A DNA stretch of 64,000 bases from Tateyamaria sp. Alg231-49 (lineage in GTDB: Bacteria; Pseudomonadota; Alphaproteobacteria; Rhodobacterales; Rhodobacteraceae). Location of the stretch: positions 1-64,000 of the forward strand of contig NZ_FRFA01000016.1 of the NCBI RefSeq assembly GCF_900143535.1, in the 5' to 3' direction. Under the pieces are notes generated by a model, which was given only the letters and a program-made list of their open reading frames with translations, made no database searches and was not told where the DNA came from. The position numbers and the translations under genes are program-made. Below are positions 1 through 64,000 of this stretch, in pieces (within the stretch, counting starts at the first letter, position 1; every line of letters starts with the position of its first letter).

Positions 1-235
1 TGTCGCCTTCCAGCCGCTTCTTGCCCGCTTCCATGAAGTCCTTGGACCATTTGTAATAGATGCCTTGAGAGATACCCTCACGACGACACAGCTCAGCTAT
101 GCTGTCCTCGCCCCTCAGACCGTCCAGGACGATCCTGATCTTCTCTTCGGACGAGTAATGCTTGCGGGTCGCTCGTTTGATGTCTTTGACGATCTTCTCG
201 CCTGAGCTTTTGCGTGTTCCATTGGTCTGTCTCAT
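1..235 (-). CDS. IS3-family transposase OrfA (partial)
   Basis: The first 78 residues are visible, starting MRQTNGTRKSSGEK at 235. The segment HYSSEEKIRIVLDGLRGED followed by IAELCRREGISQGIYYKWSK is the classic helix-turn-helix of IS3 OrfA proteins, which bind the element's terminal repeats and join OrfB by frameshifting to form the transposase. The gene runs off the left edge, so the leucine-zipper part and OrfB are not seen. The start is preceded by a GGAG-type ribosome site about 8 bases upstream. Confidence 0.85.
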   Translation of the reverse strand, partial: MRQTNGTRKSSGEKIVKDIKRATRKHYSSEEKIRIVLDGLRGEDSIAELCRREGISQGIYYKWSKDFMEAGKKRLEGD

Positions 236-321
236 CTTCCACTCCTCGGTGGTTACGATGAGCCAAGAACACTCTCTTAGCAATTTGCCCTATTTGGACC
301 CATAAGCGCTGACGTCAGACA
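1..321 (-). mobile_element. IS3-family insertion sequence, left part cut by window edge
   Basis: The element enters from the left edge of the window. Its orfA reads on the minus strand, and the terminal sequence, read from the outside on the minus strand, begins TGTCTGACGTCAGCGCTTAT at about 321. TG...CA ends are typical of IS3-family elements. The other end is outside the window, so target duplication and completeness cannot be judged. The family comes from the orfA protein; the exact boundary is inference. Confidence 0.7.
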
Positions 322-358
322 GAAAACACAACCCGCGTTCTCAAGCCAAAGGTAACCA

Positions 359-1126
359 ATGTCACAGCCCGCATACCTACATCTGGTTTTGGGAGGAAGT
401 GCCGGCGGATGTCTGCGCGCGGCGGTTGCGAATTGCGGCCTGATGGGCCGTGTGCATGTGTTCGATGATGATCTGAGCCATGGTTCGTTGAACGACAAGC
501 AAGCGCGGGCAGCATATTTCAGAAAGCTTTTCCAAAACTATGGCCAGTTGCCTGACAATCCGTTTCCTTCACTAGTCGATTTCGACCGGATCTCAGCCCA
601 TTTGACGCAGGATCTCACGCCAGAAGTTTGCATATGGGCGGGTGAGAATGCATCAGAGCGGACGTTTTTGGAGATGGCATGTCATGGCCTGCGCCTTTTC
701 AAAGGTTCGGTGACCCGAGTTGGAACGACTGGCTTAAAGTCACTGCCGTATATAGGTCCGCAAACTCCGGCTTTACTGGCGAGCCTTTTTGATCAACGCG
801 AAGCGGTAGACCCGGTCACAAGAGCAACGCTTTATTCTGATTTTCTGCGCCTGCGAGACAGTGGTGCTACACTGCGTAAATGGGAAGCAGGCAAGATTGT
901 CGATGTTTCCGACAATCTCTATGACAGTCTACTTTTATCATGCTGTGCAACAAACTGGACACCTGCTGCGCGCGTTGTCGGTACGGCCATGGGGCGATGC
1001 GACGAACACAACTTGTTGGGTGATGTGTTCTTATCTGGGAGGCTTCAGCATCTGATCATGCAAGGTATGATTGAGGCATCTGGCCCTCAAACAAGCCTGC
1101 GAGACTTTGACGTGCGACGTAGATAA
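359..1126 (+). CDS. DUF1835/DUF3658-like protein
   Basis: A 255-residue protein. The N-terminus (LHLVLGGSAGGCLRAA, then VHVFDDDLSHGSL near residues 30-45) matches the pattern of DUF1835, where a hydrophobic strand is followed by a glycine/serine turn and later by a DDL.xG motif. The C-terminal part (VVGTAMGRCDEHNLLGDVFL) looks like the DUF3658 partner domain that often follows. The function of this family is unknown to me; no catalytic role is claimed. It stands alone next to the IS3 element and has a lower GC content than the photosynthesis genes. The start ATG follows the IS end by 38 bases, so its native promoter may be lost or supplied by the IS. Confidence 0.55.
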   Translation: MSQPAYLHLVLGGSAGGCLRAAVANCGLMGRVHVFDDDLSHGSLNDKQARAAYFRKLFQNYGQLPDNPFPSLVDFDRISAHLTQDLTPEVCIWAGENASERTFLEMACHGLRLFKGSVTRVGTTGLKSLPYIGPQTPALLASLFDQREAVDPVTRATLYSDFLRLRDSGATLRKWEAGKIVDVSDNLYDSLLLSCCATNWTPAARVVGTAMGRCDEHNLLGDVFLSGRLQHLIMQGMIEASGPQTSLRDFDVRRR

Positions 1127-1685
1127 CGTTGCCGTACATTTCGGCAATATTTACGCTCACAGAGATGGAGACCAACTGAGCAATTCTGTCCAGATCGCTG
1201 ATGCGATCCAAGGTGCTAGCGTCATCTTGGTGCTTTCCAGAATGCAGGCAGAAAAACTGGAATGACTGCTCACGCAGAGCACGAACTGACCAATAGCTGC
1301 TCCCATTTTTAGGTAACCAATGCCGAAACCCAATGCAAAATGGAAAGATCATCATGGAATTTAAACTTCGCATCGCGGGCTTAATAGCTATGGTTCTCGC
1401 TGGCCTGTCTTGGTTGGCAGAGTCAGCTCTTTACGGCGACATAGATGAGAACGGTGTCCTGCAGGCAGGTCCGCGATGAAGACAATTATCGCAGAGATAG
1501 GGGCGCAGATAATCACCCAAACGAACAGCTTCTCGTTCTTCAGCTTGGCCCATCACTAACCCCATTCATTCCCTCCCGCTGCTTGAGACGCGGCCCATTT
1601 TGGATTAGCTTTCCATGATCTCTTCCGAATACAGGCTGTCTGCCAATACTCGGGCTGATGCCACGGGCCAAAGGAGCAACGTGTG
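1127..1685. other. Gene-poor stretch, 559 bases
   Basis: No convincing complete gene is seen on either strand. The only recognisable piece is the truncated small ORF at 1354-1479. On the minus strand around 1470-1545 there is a hydrophobic coding-like stretch (FVWVIICAPISAIIVFIADL) behind two stop codons, which may be the remnant of another small membrane protein. The segment looks like decayed accessory DNA. Confidence 0.4.
1354..1479 (+). pseudogene. Truncated DUF3955-like small membrane protein
   Basis: A 41-residue frame (MEFKLRIAGLIAMVLAGLSW, then ALYGDIDENGVLQAGPR, stop). One N-terminal membrane helix followed by Y-x-x-(V/I)-D-E-N-G-x-L resembles the first half of DUF3955 proteins. Those normally continue with a second membrane helix, which is missing here. 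The reading breaks at about 1470. This is a resemblance from memory, not a search result. Confidence 0.3.
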
Positions 1686-2432
1686 ATGTTTTTGAGAACC
1701 TGTGTTGCAACTTTAGCTGTGGTCGTTTGGGCAGTATTGGCGGGTGCGTCTCAGCACATCAAGTCCGGAACCCTGCCCGAAGGGCCAGAAGGCGACATAG
1801 ACGCGCTCACCGAGGAACAGTTCTACGTGGATGGATCGGCGACCAGTGCGAGAGTATTCACGTTCGCGAACGGATCTCGGTCTCTCCACTTCATTCCTAT
1901 GATCCACCAAGCTGAGCCTGCGTTCTATGAAGCCGTGGCGGGCGAAGTGAAACAGCTCAAAGCGCAAGGAATGGACCTTTTCTACGAATTCATCGACTTC
2001 GATGACGTGACCCTTGAAAACAAGCGCAGGGTCCGGGCTATGCTCGGCTTTCTTCCCTCACCGGCTTTCTATGCAGAGAATGTATCTGGTGGCTTGGTGG
2101 CTCAAGACAACTCGAAATTCCTAGGTTTTCCAGGAGGCAGGGATGTCAACGTCGACCTAACGCCGGCAGAACTTGCTGATGCCTATGAGAGACTAGTTGG
2201 GCCGCTCGAGATCAGCGATGAAAACCTGACTATGCCAATTGGGGAATTCGTCATGCCAACCGCGGATGTCATGCAGATTACCAGTGTCACAATCGACCGG
2301 CGAAACCAGCATTTGGCGGAGGCCATCAATAGTGCATCAGGAAGTGTCCTTGTTCTATATGGCGCGGCTCACGGTGCCGGAACTGTCAAAGAACTGTACG
2401 CCCTTGACCCGAGCTGGCGGCGCGTGGACTAG
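1686..2432 (+). CDS. TraB/GumN-like putative exported protein
   Basis: A 248-residue protein with an N-terminal hydrophobic segment (FLRTCVATLAVVVWAVLAGA) that looks like a signal peptide or anchor. The middle contains FANGSRSLHFIPMIHQAEPAFYEAV and a later YEFID, and the C-terminus carries SVLVLYGAAHGAGTVKEL. A histidine-glycine motif after a beta strand near the C-terminus, together with an early histidine, is the pattern of TraB/PrgY/GumN (TIKI-like) proteins, putative metal-dependent proteases. The early HIGT-type motif is weak here (IPMIHQ). ATG at 1686 is preferred because AAAGGAG lies about 9 bases upstream; GTG at 1683 is the alternative. It ends 41 bases before an IS6 element. Confidence 0.45.
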   Translation: MFLRTCVATLAVVVWAVLAGASQHIKSGTLPEGPEGDIDALTEEQFYVDGSATSARVFTFANGSRSLHFIPMIHQAEPAFYEAVAGEVKQLKAQGMDLFYEFIDFDDVTLENKRRVRAMLGFLPSPAFYAENVSGGLVAQDNSKFLGFPGGRDVNVDLTPAELADAYERLVGPLEISDENLTMPIGEFVMPTADVMQITSVTIDRRNQHLAEAINSASGSVLVLYGAAHGAGTVKELYALDPSWRRVD

Positions 2433-2473
2433 ACAGGCCCAATCACCTTCTACGACACTCTGAGCCCCAGCAT

Positions 2474-3293
2474 GGGTGTTGTCAGAAGGATTTTGGTTGA
2501 GACGGGCAGGGCTGTTCCGTAGCTTCTGCATATGATGAAAAAAGACCCCTTCAAGTACTTTCACAGCAACCCGGAGATCATTCGCCTGACTGTTATGATG
2601 AACGTTTGCTTTCCACTTTCGCTCCGAAACGTCGAGGACCTGCTGCACGAGCGCGGCATCGACCTCAGCCACGAAACGGTGCGGTACTGGTGGAATAGAT
2701 TTGGCCCGATGTTTGCCACTGAGATCCGCCGGAAACGCGTCCAGCAGATGCGGTCGTATTCAAACTGGCAATGGCATTTGGACGAGGTTTTTGTGAAGAT
2801 CAGTGGCGAGCAGCATTATTTTTGGCGTGCCGTTGATCATGAAGGCGAGGTTCTGGAAAGCGTCGTCACGAAGACACGGGATCGCAAGGCAGCATTGAAA
2901 TTCCTGAAGAAATCAAAGAAGCGCCGCGGTCGCCCTCATATACTGGTGACCGAAAAACTCCGATCCTACGGCGCGGCGATGAAAGATATTGGCAATGCCG
3001 ACAAGCAGGAAACTGGCCGCTGGCTGAACAATCGTGCTGAGAATTCTCACCTGCCGTTTCGACGACGAGAACGGGCGATGCTCCGCTTTAGACAAATGCG
3101 ATGTTTGCAGAAATTCGCATCCGTCCAGTCTTCGGTCCAGAACCACTTCAATCAGGAACGCCACCTTTACTCACGAGACAATTTCAAGCTTAACCGAAGC
3201 GCCGCTCTCTCCGAGTGGCGTCAGCTTTGTTCCGGATAGGTTCACGTATTCTGAGGAAAACTGAAACTGGTTCGAATTCGTCTGACAGCACCC
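2474..3293 (+). mobile_element. IS6-family insertion sequence, copy 1
   Basis: About 820 bases, the usual IS6/IS26 size. The left end reads GGGTGTTGTCAGAAGGAT and the right end, reverse-complemented, reads GGGTGCTGTCAGACGAAT, a terminal inverted repeat with few mismatches. It encodes one transposase. The 8 bases on each side (CCCAGCAT and TAACCTGA) do not match, so no target duplication is seen; this fits rearrangement or replicative IS6-type transposition. The second copy lies 12.5 kb away in the same orientation. Confidence 0.85.
2532..3239 (+). CDS. IS6-family transposase, full length but with an altered catalytic residue
   Basis: A 235-residue IS6-family DDE transposase. The N-terminal helix-turn-helix region includes SLRNVEDLLHERGIDLSHET. 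The first catalytic Asp is in WHLDEVFVKI and the Glu is in NNRAENSHLPFRRRER. The second catalytic Asp, which is VTDKLRSYG in the other copy, is VTEKLRSYG here (Glu at residue 141). Replacement of a DDE Asp by Glu usually impairs metal binding, so this enzyme may be inactive or weak. A transcript from the element would run toward the adhesin operon's 3' end. Confidence 0.9.
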   Translation: MMKKDPFKYFHSNPEIIRLTVMMNVCFPLSLRNVEDLLHERGIDLSHETVRYWWNRFGPMFATEIRRKRVQQMRSYSNWQWHLDEVFVKISGEQHYFWRAVDHEGEVLESVVTKTRDRKAALKFLKKSKKRRGRPHILVTEKLRSYGAAMKDIGNADKQETGRWLNNRAENSHLPFRRRERAMLRFRQMRCLQKFASVQSSVQNHFNQERHLYSRDNFKLNRSAALSEWRQLCSG

Positions 3294-6200
3294 TAACCTG
3301 AGTTGGCTGAAGGGTCGTCCTCCTCCGGTAATGAAACAAGCGGTTCATCAGGTGGGAGTTCGATCCCTTCATCGCTGGTCGCGCTGCCTGAATTCAGATC
3401 CGTGGCAGTCGCGGGATCATCCAGCATCGATGGATCCAACATAGGTGCGTCGGTCGGGATGTCAGCATCAACCCCGAGCGCCTCGGTGTAAGGATTGGCC
3501 TGTTCGGCATCCTGTGGCTGATCTGGAGCGTCGGAATGCAGACTGGCTCCAACTGCATCAAGATAGTGGTTAACCGGGTCAATGTGATGGGTAGGAGGTG
3601 GGTTCTCGCCAAGATGCTCGTTGGAGGGCTCGAAGCCTCTGTTATCGTGTCCAGCGGGATCGTCCGCGCTGTCCGCTCTTGTGGCGAGGGACACGTCCAT
3701 TTCGCCGGTCAATCCGAGCCCGGCGGCGGACGGGCCTTGAGCATCGTCGTCAAGAGTGACTTCGAAAATCGGTTCATCGTTACTCGGGGCGTCGTGTTGC
3801 GGTGGTGTTGTCGGTACAATATCAATACCGATCAGGGTCGTGTGATCCACATGATGACCACTGTTGCCATGCACACTTTGCACATTAATGTTGACCTGCA
3901 CATCTGCGTCCGAGGTATGCGTTCCGTGTTGAAGTATATGGAACGTATCGGTGTGATGACCGGATGGCATACCCCCGCCACCGCTCTTGATTACCGCGGA
4001 TTGCGCCCGGTAATCGTATTCGAAATGCCCCGTCTTTGGGTCGATAGTCAGTGTGCCATACTGTCCTTGCAAGGACAGTGCACCACCGTGCCCGTTGTCG
4101 ATCGACCAACCACCAGTTCCGCCGGTCAGAGTACCCGACAGGTGCGTCGTCCCGGAACCATGCACCTGCGTGGCGGTGGGTGGGGTGGGGGCAGCTGTGA
4201 CGTCGAGTGTCGCCGTCGTCGAACTAGTTGAATGGCCGTCAGTGACTGAGATCGTCACTGGAACGTCGGTTTGGCTTGCGCCAGTTGTCGGTGTAAAGAC
4301 CCAGTTGCTGCCGGATTGATGGAAGCTCCCGTATTGAGGATCCACCTGTACATTCGAAATCGATAACTGGTCGCCAGTGTCGACATCGGTCGCATGAACT
4401 GCCGCCAACAAGTCTGCTGCAGACAAGGTCTTGCCTGCTCCCGGCTGCGTGGCTCCAAGATCTCCCGTTTGTACGGCTGGACCATCATTGGTGCCGGTGA
4501 CGGTGATGACGAGGCTCTCGGTGTCGGTCGCGCCTTGCTTGTCTGTTACCGTGACCGGAATCGTCACCTGCTGCGTCGCGCCGGCTGCGAGGTGCTGGTA
4601 GGCGGCGTCGGTCGGATCAAAATTCCAGGATCCGTCCGCGTTCAGCGTGAACCCCGCGGGTGCTGTTTGGCCAAGCGAATACTGTTGCGCAAAAGAACTG
4701 CCATCGACGTCCGTCGCCGACATTTGCCCAGTGACTGCATTGCCATCCTCAGTCGCCGAAGCCGACGCAGAGGCCAAAACCGGAGCATCGTTCCTTCCAA
4801 GCAACTGAACTCTCAGGCTTCCTGTACTGTTCAGCCCATCCGAATCCGTGACCGTAATGGGTATCGAAATTATCGTATGGTCACCATTGTTAAGGTGGCT
4901 ATATGCGGCGTTTGATGGATCAAAGCTGTAACTTCCATTGTTATTCAGGTGGAAGCCCGCAACGGGCGCATTGCTTGTGAAGGTCAATGACGCTGAATCA
5001 TCGTGATCCAAATCACCAGCAGCTATATGGCCGTTGAAGACCTTTTCGCCCTCGAACTTGGTTACGAGATTGCGATAGACGACAGGTGCGTCATTCGTGC
5101 CAGCGATGGTGAAATCAACTGGATGAGTTGTGCCATCTACACTGTGAATGACAAAGCTATCCTTTGCTTCTTCGCCTGTTTTAAGATGGTCAACGATAGT
5201 GTTGGCGAGGTGGTAGATGTACTGCCCATCCGGATTGACCTGAAGGCTGCCCCCCAAAGATCCGGTGTAGGTTTGGAACCCCATATTGGGAAACTGGGAT
5301 TCAGCGGCACCATCCGGATCAGTGACATGAAATTGGCCATAAGCGCTCAGCAATCCATGGTCGCCTACACCGGTTCCAACTCCAACATCTTCTTTTAGCG
5401 ATGCTCCTACACCTGTGATCACAGCAGCATCACCGACTGCGGCCAGGGTCGTCGTCGCGCCTGTATGCGTCACCCCACCATGGGCATCTTTGACGTCATA
5501 GGTGAAGTGGACCGTGCCGTTGTAGTCCTTCTCTGGCGTGAATGTGTAGGTACCGTCCTTGTTGTCCAGGATAGAACCGTGATCCGGATGCAGGTTGGCA
5601 ATGGCCAGCTTGCCGGCATCGTTGGCATCCACGTCGACCGTGTTCCCGAGCAACTGCGCAGAGGTAAGCGTCTGGCGCGTGTCCTCGGTGCCAGGGCGCA
5701 AAACGACCTCGGACGAGCAATAGGGCCGGTCATTGCTGCCATGGATCGTGATCACGATGTCATGGGGGGTACCGTCCTTGGAGTGTACCGTGATCGTGTC
5801 GGTCAGCGTCTCACCGTCGCCCAACTGGTCAATCGCAGTGCCTCGCGTAGTGGGCCGTCCACCGACAAACCGCAAGCCACCGGCGTCCGCATTATAATGC
5901 CAGGACCCATCAGGGTTCAGAAGAAGATCACCGAACTGGCCTTGATAATTGAAACCAATTCCTTTGCCGTCAAACTCGGCTTCCCCTGCGTCAGGATCGA
6001 TTATGGTCAACTGTCCGTCGACTTTCAGCGTCGCCATTCGAAGATGAGCCATGCCGGGTTGGGCATAATCAGGTGACATATCCTGACCTGCGGTTCCTTC
6101 GGTCACGCTCCCGGTATCCACACCGCCAATCACCGCCGCATCGCCGGTCGCGGCCAGCGTCAGAGCGGCCGTTTGTGCAACCGTTCCACCATGCCCATCC

Positions 6201-9200
6201 GTGACCTGATAGCTCAGGGCGACAGGTCCGTTGTAGTTCGGGTCCGGTGTGAAGGTGAAGCCGGTGGCCGCGGCGCCAGAGATGCTGCCATGGCTCGCGC
6301 TGAGGCCGGTGACCGAGAGCGTGTCGCCCGTGTCGATATCGGTCGCATGTTCAAGAAGCTGCGCCGCGGTGATCTGTACCGGCTTGTCCTCGGTGCCACC
6401 CGGCAGCGTGACCGGGCCGCTGACGGCGGGGCCGTCATTGGAGCCTGTCACCGTGATGACGAGGTTCTCGGTATCTGTGGCGCCGGTCTTGTCGGTGACG
6501 GTCACCGGGATGGTGAGCTGCTGCGTCGCGCCCGCGGCGAGCTGCTGGTAGGCTGCGTCGGTCGGATCGAAGCTCCAGGAGCCATCGCCGTTCAGCGTGA
6601 AGCCGGCAGGCGCTGCCTGACCCAGTGTGAATTTCTGCGTATCGCCGCTATCAACGTCCGTCGCTGACATCTGGCCTGAGACCGCGCTGCCATCCTCGGT
6701 CGCAGACGCTGTCGCCGCACTCAGTACCGGCGCGTCATTTGTCCCATGAATGGTGATCTGGATCTGGTGCGTTGTACCGTCCTTGGTCTGAACGATCACC
6801 GTGTCGACCAGAGTGTCTCCCTGCTTCAAAGCCTGAACACGTGGATTGTCGTTGTCGCCATCGTAAACCCAGTGGCCATCGGGGGCGATCGCCAGTGAAG
6901 AGTTCCCTCCCAAACTGGTTGGATAGGATACACGCATCGGAGCACCGACAAATACGGCCTCGCCGCTATCGGGATCCGTAACGGTCAGTCTACCACTGGT
7001 CTGAAGCCACTGCATCCCGCTAATGCGGTCCTCGGTCACACTACCAGTGTCCACACCGCCGATCACCGCGGCATCACCCACGGCGGCCAAAGTCAGAGAC
7101 GCAGTCTGCGTGACTGTCCCGCCATGGCCGTCGGTGACAGTGTAGCTCAGGCTGACCGGGCCGTTGTAGTTCGGGTCCGGCGTGAAGGTGAAGCCGTGGG
7201 CGGCGTCGCCGCTGATCTTGCCGTGGCTGGCGCTGAGGCCAGTGACCGAGAGCGCATCGCCCGTGTCGATATCGGTCGCATGCTCGAGAAGCTGCGCCGC
7301 GGTGATCTGTACCGGCTTGTCCTCGGTGCCACCCGGCAGCGTGACCGGGCCGCTGACGGCGGGGCCGTCATTGGAGCCTGTCACCGTGATGACGAGGTTC
7401 TCGGTATCTGTGGCGCCGGTCTTGTCGGTGACGGTCACCGGGATGGTGAGCTGCTGCGTCGCGCCCGCGGCGAGCTGCTGGTAGGCTGCGTCGGTCGGAT
7501 CGAAGCTCCAGGAGCCGTCGCCGTTCAGCGTGAAGCCCGCCGGCGCCGCCTGGCCCAGCGAATAGGCCTGCGTGTCGCCGGTATCGGCATCTGTCGCCGA
7601 CATCTGCCCCGTCACCCGGCTGCCGTCCTCCGTCGCCGAGGCCGTCGCAGCACTCAGAACCGGCGCGTCATTCGTGCCGTGGATCGTGATCTGGATCTGG
7701 TGCGTCGTGCCGTCGGCAGAGGCCACCCGGTAGGTAGCATGGCCAACCTCGCCCGCGGCCAGCTGCTGGATGGCGGCATTGCTGTTGTCGGTGACATAGC
7801 TCCACATCCCCGCCGAGCTGATATGCAGGCTGCCGCCAAACGGGTCCGAGATCGCGTGTTCACCGAACTGGCTGAACTGGAAATGCTCCTGCGCCGCACC
7901 GTCCGGATCGGTCACGTCGAGGTCGCCGCTCACGACGATGCGGCCGTATTTCAGGTTCTTGTCCTCGGTGGCCGTGCCGGTATCCGTCCCGGTGATCACC
8001 GCCGCGTCGCCGACGGCGGCTAGCGTTGTGGTGGCGCCGGTATGGGTCACGCCGCCATGCGCGTCCTTCACGTCATAGGTGAAGTGGACCGTGCCGCTGT
8101 AATCCGTCTCGGGCGTGAAGGTGAAGGTGCCGTCGCCATTGTCGCGGATCGAGCCGTGATCGGGGTGCAGGTTCTCGATGCTCAGCTTGCCGGCATCGTT
8201 GGCATCGACATCGACGGTGTTCGCGAGCAGCTGCGTGGTGGTGAGCGTCTGACGCGTGTCCTCGGTGCCGGGGCGCAGTACGACCTCCGCCGAGCAATAG
8301 GGCCGGTCGTTGCTGCCATGGATCGTGATCACGATGTCATGCGGCGTGCCGTCCTTGGAATGCACCGTGATCGTGTCGGTCAGCGTCTGCCCCTCGCCCA
8401 GCTGGTCGATCGCCGTGCCGCGCGTGGTCGGCCGAGCACCAGCGTCTGCCAGATGACCGGCATCACCGTAATAGTGCCATTCCCCATTGGCTTTCAGGTA
8501 CAGGTCGCCATAGGTTCCGTGATAATTTATGCCCGGTCGAACCGTGTCAAACTCCGCTTCACCGGCATCGGGATCGAGGATCGTTAATTTGCCGTCCGCA
8601 TAGAGTACGGACCTCTGGAGTGTGGCCAAACCTGGCTGCGCGTAGTCAGGCGACATGTCCACCCCAGCCGTGTTTTCGGTCACATCGCCGGTATCAACGC
8701 CACCGATCGTGGCCTTGTCGTCGGTGCCGTTGATGGAGACGGTGATCTGCTTGGTGGTGCCGTCGATGGTGGAGACGGTCAGGGTGTCGGTGATCTGGTC
8801 GCCTGTCTTCAGCGCCTGCACTGCCGGCTGGCCATTGTCGAGCGCGTAGCTCCAGGTGCCGTCGGGCTGCACGGTGAAGCTGCCATGGGCGCCGGCCGCG
8901 CCGGTCTGCGGCACGAACTGATCCTGCCCCGCATCCGGGTCGGTCACGTCGAGCTTGCCGCCGGTCGAGGTCAGCTTGTCCTCGGTCACCGCGCCGACCG
9001 CCGTACCGGCGATCGTGGCCTTGTCGTCGGTGCCCATCACGTTCACGACCAGTTGGTGGCTCGTTCCGTCCACGCTGTGGATCGTAAAGGTTTCACGCTC
9101 GGTCTGCCTCGAGATCAGCGCCTGAACCGAGGGAGAGGTGTTATCGAGCGTGTAGGTCCAATGACCCGATTGATCGATCTGTAGGCGACCGAAATTTCCT

Positions 9201-10141
9201 CTCAATGTCGAGGCCTGAAAATGCGCCTCGCCCGGATCCGGGTCGACGATCGTCAACCCGCCGGAAACTGTCAGAACACGGTCCTCGGAGGTTGTTCCGG
9301 TGTCGGTTCCGGAGATCCTTGCAGCGTCGGGCTGTGGCAAAACATTGAACGGCATCTGAATCTGTGCCGAGTGACCGTTTGGATCCACGACGGTCGCCGT
9401 CAGATGCCCTGATCCAAACCAGTCGGTTGGGGGCGTCATGGTCAGGTTTTTCAGATCGGTGCCGGGACCGAGGATCCATGTACCGCCTGGGCCAGCATGT
9501 CCCAGGTTCATGATCGTTCCAGGCGGCAACCCAGCGATGGTCACGGTCGATCCGCCGGGTGTGTTGTTGCCATTAGTCACCGAAATTAGAACTGGAACCG
9601 GGCTACCTTCCTTACCGCCGGGGATGAGCCCGGCGATAGCAGGCCCGCTGGGCTGGTTGCTCGACACGATATGGCTCGGCAATTGTCCCGACGCGTGACC
9701 GCCGCTGCCCGGTGACACGTTCGGAATGATCGCGTACCCAACATTCTGACCTGTACCCATGCCGGGCAGGGCATGAGTGAAGCCGGGATGGCCGGCGCCC
9801 GAGCCGCGTGGATGGGCCTGGGGCAGTGGTGCAAGGCCGGACGAGGCCAACCAGTCGGAACCGGGTTCCGCCCCGGGACGACCCGGTTGGGAATGCAATT
9901 CGGAAAGCTCGGCACCCATGTGGCGTGCCAGGGCCGACGCCGAGACCATCAACTGCCGGTTGCCATAACCTCCGCTGTCTCGCGCTCTGCCATCCGGCGC
10001 GGCATGGGAGCCTTCGGTCTGAACCTCCGGAAGTTCACTCGTGTCGGACACAACCCAGGCAAAAACCTCTTCGGACAACTCGTCTCTTTGATCCGCAGTG
10101 GCGCGGGAGGTCTGGGGCTTTCTCGGGTTCTGATCGGACAT
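3293..10141 (-). CDS. Giant VCBS-repeat adhesin, type I secretion substrate
   Basis: A 2282-residue protein with no signal peptide. Residues 1 to about 280 are Gly/Pro/Ser-rich. Then come about seven VCBS-type units, each opening with a motif such as GTDTGTTSED, GGVDTGSVTED or GTDTGTATED and closing with DGTTHQIQITIHGTNDAP. They are interleaved with cadherin-like modules (LPGGTEDKPVQITAAQLLEH, FTPDPNYNGPVSLSYTVTDG). The C-terminal 250 residues are acidic and hold two related motifs, HYLDAVGASL and PYTEALGVD. No RTX nonapeptides are seen. Large Ca-binding-type repeat adhesins of this kind are exported by dedicated ABC/HlyD pairs, and such a set lies directly upstream. ATG at 10141 is chosen because GAGGAG precedes it. 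The stop codon uses the last base of the adjoining IS6 element, so the native C-terminus may be lost. Confidence 0.9.
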   Translation of the reverse strand: MSDQNPRKPQTSRATADQRDELSEEVFAWVVSDTSELPEVQTEGSHAAPDGRARDSGGYGNRQLMVSASALARHMGAELSELHSQPGRPGAEPGSDWLASSGLAPLPQAHPRGSGAGHPGFTHALPGMGTGQNVGYAIIPNVSPGSGGHASGQLPSHIVSSNQPSGPAIAGLIPGGKEGSPVPVLISVTNGNNTPGGSTVTIAGLPPGTIMNLGHAGPGGTWILGPGTDLKNLTMTPPTDWFGSGHLTATVVDPNGHSAQIQMPFNVLPQPDAARISGTDTGTTSEDRVLTVSGGLTIVDPDPGEAHFQASTLRGNFGRLQIDQSGHWTYTLDNTSPSVQALISRQTERETFTIHSVDGTSHQLVVNVMGTDDKATIAGTAVGAVTEDKLTSTGGKLDVTDPDAGQDQFVPQTGAAGAHGSFTVQPDGTWSYALDNGQPAVQALKTGDQITDTLTVSTIDGTTKQITVSINGTDDKATIGGVDTGDVTENTAGVDMSPDYAQPGLATLQRSVLYADGKLTILDPDAGEAEFDTVRPGINYHGTYGDLYLKANGEWHYYGDAGHLADAGARPTTRGTAIDQLGEGQTLTDTITVHSKDGTPHDIVITIHGSNDRPYCSAEVVLRPGTEDTRQTLTTTQLLANTVDVDANDAGKLSIENLHPDHGSIRDNGDGTFTFTPETDYSGTVHFTYDVKDAHGGVTHTGATTTLAAVGDAAVITGTDTGTATEDKNLKYGRIVVSGDLDVTDPDGAAQEHFQFSQFGEHAISDPFGGSLHISSAGMWSYVTDNSNAAIQQLAAGEVGHATYRVASADGTTHQIQITIHGTNDAPVLSAATASATEDGSRVTGQMSATDADTGDTQAYSLGQAAPAGFTLNGDGSWSFDPTDAAYQQLAAGATQQLTIPVTVTDKTGATDTENLVITVTGSNDGPAVSGPVTLPGGTEDKPVQITAAQLLEHATDIDTGDALSVTGLSASHGKISGDAAHGFTFTPDPNYNGPVSLSYTVTDGHGGTVTQTASLTLAAVGDAAVIGGVDTGSVTEDRISGMQWLQTSGRLTVTDPDSGEAVFVGAPMRVSYPTSLGGNSSLAIAPDGHWVYDGDNDNPRVQALKQGDTLVDTVIVQTKDGTTHQIQITIHGTNDAPVLSAATASATEDGSAVSGQMSATDVDSGDTQKFTLGQAAPAGFTLNGDGSWSFDPTDAAYQQLAAGATQQLTIPVTVTDKTGATDTENLVITVTGSNDGPAVSGPVTLPGGTEDKPVQITAAQLLEHATDIDTGDTLSVTGLSASHGSISGAAATGFTFTPDPNYNGPVALSYQVTDGHGGTVAQTAALTLAATGDAAVIGGVDTGSVTEGTAGQDMSPDYAQPGMAHLRMATLKVDGQLTIIDPDAGEAEFDGKGIGFNYQGQFGDLLLNPDGSWHYNADAGGLRFVGGRPTTRGTAIDQLGDGETLTDTITVHSKDGTPHDIVITIHGSNDRPYCSSEVVLRPGTEDTRQTLTSAQLLGNTVDVDANDAGKLAIANLHPDHGSILDNKDGTYTFTPEKDYNGTVHFTYDVKDAHGGVTHTGATTTLAAVGDAAVITGVGASLKEDVGVGTGVGDHGLLSAYGQFHVTDPDGAAESQFPNMGFQTYTGSLGGSLQVNPDGQYIYHLANTIVDHLKTGEEAKDSFVIHSVDGTTHPVDFTIAGTNDAPVVYRNLVTKFEGEKVFNGHIAAGDLDHDDSASLTFTSNAPVAGFHLNNNGSYSFDPSNAAYSHLNNGDHTIISIPITVTDSDGLNSTGSLRVQLLGRNDAPVLASASASATEDGNAVTGQMSATDVDGSSFAQQYSLGQTAPAGFTLNADGSWNFDPTDAAYQHLAAGATQQVTIPVTVTDKQGATDTESLVITVTGTNDGPAVQTGDLGATQPGAGKTLSAADLLAAVHATDVDTGDQLSISNVQVDPQYGSFHQSGSNWVFTPTTGASQTDVPVTISVTDGHSTSSTTATLDVTAAPTPPTATQVHGSGTTHLSGTLTGGTGGWSIDNGHGGALSLQGQYGTLTIDPKTGHFEYDYRAQSAVIKSGGGGMPSGHHTDTFHILQHGTHTSDADVQVNINVQSVHGNSGHHVDHTTLIGIDIVPTTPPQHDAPSNDEPIFEVTLDDDAQGPSAAGLGLTGEMDVSLATRADSADDPAGHDNRGFEPSNEHLGENPPPTHHIDPVNHYLDAVGASLHSDAPDQPQDAEQANPYTEALGVDADIPTDAPMLDPSMLDDPATATDLNSGSATSDEGIELPPDEPLVSLPEEDDPSANSG
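5440..5840 (-). repeat. Internal coding repeat B, copy 1
   Basis: This stretch of the adhesin gene is closely similar at DNA level to 8017-8417 (offset about 2577 bases). Both encode a module with ITIHGSNDRPYCSSEVVLRP or its close variant, followed by the DVDANDAGKL segment. Recombination between the copies would keep the reading frame and change the repeat number. Confidence 0.7.
6190..6640 (-). repeat. Internal coding repeat A, copy 1
   Basis: Nearly identical at DNA level to 7122-7572, offset 932 bases. It encodes the module with GGTEDKPVQITAAQLLEHAT and TENLVITVTGSNDGPAVSGP. The identity is highest from about 6350 to 6580. Confidence 0.75.
7122..7572 (-). repeat. Internal coding repeat A, copy 2
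   Basis: Partner of 6190-6640. Long stretches appear base-identical, which for a coding repeat suggests recent duplication or gene conversion. Confidence 0.75.
8017..8417 (-). repeat. Internal coding repeat B, copy 2
   Basis: Partner of 5440-5840. The protein sequence is almost the same while third-codon positions differ more than in repeat A, so this duplication looks older. Confidence 0.65.
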
Positions 10142-10152
10142 CACGTCTCTCC

Positions 10153-11454
10153 TCACCGCTCGGTCAACGCTAGGTCGAGATTGGTGTAGATGGGTTTCCA
10201 GACATATTGGAACACGGTCTTAGCGCCGGTCTTGATATCGGCCTCGCCGGTCATTCCGGCGATCAATGTGAGGCCGTCCTCGGCATCGCGGAAATGGTCG
10301 CTGTCCAGCTGCACAAGGACTTCGTAGAACGCTGTACCACGCTCATCGACTGCTGTTGTCGGCGAAACTTCCTCGACGGTGCCCGGCAATGCGCCGAAAC
10401 GGCTGTAATCGAAGCTGTCGATTTTCAACCGAACGGGTTGCCCCACCGAGACGAAGCCGACATCGCGCGGCGACAAGCGACCGCTGAAACGATAGCCGCC
10501 GTCGGCGGGAACGATGGTGACGACCATGCCGCCGGGATCAATGACATCGCCGATCGTGTCGTCGGGGATGGACTGAATCACTCCGGCAATGGGTGACCGG
10601 ATCTCCGTCTCCGCGACACGGCTCTCCAGGCCCGCTGCTTCGGCCTGCAAGGCGCGCCTCTGGGAATCTGCTTCTGCAATCCGGCTTCTCGCCTTGGCAA
10701 ACTCGTCCAGTTCGACCTTGGTCAGCGACGCCTGAAGCTCGGCCACCTCAGCCTCGGCGATGGTTCGACGGCCGGCGAGTTGGGCAAGGTCAAAACGATA
10801 CTGTGCCTCCTGCTCTCGCAGTTCCGCGAGCTTCGCACGTGCGCTCAGGCCGCGATTCATCAGGTCCTCTTGAACGGCGCGCTCCTCCTCGGCGACGGCG
10901 ATCTGTTGAATGAGCTGGGGGCGTTCCTCATCAATGGCTGCGATCTCGGCACGCTTTTCCTCGATCTGCGACCCGATCACCGAGCGTTCGGCGCGGATGA
11001 AGGCACGCGTTGCCGCAAGCGCAGCCGTTTCGCGTTCCACGAGATCGTTGAAGTCCTCGGCATGGGCCGAGAAATCCGGCTCCCGCCCCTCCGCAAGCGC
11101 GAGGAGGCGTTCGATCTCAAGGGACAGTCCTGCAATGCGCGCTTCGGCGGCCCGAAGCGCCGATTGCGCTTCCGCCTGATCCAACACAGCCACGATTTGG
11201 TCCGCTTCCACCACTTGACCGCGCGTGACCAGCAATTCGGCCAACTGGCCGCCATGCCGGCTTTCGACCCGCTTCACCTGGGCGATGGGTTCAACTTCCC
11301 CACGCGCCTTGGATATCTCGTCGACAGGCGTGTAGACCATCCAGATCACCAACGCGGTTAGGCCGAGCAGAACGACGATTGCCGCCCGGCGCGTCCAGAC
11401 GAAGGTCGACGTGTCGTACAGGTCGAAAGGTTGATCTCCGCGATTTTCACCCAT
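10153..11454 (-). CDS. HlyD-family type I secretion adaptor
   Basis: A 433-residue periplasmic adaptor (membrane fusion protein). It has a short cytosolic N-terminus, one membrane helix (AAIVVLLGLTALVIWMVY, about residues 25-42), then a biotinyl/lipoyl-type half motif (RVESRHGGQLAELLVTRGQV). A long Ala/Glu/Arg-rich coiled coil follows (about 90-270), then the second half motif and a beta-barrel part (GVIQSIPDDTIGDVIDPGGM). It should link the ABC exporter in the inner membrane to a TolC-like outer-membrane channel, whose gene is not in this window. Its start overlaps the stop of the upstream ABC gene, and its stop is 11 bases before the adhesin ATG, so the four genes form one operon. Confidence 0.93.
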   Translation of the reverse strand: MGENRGDQPFDLYDTSTFVWTRRAAIVVLLGLTALVIWMVYTPVDEISKARGEVEPIAQVKRVESRHGGQLAELLVTRGQVVEADQIVAVLDQAEAQSALRAAEARIAGLSLEIERLLALAEGREPDFSAHAEDFNDLVERETAALAATRAFIRAERSVIGSQIEEKRAEIAAIDEERPQLIQQIAVAEEERAVQEDLMNRGLSARAKLAELREQEAQYRFDLAQLAGRRTIAEAEVAELQASLTKVELDEFAKARSRIAEADSQRRALQAEAAGLESRVAETEIRSPIAGVIQSIPDDTIGDVIDPGGMVVTIVPADGGYRFSGRLSPRDVGFVSVGQPVRLKIDSFDYSRFGALPGTVEEVSPTTAVDERGTAFYEVLVQLDSDHFRDAEDGLTLIAGMTGEADIKTGAKTVFQYVWKPIYTNLDLALTER

Positions 11455-13387
11455 CTCTCTTCTCCTCCGTCAAAGCTTCTGCCTCTGGCTTTTCTGTCTG
11501 AACAGGTCCGCAATAGACGACATTTCCGGCGTCCAGTACGATGGCGATATCGGCGTGCGCCGCGAGTTCCGTGTCGTGGGTCGCAAGGAAGATAGTAGCC
11601 TTGCCTCGCGTTTCGTCGATGAACTTCCCGATCTCGTTCAAGGCATCTTTGCCATTCGCGGGTAGCGGATCGTCGAGAACGAAGAACCTGCTGTCAAGTT
11701 CCGTGATCGCGGACCAGGCTGCGCGTTCCACCTTGGCTTCCGCGGAAAACCCGACGCCGGGCCTTGTTCTGCCTTGCTCCAGCCAAACGCTTTTGTCGCC
11801 ACCGACATAAGCGCAGCGAGCATCGATCTCGTCGGGATCGTACTGGGACATCTGGCGCCCGTTCAGAGTCAGATGCCCAGTTTGTGGGCGGAGATGCCCG
11901 GCGACGAGCTGTAGCAAAGTGGACTTGCCCGACCCGTTCGGCCCCATGATGACGACGACGCCGCCGGGGGCCACATCGAATGTAACGCCGGTGAGGGCGG
12001 GCGGCTGACCGGCTTCATGACGGTAGAACAGACCCTGTGCGGCCACGGCGGGAGCTTCGGGTTCGAGTGCGATCTGGAGATGGGATTCCTGGCCTACCGT
12101 GGGCGCCCGGAGCTGGGTCTCAAGAGAGGTCCAGCCGTTGCGGATTGCCTTTAGGCGCGGGATCGCTAGGAACAGCGATTGCGCCGGGCCGGTGATGCGC
12201 CAGGTGAGCAACATGGTCCCGATCAGCGTGCCGGGCGACAAGTGGCCTTTCAGCGCGAGGTCGATCCCGACGACCAGGGTCACGAGCGCAGTGCCGGATC
12301 CGAGCGTCGTTGCGATTGCCGACTGCGACCCGGTTCGGGTCATGGATCGGTGTGTGTCGCGCGCGCTCGAGCGCAAGGTAGCGTCGAACCGTTGAAGCCA
12401 TTTCTCGCCTAGCCCGGCGCGCTGAATGGCGCCGTTGGCATCGACCAGTTCCCCGATCATCTGCGTGCGTCGCTGGGACTGGCGGACGGCAAACGGGTCC
12501 CTGCCGCCGGTTCCGGCGTTTATCAACAAGCCGAAGCCGAAAAACAGCACGAGGTAGATCGCGGGAATGATCGCCATGCCCCCGCCGACGATCACCAGGG
12601 CGGCAAAGGTCAGCAGGATAAATGGCGCATCATAGATCGCTGCAATATTAGGGGAGGCGAACAGGTCGGCGGCACGCTCGCCCTGCCGCACCTTCGCGAC
12701 AATCGTACTTCCAGAGTTCCCCGCAACGTTTGAAGCCGGCGAACGGAGTGCCTTGCCGGCCAACAATGTCGAGATCTGCCCCGAAAGCGAGGCGTATTCC
12801 GTGGAAGCAAGTCCGGACCGAACACGCCGCATTGCCAGCATCGTGACTAGAACGATCACTGCGCCTGACAACAGGGCCGGAAGCGAATGGGCGGCGCCGC
12901 CCCCCAAAACCTTGTCATACACGGCCATGGTGAAGAAAGGCACCGCCAGCGCGCAGAGGTTGATGACCAGGGATTGCCATGCGACATGCACGAATGCGCC
13001 TCGCGCGCGGGACGAGATATTGGCGTAGGTGACCTTGGATGCTTCGGTTTCGGGAAGCATGCGCAGATAGAGGAGCGGCCCCGCCGGCAGGTGGAGTAGC
13101 CCTGTCTCGTCGTTCTCCGGGAACGCAACGAGATCGCCGTCCCGCCTTGCGACGCCTATCCAGTTGGTGCCGTCTTTCGCAATCAGGGCGCCATCATGAC
13201 CGTCTCTCCAGGATGCAGGTATGCCCTTATGTATGGACGCGTGCACCCCGATCAGGTTGCTGGCGCGTGCCATGTCGGACAGCGATGATGAGAACCCCCC
13301 GAATGCCGCCTCTACGGCCTTATCGGAGTGGCGCCCGTCGAGATATTTTAGAACGGATTCGAGGAAGCCGGCGGCATCAGACATCAT
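11447..13387 (-). CDS. Type I secretion ABC half-exporter with intact Walker A but no signature motif
   Basis: 646 residues. Residues 1 to about 130 look like a C39-like (non-proteolytic) N-terminal domain as in LapB/LssB-type exporters. Several membrane helices follow (about 150-420), then a nucleotide-binding domain. Walker A is canonical (GPNGSGKST, about 481-489), Walker B is FFVLDDP (about 566-572, Asp in place of the usual catalytic Glu), and the H-loop is LATHDTE (about 604). The Q-loop Gln is missing and the helical subdomain that should carry LSGGQ is shortened to an unrelated stretch. Its partner encoded upstream lacks Walker A but keeps a signature-like motif, so the two probably work as a heterodimer. 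ATG at 13387 overlaps the upstream stop as ATGA. Confidence 0.88.
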   Translation of the reverse strand: MMSDAAGFLESVLKYLDGRHSDKAVEAAFGGFSSSLSDMARASNLIGVHASIHKGIPASWRDGHDGALIAKDGTNWIGVARRDGDLVAFPENDETGLLHLPAGPLLYLRMLPETEASKVTYANISSRARGAFVHVAWQSLVINLCALAVPFFTMAVYDKVLGGGAAHSLPALLSGAVIVLVTMLAMRRVRSGLASTEYASLSGQISTLLAGKALRSPASNVAGNSGSTIVAKVRQGERAADLFASPNIAAIYDAPFILLTFAALVIVGGGMAIIPAIYLVLFFGFGLLINAGTGGRDPFAVRQSQRRTQMIGELVDANGAIQRAGLGEKWLQRFDATLRSSARDTHRSMTRTGSQSAIATTLGSGTALVTLVVGIDLALKGHLSPGTLIGTMLLTWRITGPAQSLFLAIPRLKAIRNGWTSLETQLRAPTVGQESHLQIALEPEAPAVAAQGLFYRHEAGQPPALTGVTFDVAPGGVVVIMGPNGSGKSTLLQLVAGHLRPQTGHLTLNGRQMSQYDPDEIDARCAYVGGDKSVWLEQGRTRPGVGFSAEAKVERAAWSAITELDSRFFVLDDPLPANGKDALNEIGKFIDETRGKATIFLATHDTELAAHADIAIVLDAGNVVYCGPVQTEKPEAEALTEEKRDG

Positions 13388-14910
13388 TCGACCCCCTCGA
13401 TCCAATTACTTGGGTTTTCGAGACGCGCGGCATCTTTCAGGCCGTCGCGGAGATCCTCCGACGACGTCTGCACAAGGATCTTAACTTCGTCCGAGTGGGA
13501 CAGAAGGAACCCCGATAGCTTCTTCACGGCATCGACATCGAGGGACGCTTCAGGCGCTTCGAGAATGACCAACCCCGGCCTGCCCGTGAATGCTTGGACG
13601 ATAGCGGCGCGCTTGGCACCGCCATCCGGCAGAGGTCTGCCGGAAGATGCAAGCTCCGTGTCGTACCCGTGGGGAAGCCGGCAAACTAGGCTGTCCAGAC
13701 CGATCTCGCGCGACAGGGTCAGCGCTTTGGGCTCGAGTTTCTTATCCAGACGGGACAGGCAATTCATCAGTCGACCTGTCAAAAGCCGTGGTCGGGCAGA
13801 CACGATCCGAACCGCTTCCGGATCCGGCATGTCGCGGGGCAACTGATTGACTATGGCTTCAAGCTTTTCGGACGCTGTCTGATGTGAAGATGCTTCCAGC
13901 ACCCAAATGCCCCCGCCAGTCGAATTCAGGTACTCAGTCGTCCGGTGTGACGGCTGACGGACGCTCTCTCCACTGGATTCAAGGATCGCCGTCGATTTCT
14001 TCGCCGCAACGGCCGCGGGCTGGGCACGCAGGCCCGTCGCCGCAACGCCGACAAGCTGGGATGCCGCCCGGGAGCCCAGCAACGTGCAGGCTGCAAGGCC
14101 GCCAGTCGTCATCTGTCCTGCGAGCACCTCTCCGGCGCCCAACCAGACAACACCGACGGTCGAGATCAGCGCGCCACTCTGCAAAAGGTCCAACTGGAAG
14201 CTGCTGATGTTCTGCGTCGTTCTGTTTGCCTTTGACTGAGCGCTGCGACTGTGGGTCAAACGGGCAAATGCAGAGCCGAGACTGGCCAGGGTCGTAGTGT
14301 TCGAGGATGTGTTCGCTAGCGCGGTGACACCCGCCTCGTACCGCGCGCCCGCTAGCAGTTCCTGCTCTAGGGCGGATCGATTCCGCGACGCGACCACGAG
14401 GAATGCGATCACTGAGACGGCAGCGACCAGTAAGGGCGCGGCGACAACGATTCCGCCGAGATACGCAATGAGTGCAAGGAAGATGATTGAGAAAGGCGCA
14501 TCGAACCGGGCCAGCATCGTTTGACCGACATTCACATCCCGCGCCTTTGCGGGCGCGGCGGCGAGGAGAAGTGCGTCCTCGCGGCTGTGATAACCTTTAA
14601 GCAGTTGTCGGGCGGTTCGAGACCAAAGCCTGTACTCTTCCAGTGCCGACCACCGCGCAAAGATGCCAGACCTGACGTATCGGAGCAATCCTGAAAACAC
14701 CAACGCGACGACAACCGCCGAGAATATGACGATGGCCGACCCGGTCGACTGGTTCGGCAAAATCCTGTCGTAGACTTGAAGGAGAGCCAGAGGAAGCGCC
14801 AACGTCAGCGCGTTGATTCCCACGGAGAGAAAACCCACAAGAACGCGCGACCCCGGCTCTGAATCTTGAGCGCGACTAAAATGCTCATGTTTTGGTGCGA
14901 CAGTATCCAT
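13384..14910 (-). CDS. Degenerate ABC half-exporter, putative partner subunit
   Basis: 508 residues with an exporter-type membrane domain (about 30-310; SRVLVGFLSVGINALTLALP, VYDRILPNQS) followed by a degenerate ATPase domain. The Walker A position reads EASSHQTAS (no P-loop Lys), the Q-loop Gln is Ala (SARPRLLTG), Walker B is VILEAPEASLD, and the H-loop His is lost. The helical subdomain is recognisable (LVCRLPHGYDTELASSGRPL) and is followed by PDGGAKRAAIVQAF where LSGGQRQRIALARA is expected. It cannot hydrolyse ATP alone by known rules, but it could supply the signature half of a composite site. The first gene of the operon: ATG at 14910 preferred, GTG at 14940 possible. The start lies about 80 bases from IS6 copy 2. 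Confidence 0.85.
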   Translation of the reverse strand: MDTVAPKHEHFSRAQDSEPGSRVLVGFLSVGINALTLALPLALLQVYDRILPNQSTGSAIVIFSAVVVALVFSGLLRYVRSGIFARWSALEEYRLWSRTARQLLKGYHSREDALLLAAAPAKARDVNVGQTMLARFDAPFSIIFLALIAYLGGIVVAAPLLVAAVSVIAFLVVASRNRSALEQELLAGARYEAGVTALANTSSNTTTLASLGSAFARLTHSRSAQSKANRTTQNISSFQLDLLQSGALISTVGVVWLGAGEVLAGQMTTGGLAACTLLGSRAASQLVGVAATGLRAQPAAVAAKKSTAILESSGESVRQPSHRTTEYLNSTGGGIWVLEASSHQTASEKLEAIVNQLPRDMPDPEAVRIVSARPRLLTGRLMNCLSRLDKKLEPKALTLSREIGLDSLVCRLPHGYDTELASSGRPLPDGGAKRAAIVQAFTGRPGLVILEAPEASLDVDAVKKLSGFLLSHSDEVKILVQTSSEDLRDGLKDAARLENPSNWIEGVE

Positions 14911-14989
14911 TCGATTCTTTCGTCTGACCTGAGCGAACACATATATTAAGTTGAAAGACTAAGTTCCAACAAGGCGAAATCAAACCGAG

Positions 14990-15808
14990 AGGTTTTGTCA
15001 GAAAGATTTCGGTTGAGGCGGGCAGGGCGGTTTTGTAGCTTCGTGGGATGACAAAACCCAACCCATTTCGCTACTTCAAAACCAGCCCTTAGATCATCCG
15101 CCTGGCGGTGATGCTGTATGTCCGGTTCCCGCTCTCACTCCGCAACGTCGAAGATCTTCTGCACGAACGTGGCATCGACGTCAGCCACGAAACAGTTCGG
15201 TTCTGGTGGAACAGATTTGGCCCGATGTTCGCGGCTGAGATCCGAAGAAACCGTGTCAGTCGGATGCGATCTTATTCGATCTGGCAGTGGCATTTGGACG
15301 AGGTGTTTGTGAAGATCAACGGTGAGACGCATTACCTTTGGCGGGCCGTTGATCACGAAGGTGAAGTGCTGGAATCCTACGTTACGAAGCGGCGAGATCG
15401 TAAAGCAGCGTTGAAATTCCTCAGGAAATCAATGAAGCGCTATGGCCAGCCTGAAATCATCGTTACGGACAAACTCCGATCCTACGGCGCTGCGATGAAG
15501 GACATAGGTAACGTAACCAAACAGGAAACGGGCCGCTGGGTGAACAATAGGGCGGAGAATTCTCACCTGCCTTTTCGACGACGAGAACGCGCCATGCTCC
15601 GCTTTAGGCAAATGCGATGTTTACAGAAGTTCGCCGCAGTCCATTCTTCGGTCCACAACCACTTCAACCAGGAGCGCCACCTCTACTCACGAGACAATTT
15701 CAAACTAAACCGAAGCGCCGCTCTCTCCGAGTGGCGTCAGCTTTGTTCCGGATAAGTTCACGCGTTCTGCGGTAAACTGAGACTGGTTCGAATTGGTCTT
15801 ACGCACCC
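14990..15808 (+). mobile_element. IS6-family insertion sequence, copy 2
   Basis: About 819 bases in the same orientation as copy 1. The left end contains TTGTCAGAAAGATT and the right end, reverse-complemented, begins GGGTGCGTAAGACC, so its inverted repeats are more diverged than in copy 1. The two copies are clearly homologous along their length but not identical, so they were not produced by one very recent transposition. The flanking bases show no target duplication. Confidence 0.8.
15048..15755 (+). pseudogene. IS6-family transposase with an early in-frame stop
   Basis: The frame starts MTKPNPFRYFKTSP at 15048 and meets TAG at 15090-15092 (codon 15), where copy 1 has GAG (Glu). After the stop, the rest of the protein is open to 15755 and keeps all three catalytic residues (WHLDEVFVKI, VTDKLRSYG, NNRAENSH). 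Translation could restart at GTG 15108, losing about 20 N-terminal residues, so partial function is possible. Copy 1 has the opposite defect: full length with an altered catalytic Asp. Confidence 0.8.
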
Positions 15809-15997
15809 ATTCTGGCCCTTATCCGCCTCGACCCAGATCTCTTCGGATGCGTGACCGCTCAGGGTGATGCCGATGATGCAGAGACCGGACGCCAGCCGGC
15901 GCCGGTCGACTTTGAAATCCTGCGGGATTTTCTCTCACAGTCCCATGAAGATGGCGACGACTCCAGCCCCAGTCATAAGGAGAAACAACATGACTAA
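15809..15997 (+). pseudogene. 5'-truncated ORF upstream of the terminase gene
   Basis: An open frame enters directly from IS6 copy 2 and ends at TAA 15995-15997. It encodes about 62 acidic residues including LIRLDPDLFGCVTAQG and PVDFEILRDFLSQS, without its own start. The stop overlaps the ATG of the terminase gene (ATGACTAA), as in translationally coupled phage genes. It probably is the C-terminus of a phage gene (a small terminase subunit is one option) cut by the IS. The product is not recognised. Confidence 0.45.
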
Positions 15998-17459
15998 CCA
16001 TGACCCAGAAATGATCCACCTCGCTTCTATTGAAGTATGTCGCAACAACTTTTTCCCCTTTGTTTGGAAAGTCTTTGATACGCTCCATCAGGGCAAGGAT
16101 GATAAGTTTGAACCGGCCTGGCATGTCCGCGCGATGTGCCATGAACTCGACAACGTCAGAACAGGCGAAAACAAGCGGTTGGTAATCAACATCCCACCGC
16201 GCTGCCTGAAGTCTGTCACTGTCGCAGTGGCCTATATTGCGTATTTGCTTGGGCACCATCCGAACGCCAAAATCATAGTGGCAAGCTATGGACTCGATCT
16301 GGCACGCAAGCACTCTGAGGATTGTCGCAAAGTGATTGAGACGCCCTGGTATCAGGAAATGTTCCCTGAAACGCGCCTGGCGAAGAAAGGCAATACCTCT
16401 GAAGAGATAAAGACAACCAAGGGCGGCGGCCGAAAGGCGGTGTCTATTGGCAGCGCTGTGACCGGTCATGGCGCGGATTACATCATCATTGACGACTTGA
16501 TGAAGGCCGGCGATGCCAGTTCTGAAGCTGAGCTTCTCAAAGCGCAGGAGTTTATCGAGCGAACGTTATTGTCTCGCTTTGACAATCCCTCGGAAGGCCG
16601 TGTGGTAATGGTGGCGCAACGACTGCATGAAATGGATCCACCGGGTTATCTGCTCGACAAGGAAACCTACCGGCATCTCAATCTTCCGGCGATTGCCGAG
16701 GAGGAAGAAGTTGTGGCGATTGGGCAGGGTAGGGTCCACTGCCGCCAACCCGGCGATCTTCTGTCTCCAACCCGGCTGGACCAGGAGACACTTGATCGCA
16801 TGCGGCGCGAAATGGGCTCAGCCACTTTTAACTGTCAATACCAGCAGAACCCAATCGCGCCTGACGGCTCGCCGCTGCGATGGGAGTGGTTTGGGACTTA
16901 TGACAAGGTAGAGGACAGGTGTTGGTATCAGGCAGTGATCCAAAGCTGGGACACGGGTATGTCCGCTAATCCGTCGGCTGCTTTTTCTGTCTGTACGACA
17001 TGGGGATTCCGCGAAAACAATTGGTACTTGCTTGATGTCTGGAAGGGTCAACTGGATTATCCCGCACTCAAGGCTAAGGCGCTTGCTCTCGTCGAGAGGT
17101 GGGACCCTGAACAAGTTTTGATCGAAGACGCGGCGACGGGCAAACCTCTGTTTGACGAATTATTCCGAGACGATCGTCGCCAATACGAGCGTGTACGTCC
17201 GGACAAGGACAAAGAAACGCGGTTTCAGTCGGCCTGCGCGCCGGTTGAAGAAGGCAAAGTGTTTTTACCATCGGATGCCCTTTGGCTGCCAGCCTTCAAA
17301 CGAGAGCTGCAGTCGTTCCCGCGTGGTCGAAACGATGATCAGGTCGATAGCTTCAGCCAGTTTCTGAATTGGTCAAAAGGTACCGGCGTCTATCGCGCGC
17401 TTGGTCGGGAACATCCACTTTCTATTGAGCGACGAGAGCGACAAAGGCGCAGGCGCTGA
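15990..17459 (+). CDS. Phage terminase large subunit, orphan
   Basis: 489 residues. The N-terminal ATPase part has a Walker A-like segment (VINIPPRCLKSV, about residues 66-77) and Walker B (YIIIDDLMKA, about 165). The C-terminal nuclease part has the expected acidic positions: IQSWDTGMSA, VLIEDAATGKPL and NDDQVDSFSQFL. Terminases cut and package phage DNA into proheads. No portal, capsid or tail gene is present, so this is a prophage remnant or a captured piece. ATG at 15990 is chosen because AAGGAG lies 8 bases upstream and it overlaps the previous stop; a longer frame starting at 15864 has no such signals. Base usage is less GC-rich than the PGC. Confidence 0.88.
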   Translation: MTNHDPEMIHLASIEVCRNNFFPFVWKVFDTLHQGKDDKFEPAWHVRAMCHELDNVRTGENKRLVINIPPRCLKSVTVAVAYIAYLLGHHPNAKIIVASYGLDLARKHSEDCRKVIETPWYQEMFPETRLAKKGNTSEEIKTTKGGGRKAVSIGSAVTGHGADYIIIDDLMKAGDASSEAELLKAQEFIERTLLSRFDNPSEGRVVMVAQRLHEMDPPGYLLDKETYRHLNLPAIAEEEEVVAIGQGRVHCRQPGDLLSPTRLDQETLDRMRREMGSATFNCQYQQNPIAPDGSPLRWEWFGTYDKVEDRCWYQAVIQSWDTGMSANPSAAFSVCTTWGFRENNWYLLDVWKGQLDYPALKAKALALVERWDPEQVLIEDAATGKPLFDELFRDDRRQYERVRPDKDKETRFQSACAPVEEGKVFLPSDALWLPAFKRELQSFPRGRNDDQVDSFSQFLNWSKGTGVYRALGREHPLSIERRERQRRRR

Positions 17460-17493
17460 GTTTTGGCTACGTGCAAGGCGAAGCGTACCGCTA

Positions 17494-17513
17494 GTTTGAA
17501 TCCCACCTCCTCC
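17494..17513 (+). other. Possible tRNA 3'-end fragment
   Basis: GTTTGAATCCCACCTCCTCC resembles the T-loop plus acceptor 3' strand of a serine tRNA. No 5' half of a tRNA is present and the preceding bases do not form the T-stem. Such 3' fragments can mark the border of a tRNA-integrated element, and this one sits between the terminase gene and the PGC. It is a weak resemblance. Confidence 0.2.
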
Positions 17514-17554
17514 CTTTTTCGGTTTCAAACGTGTCGGTCATTGTGATGTGCCTT

Positions 17555-18418
17555 TTACGATGTTGCTTGCGCCAGCAGCGCGTTCAGGATGTGTGGCGCG
17601 ATAGCGTTTGGGTCCTCTTCATGGGCGAGGTGGCCCAATTTTGGGATCATGGTGACCTGCGCGTGCGGCATGATTTTCGCGGCATTTGTCGATGTGATTG
17701 GCGGGACCGCGCCATCATTTTCAGCCGCGATCAGAAGAGTGCGGGTCGGGTGATGTGGCAGCCGCGCCAGCAGCGGTTCAAGCTGCCATTGCGCCATCAT
17801 TTGCAGTGTCGCTTGGACATGCTTTGGGCTGCCAACCAAACGACGATAGAGATTAAGATCGGCAGGAGGCAGCGTGGATCCTGTGCCTTGAATGATCCGT
17901 GCGACGCCTTGGTTATTTGATGCGGTGGCGCTGAACACATGGGCGGCAAAGGGCAGGGCAGCGATTGTTTTGGCAAACATGGGAAACAGCACGCCTGCGA
18001 TGCCTTGGAACGTATCAAGGGCGGCGTTGATGCCGATGACTTGCGGGGTAGGCATCAGTTCGGCCATGCGCAGCGCGATGGCGGCACCTGCGGAATGGCC
18101 GATGATGGCGCTGGGGTGCAGGTCTTCGGCATGGCACAAGGCGGCGATATCTTCGGCCATGTGATTCAGCCCGCAGCGGCGTTGCGCGCCCAGCTGGGTG
18201 AAGCCTTGGCCGGGTAAGTCAACTGCCACGATGCGGTGTGTTTGCGACAGGATCGGGATCAGGTGTTGCCAGCTGTGCGTCGCGCCGCCTGCGCCGTGGA
18301 TCAGCAAGATCAGCGGGCCTTGGCCGATGTCTTGGATATGCCAGCGATGGGGTTTGCAAAGGACAAAACGCGAATGCTGCGCGTGGGGCCAAGTGGCGCT
18401 GTTTTTGGCCCAGTCCAT
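17555..18418 (-). CDS. bchO: BchO, alpha/beta-hydrolase of the Mg-chelatase operon
   Basis: 287 residues with the alpha/beta-hydrolase fold: oxyanion segment LILLIHGAGGATHSWQHL (about 37-54), nucleophile elbow IGHSAGAAIALRMAE (about 107), and a late histidine in KLGHLAHEEDP. bchO regularly follows bchI-bchD in purple-bacterial photosynthesis clusters, but its exact substrate is not settled. It starts 6 bases after bchD and is probably co-transcribed from the crtA promoter. It is the first PGC gene at this border. Confidence 0.93.
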   Translation of the reverse strand: MDWAKNSATWPHAQHSRFVLCKPHRWHIQDIGQGPLILLIHGAGGATHSWQHLIPILSQTHRIVAVDLPGQGFTQLGAQRRCGLNHMAEDIAALCHAEDLHPSAIIGHSAGAAIALRMAELMPTPQVIGINAALDTFQGIAGVLFPMFAKTIAALPFAAHVFSATASNNQGVARIIQGTGSTLPPADLNLYRRLVGSPKHVQATLQMMAQWQLEPLLARLPHHPTRTLLIAAENDGAVPPITSTNAAKIMPHAQVTMIPKLGHLAHEEDPNAIAPHILNALLAQATS

Positions 18419-18424
18419 GCTGTG

Positions 18425-20068
18425 CTACGCCAAAGCAGTGGTGATCGCCGCAGACACGCCCTTGGCATCTGCGCGCGGCAGCGGCACATAGGTGGCGTCC
18501 ATGATCTGCGCGAGGTGGCGTAACGCTTTTTCAGGGCGGATCGTGGTGTCAATGACGATAGATTCGACCCTATTAGAGGCGATTTGGGTCGCAATCTGTT
18601 GTGCGTCGGTTGCGGCAAGCGCGCGGTTTCCAGTGCCGTCAAGAGCAACATTTGCGCGGCCATCTGTCAGCAAAACGATTGTCGGTGTTAGGCCTTTTTG
18701 ATGTGTCGTCTGCGCCAGTGTCAGCGCGGCCGTCAGGCCAGAGGCAAGCGGCGTGCCGCCGCCGCCGGGCAAGGCTGCAAGGCGCTTTTTGGTTTGGACT
18801 AAGGACCGTGTGGGCGGCAGGATCAGGTCGGCGTCTGTGCCGCGAAAGGCGATCAGGGCGACGTGGTCGCGGCGGGCGTAGGCTTCGGACAATAGTAATT
18901 CGACAGCGCCTTTCGCCTCGGCCAGTCGCGCCATCGCAGCAGAGCCGGAGGCATCGACGGTAAAGATCAACAAGCGGTCCGACAGGGATTGATAGCGTTT
19001 GTGCCGCAGGTCGGATTGCTGAAAAACCGGGCCTGTGCGGTCGGGCTGCGCGCGCTTGCGCAAGGTCTGCCACGGGATCGCTGCGCGCAAGGTGGCAACC
19101 AGATCAACGCGGGCGGCGCTGGCCTTGGGGCCTTGGCGGGCGGGCAGGGGCTTGCCACGGCGATTACCGGTGCGCTTTGCGCCGGAACCAGACCCTATTG
19201 TGCGCTTTTTGGCCTTTGCATCGAGGTTTGATAGTAGGTCAGGGGGCAATGCCGCTTTGATTGCATCCAGCAAAATGTCTTGCGGTATCGACAGCGGGTG
19301 GTCTTGGGGTATGCTGTTTTGTGGCGCGTCAGGCGGTGTGTCGTCGGGGGTATCGTCTTGCGGTATCTGCGTGGCGCGATGCGCATAGACTAGGGCTGTG
19401 GCGATGGTCACGTCGCCTGTGGTGACGGTGTCGCGTTCGTACAAAGCTGCGTGCGCTTGGGCTGCGTTCAGGGCGAATGTCGGCGCGCGCAGGCTGGAAA
19501 TGCCAAGGCTGACGGCGAGTGTCACCAAATCAGAAAGGATCGCGGGCGTAACGCTGATTTTGCGCGCTGTGCGGCGCAGGTCATCAAGATTATCCGGCAG
19601 CGTGATCTGTGTGATATCCGAGATCGCCACTTCGCCGAGGGTGACGTGAAATGCGCTGCGGTCCGATAGGGCAGGAGGCAGTGCCTCGGTCTCTTCGGCG
19701 CCTTCGTCGAGGGCAAGAAGCGCGTGGCTGTGACCGGCATCAAGGGCTTGGCCAAGACGCGTGGACATGTATGGATCAACGCGTTCAGCCATGGGCAGGA
19801 TGAACAACGAAGGCGGGCGATCCAGCAGGCCGCGTTGCATGACTAACGTGCCGCCCGAAAGGGTCGAAGACAGGTCGATATCGCCGTCAAGAACTTGGGC
19901 CGTCATATGCGGGTGCAGGCGGACGGACGGAATTGGCAGGTTGGTCGCGGCTTTCAGTAGCGCGTCGCGCGCAGCGCCGCTGCGGGCGCGGACGACAAGA
20001 CCACCCAAAGCGCGCGGGTTGATCGCCAGCAAGGTCAGAGCAAGGGTCGCACGTTGCCACGGGGTCAT
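18425..20068 (-). CDS. bchD: Magnesium chelatase subunit D
   Basis: 547 residues. The N-terminal AAA+-like half lacks a proper P-loop, as is usual for BchD. A Pro/Asp/Gln-rich acidic linker (about 235-270) follows, and then a C-terminal von Willebrand A domain with the MIDAS motif DASGSAA. With BchI and BchH it inserts Mg into protoporphyrin IX using ATP; the D subunit bridges the ATPase ring and the porphyrin-binding BchH. It begins right after the bchI stop. Confidence 0.96.
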   Translation of the reverse strand: MTPWQRATLALTLLAINPRALGGLVVRARSGAARDALLKAATNLPIPSVRLHPHMTAQVLDGDIDLSSTLSGGTLVMQRGLLDRPPSLFILPMAERVDPYMSTRLGQALDAGHSHALLALDEGAEETEALPPALSDRSAFHVTLGEVAISDITQITLPDNLDDLRRTARKISVTPAILSDLVTLAVSLGISSLRAPTFALNAAQAHAALYERDTVTTGDVTIATALVYAHRATQIPQDDTPDDTPPDAPQNSIPQDHPLSIPQDILLDAIKAALPPDLLSNLDAKAKKRTIGSGSGAKRTGNRRGKPLPARQGPKASAARVDLVATLRAAIPWQTLRKRAQPDRTGPVFQQSDLRHKRYQSLSDRLLIFTVDASGSAAMARLAEAKGAVELLLSEAYARRDHVALIAFRGTDADLILPPTRSLVQTKKRLAALPGGGGTPLASGLTAALTLAQTTHQKGLTPTIVLLTDGRANVALDGTGNRALAATDAQQIATQIASNRVESIVIDTTIRPEKALRHLAQIMDATYVPLPRADAKGVSAAITTALA

Positions 20069-20070
20069 GG

Positions 20071-21078
20071 TTAAGCGTCCAAAGTCTCGGCTACGATGCG
20101 GTCGACGCGCGCGCCTGATCCGGCTTCGTCCAGCGGATCGCGGCGCAGGCGGTGACGCAGGGCAACGGCGGCTGTGGCGCGAATGTGTGATGTGGTTAAC
20201 ACCGTGTCGTCGCGGAAGGCGGCATAGGCACGTGCCGCCTTAAGTAGGGTCAATTCACCGCGCAAACCGTCGGAACCCAGGTTAATACATAACGCGGCAA
20301 CTGTCCGTAAAGCACTGTCCGGCGTCTTGAGATCTTTGAGCGTTTGGCGCGCCGTCACGATGCGGTCACGCAAGGCGGCATCTTCGGCCTGCCAGCGCAG
20401 CATAAAGGCGCTGTGATCGTTGTCATAAGCATCGCGGCGCTTGATCACGTCAACGCGGTCGTCGATGTCGGTGGGTGACACCACATCGACCGACAAACCA
20501 AAGCGATCCAGCAGTTGTGGGCGCAATTCACCTTCTTCGGGGTTGCCTGAACCCACCAGCACAAAACGGGCGGGGTGACGGATGGACAGGCCTTCGCGTT
20601 CCACCACGTTTTCACCGGATTGGGCGACGTCCAAAAGCAGATCAACGATGTGATCTTCAAGCAAGTTCACCTCGTCTATGTATAAATATCCACGGTTCGC
20701 TTGGGCGAATAGACCTGGCTGAAACGCCTTTTCGCCTTTTGTTAGAGCCTTTTCAATATCCAAAGCACCTGTCACGCGATCCTCGGATGCGCCAAGGGGC
20801 AGGTCGATGACGGGGGTGGGTACGTCGTGGGTCGTGATGTCGTTGATCTGCGCCCAATCGGGGCAATCTTCAGGCTGCGCGCAGTTCACTGGGCAGTCTT
20901 TGACGACACTAATTGGCGGCAGAAGACCGGCAAGCGCGCGCACAGCGGTGGACTTGCCGGTGCCACGTTCACCAAACACCAGAACGCCGCCGATGGACGG
21001 GTCGATGGCTGTGAGGATCATCGCCTGTTTCATCTGCTCTTGGCCGACGATGGCGGAGAAGGGGAATGGAAGCTTCAT
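20071..21078 (-). CDS. bchI: Magnesium chelatase ATPase subunit I
   Basis: 335 residues. AAA+ ATPase with Walker A FGERGTGKST (about 35-44), the family's cysteine-containing insert (CPVNCAQPEDCP), Walker B YLYIDEVNLL, and sensor LVGSGNPEEGE. It forms the hexameric motor of Mg chelatase, the first committed step of bacteriochlorophyll synthesis. ATG at 21078 is chosen because MKLPFPFSAIVGQEQ is the conserved N-terminus and the ATG overlaps the crtA stop (ATGA). A frame extension upstream exists only inside crtA. Confidence 0.97.
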   Translation of the reverse strand: MKLPFPFSAIVGQEQMKQAMILTAIDPSIGGVLVFGERGTGKSTAVRALAGLLPPISVVKDCPVNCAQPEDCPDWAQINDITTHDVPTPVIDLPLGASEDRVTGALDIEKALTKGEKAFQPGLFAQANRGYLYIDEVNLLEDHIVDLLLDVAQSGENVVEREGLSIRHPARFVLVGSGNPEEGELRPQLLDRFGLSVDVVSPTDIDDRVDVIKRRDAYDNDHSAFMLRWQAEDAALRDRIVTARQTLKDLKTPDSALRTVAALCINLGSDGLRGELTLLKAARAYAAFRDDTVLTTSHIRATAAVALRHRLRRDPLDEAGSGARVDRIVAETLDA

Positions 21079-21782
21079 GCGGTGTCCAATTGTTGTAGCG
21101 GCGACGCGCCGCCCCATGTGCCCGTGTCGGACAGCAGCGCGAAACGGGCGTAAAGCTCTTCGTGAAACCAGCCATCGGCGCGGACGGCTTTGATCGCTTC
21201 GGCGTGGGGCCCAGTGTGGGCGAAATTATGCATGGCGGTGGCGTCGGGCCAGATCGAAAAGGTCACTTGGTGCAGCCATGGCACTTCGCCAATGCCGATT
21301 TTGAAAACGACGTTGGGATCGCGGCCAATCACGGCTGAAATGTTGGGCACACGGCGCCAGAACTTAGTCAAGATGCTGGGCTTGATCGTCGCACGGGTCA
21401 AGGCGGCAAGTGGGCCATTGGTGTTTTGCGCGGTGGCAAGAAACGGGGTCTGGCCGGACCATGAGCCGCGTGTGGTGTCGACGGCCATGAAGACCGTCCA
21501 ATCCTCGACCGCGTGGGCGCGGTAATTCTGGAAGATCGCAGTGTCTTGCGCGGCTTGCGCGGTTGCGGCGTCGGGGAACGTGGCAAGGATCGCGTAAACG
21601 GCGGTGTTTGGGATCGGGGTGAAGCCTTCGCCCGAACCAGAGCCGCACAGCTTCCAAAATCCGATGTCGGGAGTGCGTTTGATCGCCCCGCGTGCAAGGC
21701 CCATCATTGAGAATGCCCAAAGGCGGGATCGAAACGATCCAAATCGGAAGAAGCTGAGGCTGACGACCTGCGTCATGGGCAT
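21075..21782 (-). CDS. crtA: Spheroidene monooxygenase
   Basis: 235 residues. It carries family stretches such as MGLARGAIKRTPDIGFWKLCGSG (split here at position 20), YAILATFPDAATA and VPWLHQVTFSIWPDATAMH. CrtA oxidises spheroidene to spheroidenone with O2, giving the ketocarotenoid typical of aerobically grown roseobacters. It is first in the crtA-bchI-bchD-bchO operon and diverges from crtI; the space between them holds two PpsR-type operators. Confidence 0.95.
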   Translation of the reverse strand: MPMTQVVSLSFFRFGSFRSRLWAFSMMGLARGAIKRTPDIGFWKLCGSGSGEGFTPIPNTAVYAILATFPDAATAQAAQDTAIFQNYRAHAVEDWTVFMAVDTTRGSWSGQTPFLATAQNTNGPLAALTRATIKPSILTKFWRRVPNISAVIGRDPNVVFKIGIGEVPWLHQVTFSIWPDATAMHNFAHTGPHAEAIKAVRADGWFHEELYARFALLSDTGTWGGASPLQQLDTA

Positions 21783-21796
21783 AGATTCCTAAGATA

Positions 21797-21814
21797 TGTC
21801 AAGTTATCCTGACA
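21797..21814. promoter_or_regulatory. PpsR/CrtJ operator, crtA-proximal
   Basis: TGTCAAGTTATCCTGACA fits TGT-N12-ACA with extended TGTC/GACA arms. It lies 15 bases upstream of the crtA start. In Rhodobacter, CrtJ/PpsR binds paired sites of this form and represses crt, bch and puc genes in oxygen. Confidence 0.8.
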
Positions 21815-21852
21815 CATATGCCTTGCAATGGGAAGATGCGCGGCGCTAGAAT

Positions 21853-21870
21853 TGTAAGGTAAAGTTTACA
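21853..21870. promoter_or_regulatory. PpsR/CrtJ operator, crtI-proximal
   Basis: TGTAAGGTAAAGTTTACA is a TGT-N12-ACA site with TGTAA/TTACA arms, 16 bases before the crtI start. Its centre is 56 bases from the crtA-side site, so paired or looped binding over both promoters is possible. Confidence 0.78.
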
Positions 21871-21885
21871 TTACATTGGAATCAA

Positions 21886-23439
21886 ATGGCGATGGCAGAC
21901 CCTTTGACGGACACTTTGACCGACAACCGCGCGGTTGTGATTGGCGCAGGCCTTGGCGGGCTGGCGGCTGCGATGCGGTTGGGGGCCAAGGGCTATGCGG
22001 TGACTATGCTGGACAAGCTGGATCGCGCTGGTGGGCGTGGATCGTCGATTGCCCAAGACGGGTATCGGTTTGATCTGGGGCCGACGATTGTCACGGTGCC
22101 GCAAGTGTTTGAACAGCTTTGGGCCGATTGCGGGCGTGACTTTCGCGCCGATGTCGATCTGCGCCCGCTTGAGCCGTTTTATGAAGTGCGCTGGCCCGAT
22201 GGGTCAAAGTTCGCGGCAAGCTCTGACGATGACGAGATGCTGGCAGAGGTCGCCAAGCTGAACCCGGCCGATGTGGCAGGTTTCAAGCGGTTCCTTAAAG
22301 ACAGTCACGCGCGCTATGTCGTGGGTTTTGAAGGAATGGTCGCCAAGCCGATGCACCGGCTGTGGGAGACGATCAAGGTACTGCCAAAGTTCGCGCAACT
22401 GCGGGCGGATCGGTCGATCTATGGGCTTGCGGCGTCACGGGTGAAGGACGAACGTTTGCGCATGGCGCTGTCGTTTCATCCGCTGTTTATCGGTGGTGAT
22501 CCGATGCATGTAACCTCGATCTATGCGCTGGTTCTGCACCTCGAAAAGACTTACGGCGTGCATTATGCGATGGGTGGTGTGCAGGCGATCGCGGATGCGA
22601 TGGCTGATGTTGTGCGCGCGCAAGGTGGTTTGATAAAGCACAACACTGTCGCGGACGAGATCATTGTGAAGGGTGGTGCGGCGCAGGCTGTGCGGCTGGA
22701 AAGTGGCGAAGAATTGCAAGCGCCGCTGATCGTCAGCAATGCGGACGCAGGCCACACCTATGACCATCTGCTGCGCAACCATACCAAGCGGCGCTGGACC
22801 CGTAAAAAGCTGTCGCGCAAGCGGTGGTCGATGGGGCTGTATGTTTGGTATTTTGGCACCAAGGGCACGGCGGATAAGTGGGTCGATGTGGGGCACCATA
22901 CGATTGTGAACGGGCCGCGCTATAAAGGATTGCTGCGCGACATTTTCATGAAGGGCAAGTTGCCGGATGACATGAGCCTTTATGTGCACAGGCCTTCGGT
23001 CACTGATCCGACGGCGGCGCCAAAGGGGGATGACACGTTTTATGTGCTGTCGCCTGTGCCGCATTTGGGATGGGATAATCCGGTTGATTGGAAGGTCGAA
23101 GAACCGATCTACCGCGCCAAGGTTGCAGCCGAGATTGAAAAAATCATGCCTGGGTTTCAGGATGATATCGTCACCGAAGCGGTGTTCACGCCCGAGACAT
23201 TTCGCGATCGGTATCTAACCCCGCATGGGTGCGGTTTCTCGATCGAGCCGCGGATTTTGCAAAGCGCTTGGTTCCGGCCGCATAACGTTAGTGAAGAAGC
23301 CAAGGGTCTGTATCTGGTCGGCGCGGGGACGCATCCTGGGGCGGGCTTGCCGGGGGTTGTGTCTAGTGCCGAGGTGTTAGGGAAACTGGTGCCGGATATG
23401 CCTGAGATGACGTCCACAACAAAGCTGGCAGCCGAATGA
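21886..23439 (+). CDS. crtI: Phytoene desaturase
   Basis: 517 residues. The N-terminal dinucleotide fold is AVVIGAGLGGLAAAMRLGAKG (split: AVVIGAGLGG, then LAAAMRLGAKG; about 15-35), and the C-terminal FAD motif is LVGAGTHPGAGLPGVVSSAE. CrtI in this group carries out three desaturations of phytoene to neurosporene (number inferred from the spheroidene pathway genes nearby). The stop overlaps the crtB start as ATGA. A second in-frame ATG at 21892 is possible. Confidence 0.97.
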   Translation: MAMADPLTDTLTDNRAVVIGAGLGGLAAAMRLGAKGYAVTMLDKLDRAGGRGSSIAQDGYRFDLGPTIVTVPQVFEQLWADCGRDFRADVDLRPLEPFYEVRWPDGSKFAASSDDDEMLAEVAKLNPADVAGFKRFLKDSHARYVVGFEGMVAKPMHRLWETIKVLPKFAQLRADRSIYGLAASRVKDERLRMALSFHPLFIGGDPMHVTSIYALVLHLEKTYGVHYAMGGVQAIADAMADVVRAQGGLIKHNTVADEIIVKGGAAQAVRLESGEELQAPLIVSNADAGHTYDHLLRNHTKRRWTRKKLSRKRWSMGLYVWYFGTKGTADKWVDVGHHTIVNGPRYKGLLRDIFMKGKLPDDMSLYVHRPSVTDPTAAPKGDDTFYVLSPVPHLGWDNPVDWKVEEPIYRAKVAAEIEKIMPGFQDDIVTEAVFTPETFRDRYLTPHGCGFSIEPRILQSAWFRPHNVSEEAKGLYLVGAGTHPGAGLPGVVSSAEVLGKLVPDMPEMTSTTKLAAE

Positions 23440-24479
23440 TTGACCCACGTGATCTGGAACATTGCCGCGATGTGATCCGCACAGGGTCGCTGTCGTTCCA
23501 TGCGGCGTCCAAACTGTTGCCCGCGTCGGTGCGCGACCCTGCGCTGGCGCTGTATGCGTTTTGCAGGTTGGCTGATGACGAGGTGGACGAAGGCGATAAC
23601 AAGGCCCGCGCCGTGATTGATCTGCAAGAACGGCTCGAGCTGGTGTATGCAGGCACGCCGCGCAACGCGCCCGAGGATCGTGCCTTTGCTGCCGTGGTTG
23701 CAGATTTTGATATGCCGCGCGCGTTGCCCGAGGCCTTGCTTGAAGGGCTGGCATGGGACGCGGTGGAAAAGCAGTACGATAGCCTTGCTGATTTGCGCGG
23801 GTATTGTGCGCGCGTCGCCTCTGCTGTGGGGGCGATGATGTGTGTGCTGATGCGAGTGCGCGATGCGGATGCGTTAGCGCGGGCGTGTGATTTGGGTGTG
23901 GCGATGCAGCTGACGAATATCGCGCGCGATGTCGGTGAAGATGCGCGCATGGGGCGGATTTATTTGCCGCTGGATTGGTTGACGGATGCGGGTGTTGATC
24001 AAGATGCGTTCTTGGCCGATCCGCAAGCCACGCCTGAAATCAAGCGCATGGTAAAATCCATGTTGGCGGATGCGCGTACTTTGTATTTGAAATCCGAGGC
24101 TGGGATTGCGGCACTGCCGTTGCGCGCACGCACGGGCATTTTCGCGGCGCGCTATATCTATGCGGCGATTGGTACGGCTGTTGCGCGCAATGGCTACGAT
24201 TCTGTCAATCATCGTGGACGGTCTGGCAAGGCGCGCAAGATTGTGCTGATCGGGACATCCGCCATGCGGGCGGGGGGCAGTGTGATCTTGCCCAAGTCGC
24301 CTATCTTGTTTGCGCATCCACTGGATGAAGTGAGGTTCTTGGTCGATGCCGTGGCAACCAACCGCCCCCGCGCCGAAGACTGGGGAACAGGGCGCGCGGG
24401 TTCATTCCTGAGCGTGATGGCAGAGCTGAAAGCCCGCGAGCTAGGCGTCACCGATAGCGCGGGGGTGGTGGCAGAGTAA
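23436..24479 (+). CDS. crtB: Phytoene synthase
   Basis: 347 residues with both Asp-rich Mg-diphosphate motifs of squalene/phytoene synthases: LADDEVDEGD near residue 47 and IARDVGEDARMGRIYLP near 165. It joins two geranylgeranyl diphosphates into phytoene, using the product of crtE. It is translationally coupled to crtI by a four-base overlap. Confidence 0.97.
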   Translation: MIDPRDLEHCRDVIRTGSLSFHAASKLLPASVRDPALALYAFCRLADDEVDEGDNKARAVIDLQERLELVYAGTPRNAPEDRAFAAVVADFDMPRALPEALLEGLAWDAVEKQYDSLADLRGYCARVASAVGAMMCVLMRVRDADALARACDLGVAMQLTNIARDVGEDARMGRIYLPLDWLTDAGVDQDAFLADPQATPEIKRMVKSMLADARTLYLKSEAGIAALPLRARTGIFAARYIYAAIGTAVARNGYDSVNHRGRSGKARKIVLIGTSAMRAGGSVILPKSPILFAHPLDEVRFLVDAVATNRPRAEDWGTGRAGSFLSVMAELKARELGVTDSAGVVAE

Positions 24480-24500
24480 GCCTTGGTCTAGTGTTGGCGG

Positions 24501-24980
24501 ATGGACGTATTTCTATTTCTGATCTTTCTGGCGACGTGTTTCGGGGCGGGGGCCACAGGTGCGCTGTTTCCAACAGGTGAATGGTATCGCCAACTGAACA
24601 AGCCAAGCTGGACGCCGCCCAACTGGGCGTTTCCGGTGATGTGGACCTCGATCTATGTGCTGATTTCGTTCGCTGCGGCCCGTGTTGCAGGGCTGGAAGG
24701 CAGCGGATATGCGATGGCGTTTTGGGCCGCACAGATTGTGTTCAACACGTTATGGACGCCGATGTTTTTTGGCCTGCGCCGGATGCGTGATGCGCTGTTT
24801 GTCATGGCGGCGTTGTGGGTGTCGGTGCTGTGCTGTGTGATCACGCATTGGCAATTGGACGTGTGGGCGGGGCTTGCAATGCTGCCCTATCTGTTCTGGG
24901 TCATGATTGCAGGCGCGCTGAATTATAGTGTGTGGCAGTTGAACTCTGACACGCCTGCGGTGGACCTTAGTAAAATTTAG
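24501..24980 (+). CDS. tspO: Tryptophan-rich sensory protein TspO
   Basis: 159 residues with five membrane helices and the family signature LNKPSWTPPNWAFPVMWTSI (about 31-50), plus WFGLRR-like and NYSVWQLN segments. TspO (CrtK) is an outer-membrane tetrapyrrole-binding protein that modulates photosynthesis gene expression in Rhodobacter. It follows crtIB, as in related clusters, and its stop overlaps the converging crtC stop. Confidence 0.93.
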   Translation: MDVFLFLIFLATCFGAGATGALFPTGEWYRQLNKPSWTPPNWAFPVMWTSIYVLISFAAARVAGLEGSGYAMAFWAAQIVFNTLWTPMFFGLRRMRDALFVMAALWVSVLCCVITHWQLDVWAGLAMLPYLFWVMIAGALNYSVWQLNSDTPAVDLSKI

Positions 24981-25909
24981 AACGTCCATTCGGCGCGACG
25001 CGGTACACGCATCGCCAGCATGGATTTGATCACCGGATTGGCGTAGCGGCGCAGGTCAAGTGCCTCGTAGACGCCTTGTACCACCGCGCCATCAATCTGT
25101 GTTTCGACAACGCTGCGCGAATAGAACGGCGCGTCTAACATGGCTTTGATTTGGCGCGGCGTGGTGCCTGCATCGGCGCGCGTTTCGCGGGGCAGCGACC
25201 AAAGCGTGCGCTTGAACGGGGTCTGTGGCGGTCCTTCCACATGGGTGGCAGTGCCGTCGGGGGCGAAGTTGATCGCGGTGTCCAGCGTGGTGCCGTCGGT
25301 GCGTTTGGCGTCGTAGAAACAAGTGGCGCCGTCCGTCGTGGGATAGCGCGCCCAGACCCACGTTTTGAAGTCGGCTTCCAAGGGCCGCGTGCCAAAGTTG
25401 CTATCGAAATAGCCGTGACCGTCGAACTGCCAGCCGGGGGCTTCAAGGTCGACATTAATCCGCGCTGTGGGCGCAAAGGGTCGCCAGATATGCGCGCCGT
25501 CTGGTGTCAGCGGCAACTCGACTTGGGTGATCGCTGACGGGGTGAGGGTGATCTTACCGCGCATGCGGCTGATCAGGGGCAGGGAAGAAACCTCGTTGAT
25601 ATCAATGGCCAGATCGGTGCCTGTCCATGTCATGGATGACGGGCCGACTTGCAGCGTATCGCGGGTTGCGCGTAAGGCGCTGGATCCACGGTCGGTCATC
25701 GCGAAACGCCCACCTTTGCCATAGGTCGCCACGTTGATGCAGCAGTGGTTTGTCGGATCACCGCGACCCGACCATGCGTACCAAGGCGAGAAGACAGACC
25801 CGATAAACCCAATGATAGACACTGCTTTTTTGCCATCGTCGCTGACGCCGTCGATGTACCACCATGCGTAACCGCCTGATGGGACGTCTAAGTTAAACGC
25901 AGGTCGGTC
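24977..25909 (-). CDS. crtC: Hydroxyneurosporene synthase (carotenoid 1,2-hydratase), start undefined
   Basis: About 310 residues from the conserved N-terminus DRPAFNLDVPSGGYAWWYID. Further family parts are FIGSVFSPWYAWSGRGDP, WQFDGHGYFDSNFGTRPLE and TCFYDAKRTDG. CrtC adds water across the 1,2 double bond of neurosporene-type carotenoids. There is no ATG, GTG or TTG in frame near this N-terminus; the next in-frame ATG (26185) would add 96 residues encoded inside crtD. The crtC frame is in the -1 frame relative to the overlapping end of crtD, whose last codons include ATG at 25911. The start given is where family similarity begins, not a proven start codon. Confidence 0.85.
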   Translation of the reverse strand, partial: DRPAFNLDVPSGGYAWWYIDGVSDDGKKAVSIIGFIGSVFSPWYAWSGRGDPTNHCCINVATYGKGGRFAMTDRGSSALRATRDTLQVGPSSMTWTGTDLAIDINEVSSLPLISRMRGKITLTPSAITQVELPLTPDGAHIWRPFAPTARINVDLEAPGWQFDGHGYFDSNFGTRPLEADFKTWVWARYPTTDGATCFYDAKRTDGTTLDTAINFAPDGTATHVEGPPQTPFKRTLWSLPRETRADAGTTPRQIKAMLDAPFYSRSVVETQIDGAVVQGVYEALDLRRYANPVIKSMLAMRVPRRAEWTF

Positions 25910-27354
25910 ATGATCGCCGCGGCCGCGTGGCGCGCGGATAACGCAGCCATCGGCACCCCCGCCCCCGGATGCGCGCCACCGCCTGTCAGGTAAAGCCCTT
26001 TCACCGCTGTCCGCGCCGTTGGCCGCTTGAACGCCGCCATCATCCCGTGCGGGGATCGCCCGTAAAGTGACCCCATCGACGCGGGGAACATCGCCGCGAA
26101 GTCCTGTGGTTGCGTCACAGTGTCCGGCGTGGGCGAGAACGTCAGCCCGTGCTGGGATAGCGTGCTTAGGATCAGTGTTTTGCATGTCTCTCTCGCTTTG
26201 TCGGTTGAGGCGGGGGGGCTGTTGAGGATGATCTCAAACCGCTCGGGTCCTGTTGGGGTGGCGTTGCCGAAACGGTCTTGGGCACAAACATAAAGCGTGG
26301 GGTCGGGTTGCGGCTGGCCTTGGGTCAGTGGCGTGTATTCGGTGTGCGGGTCGCGCGCGAAAAAGACGTTGTGCGCCGAAAGGTCAGCGCCCTGCGGGAT
26401 CGCGGCGAAGGACATGACACTGGCGGATAAGCTGCGCGGGTCTGTGCCTGTGTCCGGCACGGCGGATTGGGCGGCTGGGCCAAGCGCGCCTGTGGTCAAA
26501 GCGCGCGGATCGCCATTGAAGATCACCGCATCAACCGCGTGGCGGGCGCCGTCCGTGTGGATCGCGCAAGCGGTGCCTGACTGCGCCTCGATCCGGTTGA
26601 TGTGGCCGTTGTAGTGAAAGACCGCACCAAAGGTCATGGCGCATTTTTCGATGGCACGCGCAAGCTGGTGCATCCCGCCTTGGACGTGCCAGACGCCTTG
26701 CGCCTCGGCGTGATAGATCAGGCCCAGCAGCGCGGGAGCCGCGTTTGGCAGGCCGCCAACATAGGTGGCGTAGCGGGCGAAAAGCTGGGCAAGACGCGGT
26801 TCGCTGAACTGTTTGCGCAACGATCCCGCAAGGCTGCGCAGCGGGTCCATCGCGGGAATCAGGTGGGGGTTTGTGGCGACAAGACGGGTCAGCGCGGGCA
26901 ACGATGGTGCAGCGGATTGCATCATGCTGGGGTTGAAAGCGTGAAAGAGTTTCGCGGTCTTTTGGCTGAAGGCTGTAAACTCTGCCGCTGATTTTGGGCC
27001 GAACATTGTGTGGATGTTATCGGCGCTTTCGGCATGGTTGCGCATCAGGTCAAGGCAGGTGCCGTCTGGCCAAAAGTGCCGCGCGATGACGTCTTGTAGG
27101 GTCAGCGTGACGTGATCGTCCAACTGCAAGCCGACCTCTGCAAACAAGGCATCGAACACTGATTTTAACGTCAGAACCGTGGGGCCTGCGTCGACGGGTC
27201 CGGCGACGGATGGCAAGGTGCGTATTTTGCCGCCGGGGGTGGCGTGGCGTTCAAACACTGACACGCGCGCGCCGCTGTGCGCCAAGCGCAGCGCCGCCGC
27301 CAAACCGCCGATGCCCGCGCCGATGATTGCGATATGCGGTGCGGTGTGGGTCAA
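25888..27354 (-). CDS. crtD: Methoxyneurosporene (hydroxyneurosporene) dehydrogenase
   Basis: 488 residues, an FAD-dependent CrtI-type desaturase: HIAIIGAGIGGLAAALRL at the N-terminus, GGKIRTLPSVAGPVDAGPTV, and C-terminal LTGGGAHPGAGVPMAALSA. It introduces the 3,4 double bond in the spheroidene pathway. A TTG at 27354 with AAAGGA about 10 bases upstream places the dinucleotide fold 8 residues in, as in relatives. An ATG at 27423 would add 23 residues and would put a PpsR-type site inside the coding region, so TTG is preferred. It overlaps crtC at the 3' end. Confidence 0.9.
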   Translation of the reverse strand: MTHTAPHIAIIGAGIGGLAAALRLAHSGARVSVFERHATPGGKIRTLPSVAGPVDAGPTVLTLKSVFDALFAEVGLQLDDHVTLTLQDVIARHFWPDGTCLDLMRNHAESADNIHTMFGPKSAAEFTAFSQKTAKLFHAFNPSMMQSAAPSLPALTRLVATNPHLIPAMDPLRSLAGSLRKQFSEPRLAQLFARYATYVGGLPNAAPALLGLIYHAEAQGVWHVQGGMHQLARAIEKCAMTFGAVFHYNGHINRIEAQSGTACAIHTDGARHAVDAVIFNGDPRALTTGALGPAAQSAVPDTGTDPRSLSASVMSFAAIPQGADLSAHNVFFARDPHTEYTPLTQGQPQPDPTLYVCAQDRFGNATPTGPERFEIILNSPPASTDKARETCKTLILSTLSQHGLTFSPTPDTVTQPQDFAAMFPASMGSLYGRSPHGMMAAFKRPTARTAVKGLYLTGGGAHPGAGVPMAALSARHAAAAIMTDLRLT

Positions 27355-27404
27355 GGGGGTGGAGTCCTTTCGCAAAGCTTCGGGATTGACAGCAGGTGGC
27401 AATC

Positions 27405-27422
27405 TGTCCAGTTTAGTTGACA
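27405..27422. promoter_or_regulatory. PpsR/CrtJ operator, crtD/crtE intergenic
   Basis: TGTCCAGTTTAGTTGACA fits TGT-N12-ACA. It lies 51 bases upstream of the TTG start proposed for crtD and 64 bases upstream of crtE, so it could control both divergent units. Confidence 0.65.
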
Positions 27423-27485
27423 TTATACATGCCATCAAGATCTTACACTTGTGATGGTGGCGCAAGCTGACCCGAGGAGTGGCCC

Positions 27486-28361
27486 ATGGCGTTCACTGAC
27501 CGTATCGAGACTGCAATTTCCAGCGCGATTGTAGGTGGGCAAACGGCACCTTCGCCGGGTCGCCTTGCCTCGGCTTTGCATTATGCGGTCACGCCGGGGG
27601 GTGCGCGGATTAGGCCGACAATTTTGCTCAGTGTCGCGACAGCCTGTGGTGATGACACCCCGAAACTGGCGGATGTGGCGGCAGCGGCGCTAGAGCTTAT
27701 TCACTGCGCGTCGCTGGTGCATGATGACCTGCCATGCTTTGATGATGCCGATACGCGGCGCGGCAAGCCGTCGGTGCACCGCGCCTTTGGCGAACCGCTT
27801 GCGGTGCTGACGGGTGACAGTCTGATCGTGATGGCGTTCACGGTTTTGACGCAGGCTGCACATCTGCATCCAACGCGCGCGATTGAACTGATGAAGGTGA
27901 TTGCCGAACGCACCGGCATGCCGAACGGGATTTGTGCCGGCCAAGGCTGGGAAAGCGAAAGCCAGATTGATCTGTCAGCGTATCACCGTGCCAAGACCGG
28001 TGCCTTGTTCATTGCTGCGACCCAGATGGGCGCGATTGCTGCTGGGCAAGACGGCGCGCCATGGGATGAACTTGGCGCGCGCATTGGCGAGGCGTTTCAA
28101 GTTGCCGATGATCTGCGCGATGCGCTGTATGACGAAGTGACATTGGGTAAGCCTGTGGGTCAGGATGATTTGCACGGACGCCCCAATGCTGTGGCTGAAC
28201 TGGGCGTCGAAGGCGCGATTGCGCGGATGAAAGACATCCTAAGCGGTGCGATTTCGTCGATCCCGAAATGTCCCGGGGAGGCGATGCTGGCGCAGATGGT
28301 CAACGCGCAGGCCGAGATGCTGACGCCGATGAAATGGCGCAGCACAGTTCCCGGTGAATAG
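27486..28361 (+). CDS. crtE: Geranylgeranyl diphosphate synthase
   Basis: 291 residues, trans-prenyltransferase with the first Asp-rich motif HDDLPCFDDADTRRGKPS (about 78-95) and the second, VADDLRDALYD. It extends prenyl diphosphates to C20 for both carotenoids and the bacteriochlorophyll tail. GAGGAG lies 7 bases before the ATG. It heads the crtEF-bchCXYZ-puf superoperon and its stop abuts the crtF ATG. Confidence 0.96.
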   Translation: MAFTDRIETAISSAIVGGQTAPSPGRLASALHYAVTPGGARIRPTILLSVATACGDDTPKLADVAAAALELIHCASLVHDDLPCFDDADTRRGKPSVHRAFGEPLAVLTGDSLIVMAFTVLTQAAHLHPTRAIELMKVIAERTGMPNGICAGQGWESESQIDLSAYHRAKTGALFIAATQMGAIAAGQDGAPWDELGARIGEAFQVADDLRDALYDEVTLGKPVGQDDLHGRPNAVAELGVEGAIARMKDILSGAISSIPKCPGEAMLAQMVNAQAEMLTPMKWRSTVPGE

Positions 28362-29495
28362 ATGACCGATGTGCCTGTCGGTGCGCGCGTCCTGCGGGGG
28401 CGCGGCTGGGCTGCGCGGCTAATCGCCTCGCGCAAATTCCAGAAATGGGCGGCAGGGTTTTTGCCCACACGCGGTATCGTGCGGCGTGAAGGCGAGGCGT
28501 TGTTTGATCTGCTATCGGGGTTTTGCCAAAGCCAGATTTTGATGGCCTTGGTGCAGTTTGATATCCCTCAGATGTTGCTTGCGCGTCCGCGCATGGTTGA
28601 TGAATTGGCGCAGCTTTGTGATGTGCCCCCTGCGCGGATGGTGATCCTGATGCGTGCCGCCGAAGCCTTGGCTTTGGTCAAGCAAAAGCGCGGCGGACGG
28701 TTTGTGCTTGCGCGGCGCGGGGCCGCTTTGGTCGGGGTGCCGGGCTTGGCGGATATGATCAAGCACCACGACATTCTGTACCGCGATCTGGCCGATTCCG
28801 TCGCGTTCTTTCGCGGCGAGACGAAGACAGAGCTGGCCGATTTCTGGCCTTATGTTTTTGGTGGCGAGATGGATGCGGATGTGGCCAAGACTTATTCCGA
28901 TCTGATGGCGCAAAGCCAAGAGCTTGTGGCGGAAGACACGTTGCGTGCGCTTGATTTTTCCAAGGCTACGACGCTGTTGGATGTTGGCGGCGGGTCGGGT
29001 GCGTTTCTGGAAAAGGTTGGGCGGGCCTATCCGAAGCTGGACCTGATGTTGTTCGATCTGCCGAAAGTCGCGCCAAGTGCGGCACCGCGTTTTGCCGCCG
29101 CTGGCATGATGGCGCGCGCGCAGATCGCTGAAGGGTCGTTCGTGCACGACCCGATTCCCACAGGGGCCGATGCGATCAGTTTGGTGCGGGTGTTGTACGA
29201 TCATTCTGACACCATGGTCGCGGCTTTGTTGGCCAAGTGTCACGCAGCGCTGGCTGACGACGGGTTGCTTTATATCTCGGAACCGATGTCGGGGGGCGAT
29301 GCGCCGGAACGGGCGGGTGATGTATACTTTGCCCTTTATACATTGGCGATGCAGACCGGAAAGGCGCGTTCTATTGCCGAGATTTCGGCACTTTGCACCG
29401 ACGCTGGTTTTGAAGTTATTGCAACGCCTAAGCCGCTGCGATCTTTCGTGACGCGGTGTTTGTTGGCGCGGAAGTTAAATGTCAATAAATATTGA
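28362..29495 (+). CDS. crtF: Hydroxyneurosporene O-methyltransferase
   Basis: 377 residues, SAM-dependent methyltransferase with the glycine-rich motif TTLLDVGGGSGAFLEKVG (about 206-223) and a dimerisation domain ahead of it. It methylates the 1-hydroxyl made by CrtC. Its last codons (LNVNKY, stop) are embedded in the first PpsR-type operator of bchC. Confidence 0.95.
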   Translation: MTDVPVGARVLRGRGWAARLIASRKFQKWAAGFLPTRGIVRREGEALFDLLSGFCQSQILMALVQFDIPQMLLARPRMVDELAQLCDVPPARMVILMRAAEALALVKQKRGGRFVLARRGAALVGVPGLADMIKHHDILYRDLADSVAFFRGETKTELADFWPYVFGGEMDADVAKTYSDLMAQSQELVAEDTLRALDFSKATTLLDVGGGSGAFLEKVGRAYPKLDLMLFDLPKVAPSAAPRFAAAGMMARAQIAEGSFVHDPIPTGADAISLVRVLYDHSDTMVAALLAKCHAALADDGLLYISEPMSGGDAPERAGDVYFALYTLAMQTGKARSIAEISALCTDAGFEVIATPKPLRSFVTRCLLARKLNVNKY

Positions 29496-29497
29496 CA
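29480..29497. promoter_or_regulatory. PpsR/CrtJ operator 1 of bchC
   Basis: TGTCAATAAATATTGACA has TGTCAAT/ATTGACA arms, the best palindrome of the nine sites. Its right arm contains TTGACA (29492-29497), a -35-like hexamer, so binding would block the promoter. It overlaps the end of crtF. Confidence 0.85.
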
Positions 29498-29505
29498 CTT
29501 AAATA

Positions 29506-29523
29506 TGTCAGTTTTACGCTACA
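29506..29523. promoter_or_regulatory. PpsR/CrtJ operator 2 of bchC
   Basis: TGTCAGTTTTACGCTACA fits TGT-N12-ACA, 8 bases after the first site. The two-site arrangement matches known cooperative CrtJ binding at the Rhodobacter bchC promoter. Confidence 0.78.
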
Positions 29524-29593
29524 TTCTAGAAAATGCCGTTATGCGTTCTGACGCTTGGTTCGGAAAAACGCATTGTTCGGGAGGGGAGCCGCA

Positions 29594-30535
29594 TTGCAAA
29601 CCACTGCCGTCATTCTGAAAGGTCCGCGCGATCTTTGTCTGGATACGCTGGATATCACCGCCCCGATGGCTGGTGATTTGGTTGTGCGGGTCGATCATTC
29701 TGGCATCTCAACAGGCACTGAAAAACTGTTCTGGTCGGGCGAGATGCCGCCGTTCCCTGGTATGGGTTATCCGCTTGTGCCGGGATATGAGGCTGCGGGC
29801 GAGGTTGTTGAAACCAGTGCGGGCAGTCAGTTCAAAGTGGGCGACCGGGTCTTTGTGCCGGGCGCAAATTGTTATGAAGAAGCGTTCGGCCTGTTCGGTG
29901 GTGCGGCGCGTTTGCTTGTCACCGCCGAGGATCGCGTCACGAAGATTGATGCAGGTTTTGGTGCCGAAGGTGCGCTGCTTGCGCTGGCTGCAACTGCGCG
30001 TCACGCGATGGCGGGGCAGGGGAAAGCGGTACCTGATCTGATCGTGGGGCACGGCGTGCTTGGTCACTTGCTTGCGCGCTTGACTGTGGCCGCTGGCGCG
30101 CCTGCGCCCACGGTATGGGAAATTGACCCCGCGCGCCGGATCGGTGCTGTTGGCTATGATGTGATTGATCCCGAAACCGACGACCGGTGCGATTACGCAT
30201 CGGCCTACGATGCTTCGGGTTCGACAGCGGTTTTGCCGCAACTGATCGGGCGGATCGCCAAAGGCGGTGAGATCGTGTTGGCGGGGTTCTACACTGATCC
30301 CATCAGCTTTGCCTTCCCGCCTGCCTTTATGAAAGAGGCGCGGTTCCGCATCGCGGCCGAATGGACCAAAGACGATCTGACCGTCACGCGCGCGCTTGTT
30401 GAAAGCGGCAGCCTAAGCCTTGGCGGATTAATCACACACACATCAAACGCGGCTGACGCGCGGGGCGCCTATGACACGGCGTTCAGCGATCCGGCTTGCC
30501 TGAAGATGATGCTTAACTGGAAGGATGCGTCGTGA
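29594..30535 (+). CDS. bchC: 3-hydroxyethyl bacteriochlorophyllide a dehydrogenase
   Basis: 313 residues, MDR-type dehydrogenase beginning [16 protein letters not shown], with [18 protein letters not shown] and [12 protein letters not shown]. It oxidises the 3-hydroxyethyl group to acetyl, a late step toward bacteriochlorophyllide a. The start is taken as TTG at 29594, preceded by GGGAGGGG; the upstream in-frame start at 29555 would add 13 residues not seen in the family. The stop overlaps bchX. Confidence 0.94.
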
Positions 30536-31533
30536 AAGACGAAGTGCCAAATCTCAAAGATTTTGACCAGCGCCTGCGTGACGAAGCAGCTGAACCAACG
30601 CTCGAGGTTCCTCAAGGGGAACCGACCAGCAAGACACAGATCATCGCGATTTACGGCAAGGGTGGCATCGGCAAATCATTCACGCTTGCGAACCTCAGCC
30701 ATATGATGGCCGAGCAAGGCAAGCGCGTGTTGTTGATTGGTTGCGACCCGAAGTCCGACACGACGTCGTTGCTGTTTGGCGGCAAGGCGTGCCCGACGAT
30801 TATCGAAACCTCTGGCAAGAAAAAGATTGCTGGCGAAGAGGTCAAGATCGGTGACGTTTGTTTCAAGCGCGGCGGTGTCTACGCGATGGAGCTTGGCGGA
30901 CCAGAGGTCGGTCGCGGCTGCGGTGGTCGCGGGATTATTCATGGGTTTGAATTGCTGGAAAAGCTAGGGTTCCATGATTGGGATTTCGATTATGTGCTGC
31001 TTGATTTCCTTGGCGACGTGGTCTGCGGCGGCTTTGGTTTGCCGATCGCGCGCGACATGGCGCAGAAGGTTATCCTTGTGGCGTCCAACGATTTACAGTC
31101 GCTTTATGTGGCCAACAACGTGTGTTCCGCCGTGGAATATTTCCGCAAGATGGGCGGCAATGTTGGCGTTGCGGGTCTGGTGATTAACAAAGATGACGGC
31201 ACGGGCGAGGCTGCGGCCTTTGCCGAGGCTGTGGATATCCCAATCCTTTCCGCCATTCCGCAAGACGATGATTTGCGCAAAAAGTCCGCAAATTATCAGA
31301 TTGTTGGAACGTCAGAATCCCAATGGGGTGAATTGTTTGGTCAGCTTGGTGACGCGGTGGGCCTTGCCCCGCCTGTGCGACCGACACCGCTGGATCAGGA
31401 CGGATTGCTGGGCCTGTTCGATAGCAAAGACACCGGCGGTGATTATGAATTGGTGCCTGCAACCGACGCGGATATGCGCGGCACGAAATCAGCGCCAAAG
31501 GCCAGCCTAGAAGTGGTTTATGATAATGTCTGA
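30532..31533 (+). CDS. bchX: Chlorophyllide a reductase iron protein BchX
   Basis: 333 residues, a NifH-like ATPase with P-loop [17 protein letters not shown] (about 42) and the two cysteines that bridge a 4Fe-4S cluster between monomers ([10 protein letters not shown] and [11 protein letters not shown]). It delivers electrons to BchY-BchZ to reduce the C7-C8 bond of chlorophyllide a. It starts GTG, overlapping the bchC stop. Confidence 0.97.
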
Positions 31534-33106
31534 AGGCACGGAACTTGGCCGTGAAGGGTTTGAGGTCGGCTATGACGCCGACGGGAACCTATCAGTGACC
31601 GAAGCGCGCGAGGCTGTTGAAGCCATCGCCGTCGAAGGTGGCTGCACGGCTGGGGTCGGTGCGATGGATGCGGTGGCGCGTGCTGCTGGCAAGTCCGAGA
31701 TCTTGGATCAATACGCCGCCGACTATCCACAAGGACCGCACGATAAACCACAAAGCATGTGCCCTGCGTTCGGGTCATTGCGCGTTGGTCTGCGGATGAA
31801 ACGCACCGCCACGATCCTCAGCGGGTCGGCGTGTTGCGTGTATGGTTTGACGTTTGTGTCGCACTTTTATGGCGCGCGCAGGTCGGTGGGTTATGTGCCG
31901 TTTAACTCGGAAACGTTGGTCACGGGTAAGCTGTTTGAAGACATCCGCGAGGCCGTGCGTGACGTGGCCGATCCCGCCAAGCTGGACGCGATTGTAGTGA
32001 CAAACCTGTGTGTGCCAACGGCTTCGGGCGTGCCGCTGCGGTTGTTGCCAGAGGAAATTAACGGCGTGCGTGTCGTCGGCATTGACGTGCCCGGCTTTGG
32101 CATTCCGACGCATGCGGAAGCCAAAGATGTGCTGGCGGGCGCGATGCTGAATTACGCGCGCAAAGAAATTGAGGCAGGTCCTGTCGCCATGCCTGCAAGC
32201 GGCAAGTCGGATCGCCCGACTGTTAGCCTTTTGGGCGAAATGTTCCCTGCTGATCCGATGGTGATCGGGCAGATGTTGGCGCCGCTTGGTCTGGCTGCTG
32301 GTCCAGTTGTGCCGTGCCGTGAATGGCGCGAGTTGTATGCGGCTCTTGATTGTGGTGCGGTCGCGGCGATCCATCCGTTCTACACCGCCAGCGTGCGCGA
32401 ATTCCAAGCGGCGGGGCGTCCGGTGATCGGGTCCGCGCCTGTCGGTTTTGACGGCACCGGCACGTGGTTGTCTGCGATTGGCGATGCGTTTGGCTTGCCG
32501 CAGAAAACGGTTGATGCGGCGAAAAACCAATTCTTGCCCGTGATCAAAGGTGCGCTGGAAGGTGCGCCGATCAATGGGACGATCACGTTGTCGGGCTATG
32601 AAGGTAGCGAGCTTTTGGTGGCGCGTCTTCTGATCGAAAGCGGGGCTGATGTGCCGTATGTTGGCACGGCGTGTCCGAAGACGCCTTGGAACGAGGCTGA
32701 TGCAGCTTGGTTGGCGGACAAAGGTGTGCAGGTGAAATTCCGTGCGTCTTTGGAAGACGATTGTGCCGCGATGGAGGCGACCCAGCCGGACTTGGCCATC
32801 GGCACGACGCCCGTTGTGCAAAAGGGCAAAGAGTTGGGTATCCCGTCGCTCTATTTCACGAACCTGATTTCTGCGCGGCCTTTGATGGGGCCAGCGGGGG
32901 CGGGATCTTTGGCGCAGGTCGTCAACGCGGCGATGGGCAACAAGGCGCGGATGGATCACATGCGCGCGTTTTTCGAAGGCGTAGGTCACGGCGACACAGC
33001 TGGCGTTTGGGAAAAATCGCCAAACGTGCAACCGGGGTTCCGTGCGACGAATTCAAAGAAATTAGAGCGTGCTGCTAAGGCTGCTAAAGCGGCGGAGATG
33101 ATTTAG
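31526..33106 (+). CDS. bchY: Chlorophyllide a reductase subunit Y
   Basis: 526 residues, a NifD-like catalytic subunit. Conserved cysteines occur in QSMCPAFGSLRVG and ILSGSACCVYGL, and in VVTNLCVPTASG. With BchZ it holds a 4Fe-4S cluster and the substrate. ATG at 31526 overlaps the end of bchX by eight bases; an ATG two codons earlier is possible. Confidence 0.96.
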   Translation: MSEGTELGREGFEVGYDADGNLSVTEAREAVEAIAVEGGCTAGVGAMDAVARAAGKSEILDQYAADYPQGPHDKPQSMCPAFGSLRVGLRMKRTATILSGSACCVYGLTFVSHFYGARRSVGYVPFNSETLVTGKLFEDIREAVRDVADPAKLDAIVVTNLCVPTASGVPLRLLPEEINGVRVVGIDVPGFGIPTHAEAKDVLAGAMLNYARKEIEAGPVAMPASGKSDRPTVSLLGEMFPADPMVIGQMLAPLGLAAGPVVPCREWRELYAALDCGAVAAIHPFYTASVREFQAAGRPVIGSAPVGFDGTGTWLSAIGDAFGLPQKTVDAAKNQFLPVIKGALEGAPINGTITLSGYEGSELLVARLLIESGADVPYVGTACPKTPWNEADAAWLADKGVQVKFRASLEDDCAAMEATQPDLAIGTTPVVQKGKELGIPSLYFTNLISARPLMGPAGAGSLAQVVNAAMGNKARMDHMRAFFEGVGHGDTAGVWEKSPNVQPGFRATNSKKLERAAKAAKAAEMI

Positions 33107-33109
33107 TGT

Positions 33110-33129
33110 GCGTTTATGATCATAAACGC
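33110..33129. repeat. Perfect 20-bp palindrome between bchY and bchZ
   Basis: GCGTTTATGATCATAAACGC, flanked by further partly pairing bases (GTGT... / ...GCAC). It begins 4 bases after the bchY stop and lies about 65 bases before bchZ. As RNA it could fold into a hairpin; as DNA it could be an operator. No U-run follows. Confidence 0.75.
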
Positions 33130-33194
33130 GCACAGCGCGAGGCAGCGAATGCGCAGCGATCGTGTTCGTGCCACCTCTATCAGGGGGGTGCAAC

Positions 33195-34655
33195 GTGTTA
33201 GTGCAAGATCACGATCGCGCGGGCGGATATTGGGGGGCGGTCTATGCCTTCTGCGCCGTCAAAGGACTGCAATGTGTGATCGACGGGCCGGTGGGATGTG
33301 AAAACCTGCCCGTGACGTCCGTCTTGCATTACACCGACGGCTTGCCACCGCATGAATTGCCCATCGTCGTCACCGGATTGGGCGAAGAGGAAATGGGATC
33401 AGGCACCGAGGAATCGATGAAGCGGGCTTGGGACGTTTTGGATCCTACCTTGCCAGCGGTTGTGGTGACGGGGTCGATTTCCGAGATGATTGGTGGCGGT
33501 GTCACGCCGCAGGGGACCAACATTCAACGGTTCTTGCCGCGTACGATTGACGAGGATCAGTGGGAAGCGGCTGACCGCGCGATGACGTGGATCTTTACCG
33601 AATTCGGGATGACCAAAGGCCGGATGCCGCCCGAGAAAAAGCGCGAGGAAGGTGCAGCCCCGCGCGTGAATATTTTGGGCCCGATGTATGGCACGTTTAA
33701 TATGCCATCCGATCTAGCGGAAATTCGGCGGTTGGTCGAAGGCATTGGTGCCGAGATTAATATGGTCATGCCGCTGGGTGCGCATGTTGCTGAAATGCGC
33801 GGTCTTGTGAATGCGGATGTGAATATCTGTATGTATCGCGAATTTGGGCGCGGACTTTGTGAGGTTTTGAATAAGCCGTATTTACAAGCGCCAATCGGAA
33901 TTGAATCTACGACTAAGTTTTTGCGGATGTTGGGTGAATTGCTGGGCCTTGATCCCGCGCCGTTTATTGAACAAGAAAAACACTCGACGATTAAACCTGT
34001 TTGGGATTTGTGGCGGTCCGTGACGCAAGATTTCTTTGCAACCGCGTCTTTCGCAATTGTTGCCAATGAAACCTATACGCGCGGTATTCAGAATTATCTG
34101 GATACGGATTTGGGATTGCCTTGCGCATTTGCGATAGCGCGTTTGCGCGGCAAGAAAACGAATAACGACGATGTGCGCGATATGATGCACAAAACAAAGC
34201 CGCTGATTGTTCTGGGGTCCATCAATGAAAAGATGTACCTGGCCGAAATGAAAGCGGGCTTTGGTCCGGCACCCTCGTTTATTCCAGCATCATTTCCGGG
34301 CGCTGCAATTCGGCGGGCAACGGGTACGCCGTTTATGGGCTACGCAGGGGCCACGTATTTGTTGCAAGAAGTTTGCAACAGCTTGTTTGATGCACTGTTC
34401 CACATCTTGCCGCTTGGCACTGAAATGGATGCGACACTTGCCACATCAACGACATTGCGCCGCGATTTCCCTTGGGATGCTGACGCGCAAAAACGACTGG
34501 ATGAGATCGTTGCATCCCATCCCATTCTGACACGGATTTCCGCCGCGAAAACCCTGAGAGATGCCGCTGAAAAGCGTGCGCTCGAAACGGGTGCGGAACG
34601 GGTCGTGTTGGAAAATGTAGATGATCTTCAACCAGCTATGGGAGAGACTAAATGA
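33195..34655 (+). CDS. bchZ: Chlorophyllide a reductase subunit Z
   Basis: 486 residues, a NifK-like subunit beginning [18 protein letters not shown], with conserved [20 protein letters not shown] and [19 protein letters not shown] at 33195 is chosen since the family N-terminus starts there and GGGGGG lies 6 bases upstream. The stop overlaps the pufQ start. The 3' part of bchZ normally carries the puf promoter in Rhodobacter. Confidence 0.95.
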
Positions 34656-34882
34656 CTGATTTTAATAATGATATCAATAATATGCGCGACGCCAAACGGC
34701 AACGCCAAATAACAAGGGAATATCAGGTTTATTTTGGCCTGATTTTTCTTGCAGCCGTGCCGTCTTGCACAGCGATTTGGGCTTACGGCTTGGTGCGTCA
34801 TGCAAAAATGCCAGCGCAAGGACCCATTCAAAGTGCCATCGGCGAAGCGCGCACAATCACGCCGTGCATCTTCTGGGCCTGA
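34652..34882 (+). CDS. pufQ: PufQ, bacteriochlorophyll-synthesis regulator
   Basis: 76 residues with one membrane helix ([20 protein letters not shown]) preceded by a charged segment ([15 protein letters not shown]), the PufQ layout. It is needed for normal bacteriochlorophyll levels in Rhodobacter, perhaps by influencing early pigment steps or carrying intermediates. Its position between bchZ and pufB is diagnostic. Confidence 0.9.
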
Positions 34883-34925
34883 CGAAATTTCCGCAGCCCG
34901 ACGGGGGTGCGGTGACGCAATCTGA

Positions 34926-34939
34926 GGTCCTTCGGGACC
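34926..34939 (+). promoter_or_regulatory. pufB leader hairpin 1
   Basis: GGTCC-TTCG-GGACC, a stem with a stable UUCG-type tetraloop in the leader between pufQ and pufB. Confidence 0.55.
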
Positions 34940-34952
34940 AAGGTGCTTAAGG

Positions 34953-34969
34953 CAGGGGAGGAGCCCCTG
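34953..34969 (+). promoter_or_regulatory. pufB leader hairpin 2
   Basis: CAGGGG-AGGAG-CCCCTG, a six-pair stem 55 bases before the pufB ATG. 5' hairpins in the pufBA leader protect this mRNA segment from decay in Rhodobacter; the same role is inferred. Confidence 0.55.
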
Positions 34970-35024
34970 TTGCAACCCAGTCGCGGGGGACGCGCGGCAT
35001 CAGTACTTATTCTTAGGAGAAAAA

Positions 35025-35183
35025 ATGGCTGATAAAAAAGACCTAAGCTTCACAGGTCTCTCAGACGAACAGGCGCAGGAACTGCACTCAGTTTATATGC
35101 AGGGGTTTATTCTATTCACAGCGGTCGCCGTGGTAGCGCACATCCTGACATACATCAAACTGCCCTGGTTTGCTTGGGGCTAA
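35025..35183 (+). CDS. pufB: LH1 antenna beta subunit
   Basis: 52 residues: [20 protein letters not shown], then [20 protein letters not shown] and [12 protein letters not shown]. It has one membrane helix with the bacteriochlorophyll-ligating His in VVAHILTY and the WxW-type C-terminus of LH1 beta. It forms the LH1 ring with PufA. TTAGGAGA lies 7 bases before the ATG. Confidence 0.97.
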
Positions 35184-35195
35184 GGAGAATATCAT

Positions 35196-35360
35196 ATGGC
35201 ACAGTTTTACAAAATCTGGCTGATCTTCGACCCCCGTCGCGTTTTCGTGGCACAGGGTGTTTTCCTGTTTTTGCTGGCAGCAATGATTCACCTCGTTCTG
35301 CTTAGCAATCCAGAGACAAACTGGTTCGACCGTGCGTTCAGCACAATGGCCGACGAGTAA
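35196..35360 (+). CDS. pufA: LH1 antenna alpha subunit
   Basis: 54 residues: [20 protein letters not shown] followed by a membrane helix containing [10 protein letters not shown] (His ligand) and a C-terminal NWFD segment. The FDPRR motif is characteristic of LH1 alpha. It is 12 bases after pufB, with AAGGAG upstream. Confidence 0.97.
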
Positions 35361-35376
35361 CTCAGCATGAAGCAAA

Positions 35377-35407
35377 GCTATGGGCGGGACGATGTGCCGC
35401 CCATAGC
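35377..35407 (+). terminator. pufA-pufL intercistronic hairpin
   Basis: Arms GCTATGGGCGG and CCGCCCATAGC pair perfectly over 11 bp around a nine-base loop, 16 bases after the pufA stop. The corresponding hairpin in Rhodobacter blocks 3'-5' decay and allows pufBA mRNA to exceed pufLM. No strong U-run follows, so it is more a stabiliser or attenuator than a simple terminator. Confidence 0.85.
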
Positions 35408-35468
35408 AAACAGTTTTAATTTCAACATGGCGGCACTTTCGGTGTGGCGATGAGTAGGGAGACAGAAG

Positions 35469-36299
35469 ATGGCATTGCTCAGCTTCGAAAGAAAATACCG
35501 GGTCCGCGGCGGGACACTGGTTGGTGGTGATCTATTCGATTTCTGGGTGGGGCCGTTCTATGTTGGCTTTTTTGGTGTCACGACGATCTTCTTCGCCGCT
35601 CTTGGCACATTTCTTATTTTCTATGGCGCCGCAATGGGCGACACATGGAACCCGTGGTTGATTTCCATTGATCCACCCGCGCTAGAGGTTGGTCTGGGCA
35701 TTGCGCCATTGGCCGAAGGCGGCTTGTGGCAAGCGATCACCGTTTGCGCCACGTTCGCGTTCCTGAGTTGGATGATGCGCGAGGTCGAGATTTGCCGCAA
35801 ATTGGGCATGGGATATCATGTTCCATTCGCCTTTAGCATCGCGATCCTTGCTTATGTGGCGCTGGTGATAATCCGCCCGCTGTTGCTGGGCGCGTGGGGG
35901 CATGGTTTTCCGTATGGCATCTTCAGCCACCTCGATTGGGTGAATAACGTGGGCTATGCCTACGGAAACTTCCACTACAATCCGGCTCATATGGTCGCGA
36001 TTACGTTCTTCTTTACGACGTGTTTCGCGCTAGCGCTGCATGGCTCTTTGGTGTTGTCCGCCGTTAACCCAGGCAAAGGCAAGCAGATCACATCGCCGGA
36101 TCACGAAGACACGTATTTCCGCGATTTGATTGGGTATTCGATCGGGCCATTGGGTATCCACCGTCTTGGATTGTTCCTTGCGCTGAATGCCGTGGTCTGG
36201 AGCGCGATCTGCATCGTGATTTCGGGAACAATTTGGTTCGATAGCTGGGCTGCATGGTGGGATTGGTACGCTGATCTACCGTGGTGGCGCGACCTGTAG
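35469..36299 (+). CDS. pufL: Photosynthetic reaction centre L subunit
   Basis: 276 residues with five membrane helices. The ligands are in place: His of the accessory and special-pair bacteriochlorophylls in [10 protein letters not shown] and YNPAHMVAI, and iron-quinone histidines in ALHGSLVLS and GIHRLGLFL. With PufM it holds pigments, pheophytins and quinones. The start follows GGGAGA. Confidence 0.98.
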
Positions 36300-36312
36300 G
36301 AGGATATGAAAA

Positions 36313-37239
36313 ATGGCTGAATATCAAAATATTTTCACACAGGTCCAAGTTCAGGGGCCGCCTGAAATGGGCATGGACCCAGACGGGGCGCTGGCAAGAG
36401 AACGGACTAAGAAGGCGGGCTTTTCGACGCTGGCGGGTGTGTTCGGTAACGCGCAGCTGGGGCCGATTTATCTGGGCGCCTTTGGTGTCGTGTCGCTGGC
36501 GACGGGTGCGCTGTGGTTTATGATCGTCGGGATCAGCTATCTGGCGCAGGTGGATTATTCGATCCCGCTGTTCCTAAAAGAGCTATTCTGGCTGTCGCTT
36601 GATCCCCCGTCCGAGGAATACGGTCTGAGCATGGCTCCGTTGAATGATGGTGGTGCATGGCTAATCGCATCGTTCTTCTTGCTGGTGTCTGTCATCTCTT
36701 GGTGGATCCGCACGTATTTGCGGGCTGAAGAGTTGGGAATGGGCAAGCATGTGTCATGGGCTTTCGCCTCTGCCATCTGGTTGTTTCTGGTGCTGGGTTT
36801 GATCCGCCCCATTATGATGGGGTCATGGGCCGAGGCTGTGCCTTATGGCGTCTTCAGCCACCTTGATTGGACGAACCTGTTTTCACTGACCTATGGCAAC
36901 TTGTTCTACAATCCGTTCCACGCGCTTTCGATTGCTTTTTTGTATGGATCGGCCCTGCTGTTTGCGATGCACGGCGCGACCATTCTGGCGGTCAGCCGCT
37001 ACGGTGGCGAGCGTGAGATTGAACAGATCGTTGATCGCGGCACGGCATCCGAGCGGGCGGCTTTGTTCTGGCGCTGGACCATGGGGTTCAACGCCACAAT
37101 GGAAGGCATTCACCGCTGGGCTTGGTGGTTCGCGGTTCTGACAACGCTGACAGGCGGCATCGGAATTTTGTTGACTGGCACGGTTGTCGATAACTGGTTC
37201 GTCTGGGCCCAAGAACATGGCTATGCGCCGCTTGATTAA
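36313..37239 (+). CDS. pufM: Photosynthetic reaction centre M subunit
   Basis: 308 residues. Conserved sites: [10 protein letters not shown] and YNPFHALSI (bacteriochlorophyll histidines), [19 protein letters not shown] (iron-ligand Glu) and [10 protein letters not shown]. It starts 13 bases after pufL with AGGAGG upstream and has no cytochrome-subunit gene (pufC) after it. Confidence 0.98.
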
Positions 37240-37268
37240 GCGGTGCAGTCCGAGAGAGGAATAAGATT

Positions 37269-37508
37269 ATGAGTGACAATCACGACTATCTGGGAACGGC
37301 CGATAATCGGAAACTGCGCCTAAGTGGTGACGTTCTAATGCTGATGCTGAAGGGGGCGGGCTATGCCGCAATCTTATGTCTGGCGCTGTGGTTCACCTTG
37401 GCCGCGATCCATTGGGTGGGTTTGCTGCTGCCCGAGGATTCCAAGTTCCGGCCCGATCCGACACCCTATTCGTTCTATGTGACCGAACAGGGCACCGATC
37501 TGGTTTAA
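37269..37508 (+). CDS. pufX: PufX-like core-complex protein
   Basis: 79 residues with one membrane helix; the segment MLMLKGAGYAAILCLALWFT aligns with PufX of Rhodobacter (around MKGAGWAGG), and the C-terminus ends TDLV. PufX opens the LH1 ring for quinone exchange and can dimerise the core. The GxxxG-type contact of R. sphaeroides PufX is not retained here (GAGYAAI), so dimer formation may differ. Position after pufM and AGAGGA upstream support the call. PufX is fast-evolving, so similarity is limited. Confidence 0.85.
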   Translation: MSDNHDYLGTADNRKLRLSGDVLMLMLKGAGYAAILCLALWFTLAAIHWVGLLLPEDSKFRPDPTPYSFYVTEQGTDLV

Positions 37509-37514
37509 CGATTT

Positions 37515-37543
37515 CCTTGGGCCGCGACTGTGCTGGCCCAAGG
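37515..37543 (+). terminator. Hairpin after pufX
   Basis: CCTTGGGCC and GGCCCAAGG pair over nine bases around an 11-base loop, starting 6 bases after the pufX stop. No U-run follows, so termination is likely incomplete or the hairpin protects the 3' end. Confidence 0.65.
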
Positions 37544-37550
37544 CACGAGG

Positions 37551-37581
37551 TTTCGGATTTTTCGTCCCTGAAAGTCCGAAA
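37551..37581 (+). other. Second hairpin in the puf 3' region
   Basis: TTTCGGA and TCCGAAA pair, with an inner TTTC/GAAA extension. It directly follows the first hairpin. Confidence 0.5.
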
Positions 37582-37611
37582 ACCGTTGGAGCCGTAAGGT
37601 TCTGACATTTC

Positions 37612-37667
37612 CTGTTGGCTACGGGAGGCAGACGTCGAACCTTCGCCGTCTGTCCCCGTACCAACAG
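37612..37667 (+). other. Long hairpin between pufX and dxs
   Basis: CTGTTGG pairs with CCAACAG, ACGGG with CCCGT, and GGCAGACG with CGTCTGTC (one G-U pair), giving about 20 pairs with small bulges around a loop near 37640. ATTAAATTTT follows, so it may end the puf transcript; it may also be part of a processed 3'-UTR RNA. It ends 33 bases before dxs. Confidence 0.7.
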
Positions 37668-37700
37668 ATTAAATTTTCCCAAATCGAAAGGGCTGCCGAT

Positions 37701-39581
37701 ATGACCCCCATTCTTGATCGTGTCGCCGGGCCGTCCGACCTGAAGGGTCTAAGCGATGGCGACCTTGCGCAACTCGCGGACGAGCTACGCACCGAAGTAA
37801 TCGAGGCTGTGGCGACAACCGGCGGGCATCTTGGGTCGTCGCTGGGTGTGGTTGAACTGACGGTTGCCCTGCATGCAGTTTTCGACACGCCGCGCGACAA
37901 GTTGATCTGGGATGTGGGGCATCAGTGTTATCCGCATAAGGTGCTGACAGGTCGGCGCGCGCAGATGAAAACGCTGCGACAAGAAGGCGGGATTTCAGGG
38001 TTCACCAAACGCTCTGAAAGCGAATTCGATCCGTTTGGCGCGGCACATTCGAGTACGTCGATTTCAGCGGCTTTGGGGTTTACGGTCGCGCGCGATATGG
38101 GGCAGCCGACGGGTGATGCCGTGGCGATCATCGGGGATGGGTCGATCAGCGCGGGTATGGCGTATGAGGCGATGAACAACGCAGGCGCCGAAGGCCGCCG
38201 CATGTTCGTGATTTTGAATGATAATGAAATGAGCATTGCGCCTCCCGTGGGGGCGATGTCGCAATATATGTCGCGCTTGGCAGACACACCGCTGGGTGCT
38301 CTGGGCGAGACGTTCGAGGCGGCATTGCCCGGCCCATTGCGCGATCATGCGCGGCGTGCGCGGGAATTGGTGACGGGGACGTCTGCGGCAAGTGGCACGA
38401 TGTTCGAAGAACTGGGCTTTGATTATATCGGCCCGATTAATGGGCATGACATGGATCAGTTGCTGGGTGTTTTGCGCGCGGCGCGGACGCGGGCGACGGG
38501 GCCGGTGTTGATCCATTGCTGCACGGTGAAGGGGAGGGGCTATGCGCCTGCTGAAACCTCTGCCGATAAGTATCATGGTGTTTCAAAGTTCAATGTGGCC
38601 AGTGGTGCGCAGGCGACATCTGGATCAAATGCGCCAAGCTATACCAAGGTGTTCGGCCAAGCGTTGACCCGCATGGCAGCACAAGATTCAAAGATCGTTG
38701 GGATCACGGCGGCCATGCCGTCTGGCACGGGGATGGATATTTTCGCGGATAAATTTCCCAAGCGGATGTTTGATGTGGGCATTGCCGAACAGCATGGCGT
38801 GACCTTTGCGGCAGGCATGGCGGCGGGAGGGTTGAAGCCGTTCTGCGCGATTTATTCGACGTTCCTGCAACGCGGTTATGACCAGATCGTGCATGATGTG
38901 GCGTTGCAAAATCTACCTGTGCGTTTCGCGATCGACCGCGCCGGATTGGTCGGGGCCGATGGCGCTACACATGCGGGTGCGTTCGATGTGGGATACCTTT
39001 CTGCATTGCCCAACATGACCGTGATGGCCGCCTCTGACGAGGCTGAATTGGTGCACATGGTTGCCACCGCTGTGGCGCACTATAGCGGGCCGATTGCGTT
39101 TCGGTATCCGCGTGGGACGGGCACGGGTGTTGATATTCCTGACGTGGGCGCGGTGCTTGAGATTGGCAAAGGGCGCGTTGTGCGCCAAGGATCAGATGTG
39201 GCGATCTTGTCGTTTGGGGCGCATTTGTCGGAAAGCTTGAAGGCCGCTGATGTAATGGCGGCGCAGGGTGTTTCGATGACAGTCGCGGATGCGCGATTTG
39301 CCAAGCCGTTGGATCATGCGCTAATCCGGCAGCTTGCAAAACACCACAAGGCGCTGATCACGATTGAACAAGGATCGCAGGGTGGCTTTGGCGCGATGGT
39401 TTTGCATTACATGGCGGGCGAGGGGTTGGTGGATGGCAACTTGGCTGTGCGCACGATGACCTTGCCAGATCGCTTTATCGACCAAGCGGCCCCTGATGCG
39501 ATGTATGCCGACGCAGGGCTGACAGCGACGGATATCGCGGCCACCGCATTGCAGGCGATCAAAGCGCCAGCGCGGGTTTAA
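37701..39581 (+). CDS. dxs: 1-deoxy-D-xylulose-5-phosphate synthase
   Basis: 626 residues. Thiamine-diphosphate binding motif [35 protein letters not shown], and transketolase-type [21 protein letters not shown] [16 protein letters not shown]. It makes DXP from pyruvate and glyceraldehyde 3-phosphate, feeding isoprenoids for carotenoids and phytyl chains. It is the last gene of the plus-strand superoperon; its stop overlaps the converging idi stop. Confidence 0.97.
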
Positions 39582-40108
39582 GCGCCGGCCATTTCCTTGA
39601 AAATCATCGTGCTGTGCTGCGCCATGTAGATTTGCAGCCAAGGGGTGAAGGCGTCAGGCGTGGTCTTTAATTGTGCGCGCAGATCGGTTTGGGACACCCA
39701 GCGGGTCGCCATCACCTCTTCCGGGTTGGGGGCCATGCGCAAGCTGAACGGGACCTGGGCCACATAGACCTCGACCACCTCATGTTCGATCAGGCCGCCG
39801 CCCACATCGGCGCGGTATTCTAACTGCCCGCGATGGTGCAGGGTCAGGTTTGTGATGCCAAGCTCTTCGTTCATGCGGCGCGCGGCGCACGCCAGCGGTG
39901 CCTCGTCCCAATCGGGGTGCGTGCAACAGGTGTTCGCCCACAGACCGGGCGTGTGGTATTTGCACATGGCGCGTTGCTGGATCAGGATGTGATCGCCGGA
40001 CATGGCAAAGACGGAAATCGCCTTGTGCCGCAAGCCACGCAGATGCGCGTCCAGCTTTTCGACAGGCGTGAGCGTTCCGTCGATCCAAGCGGGGATCATG
40101 ATCGTCAT
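39578..40108 (-). CDS. idi: Isopentenyl-diphosphate delta-isomerase, type 1
   Basis: 176 residues, Nudix-fold isomerase. The catalytic Cys lies in [12 protein letters not shown] and the metal-binding Glu in RRMNEELGI. It interconverts IPP and DMAPP. Its ATG overlaps the bchP stop, so it is the last gene of the bchG-bch2-bchP-idi operon. Confidence 0.96.
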
Positions 40109-41286
40109 CAGACGTGGGTTTCAGACACAAGGCGCGTAAGATGCGCAAGGTTTTTGATGCCGATTTTCAGATGTGCCATCGGGCGGGCCTTGATCAGGCG
40201 CTTGTTCATGTAAGCCTCAAATGTCAGGCGTTGGACGTCGACGTCGTGGCACAAAGACACGAAACGCTCGCGCCGTTCATCGCTGCGGTAGTATGCGTTT
40301 TGCATCGCACCGAGGACTTTGAACACTGATTTATGTTCGCGCATGAACAGCTTGCGGGCCAGTTGCAGATCTTTGGAGCGGCCCGTTTCCAAAAAGGCGC
40401 TGGCGGCAGTTGCTGCGACCCGTCCACCCAGCATGGCGTAGTAAATGCCTTCGCCAGAGGACGGCGCGACGACGCCTGCGGCATCACCTGCCAAAATCAC
40501 ATCGCGGCCATTGTCCCACTTGTCCATTGGTTTCAGCGGGATCGGCGCACCTTCGCGGCGCAAGGTTTTGCAATCGGTCAGCCCATGTGTGGCGCGAATG
40601 TCGGCGGTGGCCTTTTTCAGGTCCACGCCTTCGATGCCCGTACCCATGCCGATGCTGGCGGATTTGCCGTGGGGGAAAATCCAGCCATAGAAGTCGGACG
40701 AGATTGCGCCGTCATAAATCACGTCACAGCGCAGCGGATCATAGTCGACGCTAAGTGCGGGGGCTTCGATGATTTCGTGGTACGCGATGACATACGGAAT
40801 CTTGTCGCCGCCGGGGACTTCAGCCTTGGCGACCTTAGACCGCGCGCCGTCTGAGCCGATGATCAGTTTGGTTTGCAGGCTGCGATCTTCGCCCGTTTCC
40901 TTGTCGCGAAAGACGACGGCGGTTTGGTCCGCGTCGCGGTCAATTCGCAGAAAGGTGCCAGTGAAGCAATCGGCACCCGCTTGCTTTCCACGGTCACGCA
41001 GGAAGGGGTCGAAATCCTTGCGGTCGACCATGCCCACAAAGCCGTTTTCAATCGGGATATCGACCTTGCGTCCGGTGGGGGAAATCATGCGTGCGGTGTT
41101 CACCTTGGCGACAAGTTGGTCGTCGGGGATCAGGAAATCGGTGATGGCGCGCGGTGGAATGGCCCCGCCGCAGGGTTTGATCCGACCATCGCGGTCGATC
41201 ATCGCGACACACTTGCCAGAGCGTGCGAGGTCTTCTGCTGCTGTGGCACCGGACGGGCCACCACCGATGACGACGACATCATACAT
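40108..41286 (-). CDS. bchP: Geranylgeranyl diphosphate/bacteriochlorophyll reductase
   Basis: 392 residues, FAD-dependent reductase: VVVIGGGPSGATAAEDLARSG at the N-terminus (split: VVVIGGGPSG, ATAAEDLARSG), GSDGARSKVAK and ILAGDAAGVVAPSSGEGIYY. It reduces the geranylgeranyl tail of bacteriochlorophyll to phytyl. It starts 1 base after bch2. Confidence 0.97.
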   Translation of the reverse strand: MYDVVVIGGGPSGATAAEDLARSGKCVAMIDRDGRIKPCGGAIPPRAITDFLIPDDQLVAKVNTARMISPTGRKVDIPIENGFVGMVDRKDFDPFLRDRGKQAGADCFTGTFLRIDRDADQTAVVFRDKETGEDRSLQTKLIIGSDGARSKVAKAEVPGGDKIPYVIAYHEIIEAPALSVDYDPLRCDVIYDGAISSDFYGWIFPHGKSASIGMGTGIEGVDLKKATADIRATHGLTDCKTLRREGAPIPLKPMDKWDNGRDVILAGDAAGVVAPSSGEGIYYAMLGGRVAATAASAFLETGRSKDLQLARKLFMREHKSVFKVLGAMQNAYYRSDERRERFVSLCHDVDVQRLTFEAYMNKRLIKARPMAHLKIGIKNLAHLTRLVSETHV

Positions 41287-41287
41287 T

Positions 41288-42574
41288 TTATTCTCCTGGC
41301 ACGAGTGTGGCAGGCATGGTGGCCTGCGGCGTTTCCATGACGCGCGCAGCCATCAAAGCTGCGGCAAGAAAAAGGGTCGCTTCGAACGTGAAGACGGCAC
41401 CGAAGGCAGGGCCGTCTGGTGCGAAGGTGCGCGCAACGTCCACAAGCACGGCACCTGTCAGACCGCCGAAACCTGCGGCGATGGCTTGTGCTGCACCCCA
41501 CAGACCCATGCGCGTGCCTTCACGTTGGCCCCGCCCTTGGGACGCAAGCGCCATCATCGCGCCAATCGCTGCAACCGCGAACATGCCGTTGAAGAAGCCA
41601 AGTGCGATCACAAGGTAGGTAAAGTTCAGCGCGGTATCAGCGAAGCCTGTCATACAGATCAGCGTAAGAACCGCGCAAGACCCAAGGCAACCCGCCATGA
41701 CCCATGTGCGAAGCGCGCCGATTTTCAGGCCCGTTGCCATGATGCCGACGGTCAGCATCCCGATGAACACGCCGCCGTTTTGCGCGCCGCTGAGCGATGT
41801 GGATTGCCCCGGAGTGAAGCCGAAAACGAGGCCTGCGTAGGGTTCCAAGATCAATTCCTGCATGAAGTAGGCGTTCATTGACAGGAACACGAACAGGGTG
41901 AAGTTGCGTGTTTTCGGCTCTGACCAAACCTCACGTAGGCCGTGCATGAAGGGGGTCGGTGCCTCAGGGCGCATGGGGGTGACGCGGCTTTCGATCTTGC
42001 CGATAGCGAGGGTCGTCAGAAGCAGTGCGAGTGTGGAGATGACGGCGACGACGGTTATCAGGCGTTGCGGTGAATAGGGGTCGAGGAATTGCCCTGCGAG
42101 GCCAGCGGTCAAGGCGATGCCAAAGATCATCATCAGCCATGTGATCGTGGCAGCAGCTGCGCGGCGATCAGGGGCGGTGGCCGTTGCAAGCAGTGCCAGC
42201 AGCGATGTGCCGGACGCGCCGACGCCGATGCCGATCAGCCCGTATGAGATGATGGACAATGCAATGGCCAGCGCAAAATTTTGTGCGAACATGGTCACGG
42301 CAAAGGCAGCACCGATGCCGCCCGCCGCCAAAATCGCCATGCCGCCAATAATCCAACGGGTGCGGTTGCCGCCTGTGTCAGAGGTGAAGCCCCAGCGCGG
42401 CCGCGACAGTTGGATGCCATAGTGCAGGCCAACCAATGCGCCGGGCAACAGGGCGGGCAGGGCGAATTCGACAACCATCAAACGGTTCAGCGTCGAGGTG
42501 GTGAGCACGACAATCGCGCCAAGCGCCATTTGCACCTGCCCAAGACGAGCGATTTGGCCCCATGATAGTGTCAT
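41288..42574 (-). CDS. PucC/LhaA-family MFS protein (ORF428)
   Basis: 428 residues with about twelve membrane helices (RLGQVQMALGAIVVLTTSTL, ALVGLHYGIQLSRPRWGFTS, LVFLSMNAYFMQELILEPYA-type segments). It belongs to the PucC family of light-harvesting assembly or pigment-handling transporters. The gene between bchG and bchP in purple-bacterial clusters is often called bch2 or ORF428; the length fits. ATG at 42574 overlaps the bchG stop; the frame extends upstream only inside bchG. Confidence 0.9.
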   Translation of the reverse strand: MTLSWGQIARLGQVQMALGAIVVLTTSTLNRLMVVEFALPALLPGALVGLHYGIQLSRPRWGFTSDTGGNRTRWIIGGMAILAAGGIGAAFAVTMFAQNFALAIALSIISYGLIGIGVGASGTSLLALLATATAPDRRAAAATITWLMMIFGIALTAGLAGQFLDPYSPQRLITVVAVISTLALLLTTLAIGKIESRVTPMRPEAPTPFMHGLREVWSEPKTRNFTLFVFLSMNAYFMQELILEPYAGLVFGFTPGQSTSLSGAQNGGVFIGMLTVGIMATGLKIGALRTWVMAGCLGSCAVLTLICMTGFADTALNFTYLVIALGFFNGMFAVAAIGAMMALASQGRGQREGTRMGLWGAAQAIAAGFGGLTGAVLVDVARTFAPDGPAFGAVFTFEATLFLAAALMAARVMETPQATMPATLVPGE

Positions 42575-43470
42575 AGCATGCTCCTGAGTGCGAAGGCGGC
42601 GATCATCATGCCGCTGACGTACATCGCGACGCCGGTGCCATTGTACCAAGGCGCGCGGGCTTTCGGGTCTGTCAGCAGGATGGTCATTGCCCAGATTTGT
42701 GCGACCAGCAGGGCGGCGATAGCCGCGGCGAACAGCGGCTTGCCCCACGTGAACAACAGTGCCGCGACGATAATTTGCGGGATTGTCATGATCCAGCAGG
42801 CCATGCGCGCCGCGCGTTCCGGCCCGAGCGTTACGGGCAGCGAATTGACCCCCATCTGGCGGTCGCCTTCAAGCGCCTTGAAGTCGTTCAGCGTCATGAT
42901 GCCGTGCGCGCCCGTGGCGTAAAGGGAGGCGATAATGATGACAGGCCAGCTAGGTGCGCCAACGGACAAAACGGCGGCCCCTGTGAACCAAGGCAAGCCT
43001 TCGTAGCATAGGCCGACAAGCCCCGGACCCCACCAGCCAGATCGTTTCAGGCGCACGGGTTCTGCGGAATAGGCCCAAGCCGCCAGCACGCCAAACACGG
43101 TCGCGCCAAACCCCCAAGGGCCAAGTTGCGCGCCAATAATCAAAGACAGCACCGACATCGCCAGCGCGATATACAAGCCCCATTTGCCGGGGATGCGGCC
43201 CGACGGAATGGGGCGACCCGGCTCGTTGATCGCGTCAACGTGGCGATCACACCAATCGTTGGCGGCCTGACTCATGCCACAGACGATGGGGCCAGCAAGG
43301 ATGACGCCAAGAACAATCAGCCCCCATTGGCCGCTTGGCGATACCCCTGATGAAATCACACCGCACAGATATGCCCACATCGGTGGAAACCACGTGACGG
43401 GTTTGATCAGCCTTAACATCGCTGCCGGTTCGGGCAGGTGTCGGGGGGAGAGGGCTGTCAGATAAGTCAT
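42571..43470 (-). CDS. bchG: Bacteriochlorophyll synthase (prenyltransferase)
   Basis: 299 residues, UbiA-type membrane prenyltransferase. Asp-rich motif ANDWCDRHVDAINEPGRPIP (about 88-107) and the second one, MTLNDFKALEGDRQMG. It attaches geranylgeranyl to bacteriochlorophyllide a. It is the first gene of its operon and diverges from cycA. Confidence 0.97.
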   Translation of the reverse strand: MTYLTALSPRHLPEPAAMLRLIKPVTWFPPMWAYLCGVISSGVSPSGQWGLIVLGVILAGPIVCGMSQAANDWCDRHVDAINEPGRPIPSGRIPGKWGLYIALAMSVLSLIIGAQLGPWGFGATVFGVLAAWAYSAEPVRLKRSGWWGPGLVGLCYEGLPWFTGAAVLSVGAPSWPVIIIASLYATGAHGIMTLNDFKALEGDRQMGVNSLPVTLGPERAARMACWIMTIPQIIVAALLFTWGKPLFAAAIAALLVAQIWAMTILLTDPKARAPWYNGTGVAMYVSGMMIAAFALRSML

Positions 43471-43485
43471 AGCGTAAGCTTATCG

Positions 43486-43512
43486 TTACACTTTGTGAAT
43501 ATTCAAGTGTAA
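43486..43512. promoter_or_regulatory. Inverted repeat between bchG and cycA
   Basis: TTACACTT-N11-AAGTGTAA, centred 29 bases upstream of the bchG start. Its right arm overlaps the TGT of the PpsR-type site that follows. Confidence 0.6.
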
Positions 43513-43525
43513 AGGTGAATTGACA
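43508..43525. promoter_or_regulatory. PpsR/CrtJ operator, bchG/cycA
   Basis: TGTAAAGGTGAATTGACA fits TGT-N12-ACA, 38 bases from bchG and 98 from cycA. Confidence 0.65.
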
Positions 43526-43622
43526 AATGCACAGGGTGCGCAGTGATCTGCCTTAATTGGCAACTGCGGCTTTACCTGTCGTTGAAGCGTGCTAGGTTTT
43601 TTTAGCGATGGGAGAAAAATGA

Positions 43623-44069
43623 ATGAAAAAAATCTTGGTAACTGTACTTGGCTTAGGCCTTTCGGCGGCTCCGGCGTTTGCTGATGGTCACGCAACGGGT
43701 GATGCGGCTGCGGGCGAAGCGGCGTTTGGACAGTGTAAAGCTTGTCACTCTATCGTTGACGCAGATGACAACATCATCCTGCGCGGCGGTAAGAATGGAC
43801 CGAACCTTTACGGCGTCTACACGCGGGTTGCGGGTTCGCTTGAAGATTTCCGTTATGGTGACTCGCTTGTGGAAGCGGGCGAAGCGGGCCTTGCATGGAA
43901 CGAAGCGGACTTTGCGACATATGTTGCTGATCCACGCCAGTTCTTGCGCGACTATATCGAAGATCGTCGTGCGCGCAGCAACATGTCGTTCAAGCTGCGG
44001 TCCGAAGAGGATGCGCTGAACATTTGGGCCTACCTTGTGTCCGTCGGCCCCGAGGCGGCAGGCAACTAG
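43623..44069 (+). CDS. cycA: Cytochrome c2-type periplasmic cytochrome
   Basis: 148 residues. Signal peptide MKKILVTVLGLGLSAAPAFA, haem site FGQCKACHSIV (CxxCH), and an axial Met in RARSNMSFKL. Cytochrome c2 carries electrons from the bc1 complex to the oxidised reaction centre, which fits a cluster with no bound cytochrome subunit gene. GGGAGAAAAATGA precedes the ATG; an ATG four bases earlier is out of frame. Confidence 0.92.
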   Translation: MKKILVTVLGLGLSAAPAFADGHATGDAAAGEAAFGQCKACHSIVDADDNIILRGGKNGPNLYGVYTRVAGSLEDFRYGDSLVEAGEAGLAWNEADFATYVADPRQFLRDYIEDRRARSNMSFKLRSEEDALNIWAYLVSVGPEAAGN

Positions 44070-44090
44070 TCCAGTTGCAACAGTTTTGCG

Positions 44091-44118
44091 AAGGCCTGCT
44101 CGATGTGGCAGGCCTTTT
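44091..44118. terminator. Terminator between converging cycA and hemE
   Basis: AAGGCCTGC and GCAGGCCTT form a nine-pair stem around an eight-base loop, followed by TT on the plus strand. It sits 22 bases after cycA and just before the hemE stop, so it can serve cycA and partly hemE. Confidence 0.8.
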
Positions 44119-44123
44119 GCGTT

Positions 44124-45158
44124 CTAGCCGCCGCGCACCGTATCGATCATCAGTTGCACGTTTGCGGGATCCGCATCCGGTGTGATGCCGTGACCAAGGT
44201 TAAAGATGTGCGGGCCGCCCGAAAGCGCATCGACGATCTTGCGCGTCTCAGCCACCAAAGCGTTGCCGCCCGTGACCATATGGCTTGAGGCAAGGTTGCC
44301 TTGTACACAGCCACCCGTTTGCACATTTTTCGCGACCCAGTCAGCACTTACGCCATCATCGAAGGCAATACAGTCAGCGCCAATTGCGGCATGAAGATCA
44401 GTGTATTTATCGCCCGCACCGCGCGGGAACGCGATGATCGGCACATGGGGGTAGGCGGCTTTCAGGGCCGCGGTGATCTTCCGCATCGGTTCAATGGAAT
44501 AGCGCTGAAAATCGTCGCCGTGCAGCGATCCGGCCCAGCTGTCGAACAGTTTGATCACCTCGGCGCCTGCTTCAATCTGCGTGCTAAGATAGACAATCGT
44601 GCCTTCGGTGATGACGTCGATTAGCCCGTCAAACACGGCGCGGTTTTCGTCTTTCAGCGCATGTGCCGGCGCTTGATCCGGCGTGCCTTGACCCGCGATC
44701 ATATACGTCGCCACGGTCCAAGGAGAGCCTGCAAACCCGATCAATGTCGTCTCAGACGGCAGCTCTTTTGACAGGATTTTGATCGTCTCGTAGATCGGGG
44801 ATAGGTGGTCGTTCACGTCTGCTGCAGGCTTCAACGCAGCCAGTTCATCTGCCGTGGTGATCGTCGACAAACGAGGCCCTTCGCCAGTGACGAACCATAG
44901 ATCCGCGCCCAATGCTTGCGGCAACAGCAAGATGTCCGCGAACAGGATTGCGGCATCAAACCCATAGCGGCGGATCGGCTGCAACGTGACCTCGGCCGCC
45001 AAATCGGGGCTATAGCAGAGCGACAGGAAATCCCCCGCTTGCGCCCGCGTCGCTTTGTATTCTGGCAGGTAACGTCCGGCTTGGCGCATCATCCAAATGG
45101 GTGGCGTCGGCAAGGTTTCTCTGGCAAGTGCGCGCAGGATCGTTTTTTGGCTGGTCAT
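44124..45158 (-). CDS. hemE: Uroporphyrinogen decarboxylase
   Basis: 344 residues with the N-terminal signature [20 protein letters not shown] (about 18-37), [15 protein letters not shown], and [13 protein letters not shown]. It converts uroporphyrinogen III to coproporphyrinogen III in the shared haem/bacteriochlorophyll path. It diverges from hemC, with one PpsR-type operator in between. Confidence 0.97.
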
Positions 45159-45218
45159 GTGGGGTCATCCTTCGTTAATGCCAAATAATGGGCTGCTTCG
45201 CGTTCTGGACGCAAGAGT

Positions 45219-45236
45219 TGTCAACGTAAGTTTACA
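45219..45236. promoter_or_regulatory. PpsR/CrtJ operator, hemE/hemC
   Basis: TGTCAACGTAAGTTTACA fits TGT-N12-ACA. It lies 17 bases before hemC and 60 bases before hemE. In Rhodobacter, CrtJ/PpsR is known to control some hem genes. Confidence 0.72.
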
Positions 45237-45252
45237 GGTCTAGGAATGATTC

Positions 45253-46203
45253 ATGGAAACTAATCTACCCACACCGTCTAAACCGCTGAATATTGGCACC
45301 CGTGGATCGCCTTTGGCCTTGGCACAAGCGCATGAAACCCGCGACAGGCTTGCCGCCGCGTTTGATCTGCCGCTTGAGGCGTTCTTTATTCAGGTCATCA
45401 GCACCACAGGCGACCGGATCATTGACCGCCCGCTGAAAGAGATCGGCGGCAAAGGTCTGTTCACCCGTGAGATCGAAGAGGCGATGCTGAATGGATCCAT
45501 CGACATTGCGGTGCATTCGATGAAGGACATGCCGACGCAGCAACCGGACGGGCTGATCTTGGATACTTATCTGCCGCGCGAAGATGTGCGCGACGCGTTT
45601 ATTGCGTTGGATGGCGGGGCCTTGGCTGGTTTGCCGCAGGGCGGTGTTGTTGGCACGTCCAGCTTGCGGCGTCGGGCACAGTTGAGGTTGCGGCGGCCTG
45701 ATTTGCAGGTCGTGGAATTTCGCGGGAACTTGCAGACGCGGTTGAAAAAGCTGAGCGACAAGGTTGCCGACGCGACCTTCCTTGCGATGGCAGGGCTCAA
45801 GCGGTTGCAGATGGACGATGTGCCGCGCACACCGATTGAAGTGGAAGACATGCTGCCTGCCGTGGCGCAAGGGGCGATTGGCATCGAACGCCGGATCAAT
45901 GACAGCCGTGCCGCGGATATGCTGGCCGCTATTCACGACGGACCGACAGGGCAACGCCTTGCGGCTGAACGCAGCTTCCTGGCGGCACTCGATGGATCAT
46001 GCGAAACACCGATCGCGAGCCTTGCAGAACTGGACGGCACATCGCTGTGGCTGCGCGGCGAAGTGTTGTGCCCCGATGGATCAGAGGCGATTGGCGACGA
46101 CATGACCGTGTTGATCGAAGACGGTGCGGCGGCAGGGCGTGACATGGCCGCCAAACTTTTGGACACTGCCGGAGAAGGCTTCTTTGACTGGCGCACCGCC
46201 TAA
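45253..46203 (+). CDS. hemC: Porphobilinogen deaminase (hydroxymethylbilane synthase)
   Basis: 316 residues. Family parts: NIGTRGSPLALAQAHETRD, KDMPTQQPDGL, GTSSLRRRAQLRLRRPDLQV, and the dipyrromethane-cofactor Cys in LDGSCETPIA. It polymerises four porphobilinogens. The end overlaps bciA by 20 bases. Confidence 0.97.
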   Translation: METNLPTPSKPLNIGTRGSPLALAQAHETRDRLAAAFDLPLEAFFIQVISTTGDRIIDRPLKEIGGKGLFTREIEEAMLNGSIDIAVHSMKDMPTQQPDGLILDTYLPREDVRDAFIALDGGALAGLPQGGVVGTSSLRRRAQLRLRRPDLQVVEFRGNLQTRLKKLSDKVADATFLAMAGLKRLQMDDVPRTPIEVEDMLPAVAQGAIGIERRINDSRAADMLAAIHDGPTGQRLAAERSFLAALDGSCETPIASLAELDGTSLWLRGEVLCPDGSEAIGDDMTVLIEDGAAAGRDMAAKLLDTAGEGFFDWRTA

Positions 46204-47104
46204 ACGTGTCGCGGTTTTTGGCGCGACGGGCACTGCGGGCCAAGCAGCACGACGTGTGTTGATCGCCGCTGGACATGACGTGACGTGCATTGGACGAAGC
46301 GATGCCGGGATTGACGCGAATGTGACGCAACCCCTTGATATCGAACATCGTTTCGATGTTGTCGTTTCATGCCTCGCCTCGCGGTCGGGCAGCCCAGCGG
46401 ATGCTTGGGCGATTGATCATGGCGCACAACTGAACATTCTGAACTGGGCGCAAGGCGCAGGTGTGCAGCACTTTATCCTGCTATCCGCGATCTGTGTGCA
46501 AAAGCCCAAGCTGCCGTTCCAACATGCAAAGCTGGCGTTTGAAGCGGCGTTGATCCAATCGGGCCTGACCTATTCCATCGTGCGCCCCACGGCGTTCTTC
46601 AAATCGCTGTCCGGCCAGTTGGGCCGCGTGCGCGACGGCAAGCCATTTCTGGTGTTTGGCGATGGCACGTTGACCGCGTGCAAGCCGATCAGCGACGATG
46701 ATCTGGGGCGGTTTATCACCGGCTGTATTGATGATCCTTTGCGGCACAATCAGGTCTTGCCCATTGGCGGTCCTGGTCCGGCGATCACGCCGTTGGATCA
46801 GGTGGCTGCGCTGTCAGACTTGCTTGGTCAGCGGATCAAAATAAAGCGTGTGCCAGCGGCGATGATCGCCGCGATCTACCGCGTTTTGTGGGTGGTAGGT
46901 TGGGTCAGCAAAAGGGCAGCAGACAAGGCAGAGCTGGCGCGGATCGGGCATTACTATGCCACGGAATCGATGCTGGTGTGGGACGGCGCGCGCTATGATG
47001 CCGATGCCACGCCAGAGACGGGGACCGAGACGTTGCGCGACCACTACGCCGCTGTGACAGCCAACAATGCGACCGTGCAACGCAGCGATCACACTGTGTT
47101 TTAG
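46184..47104 (+). CDS. bciA: 3,8-divinyl (proto)chlorophyllide 8-vinyl reductase, BciA type
   Basis: About 306 residues with an NADPH-binding motif [19 protein letters not shown] and the family stretch [20 protein letters not shown] (about 95-114). It reduces the 8-vinyl group, needed for bacteriochlorophyll a. No ATG is available: TTG at 46184 with GGAGAAGG just upstream is preferred; GTG at 46124 would overlap hemC much more. Its stop overlaps the converging hemA stop. Confidence 0.9.
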
Positions 47105-48318
47105 GCGACCGCGTGCGCGATGGCGCATTGCTTCCACAAGGATGTCAGCGCGACGACAAGGTGATCAATATCAGCGTCGGTGTGCAGCGGTGATGGGGTG
47201 AAACGCAAACGCTCGGTTCCCTTGGGCACTGTCGGATAGTTGATCGGCTGCACATAGATCCCCCATTCGTTCATCAGGTGATCGGCCAGCATTTTGGTTT
47301 TCACCGGATCTTTGATCATCACCGGCACGATGTGGCTGTCATTCATCAGATGCGGAATGCCGGCGCGGTCGAGCCCTGCGCGCAGTTTCGCGACCTGTTC
47401 GCGTTGGTGGTGACGTTCGTCGCTGGATGATTTCAAGTGCATGATCGACGCGCGCGCGGCTGCGGCAACAGCGGGCGGCAGTGCTGTGGTGAAGATAAAC
47501 CCAGACGCAAAGCTGCGGATGAAGTCGCACAACGCAGCGGAGCCTGTGATGTAGCCTCCGACAACGCCGAACGCCTTGCCAAGCGTGCCTTCGATCAAGG
47601 TGATGCGGTCCATCAGGCCTTCGCGTTCTGCAATACCACCACCGCGTGGGCCGTAAAGACCGACAGCGTGAACTTCATCAAGGTATGTCATCGCACCATA
47701 CTTTTCCGCGACCTCGACGATCTGACGGATCGGGGCGATGTCGCCGTCCATCGAATAGACGGATTCGAACGCCACGATCTTGGGCGCGTTGGCGGGCAGG
47801 GCTGCCAGTTTTGCCTCGAGGTCGGCCACGTCGTTGTGGTTCCAGATTACCTTTTGTGCCCGGGCATGGCGGATGCCTTCGATCATAGACGCGTGGTTGC
47901 CGGAATCTGACAGGATGATGCACCCATCAAGACGGCTGCCCAGCGTGCTAAGTGCTGCCCAATTCGACACGTAGCCAGAAGTGAACAGCAAAGCGGCTTC
48001 TTTCCCATGAAGATCGGCCAATTCGCGTTCCAACAACAAATGATCGTGGTTCGTGCCCGAGATGTTGCGCGTCCCACCCGCACCTGTGCCCGTGCGCTGA
48101 ACCGCCTCGCACATCGCATCAATGACCAGCGGGTTTTGCCCCATGCCAAGATAGTCGTTGGAACACCAGACGGTGACATCGCGGACCTCGCCGTCATCTT
48201 GGTGATTGGCGGCGTGTGGAAACTTGCCGCACTTACGCTCAAGCTCTGCAAAATAACGATAGTTGCCGTCGGATTTGAGGGCGTCGATCTGGGCTTGGAA
48301 AAGGGCATCAAAGTTCAT
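47101..48318 (-). CDS. hemA: 5-aminolevulinate synthase
   Basis: 405 residues, PLP-dependent. Conserved [50 protein letters not shown], and the PLP lysine in [14 protein letters not shown]. It makes ALA from glycine and succinyl-CoA (the Shemin route), committing carbon to tetrapyrroles. It is the last gene of the long bchF-to-hemA transcription unit and overlaps puhE by eleven bases. Confidence 0.97.
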
Positions 48319-49114
48319 GGGATTGTCCTGTCTTCGGGGTCGTTGGGCGCGCCGGAAGCATCCAGCGCCAAAGTTTCGCGTCTGGCAATGGGATGACCAT
48401 CAACCAGTGTTCAATTGTCGCCAGCGCAGACAGCGCCAGCAAAAGGGCAAAGCCCACGGTCTGTGCGGCTGTCTCCGCCACCATCAGGCGTTTGGCAAAG
48501 CATGCGGTCGCAACGCTAAGAAAGGTGACGCCAATAACGAAAGCTAGTGTGACGTTGCCTTGGCGAAAATAGCTTTTGATGTGCTGCAATGGGCGCGGCA
48601 CGAATTCTGTGTTGATCCGCGGCACGCCAAAGAACAGGTTCAACTTGGCCGAGATACGCGCCACGAACAGCACCAGATAGGCCCAGAAGCCGAACGTGTT
48701 TTCAGCGCCCGTCGTGGCAACCGTCACGATCAAGAGGCCCGTCAGCAGCAACAATTCGTGGTAAGACAATGTGTGCCACGCGCGGATGAAGCGAGGCCAG
48801 CCTTGCAAAGTGTCAGGGCAAGGGCGATGTTCGGGTCCGGTGATGACGCCTGACAGAAACGCAAGCTCGATCCAGCCCCAGACCAGCAGCACGGACACGA
48901 ACGCGACATAGACATTTGCGATTGTCAGCGTGCCTGCTGATACCACCAACCCAAGGATGCCAAGCGCGAACAGAGGCGTGCCAAAGACCACGGATTTTCC
49001 GTGGGCCGTGGCCCCGCCGCCATCCGCGCGACGCACGATCAGCAAGATAATCCCGGTGAAGAACCACCAAGAAAAAATTGCGATCGCAGCAGCTATCCAG
49101 GCAAAGGTGAACAT
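48308..49114 (-). CDS. puhE: PuhE, photosynthetic complex assembly membrane protein
   Basis: 268 residues, seven or more membrane helices, beginning [20 protein letters not shown]. It matches the puhE family (DUF3623) located downstream of acsF in purple bacteria. Loss of PuhE alters bacteriochlorophyll production and reaction-centre assembly in Rhodobacter capsulatus. The ATG shares one base with the acsF stop (TGATG). Confidence 0.9.
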
Positions 49115-50241
49115 CAATAAGCAGGCTCTAACCTTGGGCTTTCAGGCACGGCGTGCTTGTGCGCAGGGATCGTAAAGACGGCGACAAAGGCTGTCGCGGC
49201 TTTGGCCATCCCCGTCATCCGGCTGAAGAAGCCACCGATGCCACCGCGCGCTTTTGCAGCTGCAATCTGGCGCGAGGCGGCTTCCATTCGGTCAAGGTTC
49301 GGACGCCAGCGGGGGTGGTCGATGTCCAGCGTGATCGGGAACACCTGTTTGGTAATCTCGGACGTTTTGCGGAACACCTCTCGCCCGTACCATGTGACGT
49401 CGACGCCAAGGGCTTTGTGGAACACAGGGCGCTGGTGGTCGCGGACCCACATGGTGGAATAGACCGCCGTCAGGAAGAACTTGATCCACATCTTGTTCGC
49501 CCAGGTTTCGGTCAACTTAGGGTCTGTTTTCATCAGCAAGGCGAAGGCTTCGCCGTGGGAAAATTCGTCATTGCACCATTCGCGGAACCACAGGAAAATC
49601 GGGTGGAACCGCAGCTCTGGGTTCTTTTCCAGATGGCGATAGATCGTGATATAGCGCGCGTAGCCGATCTTTTCCGACAGATACGTGGCGTAGTAGATAA
49701 ACTTGGGGCGGAAATAGGTGTATTTCTTCGCCTGCGTCAAAAACCCAAGGTTCACGCGGATGCCAGCCTCGCGCAGCGCGTCGTTGATAAAGCCCGCATG
49801 ACGCGCCTCGTCGCGGGCCATCAGTTGGAACAGGGTCGTGATATCTTCGTTCGAACCACGGCGCTTCATTTCCTTATACAGCACACAGCCGGAAAATTCC
49901 GCCGTGCAGGACGAGATCAGGAAGTCGATAAATTCGGCCTTCAATGCAGGCTCCATCCCGTCCCAATCGACGGTGCCCCAATCGTCATTTTTCTTGAAAT
50001 GCCCTTTGTTAGGATCTGATTTCATCTGCGCGATCAGCCTGTCCCATTCGGCGCGCACAGGCGTGACGTCAATCGCGTCCATCTCGTCGAAATCAGTGGT
50101 GTAAAAGCGCGGGGTCAGCAGGGTGTTCTGCATCGCCACCTTTGTCGCTTTTTCTGATGTCATTGGGCCATCAAGCGCGTCTTGGGCTGCAATCGCCTCT
50201 TCTGCGGTGGTGGCAAAGGCGGAATGTACTGGCTTGTTCAT
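49114..50241 (-). CDS. acsF: Mg-protoporphyrin IX monomethyl ester oxidative cyclase, aerobic (AcsF)
   Basis: 375 residues, a diiron enzyme: FSGCVLYKEMKRR, MARDEARHAGFIND and WCNDEFSHGEAFA supply Glu/His ligands. It forms the isocyclic ring using O2. The radical-SAM alternative bchE is absent from this window. The start overlaps the stop of the preceding 98-aa gene. Confidence 0.96.
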   Translation of the reverse strand: MNKPVHSAFATTAEEAIAAQDALDGPMTSEKATKVAMQNTLLTPRFYTTDFDEMDAIDVTPVRAEWDRLIAQMKSDPNKGHFKKNDDWGTVDWDGMEPALKAEFIDFLISSCTAEFSGCVLYKEMKRRGSNEDITTLFQLMARDEARHAGFINDALREAGIRVNLGFLTQAKKYTYFRPKFIYYATYLSEKIGYARYITIYRHLEKNPELRFHPIFLWFREWCNDEFSHGEAFALLMKTDPKLTETWANKMWIKFFLTAVYSTMWVRDHQRPVFHKALGVDVTWYGREVFRKTSEITKQVFPITLDIDHPRWRPNLDRMEAASRQIAAAKARGGIGGFFSRMTGMAKAATAFVAVFTIPAHKHAVPESPRLEPAY

Positions 50242-50534
50242 GACATCACCTGCTCTGAGAATGAAAATTCACACAGCTCCATGAATTCGAAATCACCTGT
50301 CGCGCGGGTCCAGAGCTGTTCCAGCTTGGATGCGCGTGTGATTGTGGCGGTGCGGTCAGCGGTGACGACTTCACCGTAAGGCGCCATAATCTCGGACCCG
50401 TGGACCAGCACAGTATCACCGGGGTTCACGACAGCGCCGTTGTTGAATTTGACGTGCGCGGAAAGTTCCTCGAAACGATGGCTAATCGTCACGGTGCACG
50501 GTGCGGTTTCTTTTGATCTTGTCAGAAGTCCCAT
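50238..50534 (-). CDS. Conserved small protein of the PGC, unnamed
   Basis: 98 residues, soluble and beta-rich in appearance, no membrane helix. Readable parts are PCTVTISHRFEELSAHV, VVNPGDTVLVHGSEI and TRATGDFEFMELCEFSFSE. I recognise it as the small gene often found between puhC and acsF but cannot assign a function. It overlaps acsF by four bases, so it is translated together with the cyclase and could be an accessory factor; this is inference from context only. Confidence 0.75.
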   Translation of the reverse strand: MGLLTRSKETAPCTVTISHRFEELSAHVKFNNGAVVNPGDTVLVHGSEIMAPYGEVVTADRTATITRASKLEQLWTRATGDFEFMELCEFSFSEQVMS

Positions 50535-50556
50535 GTGTGTTGTCCCTTGTTCAGTT

Positions 50557-51024
50557 TCAGTCGATCAGCTTGGCGAAAGCTGCGACGTTGTCTTGGCCAT
50601 ATCCGATCAATTCGATCTTCCAGCCGGTGGTGTCATCAATCACGGCAACATGGCCGTTTTCGCGGCGCACAAGCCGCAATGGCGCATCTAGACTTGCACC
50701 TTTCACGGTGCGTTCGCGGCTTACAGCGGTCCAGATCACGTCGATGAAACCGGACTTTGCGTCCGTAGAATGGGCAAGCTGTGTGCCATCTGCGGCCAAA
50801 ACCTGAACACCGTTGCTGCGGTCCCCGATCAGTGAAATCGCACGTTCGGTTACGATATCGCTGTGGGGTGGCACGGCCGTGACAGGCCGGTCGGTGTAAC
50901 TGGCGTAACCAACAAGCGCGACAGCGGCGAACATGAGCCCGAACATTGCTTTGACCAGCACGGCAGGTACCATATCGCGATCGCGATGTTTCATTTGGGT
51001 GGCGAGTGAATTTGTGACAGCCAT
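50557..51024 (-). CDS. puhC: PuhC, photosynthetic complex assembly protein
   Basis: 155 residues with an N-terminal membrane anchor (VLVKAMFGLMFAAVALVGYA) and a periplasmic domain (TERAISLIGDRSNGVQVLAA). PuhC is required for normal LH1-reaction-centre core levels. It is next to puhB with a four-base gap. Confidence 0.88.
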   Translation of the reverse strand: MAVTNSLATQMKHRDRDMVPAVLVKAMFGLMFAAVALVGYASYTDRPVTAVPPHSDIVTERAISLIGDRSNGVQVLAADGTQLAHSTDAKSGFIDVIWTAVSRERTVKGASLDAPLRLVRRENGHVAVIDDTTGWKIELIGYGQDNVAAFAKLID

Positions 51025-51028
51025 GATC

Positions 51029-51661
51029 TTATTCCGCGGCGATTACGTCAGACGGGGTGGCCCGTGTGACGTGTGGCATAGACACGCGTGTTTCGGCGGC
51101 TTCGGCAAAGATTATGGCGACACGGGCCGCATCGGGGATGGCGCGGAACGCAGGCTGTGTGCGGAGCATATGCCAAGGGCGCACGTGCGGCCATGTCATC
51201 AGGTAAGACAGGCGCGTCTCGCCAATCAATTCAAACGTGATGGTGCCAAGACCAGATGCGCGCACGGCGGCTTGGGCGTTGCCGATGCACACATAAGGCA
51301 GGTTCAGCGTCATCGTCAGCGCGGCACCAATGCGCATGCAAGCGCGTTTATTTGTCAGCGTGTAAACGGTGCTGCGGGCCTGGACCGTTGCGATCCCGAT
51401 CAGGATCAAGGCTACGACACCGCCTGCAAACAAGAACGGAATACCTTGCGCCATCACCGCCGTCAGCGACATATCAGGCGACACCATGATCACGCGGATC
51501 GCAGCAAGCAGCGCGAAATAACCCAACACCCAATTCAGCGCCCAAGCATCTTTGGCAAGGCGCAGCGCGTGCGGGCTGCCTTGCCACAGGATATGTTCAT
51601 CCGCTGGAAGCGCCTCTGGCAGGCCACGCACAGGTTCAAATTTGAAATCATCGTGATGCAT
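51029..51661 (-). CDS. puhB: PuhB, reaction-centre assembly factor
   Basis: 210 residues. N-terminal ALPADEHILWQGSPHALRLA followed by two or three membrane helices and a PH-like fold (YTLTNKRACMRIGAALTMTL). PuhB aids reaction-centre assembly in Rhodobacter. A strong hairpin separates it from puhA. Confidence 0.92.
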   Translation of the reverse strand: MHHDDFKFEPVRGLPEALPADEHILWQGSPHALRLAKDAWALNWVLGYFALLAAIRVIMVSPDMSLTAVMAQGIPFLFAGGVVALILIGIATVQARSTVYTLTNKRACMRIGAALTMTLNLPYVCIGNAQAAVRASGLGTITFELIGETRLSYLMTWPHVRPWHMLRTQPAFRAIPDAARVAIIFAEAAETRVSMPHVTRATPSDVIAAE

Positions 51662-51683
51662 TTGGTATCCCCTTTGTGGTCGG

Positions 51684-51710
51684 TGTCGGGCCTTGGCGAA
51701 AGGCCCGACA
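51684..51710 (-). terminator. Hairpin between puhA and puhB
   Basis: TGTCGGGCCTT and AAGGCCCGACA pair perfectly over 11 bases around a five-base loop, starting 8 bases after the puhA stop on the minus strand. No U-run follows on that strand, so it may stabilise puhA mRNA or attenuate puhB. Confidence 0.75.
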
Positions 51711-51718
51711 ATCGTGGT

Positions 51719-52492
51719 TTAGATCACGGGTTCGCTACGCTTTGAATCGGCGTACATTGTGCCGCCACCAAAGTAGGCCATGATCTTTTCTTCCTCGAGA
51801 AGCGTGATCTGGTCGGGCTTTTTGATGCCTGGCACATCTGCAAATTGACCCGAGTAGATCGCGCGCGCAGTCACGCGGTCACTTTGGATGCGGCAGAAAT
51901 TCATCGGGATCAGGCGGGTGTTGCCTTTGCCCTCTGGGTTCAGATCAACCGTCAGATAGCGGACCATTTGTTCCGGCACGTCGATCCACATGTCGATGAT
52001 GCGGCCGATGACTTCACCGTCGCCTGCAACCACCGCTTTGCCACGCGGATCGCGACCTGCTGAAACGGCGAAATCTGGCAAGGCTGACATCGGCTGGATC
52101 TTGTTGTGACCATGACCGTCAAGCTCTGTCACGTCGCGGCGCGGGGCCCAAGACGCAGGACCAACACCGTCGATCATCGGATCGCCGGTTGGCACATAAG
52201 ACGAGCCTGCGGATTGCGACGTCGCCTCGATCGCGAGCTTCGTACGCTCAGGGTTTTGGCCTGATGGGACAGAGATATCACCACGCCCATGCGGCAGGCG
52301 AAACGTCTTGTCCTTGGGCGTTGGAAACAGACCAATGCTGGCGGATTCTTTGCCATCTTCGCGCTCTAGCGGGTAACCTTCGCGCATGTTTTCGGTTTGC
52401 AGGTAATATACCAGCAGCGCGAAAAAGAGCCAGAACAACCAGATCGCGATACTTGCCAGATCAAAGTTCCCGAAGAATTCATTGCCAACCAT
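51719..52492 (-). CDS. puhA: Photosynthetic reaction centre H subunit
   Basis: 257 residues. One membrane helix (IAIWLFWLFFALLVYYLQTE) then REGYPLE and a cytoplasmic beta-barrel domain (PRDVTELDGHGHNKIQPMSA region). It caps the L-M core at the QB side. AAAGGAG lies upstream. Confidence 0.98.
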   Translation of the reverse strand: MVGNEFFGNFDLASIAIWLFWLFFALLVYYLQTENMREGYPLEREDGKESASIGLFPTPKDKTFRLPHGRGDISVPSGQNPERTKLAIEATSQSAGSSYVPTGDPMIDGVGPASWAPRRDVTELDGHGHNKIQPMSALPDFAVSAGRDPRGKAVVAGDGEVIGRIIDMWIDVPEQMVRYLTVDLNPEGKGNTRLIPMNFCRIQSDRVTARAIYSGQFADVPGIKKPDQITLLEEEKIMAYFGGGTMYADSKRSEPVI

Positions 52493-52510
52493 TTTTATCT
52501 CCTTTGCGTG

Positions 52511-53938
52511 TCATGTCGGAAAATCCGTCAGTTCCAATTTGCGCGGATTTTGTGTGCCAAGCCCGCGTGCCCGCACCAGCGGACCAAGGGCAATTATTGT
52601 GATGAAAAGCAGGCCGATCTCGATCTGATAGACAACCGAATAGCCGATGGATGGCGCTTGCAAGACGTTACCAAGCAGGCCAGTGTTCGCGGCGGTGTTG
52701 ACCAGATCGCGGATCGCACCTCCCAGAAAAATCGACAGGCCCGCGCCCGTCGCTTGCGCCGCACCCCAAACGCCAAGGGCCAGACCGCGGCCCGCCGCAC
52801 CAGATACGTCGATTGTCATCGCCGCCGTCAAAGTCGCCACAGCGAACAGTCCGCCACCAAGACCGATCAAAGCGGTCCCCGTATAGAACAGAAAAGGCGA
52901 GGCGATGGGCGCGGACAAAAGCACCGCACTGAACGCGGCGATGCCGATGATCACACCGCGTCCCGCCATGCGGTATGGGTCGATGCCTTGCGACAACCAG
53001 CGCGCGGCAAGGCCGAACCCCAGCAAAGCACCAGTCGCCCACATCGCCGTCAAAAGCGTGGTCGCTGATACGGACAGCCCAAGGATTTCACCGCCATAAG
53101 GTTCCAGCAGCACGTCCTGCATATTGAACGCGACGGTGCCCAAAAAGATTGTCACAACCAGCCGCAACATATCAGTGTCGCGCGTCAAATCAGCCCAAGC
53201 GGCGCGGAAGGCAGGCTGCGGTACGCTGCGTTCTTCCTTGGTCATGGGCGCCATCTTTTCCTGCTTCCACAGGGCGGTGATGTTCAAAACCATCGTCACA
53301 ACAGCCGCGCCTTGCACGACTTGCACCAGCAGCAAGGACGAGTAATCTTTCAACAGCGTGCCGATAATCAACGCCGACACGCCCATGCCCAAAAGGTACA
53401 TGACGTATAGTAGGGATACGACCTTGGCGCGCGTATCCTCGCTTGCACGGTCAGCCGCTAGCGCCAGACCAGCGGTCTGCGTCATATGCATCCCAAGGCC
53501 CGTGAGCAGAAACGCCAACGCCGCTGCGATCTGGCCGAACACGCCTGCGTCAATCGCGCTGTCGCCTGCCAAGACCAGCAAAGCCATCGGCATAATCGCC
53601 AAGCCGCCAAACTGCCAAAGCGTGCCAAACCACAAGTAGGGGATACGCTTCCACCCGATAGCGGAACGATAATTGTCAGACTTGAACCCCAGCAGCGCGC
53701 GGAACGGTGCGATCAAAACAGGGATCGCGATCATGGTCGCGACGATGATCGCAGGCACCGATAATTCCACGATCATCACGCGGTTCAATGTGCCCAGCAA
53801 CATGACCGCCGCCATCCCAACAGAGATCTGGAACAACGACAAGCGCAGCAGTTGTGACAAAGGCAAACCTTCGCTTGCTGCATCCGCGAAGGGCAGCATT
53901 TTCAGGGTCATGCCTTGGACTGCGCGCTTGGGGATCAT
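52511..53938 (-). CDS. lhaA: LhaA, LH1 assembly protein (PucC family)
   Basis: 475 residues, about twelve membrane helices; family stretches GTLNRVMIVELSVPAIIVA and FKSDNYRSAIGWKRIPYLWF. LhaA helps insert or assemble LH1 and may handle bacteriochlorophyll. Upstream of puhA as in Rhodobacter (ORF F1696 position). ATG overlaps the bchM stop. Confidence 0.94.
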   Translation of the reverse strand: MIPKRAVQGMTLKMLPFADAASEGLPLSQLLRLSLFQISVGMAAVMLLGTLNRVMIVELSVPAIIVATMIAIPVLIAPFRALLGFKSDNYRSAIGWKRIPYLWFGTLWQFGGLAIMPMALLVLAGDSAIDAGVFGQIAAALAFLLTGLGMHMTQTAGLALAADRASEDTRAKVVSLLYVMYLLGMGVSALIIGTLLKDYSSLLLVQVVQGAAVVTMVLNITALWKQEKMAPMTKEERSVPQPAFRAAWADLTRDTDMLRLVVTIFLGTVAFNMQDVLLEPYGGEILGLSVSATTLLTAMWATGALLGFGLAARWLSQGIDPYRMAGRGVIIGIAAFSAVLLSAPIASPFLFYTGTALIGLGGGLFAVATLTAAMTIDVSGAAGRGLALGVWGAAQATGAGLSIFLGGAIRDLVNTAANTGLLGNVLQAPSIGYSVVYQIEIGLLFITIIALGPLVRARGLGTQNPRKLELTDFPT

Positions 53939-54599
53939 GGGCGATACTCCAACGCTTGGCTGATGTAGAAGCCGGAATTCACGCGGGTCAGTTCACGCAA
54001 CTGGCCATTGGTTTTCGCGGCGATCTTCGCCGGATCGTGCGGCACCATTGTCGGTGATCTGTCGCTGCGCGGGAATAGTTTCCCAACACGCCACATCGCC
54101 ATCAACAGCGGGGTGCGCGGTGCCACGGTGAACACCATGTTGTCATTCAAACGCGGTGCGAGGTCGTCCAAAATGCGCGCGATATCATCGGCGGAATAAT
54201 AGATCATGCTGTCCATCGCGACGATATGGTCAAATGTCCCAAGACCCGCGTCCAGCATATCACCCGCCGCAAACGTCATCGTGCCGCGCACATCCGCAGG
54301 CTTGCGCTTTTCTGCAATCGCGATCAACTGCGGCGAGATATCGACGCCCACCATATCAGCGCCACGCGCCGCCAGTTCAAACGACAACGCACCGGTGCCG
54401 CAGCCCGCGTCCAAAATACGCGCGCCCGTCAGATCGTTTAGCAATTGCCCGATCAACACGTCGCGCATTTTATCGCGGCCTGCACGCACCGTCGCACGGA
54501 TACCGGACACGGGAGCGTCTGATGTCAAACGTTCCCATGTTTTGGTTGCCGTGTTGTCGAAATAGGTTTCGACGCGGTCGCGTGTAGCCTGATATTCCA

Positions 54600-54600
<1 letters not shown>
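53935..54600 (-). CDS. bchM: Mg-protoporphyrin IX methyltransferase
   Basis: 221 residues, SAM-dependent; motif ARILDAGCGTGALSFELAAR (about 60-79) and GVDISPQLIAIA. It methylates the ring propionate after Mg insertion. ATG at 54600 overlaps the bchL stop by one base. Confidence 0.96.
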
Positions 54601-55511
<911 letters not shown>

Positions 55512-55524
55512 CTAAAATTGCGGG

Positions 55525-58500
55525 TCATTCGGCTGCAATGCCCTCGAGTGTGTCTTCAATTGCGTCCGTTGCATTTTGCAACGCGTTCAGTGTTTCTGCG
55601 TCCGGCACCCAATAGTCGCGGTCAGAGGCTTCCAGCAGGCGGTTCGCCATGCGCATCGACGCCTGCGGGTTCAGATCAGCAAGGCGCTGACGCATCGCGT
55701 CATCCAGCACGAACGTCTCGGACAGTTCTTGATAAATCCACGGATCAACCTTGCCTGTCGTGGCGGACCACCCGACGGTATTGGTGATATGCGCTTCGAT
55801 CTGGCGGACACCTTCGTGGCCGTGGTTCAACAGCGGTTCATAGAATTTAGGGTTCAAACTGCGCGCGCGGGTCTCCAACGCGACCTGTTCGCGCAAGGTC
55901 CGTACTTTGGCACCACCGCGCGTCTGATCCCCGATATATATCGGGGTATCTTTCCCGTTCTTGGCGCGTTTCACCGCAGCGGCAATCCCGCCAAGCGTGT
56001 CAAAATAATGGTCGACCGACGTGACACCAAGCTCCACCGATTCAAGGTTTTGATACGCCAGTTCCACATGCTGCAACGTGTCTTGCAACAACGCGGCTTG
56101 CTTGCTTGCCTCGCCATCAACACCGTAAGCAAAGCTTTTGCGCGCTTGATACGCATCGGCCAAATCCGCGTCATCATCGAAAGCAGAGCCATCAACAAGC
56201 TGGTTCACGTTGGACCCATAGGCACCTTCGGCATTGGAAAACACGCGCAAGGCGGCGGTCTGCATGTCACACCCATTGGCTTTGGCAAAGGCCAACGCAT
56301 GGGCGCGGATCGGATTCATCTCTAAAGGTTCTTCCGCCATCGCGCATTGCAAGGCGGCGTCGGCCAGTAGTTTGGTTTGCAACGGCAGAAGATCGCGGAA
56401 AATACCCGATAGCGTCATCACAACATCAACACGCGCGCGACCCAGATCGGTCAGCGACACCAAATCAGCGCCGCATAACCGACCGTGGCTGTCAATCCGC
56501 GGCACAGCACCCATCAGGTTCAGCGCTTGCGCAATCGGGCCACCGTTCGACTTGATATTGTCAGATCCCCAAAGAACCAGCGCCACGGTCTTTGGCAAAT
56601 CCGCATGCGTTTTCAGCAGCTCGGCCGCTTGCCGCGCACCGTCTTGCATCGCAAAAGCCGTCGGCATGCGGAACGGATCAAACGCGTGAATATTGCGGCC
56701 CGTTGGCAGAATATCTGGCGCGTTGATGATGTCACCACCAGCCACAGGTTTAATGAACTGACCATTCAGCGCACGCATCAGCGCGTCCAATTCAGCGCTG
56801 TGCGATAGATGCTGGCGCGCGGCGTTCCGGGCGGCATCCGTGTCAAAGCTCATCAGGTTCAACATGTCTGCGACGGCATCATCCGACAGATCGCGCCCGA
56901 CGATATGCAAGCCATCGGGGATCAAGGCGTCTTCGGTTTCCAGCAGCTTGATCCACAGCGTTTGCAGATCGCTTGCATCCAGATGCACCGTTTCAGCCTG
57001 CGCACTGATCAGCGTCTCAAGGCGCGCGCGGTCGGTATCATCGGGCATCATCGTGCGCCATTTGGTCAGGCTGTCTTTCAGATCAGCCAAACCGCGATAC
57101 AGGCCAGAAGCTTGCAACGGCGGCGTCATATGCGTGATCGTAATCGCGTTGCTACGGCGTTTCGCCAGCGTCGCTTCGGACGGATTGTTGGCCGCATAAA
57201 GATAGATATTCGGCATATTCCCGATCAACCGATCAGGCCAATCATTGCCGTTACACCCGTTCTGTTTGCCTGGCATAAATTCCAGCGCGCCATGCATCCC
57301 GAAATGCAGCAGAGCGTCTGCCTGCAACTCATGCTTGAGGAACTGATAGAACGCGCTGAACGCATGGGTTGGGGCAAAGCCAGTCTCAAACAACAGGCGC
57401 ATCGGATCGCCTTCATAGCCGAATGTGGGCTGGATACCGACAAAGACTTTGCCGAACTGCGCACCCAACACAAACACATCCGCACCATTTGATTGGATAC
57501 GACCGGGGGCAGGGCCCCAAACGGTTTCAATCTCGGATAACCACGGCGTGTTTGCAACGATTGTGTCGGCGCTGACCCGGGCCGCCACATTCGCGTCTTG
57601 CCCGTAAGTTGCTGCATTACCTTGCAAAATTGCTGTGCGCAAATCTTTAACAGTTGCCGGTGGCGTCACATCATAGCCGTCAGCGGCTATTTGATGCAGT
57701 GTGTTGTGCAGGCTTTCAAACACTGACAAATACGCCGCTGTGCCAATCGCACCCGCATTTGGGGGAAAGCCGAACAGCACAATCCCAACTGTCTTTTCCG
57801 CGTTCTGTTTGCGGCGCAACACGGCCAACCTTTGGGTCTTTTCAACCAGCGCATCAATGCGCTCAGGGCAGGGGGCCATCGCCTTGATCGCGCCTATCGC
57901 AGGACAGTTGCGCGCACACCCTGCACAACCACTGGGTGCATGACGTCCCGCGAAAACGGTGGGGTTTGTGGCGCCGTCAATCTCTGGCAAAGCGACCAGC
58001 ATTGTCGCCTCAATCGGGCTAAGGCCTTGGCCACCTTCAGCCCATTGTGACAGCGTCTGAAATTCTAGCGGTTGGGCCGCGACATAAGGCACATCCAGCG
58101 CCGTCAGCACCTCAATCGCGCCATTGCTATCGTTATAAGCAGGCCCGCCCACAAGCGAGAATCCGGTTAATGACACAAGCGCATCAATCTGTCCAAGGTA
58201 ATACGCATCCATCGCAGGCCGCGCATCTAAACCACCCGCAAAAGCAGGAATGACGCGCATCCCCTGCGCCTCAAAACTGCGAATGACGTGGTCATAATGC
58301 GCTGTGTCGCTGGCCAGAATGTAGCTGCGCAGCATTACCAAACCGATGGTCGGGCCAGTCCCTTTGATCGGAAGATCAGCGATGTCCGTCGCGATATGAT
58401 GATCCGGCAAGTCGGGGTGATACAGCCCCACTTCGGGGTATTCCACGGGGGCATCGACCTGCACACCGCGCCATGCCGGGCGCGAGGCATAGCGCGAAAT

Positions 58501-59059
58501 CATAAACCGCACGAGGCTTTCGATGTTATCGTCAGAGCCGCCTAGCCAATATTGCATCGCCAAAAACCAAGCGCGCAAATCTTGGCTTTTGCCCGGAATA
58601 AGCCGTAAGATTTTCGGGATGCGGCGCAGCATTTTCATCTGACCGACACCCGCACTGCCAGGTTTCTTGGCAGGCTTCAGCTTTTTCAAAAGCGCCATCG
58701 CACCCGTCGCAGGGCGCATCATATCCAGATCGCCCATCTTGGTCAGCTGCACGATTTCATGATCCGCGATAATCCCAGCCATCGCATCGCACGCATCGCG
58801 GCGCGCTTTCAGATCAGGCAGGATCGCCTTGATATGCTCTTCCAGAAAGATCACGGACGTCACGATGATATCAGCCGTGGCGATATCGACACGAGCTGCA
58901 TTCAAAGCCGCAGAGTCTTTTGCCCACTCTGCCGCGGCATGGATTTTTAATTCCAAGCCCGGGAAATCGGCCGCCAATTGCGGGGCCACACGCGCAGCCG
59001 GACCCGCCGCGTGGCGGTCCAGCGTTAACAACACAACGTTGTAGGGTTGATATGTTACG

Positions 59060-59070
<11 letters not shown>
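55525..59070 (-). CDS. bchH: Magnesium chelatase subunit H
   Basis: 1181 residues; begins [20 protein letters not shown], contains [20 protein letters not shown] and the CobN-like region [18 protein letters not shown]. It binds protoporphyrin IX and receives Mg. The start is taken as TTG at 59070, overlapping the last codons of bchB; a longer frame to 59169 lies entirely in bchB and does not match the family start. Confidence 0.95.
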
Positions 59071-62333
<3,263 letters not shown>

Positions 62334-62388
62334 AGAGCCCCCTAAGATCACTTCGTCTTTGTAAAAATTTGTCAGGAAGCCCAGCATG

Positions 62389-62406
62389 TGTCAACTTTGA
62401 TTTACA
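62389..62406. promoter_or_regulatory. PpsR/CrtJ operator, bchF-proximal
   Basis: TGTCAACTTTGATTTACA fits TGT-N12-ACA, 55 bases upstream of the bchF start. Confidence 0.75.
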
Positions 62407-62483
62407 TTTTGGTAACGATAATTCTCAAAGAGTTAGCAGCGAAACCGCGCATTTCAACATGATTTTTAGCCGATTTGAAAATA

Positions 62484-62501
62484 TGTCTCATTTTATTGAC
62501 A
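62484..62501. promoter_or_regulatory. PpsR/CrtJ operator, ppaA-proximal
   Basis: TGTCTCATTTTATTGACA fits TGT-N12-ACA, 44 bases before the proposed ppaA start and 95 bases (centre to centre) from the bchF-side site, so looping over both promoters is possible. Confidence 0.72.
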
Positions 62502-62545
62502 TATCTTTTTTGATAAGGAACCATGGCTGGCGCGTGGACCTGACA

Positions 62546-63340
62546 ATGAAGATGTTTGGCGCTGCGCGAAGAATGGGGGGTCTTTTGTCACAACATCAAC
62601 AGACATTTCTGGCCGCTGATACCAGCGAAGTCGCGCTTATTGCGCGCCGCGCCTTGTCGATGTTGGCATCTGGAACTGACAGCCTGACACCCAGACCGCA
62701 GACCCCATCATTGGCTGCCGTCACGCAGGCCTTGTTTGAGAGGGCACGCGCCGCCGATGCACAAGCTTTGCCGCGATTGCTGAACCGCATGAAACGGGCA
62801 GGACACACAGGCCAGGACATTGCGTTTGATCTGATCCCAGAGGTCTCAAAACGGCTTGGCACCGCGTGGGAACGCGACGAGATTTCATTTACAGATGTTA
62901 CGATTAGTTGCGCCCGCCTGCAAAATGCCGTGCGTCACCTGACCGACGATGTCCCACAGCGCGCAACCCTGGCGCAATACCGCGCGCGCGATTGCCTCGT
63001 CTTGCTGCCAGATGGCGCACAACACACGTTAGGCGCAATCATTTTAGCCCAGCAGTTGCGTCATGCGGGTCTGCGCGTGAGACAAGAGCTGAACGCGACG
63101 CCTGAAACTATTCAGAGGCTGGCGAAAGCACAGATTTTTGATATCGTTTTTATCTCTGCTTCCCTGTCGGAAACATCTGACATTGTTCGCGATCTTGCCT
63201 CAACATCTCAAGGGCAATGGATTGATACTAAAGTGATTTTAGGTGGCACATTCCTAAATCACGGCCCCGCAGATGTCGCGGCAACAGGGGTCAAACATGT
63301 AACACAAAGTTGGCGAGAGGCACTAAATATGTGCAGCTAG
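62546..63340 (+). CDS. ppaA: PpaA/AerR, cobalamin-binding regulator of PpsR
   Basis: About 264 residues. A helical region is followed by a B12-binding Rossmann-like fold: CLVLLPDGAQHTLGAIILAQ supplies the conserved His, and FDIVFISASLS and DTKVILGGTFLNH follow. PpaA/AerR binds cobalamin and antagonises or modifies PpsR/CrtJ. It lies between bchF and ppsR as in Rhodobacter. The frame opens upstream; ATG at 62546 is preferred, GTG 62534 or ATG 62552 are alternatives. Confidence 0.87.
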   Translation: MKMFGAARRMGGLLSQHQQTFLAADTSEVALIARRALSMLASGTDSLTPRPQTPSLAAVTQALFERARAADAQALPRLLNRMKRAGHTGQDIAFDLIPEVSKRLGTAWERDEISFTDVTISCARLQNAVRHLTDDVPQRATLAQYRARDCLVLLPDGAQHTLGAIILAQQLRHAGLRVRQELNATPETIQRLAKAQIFDIVFISASLSETSDIVRDLASTSQGQWIDTKVILGGTFLNHGPADVAATGVKHVTQSWREALNMCS

Positions 63341-63420
63341 GCATTTCGCTTGGCACGAATTGGAGCTAAGCGTCTTTGCGATTCTAATTAAGTACGCGGT
63401 TTTACAAAGGGCCACCCCAG

Positions 63421-64000
63421 ATGACGTCTCGCCACGAAGTGACATGGACCAGTGGCCTTATCCCTGAGATCGCAACCGATGTTGCAACGCAGATCGTGTC
63501 GCACGTTTCAGATTTTGCTGTGATCGTCAGCCCGACCGGAACCGTGACCGCCGCGCGCTGCAGTCCGAATATGGCGGGTGCCGTCGATATGATGCAATGG
63601 GACGGGCTGCAAATTCAGCAAACGCTGACTGTTGAATCAATCCCGAAATTTGAATCCCGTATTGCAGATTTTTTGGCAAACAAGGCGGACGTTTTACCTG
63701 TCGAATTGAATCACAAGGCGACAGTCAATAGCACAGAACTTCCTGTTCGATATACGTTCCATAACCTTGGCAGCGGCAGCGATCTGCTTATGCTTGGCAC
63801 TGATCTGCGCCGTACAGCCGAAATGCAGCAGCAATTGGTCGCCGCACAGCTCGCGCTCGAGGCGGATTATGAAGCGCAACGCGAGCATGATGTTCGGTTG
63901 CGCGTTTTGATGGAATCATCCGACGTCGCAACCGCCTTTATTTCGGTCACGACAGGGCAGATCGTGTCTTGCAACAGCGCTGCTGAACTTCTTTTGGGAC
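63421..64000 (+). CDS. ppsR: PpsR/CrtJ transcriptional repressor (partial, runs off the edge)
   Basis: At least 193 residues are visible: MTSRHEVTWTSGLIPEIATD, a first sensory domain with FAVIVSPTGTVTAARCSPNM, a long helix (MQQQLVAAQLALEADYEAQR) and the start of a PAS domain (ESSDVATAFISVTTGQIVSC). This is the PpsR layout N-Q-PAS-PAS-HTH; the DNA-binding end is outside the window. Its product is expected to bind the TGT-N12-ACA sites across this cluster. 80 bases separate it from ppaA; no own operator is seen there. Confidence 0.88.
   Translation, partial: MTSRHEVTWTSGLIPEIATDVATQIVSHVSDFAVIVSPTGTVTAARCSPNMAGAVDMMQWDGLQIQQTLTVESIPKFESRIADFLANKADVLPVELNHKATVNSTELPVRYTFHNLGSGSDLLMLGTDLRRTAEMQQQLVAAQLALEADYEAQREHDVRLRVLMESSDVATAFISVTTGQIVSCNSAAELLLG

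Follow-up and report, generated by a model that had tools for sequence, protein, structure and literature searches.

The window (the whole stretch of DNA analysed, 64,000 nucleotides of Tateyamaria sp. Alg231-49) carries on its minus strand, in this order, the genes of two half-exporters that we call B and A, an HlyD-family periplasmic adaptor and a VCBS/cadherin-repeat adhesin. All features described below lie on that strand. Both half-exporter reading frames, as originally reported, are present. B (13384..14910) encodes 508 amino acids that make up a six-helix membrane domain and a nucleotide domain without ATP-binding residues. Its ATG start is backed by relatives, and the open frame extends to a GTG at 14940. 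An IS6-type element is located about 80 bases before B. A (11447..13387) encodes 646 amino acids, comprising an N-terminal domain in the place of a C39-like domain, a six-helix membrane domain and a nucleotide domain that lacks the helical subdomain. The B stop codon and the A start codon overlap in an ATGA (13384..13387). The adaptor (10153..11454) matches TIGR01843 with 303.5 bits (cut-off 208.65). The adhesin (3293..10156) is the presumed cargo and contains no RTX nonapeptides, with no GGxGxD motif found in the window's frame. PF02321 (TolC-like) has no match inside the window and seven matches in the genome, located at four places, one of which contains an internal stop. The accessory components of type I secretion are represented in the locus by an HlyD-family adaptor and in the genome by a TolC-like outer membrane factor. 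The same genome encodes three further type I secretion exporters; all have Walker motifs, and two carry LSGGQ and the third LSIGQ.

TIGR03375 is the best family for both halves, with 220.2 bits for A and 141.2 bits for B, both below the cut-off of 693. AlphaFold2 single-chain models, computed from shallow input alignments of 21 and 26 rows, reached a mean pLDDT of 80.4 and a pTM of 0.70 for A and 79.4 and 0.61 for B. Top Foldseek matches of the models are HlyB/D, PrtD and PCAT1, and the modelled nucleotide domain of A can be aligned with MJ0796 over 181 of the 230 residues of that protein at 2.2 Å. Each half is thus predicted to have a membrane part of six transmembrane helices and, after it, a nucleotide domain, as in Type IV-fold (HlyB-like) ABC exporters. 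HlyB, PrtD and the LssB/LapB-type ATPases share the membrane domain and the fold with A and B but are single-gene exporters with complete motif sets.

Motif inventory of the two nucleotide domains

Scanning genome contigs with an alignment of A returned 59 loci, 27 of which (L019-L045) form together with the window the clade of 28 to which the following counts refer. A carries a Walker A motif (GPNGSGKST, 11918..11944) and an H-loop (IFLATHD, 11573..11593) whose Lys and His are present in 28/28, and a Walker B motif (FFVLDDP, 11666..11686) whose Asp is likewise retained in 28/28. The catalytic Glu following this Asp is found in none of the 28, its place being taken by Asp in 24, including the window, and by Asn in 4; in two further homologues, P0028 and P0038, the position is Thr. 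At the Q-loop place (AYVGGDKSVW, 11783..11812) the Gln is lost (0/28), and a 32-codon linker (11687..11782) replaces the helical subdomain together with the signature. The stretch from the Q-loop block to Walker B accordingly measures 32 residues in the window, compared with 70 in the other three type I exporters encoded by this genome. It varies between 9 and 52 residues across the clade and between 68 and 76 in the 67 pairs outside the clade, except for 53 in L191, where the contig end cuts the frame. Pfam ABC_tran aligns with A at profile positions 1-74 of 137 only. The fourth signature Gly is present in 0/28 A proteins and the D-loop Asp in 3/28.

B has no Lys at the Walker A place, which reads SSHQTASE (13867..13890, within ASSHQTASE), no Gln in the Q-loop segment (VRIVSARPRLL, 13780..13812) and no His at the H-loop place (ILVQTSS, 13459..13479). 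In the clade, B retains the Walker Lys in 0/28, the Walker B Asp in 2/28, the catalytic Glu in 0/28 and the H-loop His in 2/28, and the pattern GxxxxGK[ST] occurs in 28/28 A and 0/28 B proteins. A looser P-loop pattern in which Arg is allowed is found somewhere in the B proteins of L026 and L027. The Walker B place and the D-loop of the window's B (LVILEAPEASLD, 13537..13572) show the Walker B acids replaced by Glu and Ala and a D-loop reading SLD. The D-loop Asp is present in 27/28, the sole exception being L041, whose frame is disrupted after Walker B. The helical subdomain of B is retained as a 69-residue stretch carrying the signature LPDGGAKRA (13606..13632), which differs from LSGGQ and has the fourth-position Gly in 28/28. 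Pfam ABC_tran gives no match to B at E up to 1, and some NCBIfam models match the second half of B through their own C-terminal, signature-bearing part (e.g. CydC positions 442-526). Twelve of the 182 columns of the B nucleotide domain are invariant in 27 pairs (without L041), including the signature Gly and the D-loop Leu-Asp.

Neither half has a complete nucleotide domain, A lacking the Q-loop Gln and the signature and B possessing only the signature and the D-loop. Judged by these motifs, A retains the elements that serve its own side of a site and B those that extend into the site of its partner. The original prediction had described this division. It assigned Walker A, the Walker B Asp and the H-loop His to A and denied it the helical subdomain, LSGGQ and Q-loop, and it left B with the helical subdomain and the signature-like PDGGAK, having lost Walker A, Q-loop, the Walker B acid pair and H-loop. 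All of these assignments agree with the window and the clade. The list was right overall but missed the loss of the D-loop Asp in A and its retention in B, and the Walker B of A keeps its Asp as stated but has aspartate in place of the catalytic glutamate. Retention of the D-loop in B agrees with a composite site made by both subunits. The lost Q-loop Gln of A is a misfit, as conventional ATP hydrolysis at this site would be expected to preserve the residue.

Pairing and selection across the clade

Hosts of the clade include Shimia, Falsiruegeria, Pelagimonas, Pseudovibrio, Salipiger, Roseibium, Stappia, Aquabacter, Acetobacteraceae and others. The complementary motif pattern is repeated in all 27 further loci and is therefore neither chance nor a sequencing slip. 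B is found directly upstream of A and the HlyD gene after A in each of them. In 26 of the 27 there is an adhesin match, which lies on the opposite strand in three of them, and the adhesin frames of the clade contain no GGxGxD in 26 of 27 cases and one in L035 (20 of the 27 frames are cut by a contig or locus end). The co-occurrence proposed along with the original prediction is thus borne out at the level of loci, the genes always being paired with the same losses, and also at the level of genomes: in a sample of 198 genomes of the family, B (E up to 1e-30) and clade-type A (E below 1e-250) are found in the same four. Six more of these 198 genomes carry more distant A-like genes. Protein searches, which scored 8000 and 7997 candidates, yielded at least 258 homologues of A at E up to 1e-20 and at least 106 of B.

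The three other type I secretion exporters of the genome, with their Walker motifs, could in principle offer A a different partner, and B might then be a regulator of an A that pairs with another ABC subunit or with itself. We consider this arrangement hardly probable in view of the adjacency of B and A in 27/27 loci, their occurrence as a single chain in nine distant members and the lack of a signature in A. The A homodimer in particular was ruled out on the signature Gly, present in 0/28.

Ratios of dN/dS, calculated from five genomes (window and L020-L023), range from 0.05 to 0.25 in each of nine segments and are rough, with dS close to 1 or higher and as many as 3 of 10 comparisons in a segment omitted for saturation. 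In A, the nucleotide core has a ratio of 0.05 and the segment of Q-loop place and linker the highest value of this protein, 0.238. In B, the former Walker A lobe is at 0.25 and the helical and signature part at 0.14. These ratios point to purifying selection on both genes. They also bear on the notion that A and B are decaying relics, for which the many lost motifs and the IS6-type element close to B could be cited. Low ratios in all nine segments and the invariance of the same residues across the clade make decay extremely improbable, and a relic or sequencing error was ruled out by selection and the 27 further loci.

Wider family and known heterodimeric exporters

The wider set comprises 95 pairs, namely the window, L019-L047 (29), L048 (fused), L051, L068 and 62 of 64 fetched regions. 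The set omits L078-L081, which are the window itself or presumed near copies of included loci, L082-L087 were replaced by the longer L233-L238, and L229 and L232, which have no B, were excluded. Of the 64 regions, 34 were mostly chosen where both genes were already visible, so adjacency is biased there; among regions chosen on A alone, B was found in 23/24 of one set and 6/6 of another. The halves are fused as a single chain in the order B-A in 9 of the 95 pairs, all distant members, a share inflated by the selection of some of the 24 A-chosen regions for an open frame of more than 1300 codons. Together with the adjacency in 27/27 clade loci, these fusions indicate two half-exporters encoded together.

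The Walker A lysine is present in both subunits of 45 pairs, in A only in 48, in B only in none and in neither subunit in two (L237 and L238, members of the wider family). Outside the clade, 20 pairs are of the 'A only' kind, and in 8 of these the Lys of B is replaced by Arg, a mild change. Other residues are also lost in the reverse direction: A has lost and B kept the H-loop His in 4 pairs, the catalytic Glu in 4 and the Q-loop Gln in 3, and B has lost and A kept the signature Gly in 1 and the D-loop Asp in 1. The rule of one-way loss is strict for the Walker lysine only.

A quick tree built from the membrane domains alone, which contains several long branches, unites the 28 pairs in one clade with a support of 99-100. 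The nearest rows to the clade are L047, two Shewanella pairs and six other pairs, in which the Walker lysine of B and the signature Gly of A are gone and the helical-subdomain length of A is intact. Counting the fewest changes on this tree (L041 and L191 excluded), the Walker Lys changes 7 times in B and once in A, the H-loop His 15 and 7 times, the catalytic Glu 9 and 4 times and the Q-loop Gln 10 and 7 times, respectively. The signature Gly changes 12 times in A and 3 times in B and the D-loop Asp 9 times in A and once in B. Losses thus fall mostly on the second site, that of the B P-loop and the A signature. Fused chains occupy two places in the tree, with L180 apart from the other eight. 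Starred branches provide four independent contrasts for the Walker lysine of B, related sequences not being independent, and this number is too small for a p-value to be attached to a sign test. Ordinary lone exporter loci carry a P-loop, LSxGQ and DE in 17 of 18 cases and are read as the outgroup, the near-complete pairs and fusions outside the clade being read as the ancestral state. Homologues occurring alone with a full motif set, which the original prediction had named as evidence against divided motifs, therefore exist in part, as pairs and fusions whose motif sets are near-complete (45 of the 95 pairs keep both Walker lysines) and as ordinary lone exporters, but all of them lie outside the clade.

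Many of the 67 non-clade pairs resemble ordinary degenerate-site heterodimers. TAP1/TAP2, TM287/288, TmrAB and BmrCD likewise consist of two different halves with one better and one degenerate site. Degenerate sites still bind ATP, and weak sites bind MgATP with an affinity comparable to canonical ones, according to the portions of PMC7756269 used here. In yeast Pdr5, one site has changes in every motif, Walker lysine and signature among them, and this protein shows that absence of the Walker lysine does not make a site irrelevant (PMC7756269, in part). A and B could on this basis be one more exporter of the TAP or TM287/288 kind, with uneven sites in the same general layout and a structural ATP still held in the second. 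The Pdr5 precedent, combined with MgATP binding by weak sites, indicates that a site lacking nothing but the Lys could still bind ATP (PMC7756269, in part). In the clade, however, the whole P-loop pattern of B and the facing signature of A are missing and not the Lys alone, a P-loop being what a degenerate site of the ordinary kind would still contain. Moreover, 19/28 B proteins have no alignable A-loop, and A has no signature loop for closing over the B site. These features make an ordinary degenerate site very unlikely for the clade. Pdr5 further differs from A/B in being a single chain with the reverse domain order, functioning in drug export and carrying single-residue changes, and A/B differs from TAP1/TAP2, TM287/288, TmrAB and BmrCD in that both P-loop and facing signature are absent from the corresponding site and the subdomain is deleted.

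Two systems resemble the A/B pair in other respects. The Vibrio MARTX type I system employs two related ABC proteins, RtxB and RtxE, both reported necessary for secretion (PMC3034196, in part). They differ from A and B in operon order (rtxBDE) and cargo. In the BapP locus of Pseudoalteromonas tunicata, an adhesin is found beside tandem ABC genes, as in the window, and the ABC proteins were modelled as a heterodimer with an adaptor; unlike the A/B locus, a LolD-like ATPase is also present there, and no motif loss is mentioned (PMC12153261, in part). No description of the A/B pair or of an ABC exporter half without helical subdomain was found in searches of open-access literature.

A candidate exporter with one composite ATP site

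In ABC dimers, the signature of one subunit generally faces the Walker A motif of the other. By analogy with this architecture, the B signature would face the Walker A motif of A. We propose, with a probability of roughly 0.7, that A and B are obligate partners in a heterodimeric type I secretion exporter whose only ATP site is a composite one. The divided motifs of the original prediction gain support from the pairing in 27/27 loci, the nine B-A fusions and the absence of any pair among the 95 in which only B has the Walker lysine. A and B would dimerize in the ordinary ABC arrangement, with A bringing Walker A, Walker B and H-loop and B bringing the signature and D-loop to one site, where ATP on the P-loop of A would be closed off by the signature loop of B. 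In TAP, it is the D-loop of one half (ABCB2) that matters (PMC7756269, in part). The second site would be absent, so that a stationary ATP could not sit there. Closure would be relayed to the membrane part mainly through the helical subdomain of B and the second intracellular coupling loop (ICL2) of A, and the other route, from the nucleotide domain of A to ICL2 of B, would have been given up. The A-B pair, the neighboring HlyD protein and a TolC-like protein encoded elsewhere would then export the adjoining VCBS adhesin.

Each half's ICL2 docks on the nucleotide domain of the partner in exporters of this fold, for example in Sav1866. With the groove-forming subdomain of A lost, ICL2 of B is expected to be free to drift and ICL2 of A is not, an expectation conceived before computing and unregistered. 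Mean pairwise identity of ICL2 in the clade is 0.353 for A and 0.212 for B, giving a B/A ratio of 0.60, compared with 0.91 in ten near relatives and 1.34 where both subunits have the Walker lysine (45 pairs). Within the clade, ICL2 is also less conserved than the other four main segments of the B membrane domain. The idea that it is the single most relaxed window was borne out only in part: among 233 sliding windows, the one at ICL2 (columns 731-780) comes 17th from the bottom, and the lowest of these 50-column windows, at columns 720-769, shares 39 columns with it. The drift of ICL2 in B supports the proposed geometry but does not prove it.

Hydrolysis at the composite site is less sure than the original prediction implied. 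The Q-loop Gln of A is gone and the catalytic Glu is Asp or Asn throughout the clade, making efficient hydrolysis doubtful. Slow hydrolysis involving the H-loop His and the Asp may reset the pump, the least sure step of the proposed mechanism. These same substitutions, the Thr found at the catalytic position in P0028 and P0038 and the repeat adhesin encoded next door would also fit an ATP-gated channel, in which the single site binds ATP, opens the channel and hardly hydrolyses, the pull being provided by the adhesin folding outside the cell. The H-loop His, important in hydrolysis, is nevertheless invariant (28/28) and the D-loop of B is retained, and an Asp at the catalytic place seems to permit slow hydrolysis in degenerate sites (PMC7756269, in part). 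We therefore regard a purely gating role of ATP as rather unlikely and favor the single composite site, perhaps with slow turnover.

The functional advantages of exporter sites that hardly hydrolyse ATP have been termed unclear, and the stationary MgATP has been described as a hub between the halves (PMC7756269, in part). The A/B pair would be a natural test of whether a second ATP site is necessary. A graded series leads from near-complete pairs via fused chains and pairs that have lost the B P-loop and the A signature to those that have lost the A subdomain, with each step testable. At somewhat better than even odds, this exporter lineage has pared the ABC engine down from two sites to a single ATP site divided between two subunits, with the subdomain of the other site deleted and its docking loop abandoned, and would secrete giant adhesins with at most one ATP per cycle and no stationary second ATP, ATP perhaps acting as a gate and not as fuel. 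If true, the physical absence of the second site from a natural exporter would reveal what can be done without it. It would also mean that an exporter can dispense jointly with the helical subdomain and its coupling loop, opening a route to mapping force transfer in protein secretion.

Conserved termini of the presumed adhesin cargo
The N-terminal region of the operon adhesins carries a common motif, EExF[GA]W, in 26 of 27 proteins (the window adhesin at 3293-10156 and those of loci L019-L044 of the same A/B clade), the one exception being the adhesin of L039, whose start falls in a masked stretch. Outside the clade, EExF[GA]W is present in the L047 adhesin and absent from the adhesins of Shewanella L046 and L068. 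All seven adhesins with complete ends contain the motif Y-x-x-[AS]-x-G twice, approximately 90 and 65 residues from the C-terminal end, as well as a terminal Gly. Two copies of this motif, which was defined post hoc, occurred in none of 2000 shuffles of the window adhesin's end. It may direct the secretion of a class of non-RTX cargo.

Fused and lysine-deficient exporter pairs
At the more distant loci L048, L180, L221-L226 and L228, the two half-exporters form a single open frame in the order B-A. The fused frames span 1318-1484 codons and possess Walker motifs in both halves. Separately, L237 and L238, whose genomes belong to the window's family, encode paired LssB-like exporters with the Walker A lysine lost in A and B alike, making ATP use by this pair doubtful.

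Flanking elements and distribution of the operon
The four-gene operon is flanked by two IS6/IS240-type elements (2475-3293 and 14991-15808) in the same orientation and with 81% identity over 823 bases. An element of this type likewise precedes B at L019. Terminal inverted repeats were looked for at 14 IS matches and none was found at 13 of these. The operon may move as a whole, in keeping with its scattered distribution in the family (4 of 198 genomes). The second element adjoins a Terminase-like frame (Terminase_6C, 15864-17459), perhaps a phage remnant. The operon apparently has a photosynthesis gene cluster as its neighbour, with frames at 20071-23439 for a Mg-chelatase subunit and a flavin-dependent oxidoreductase.
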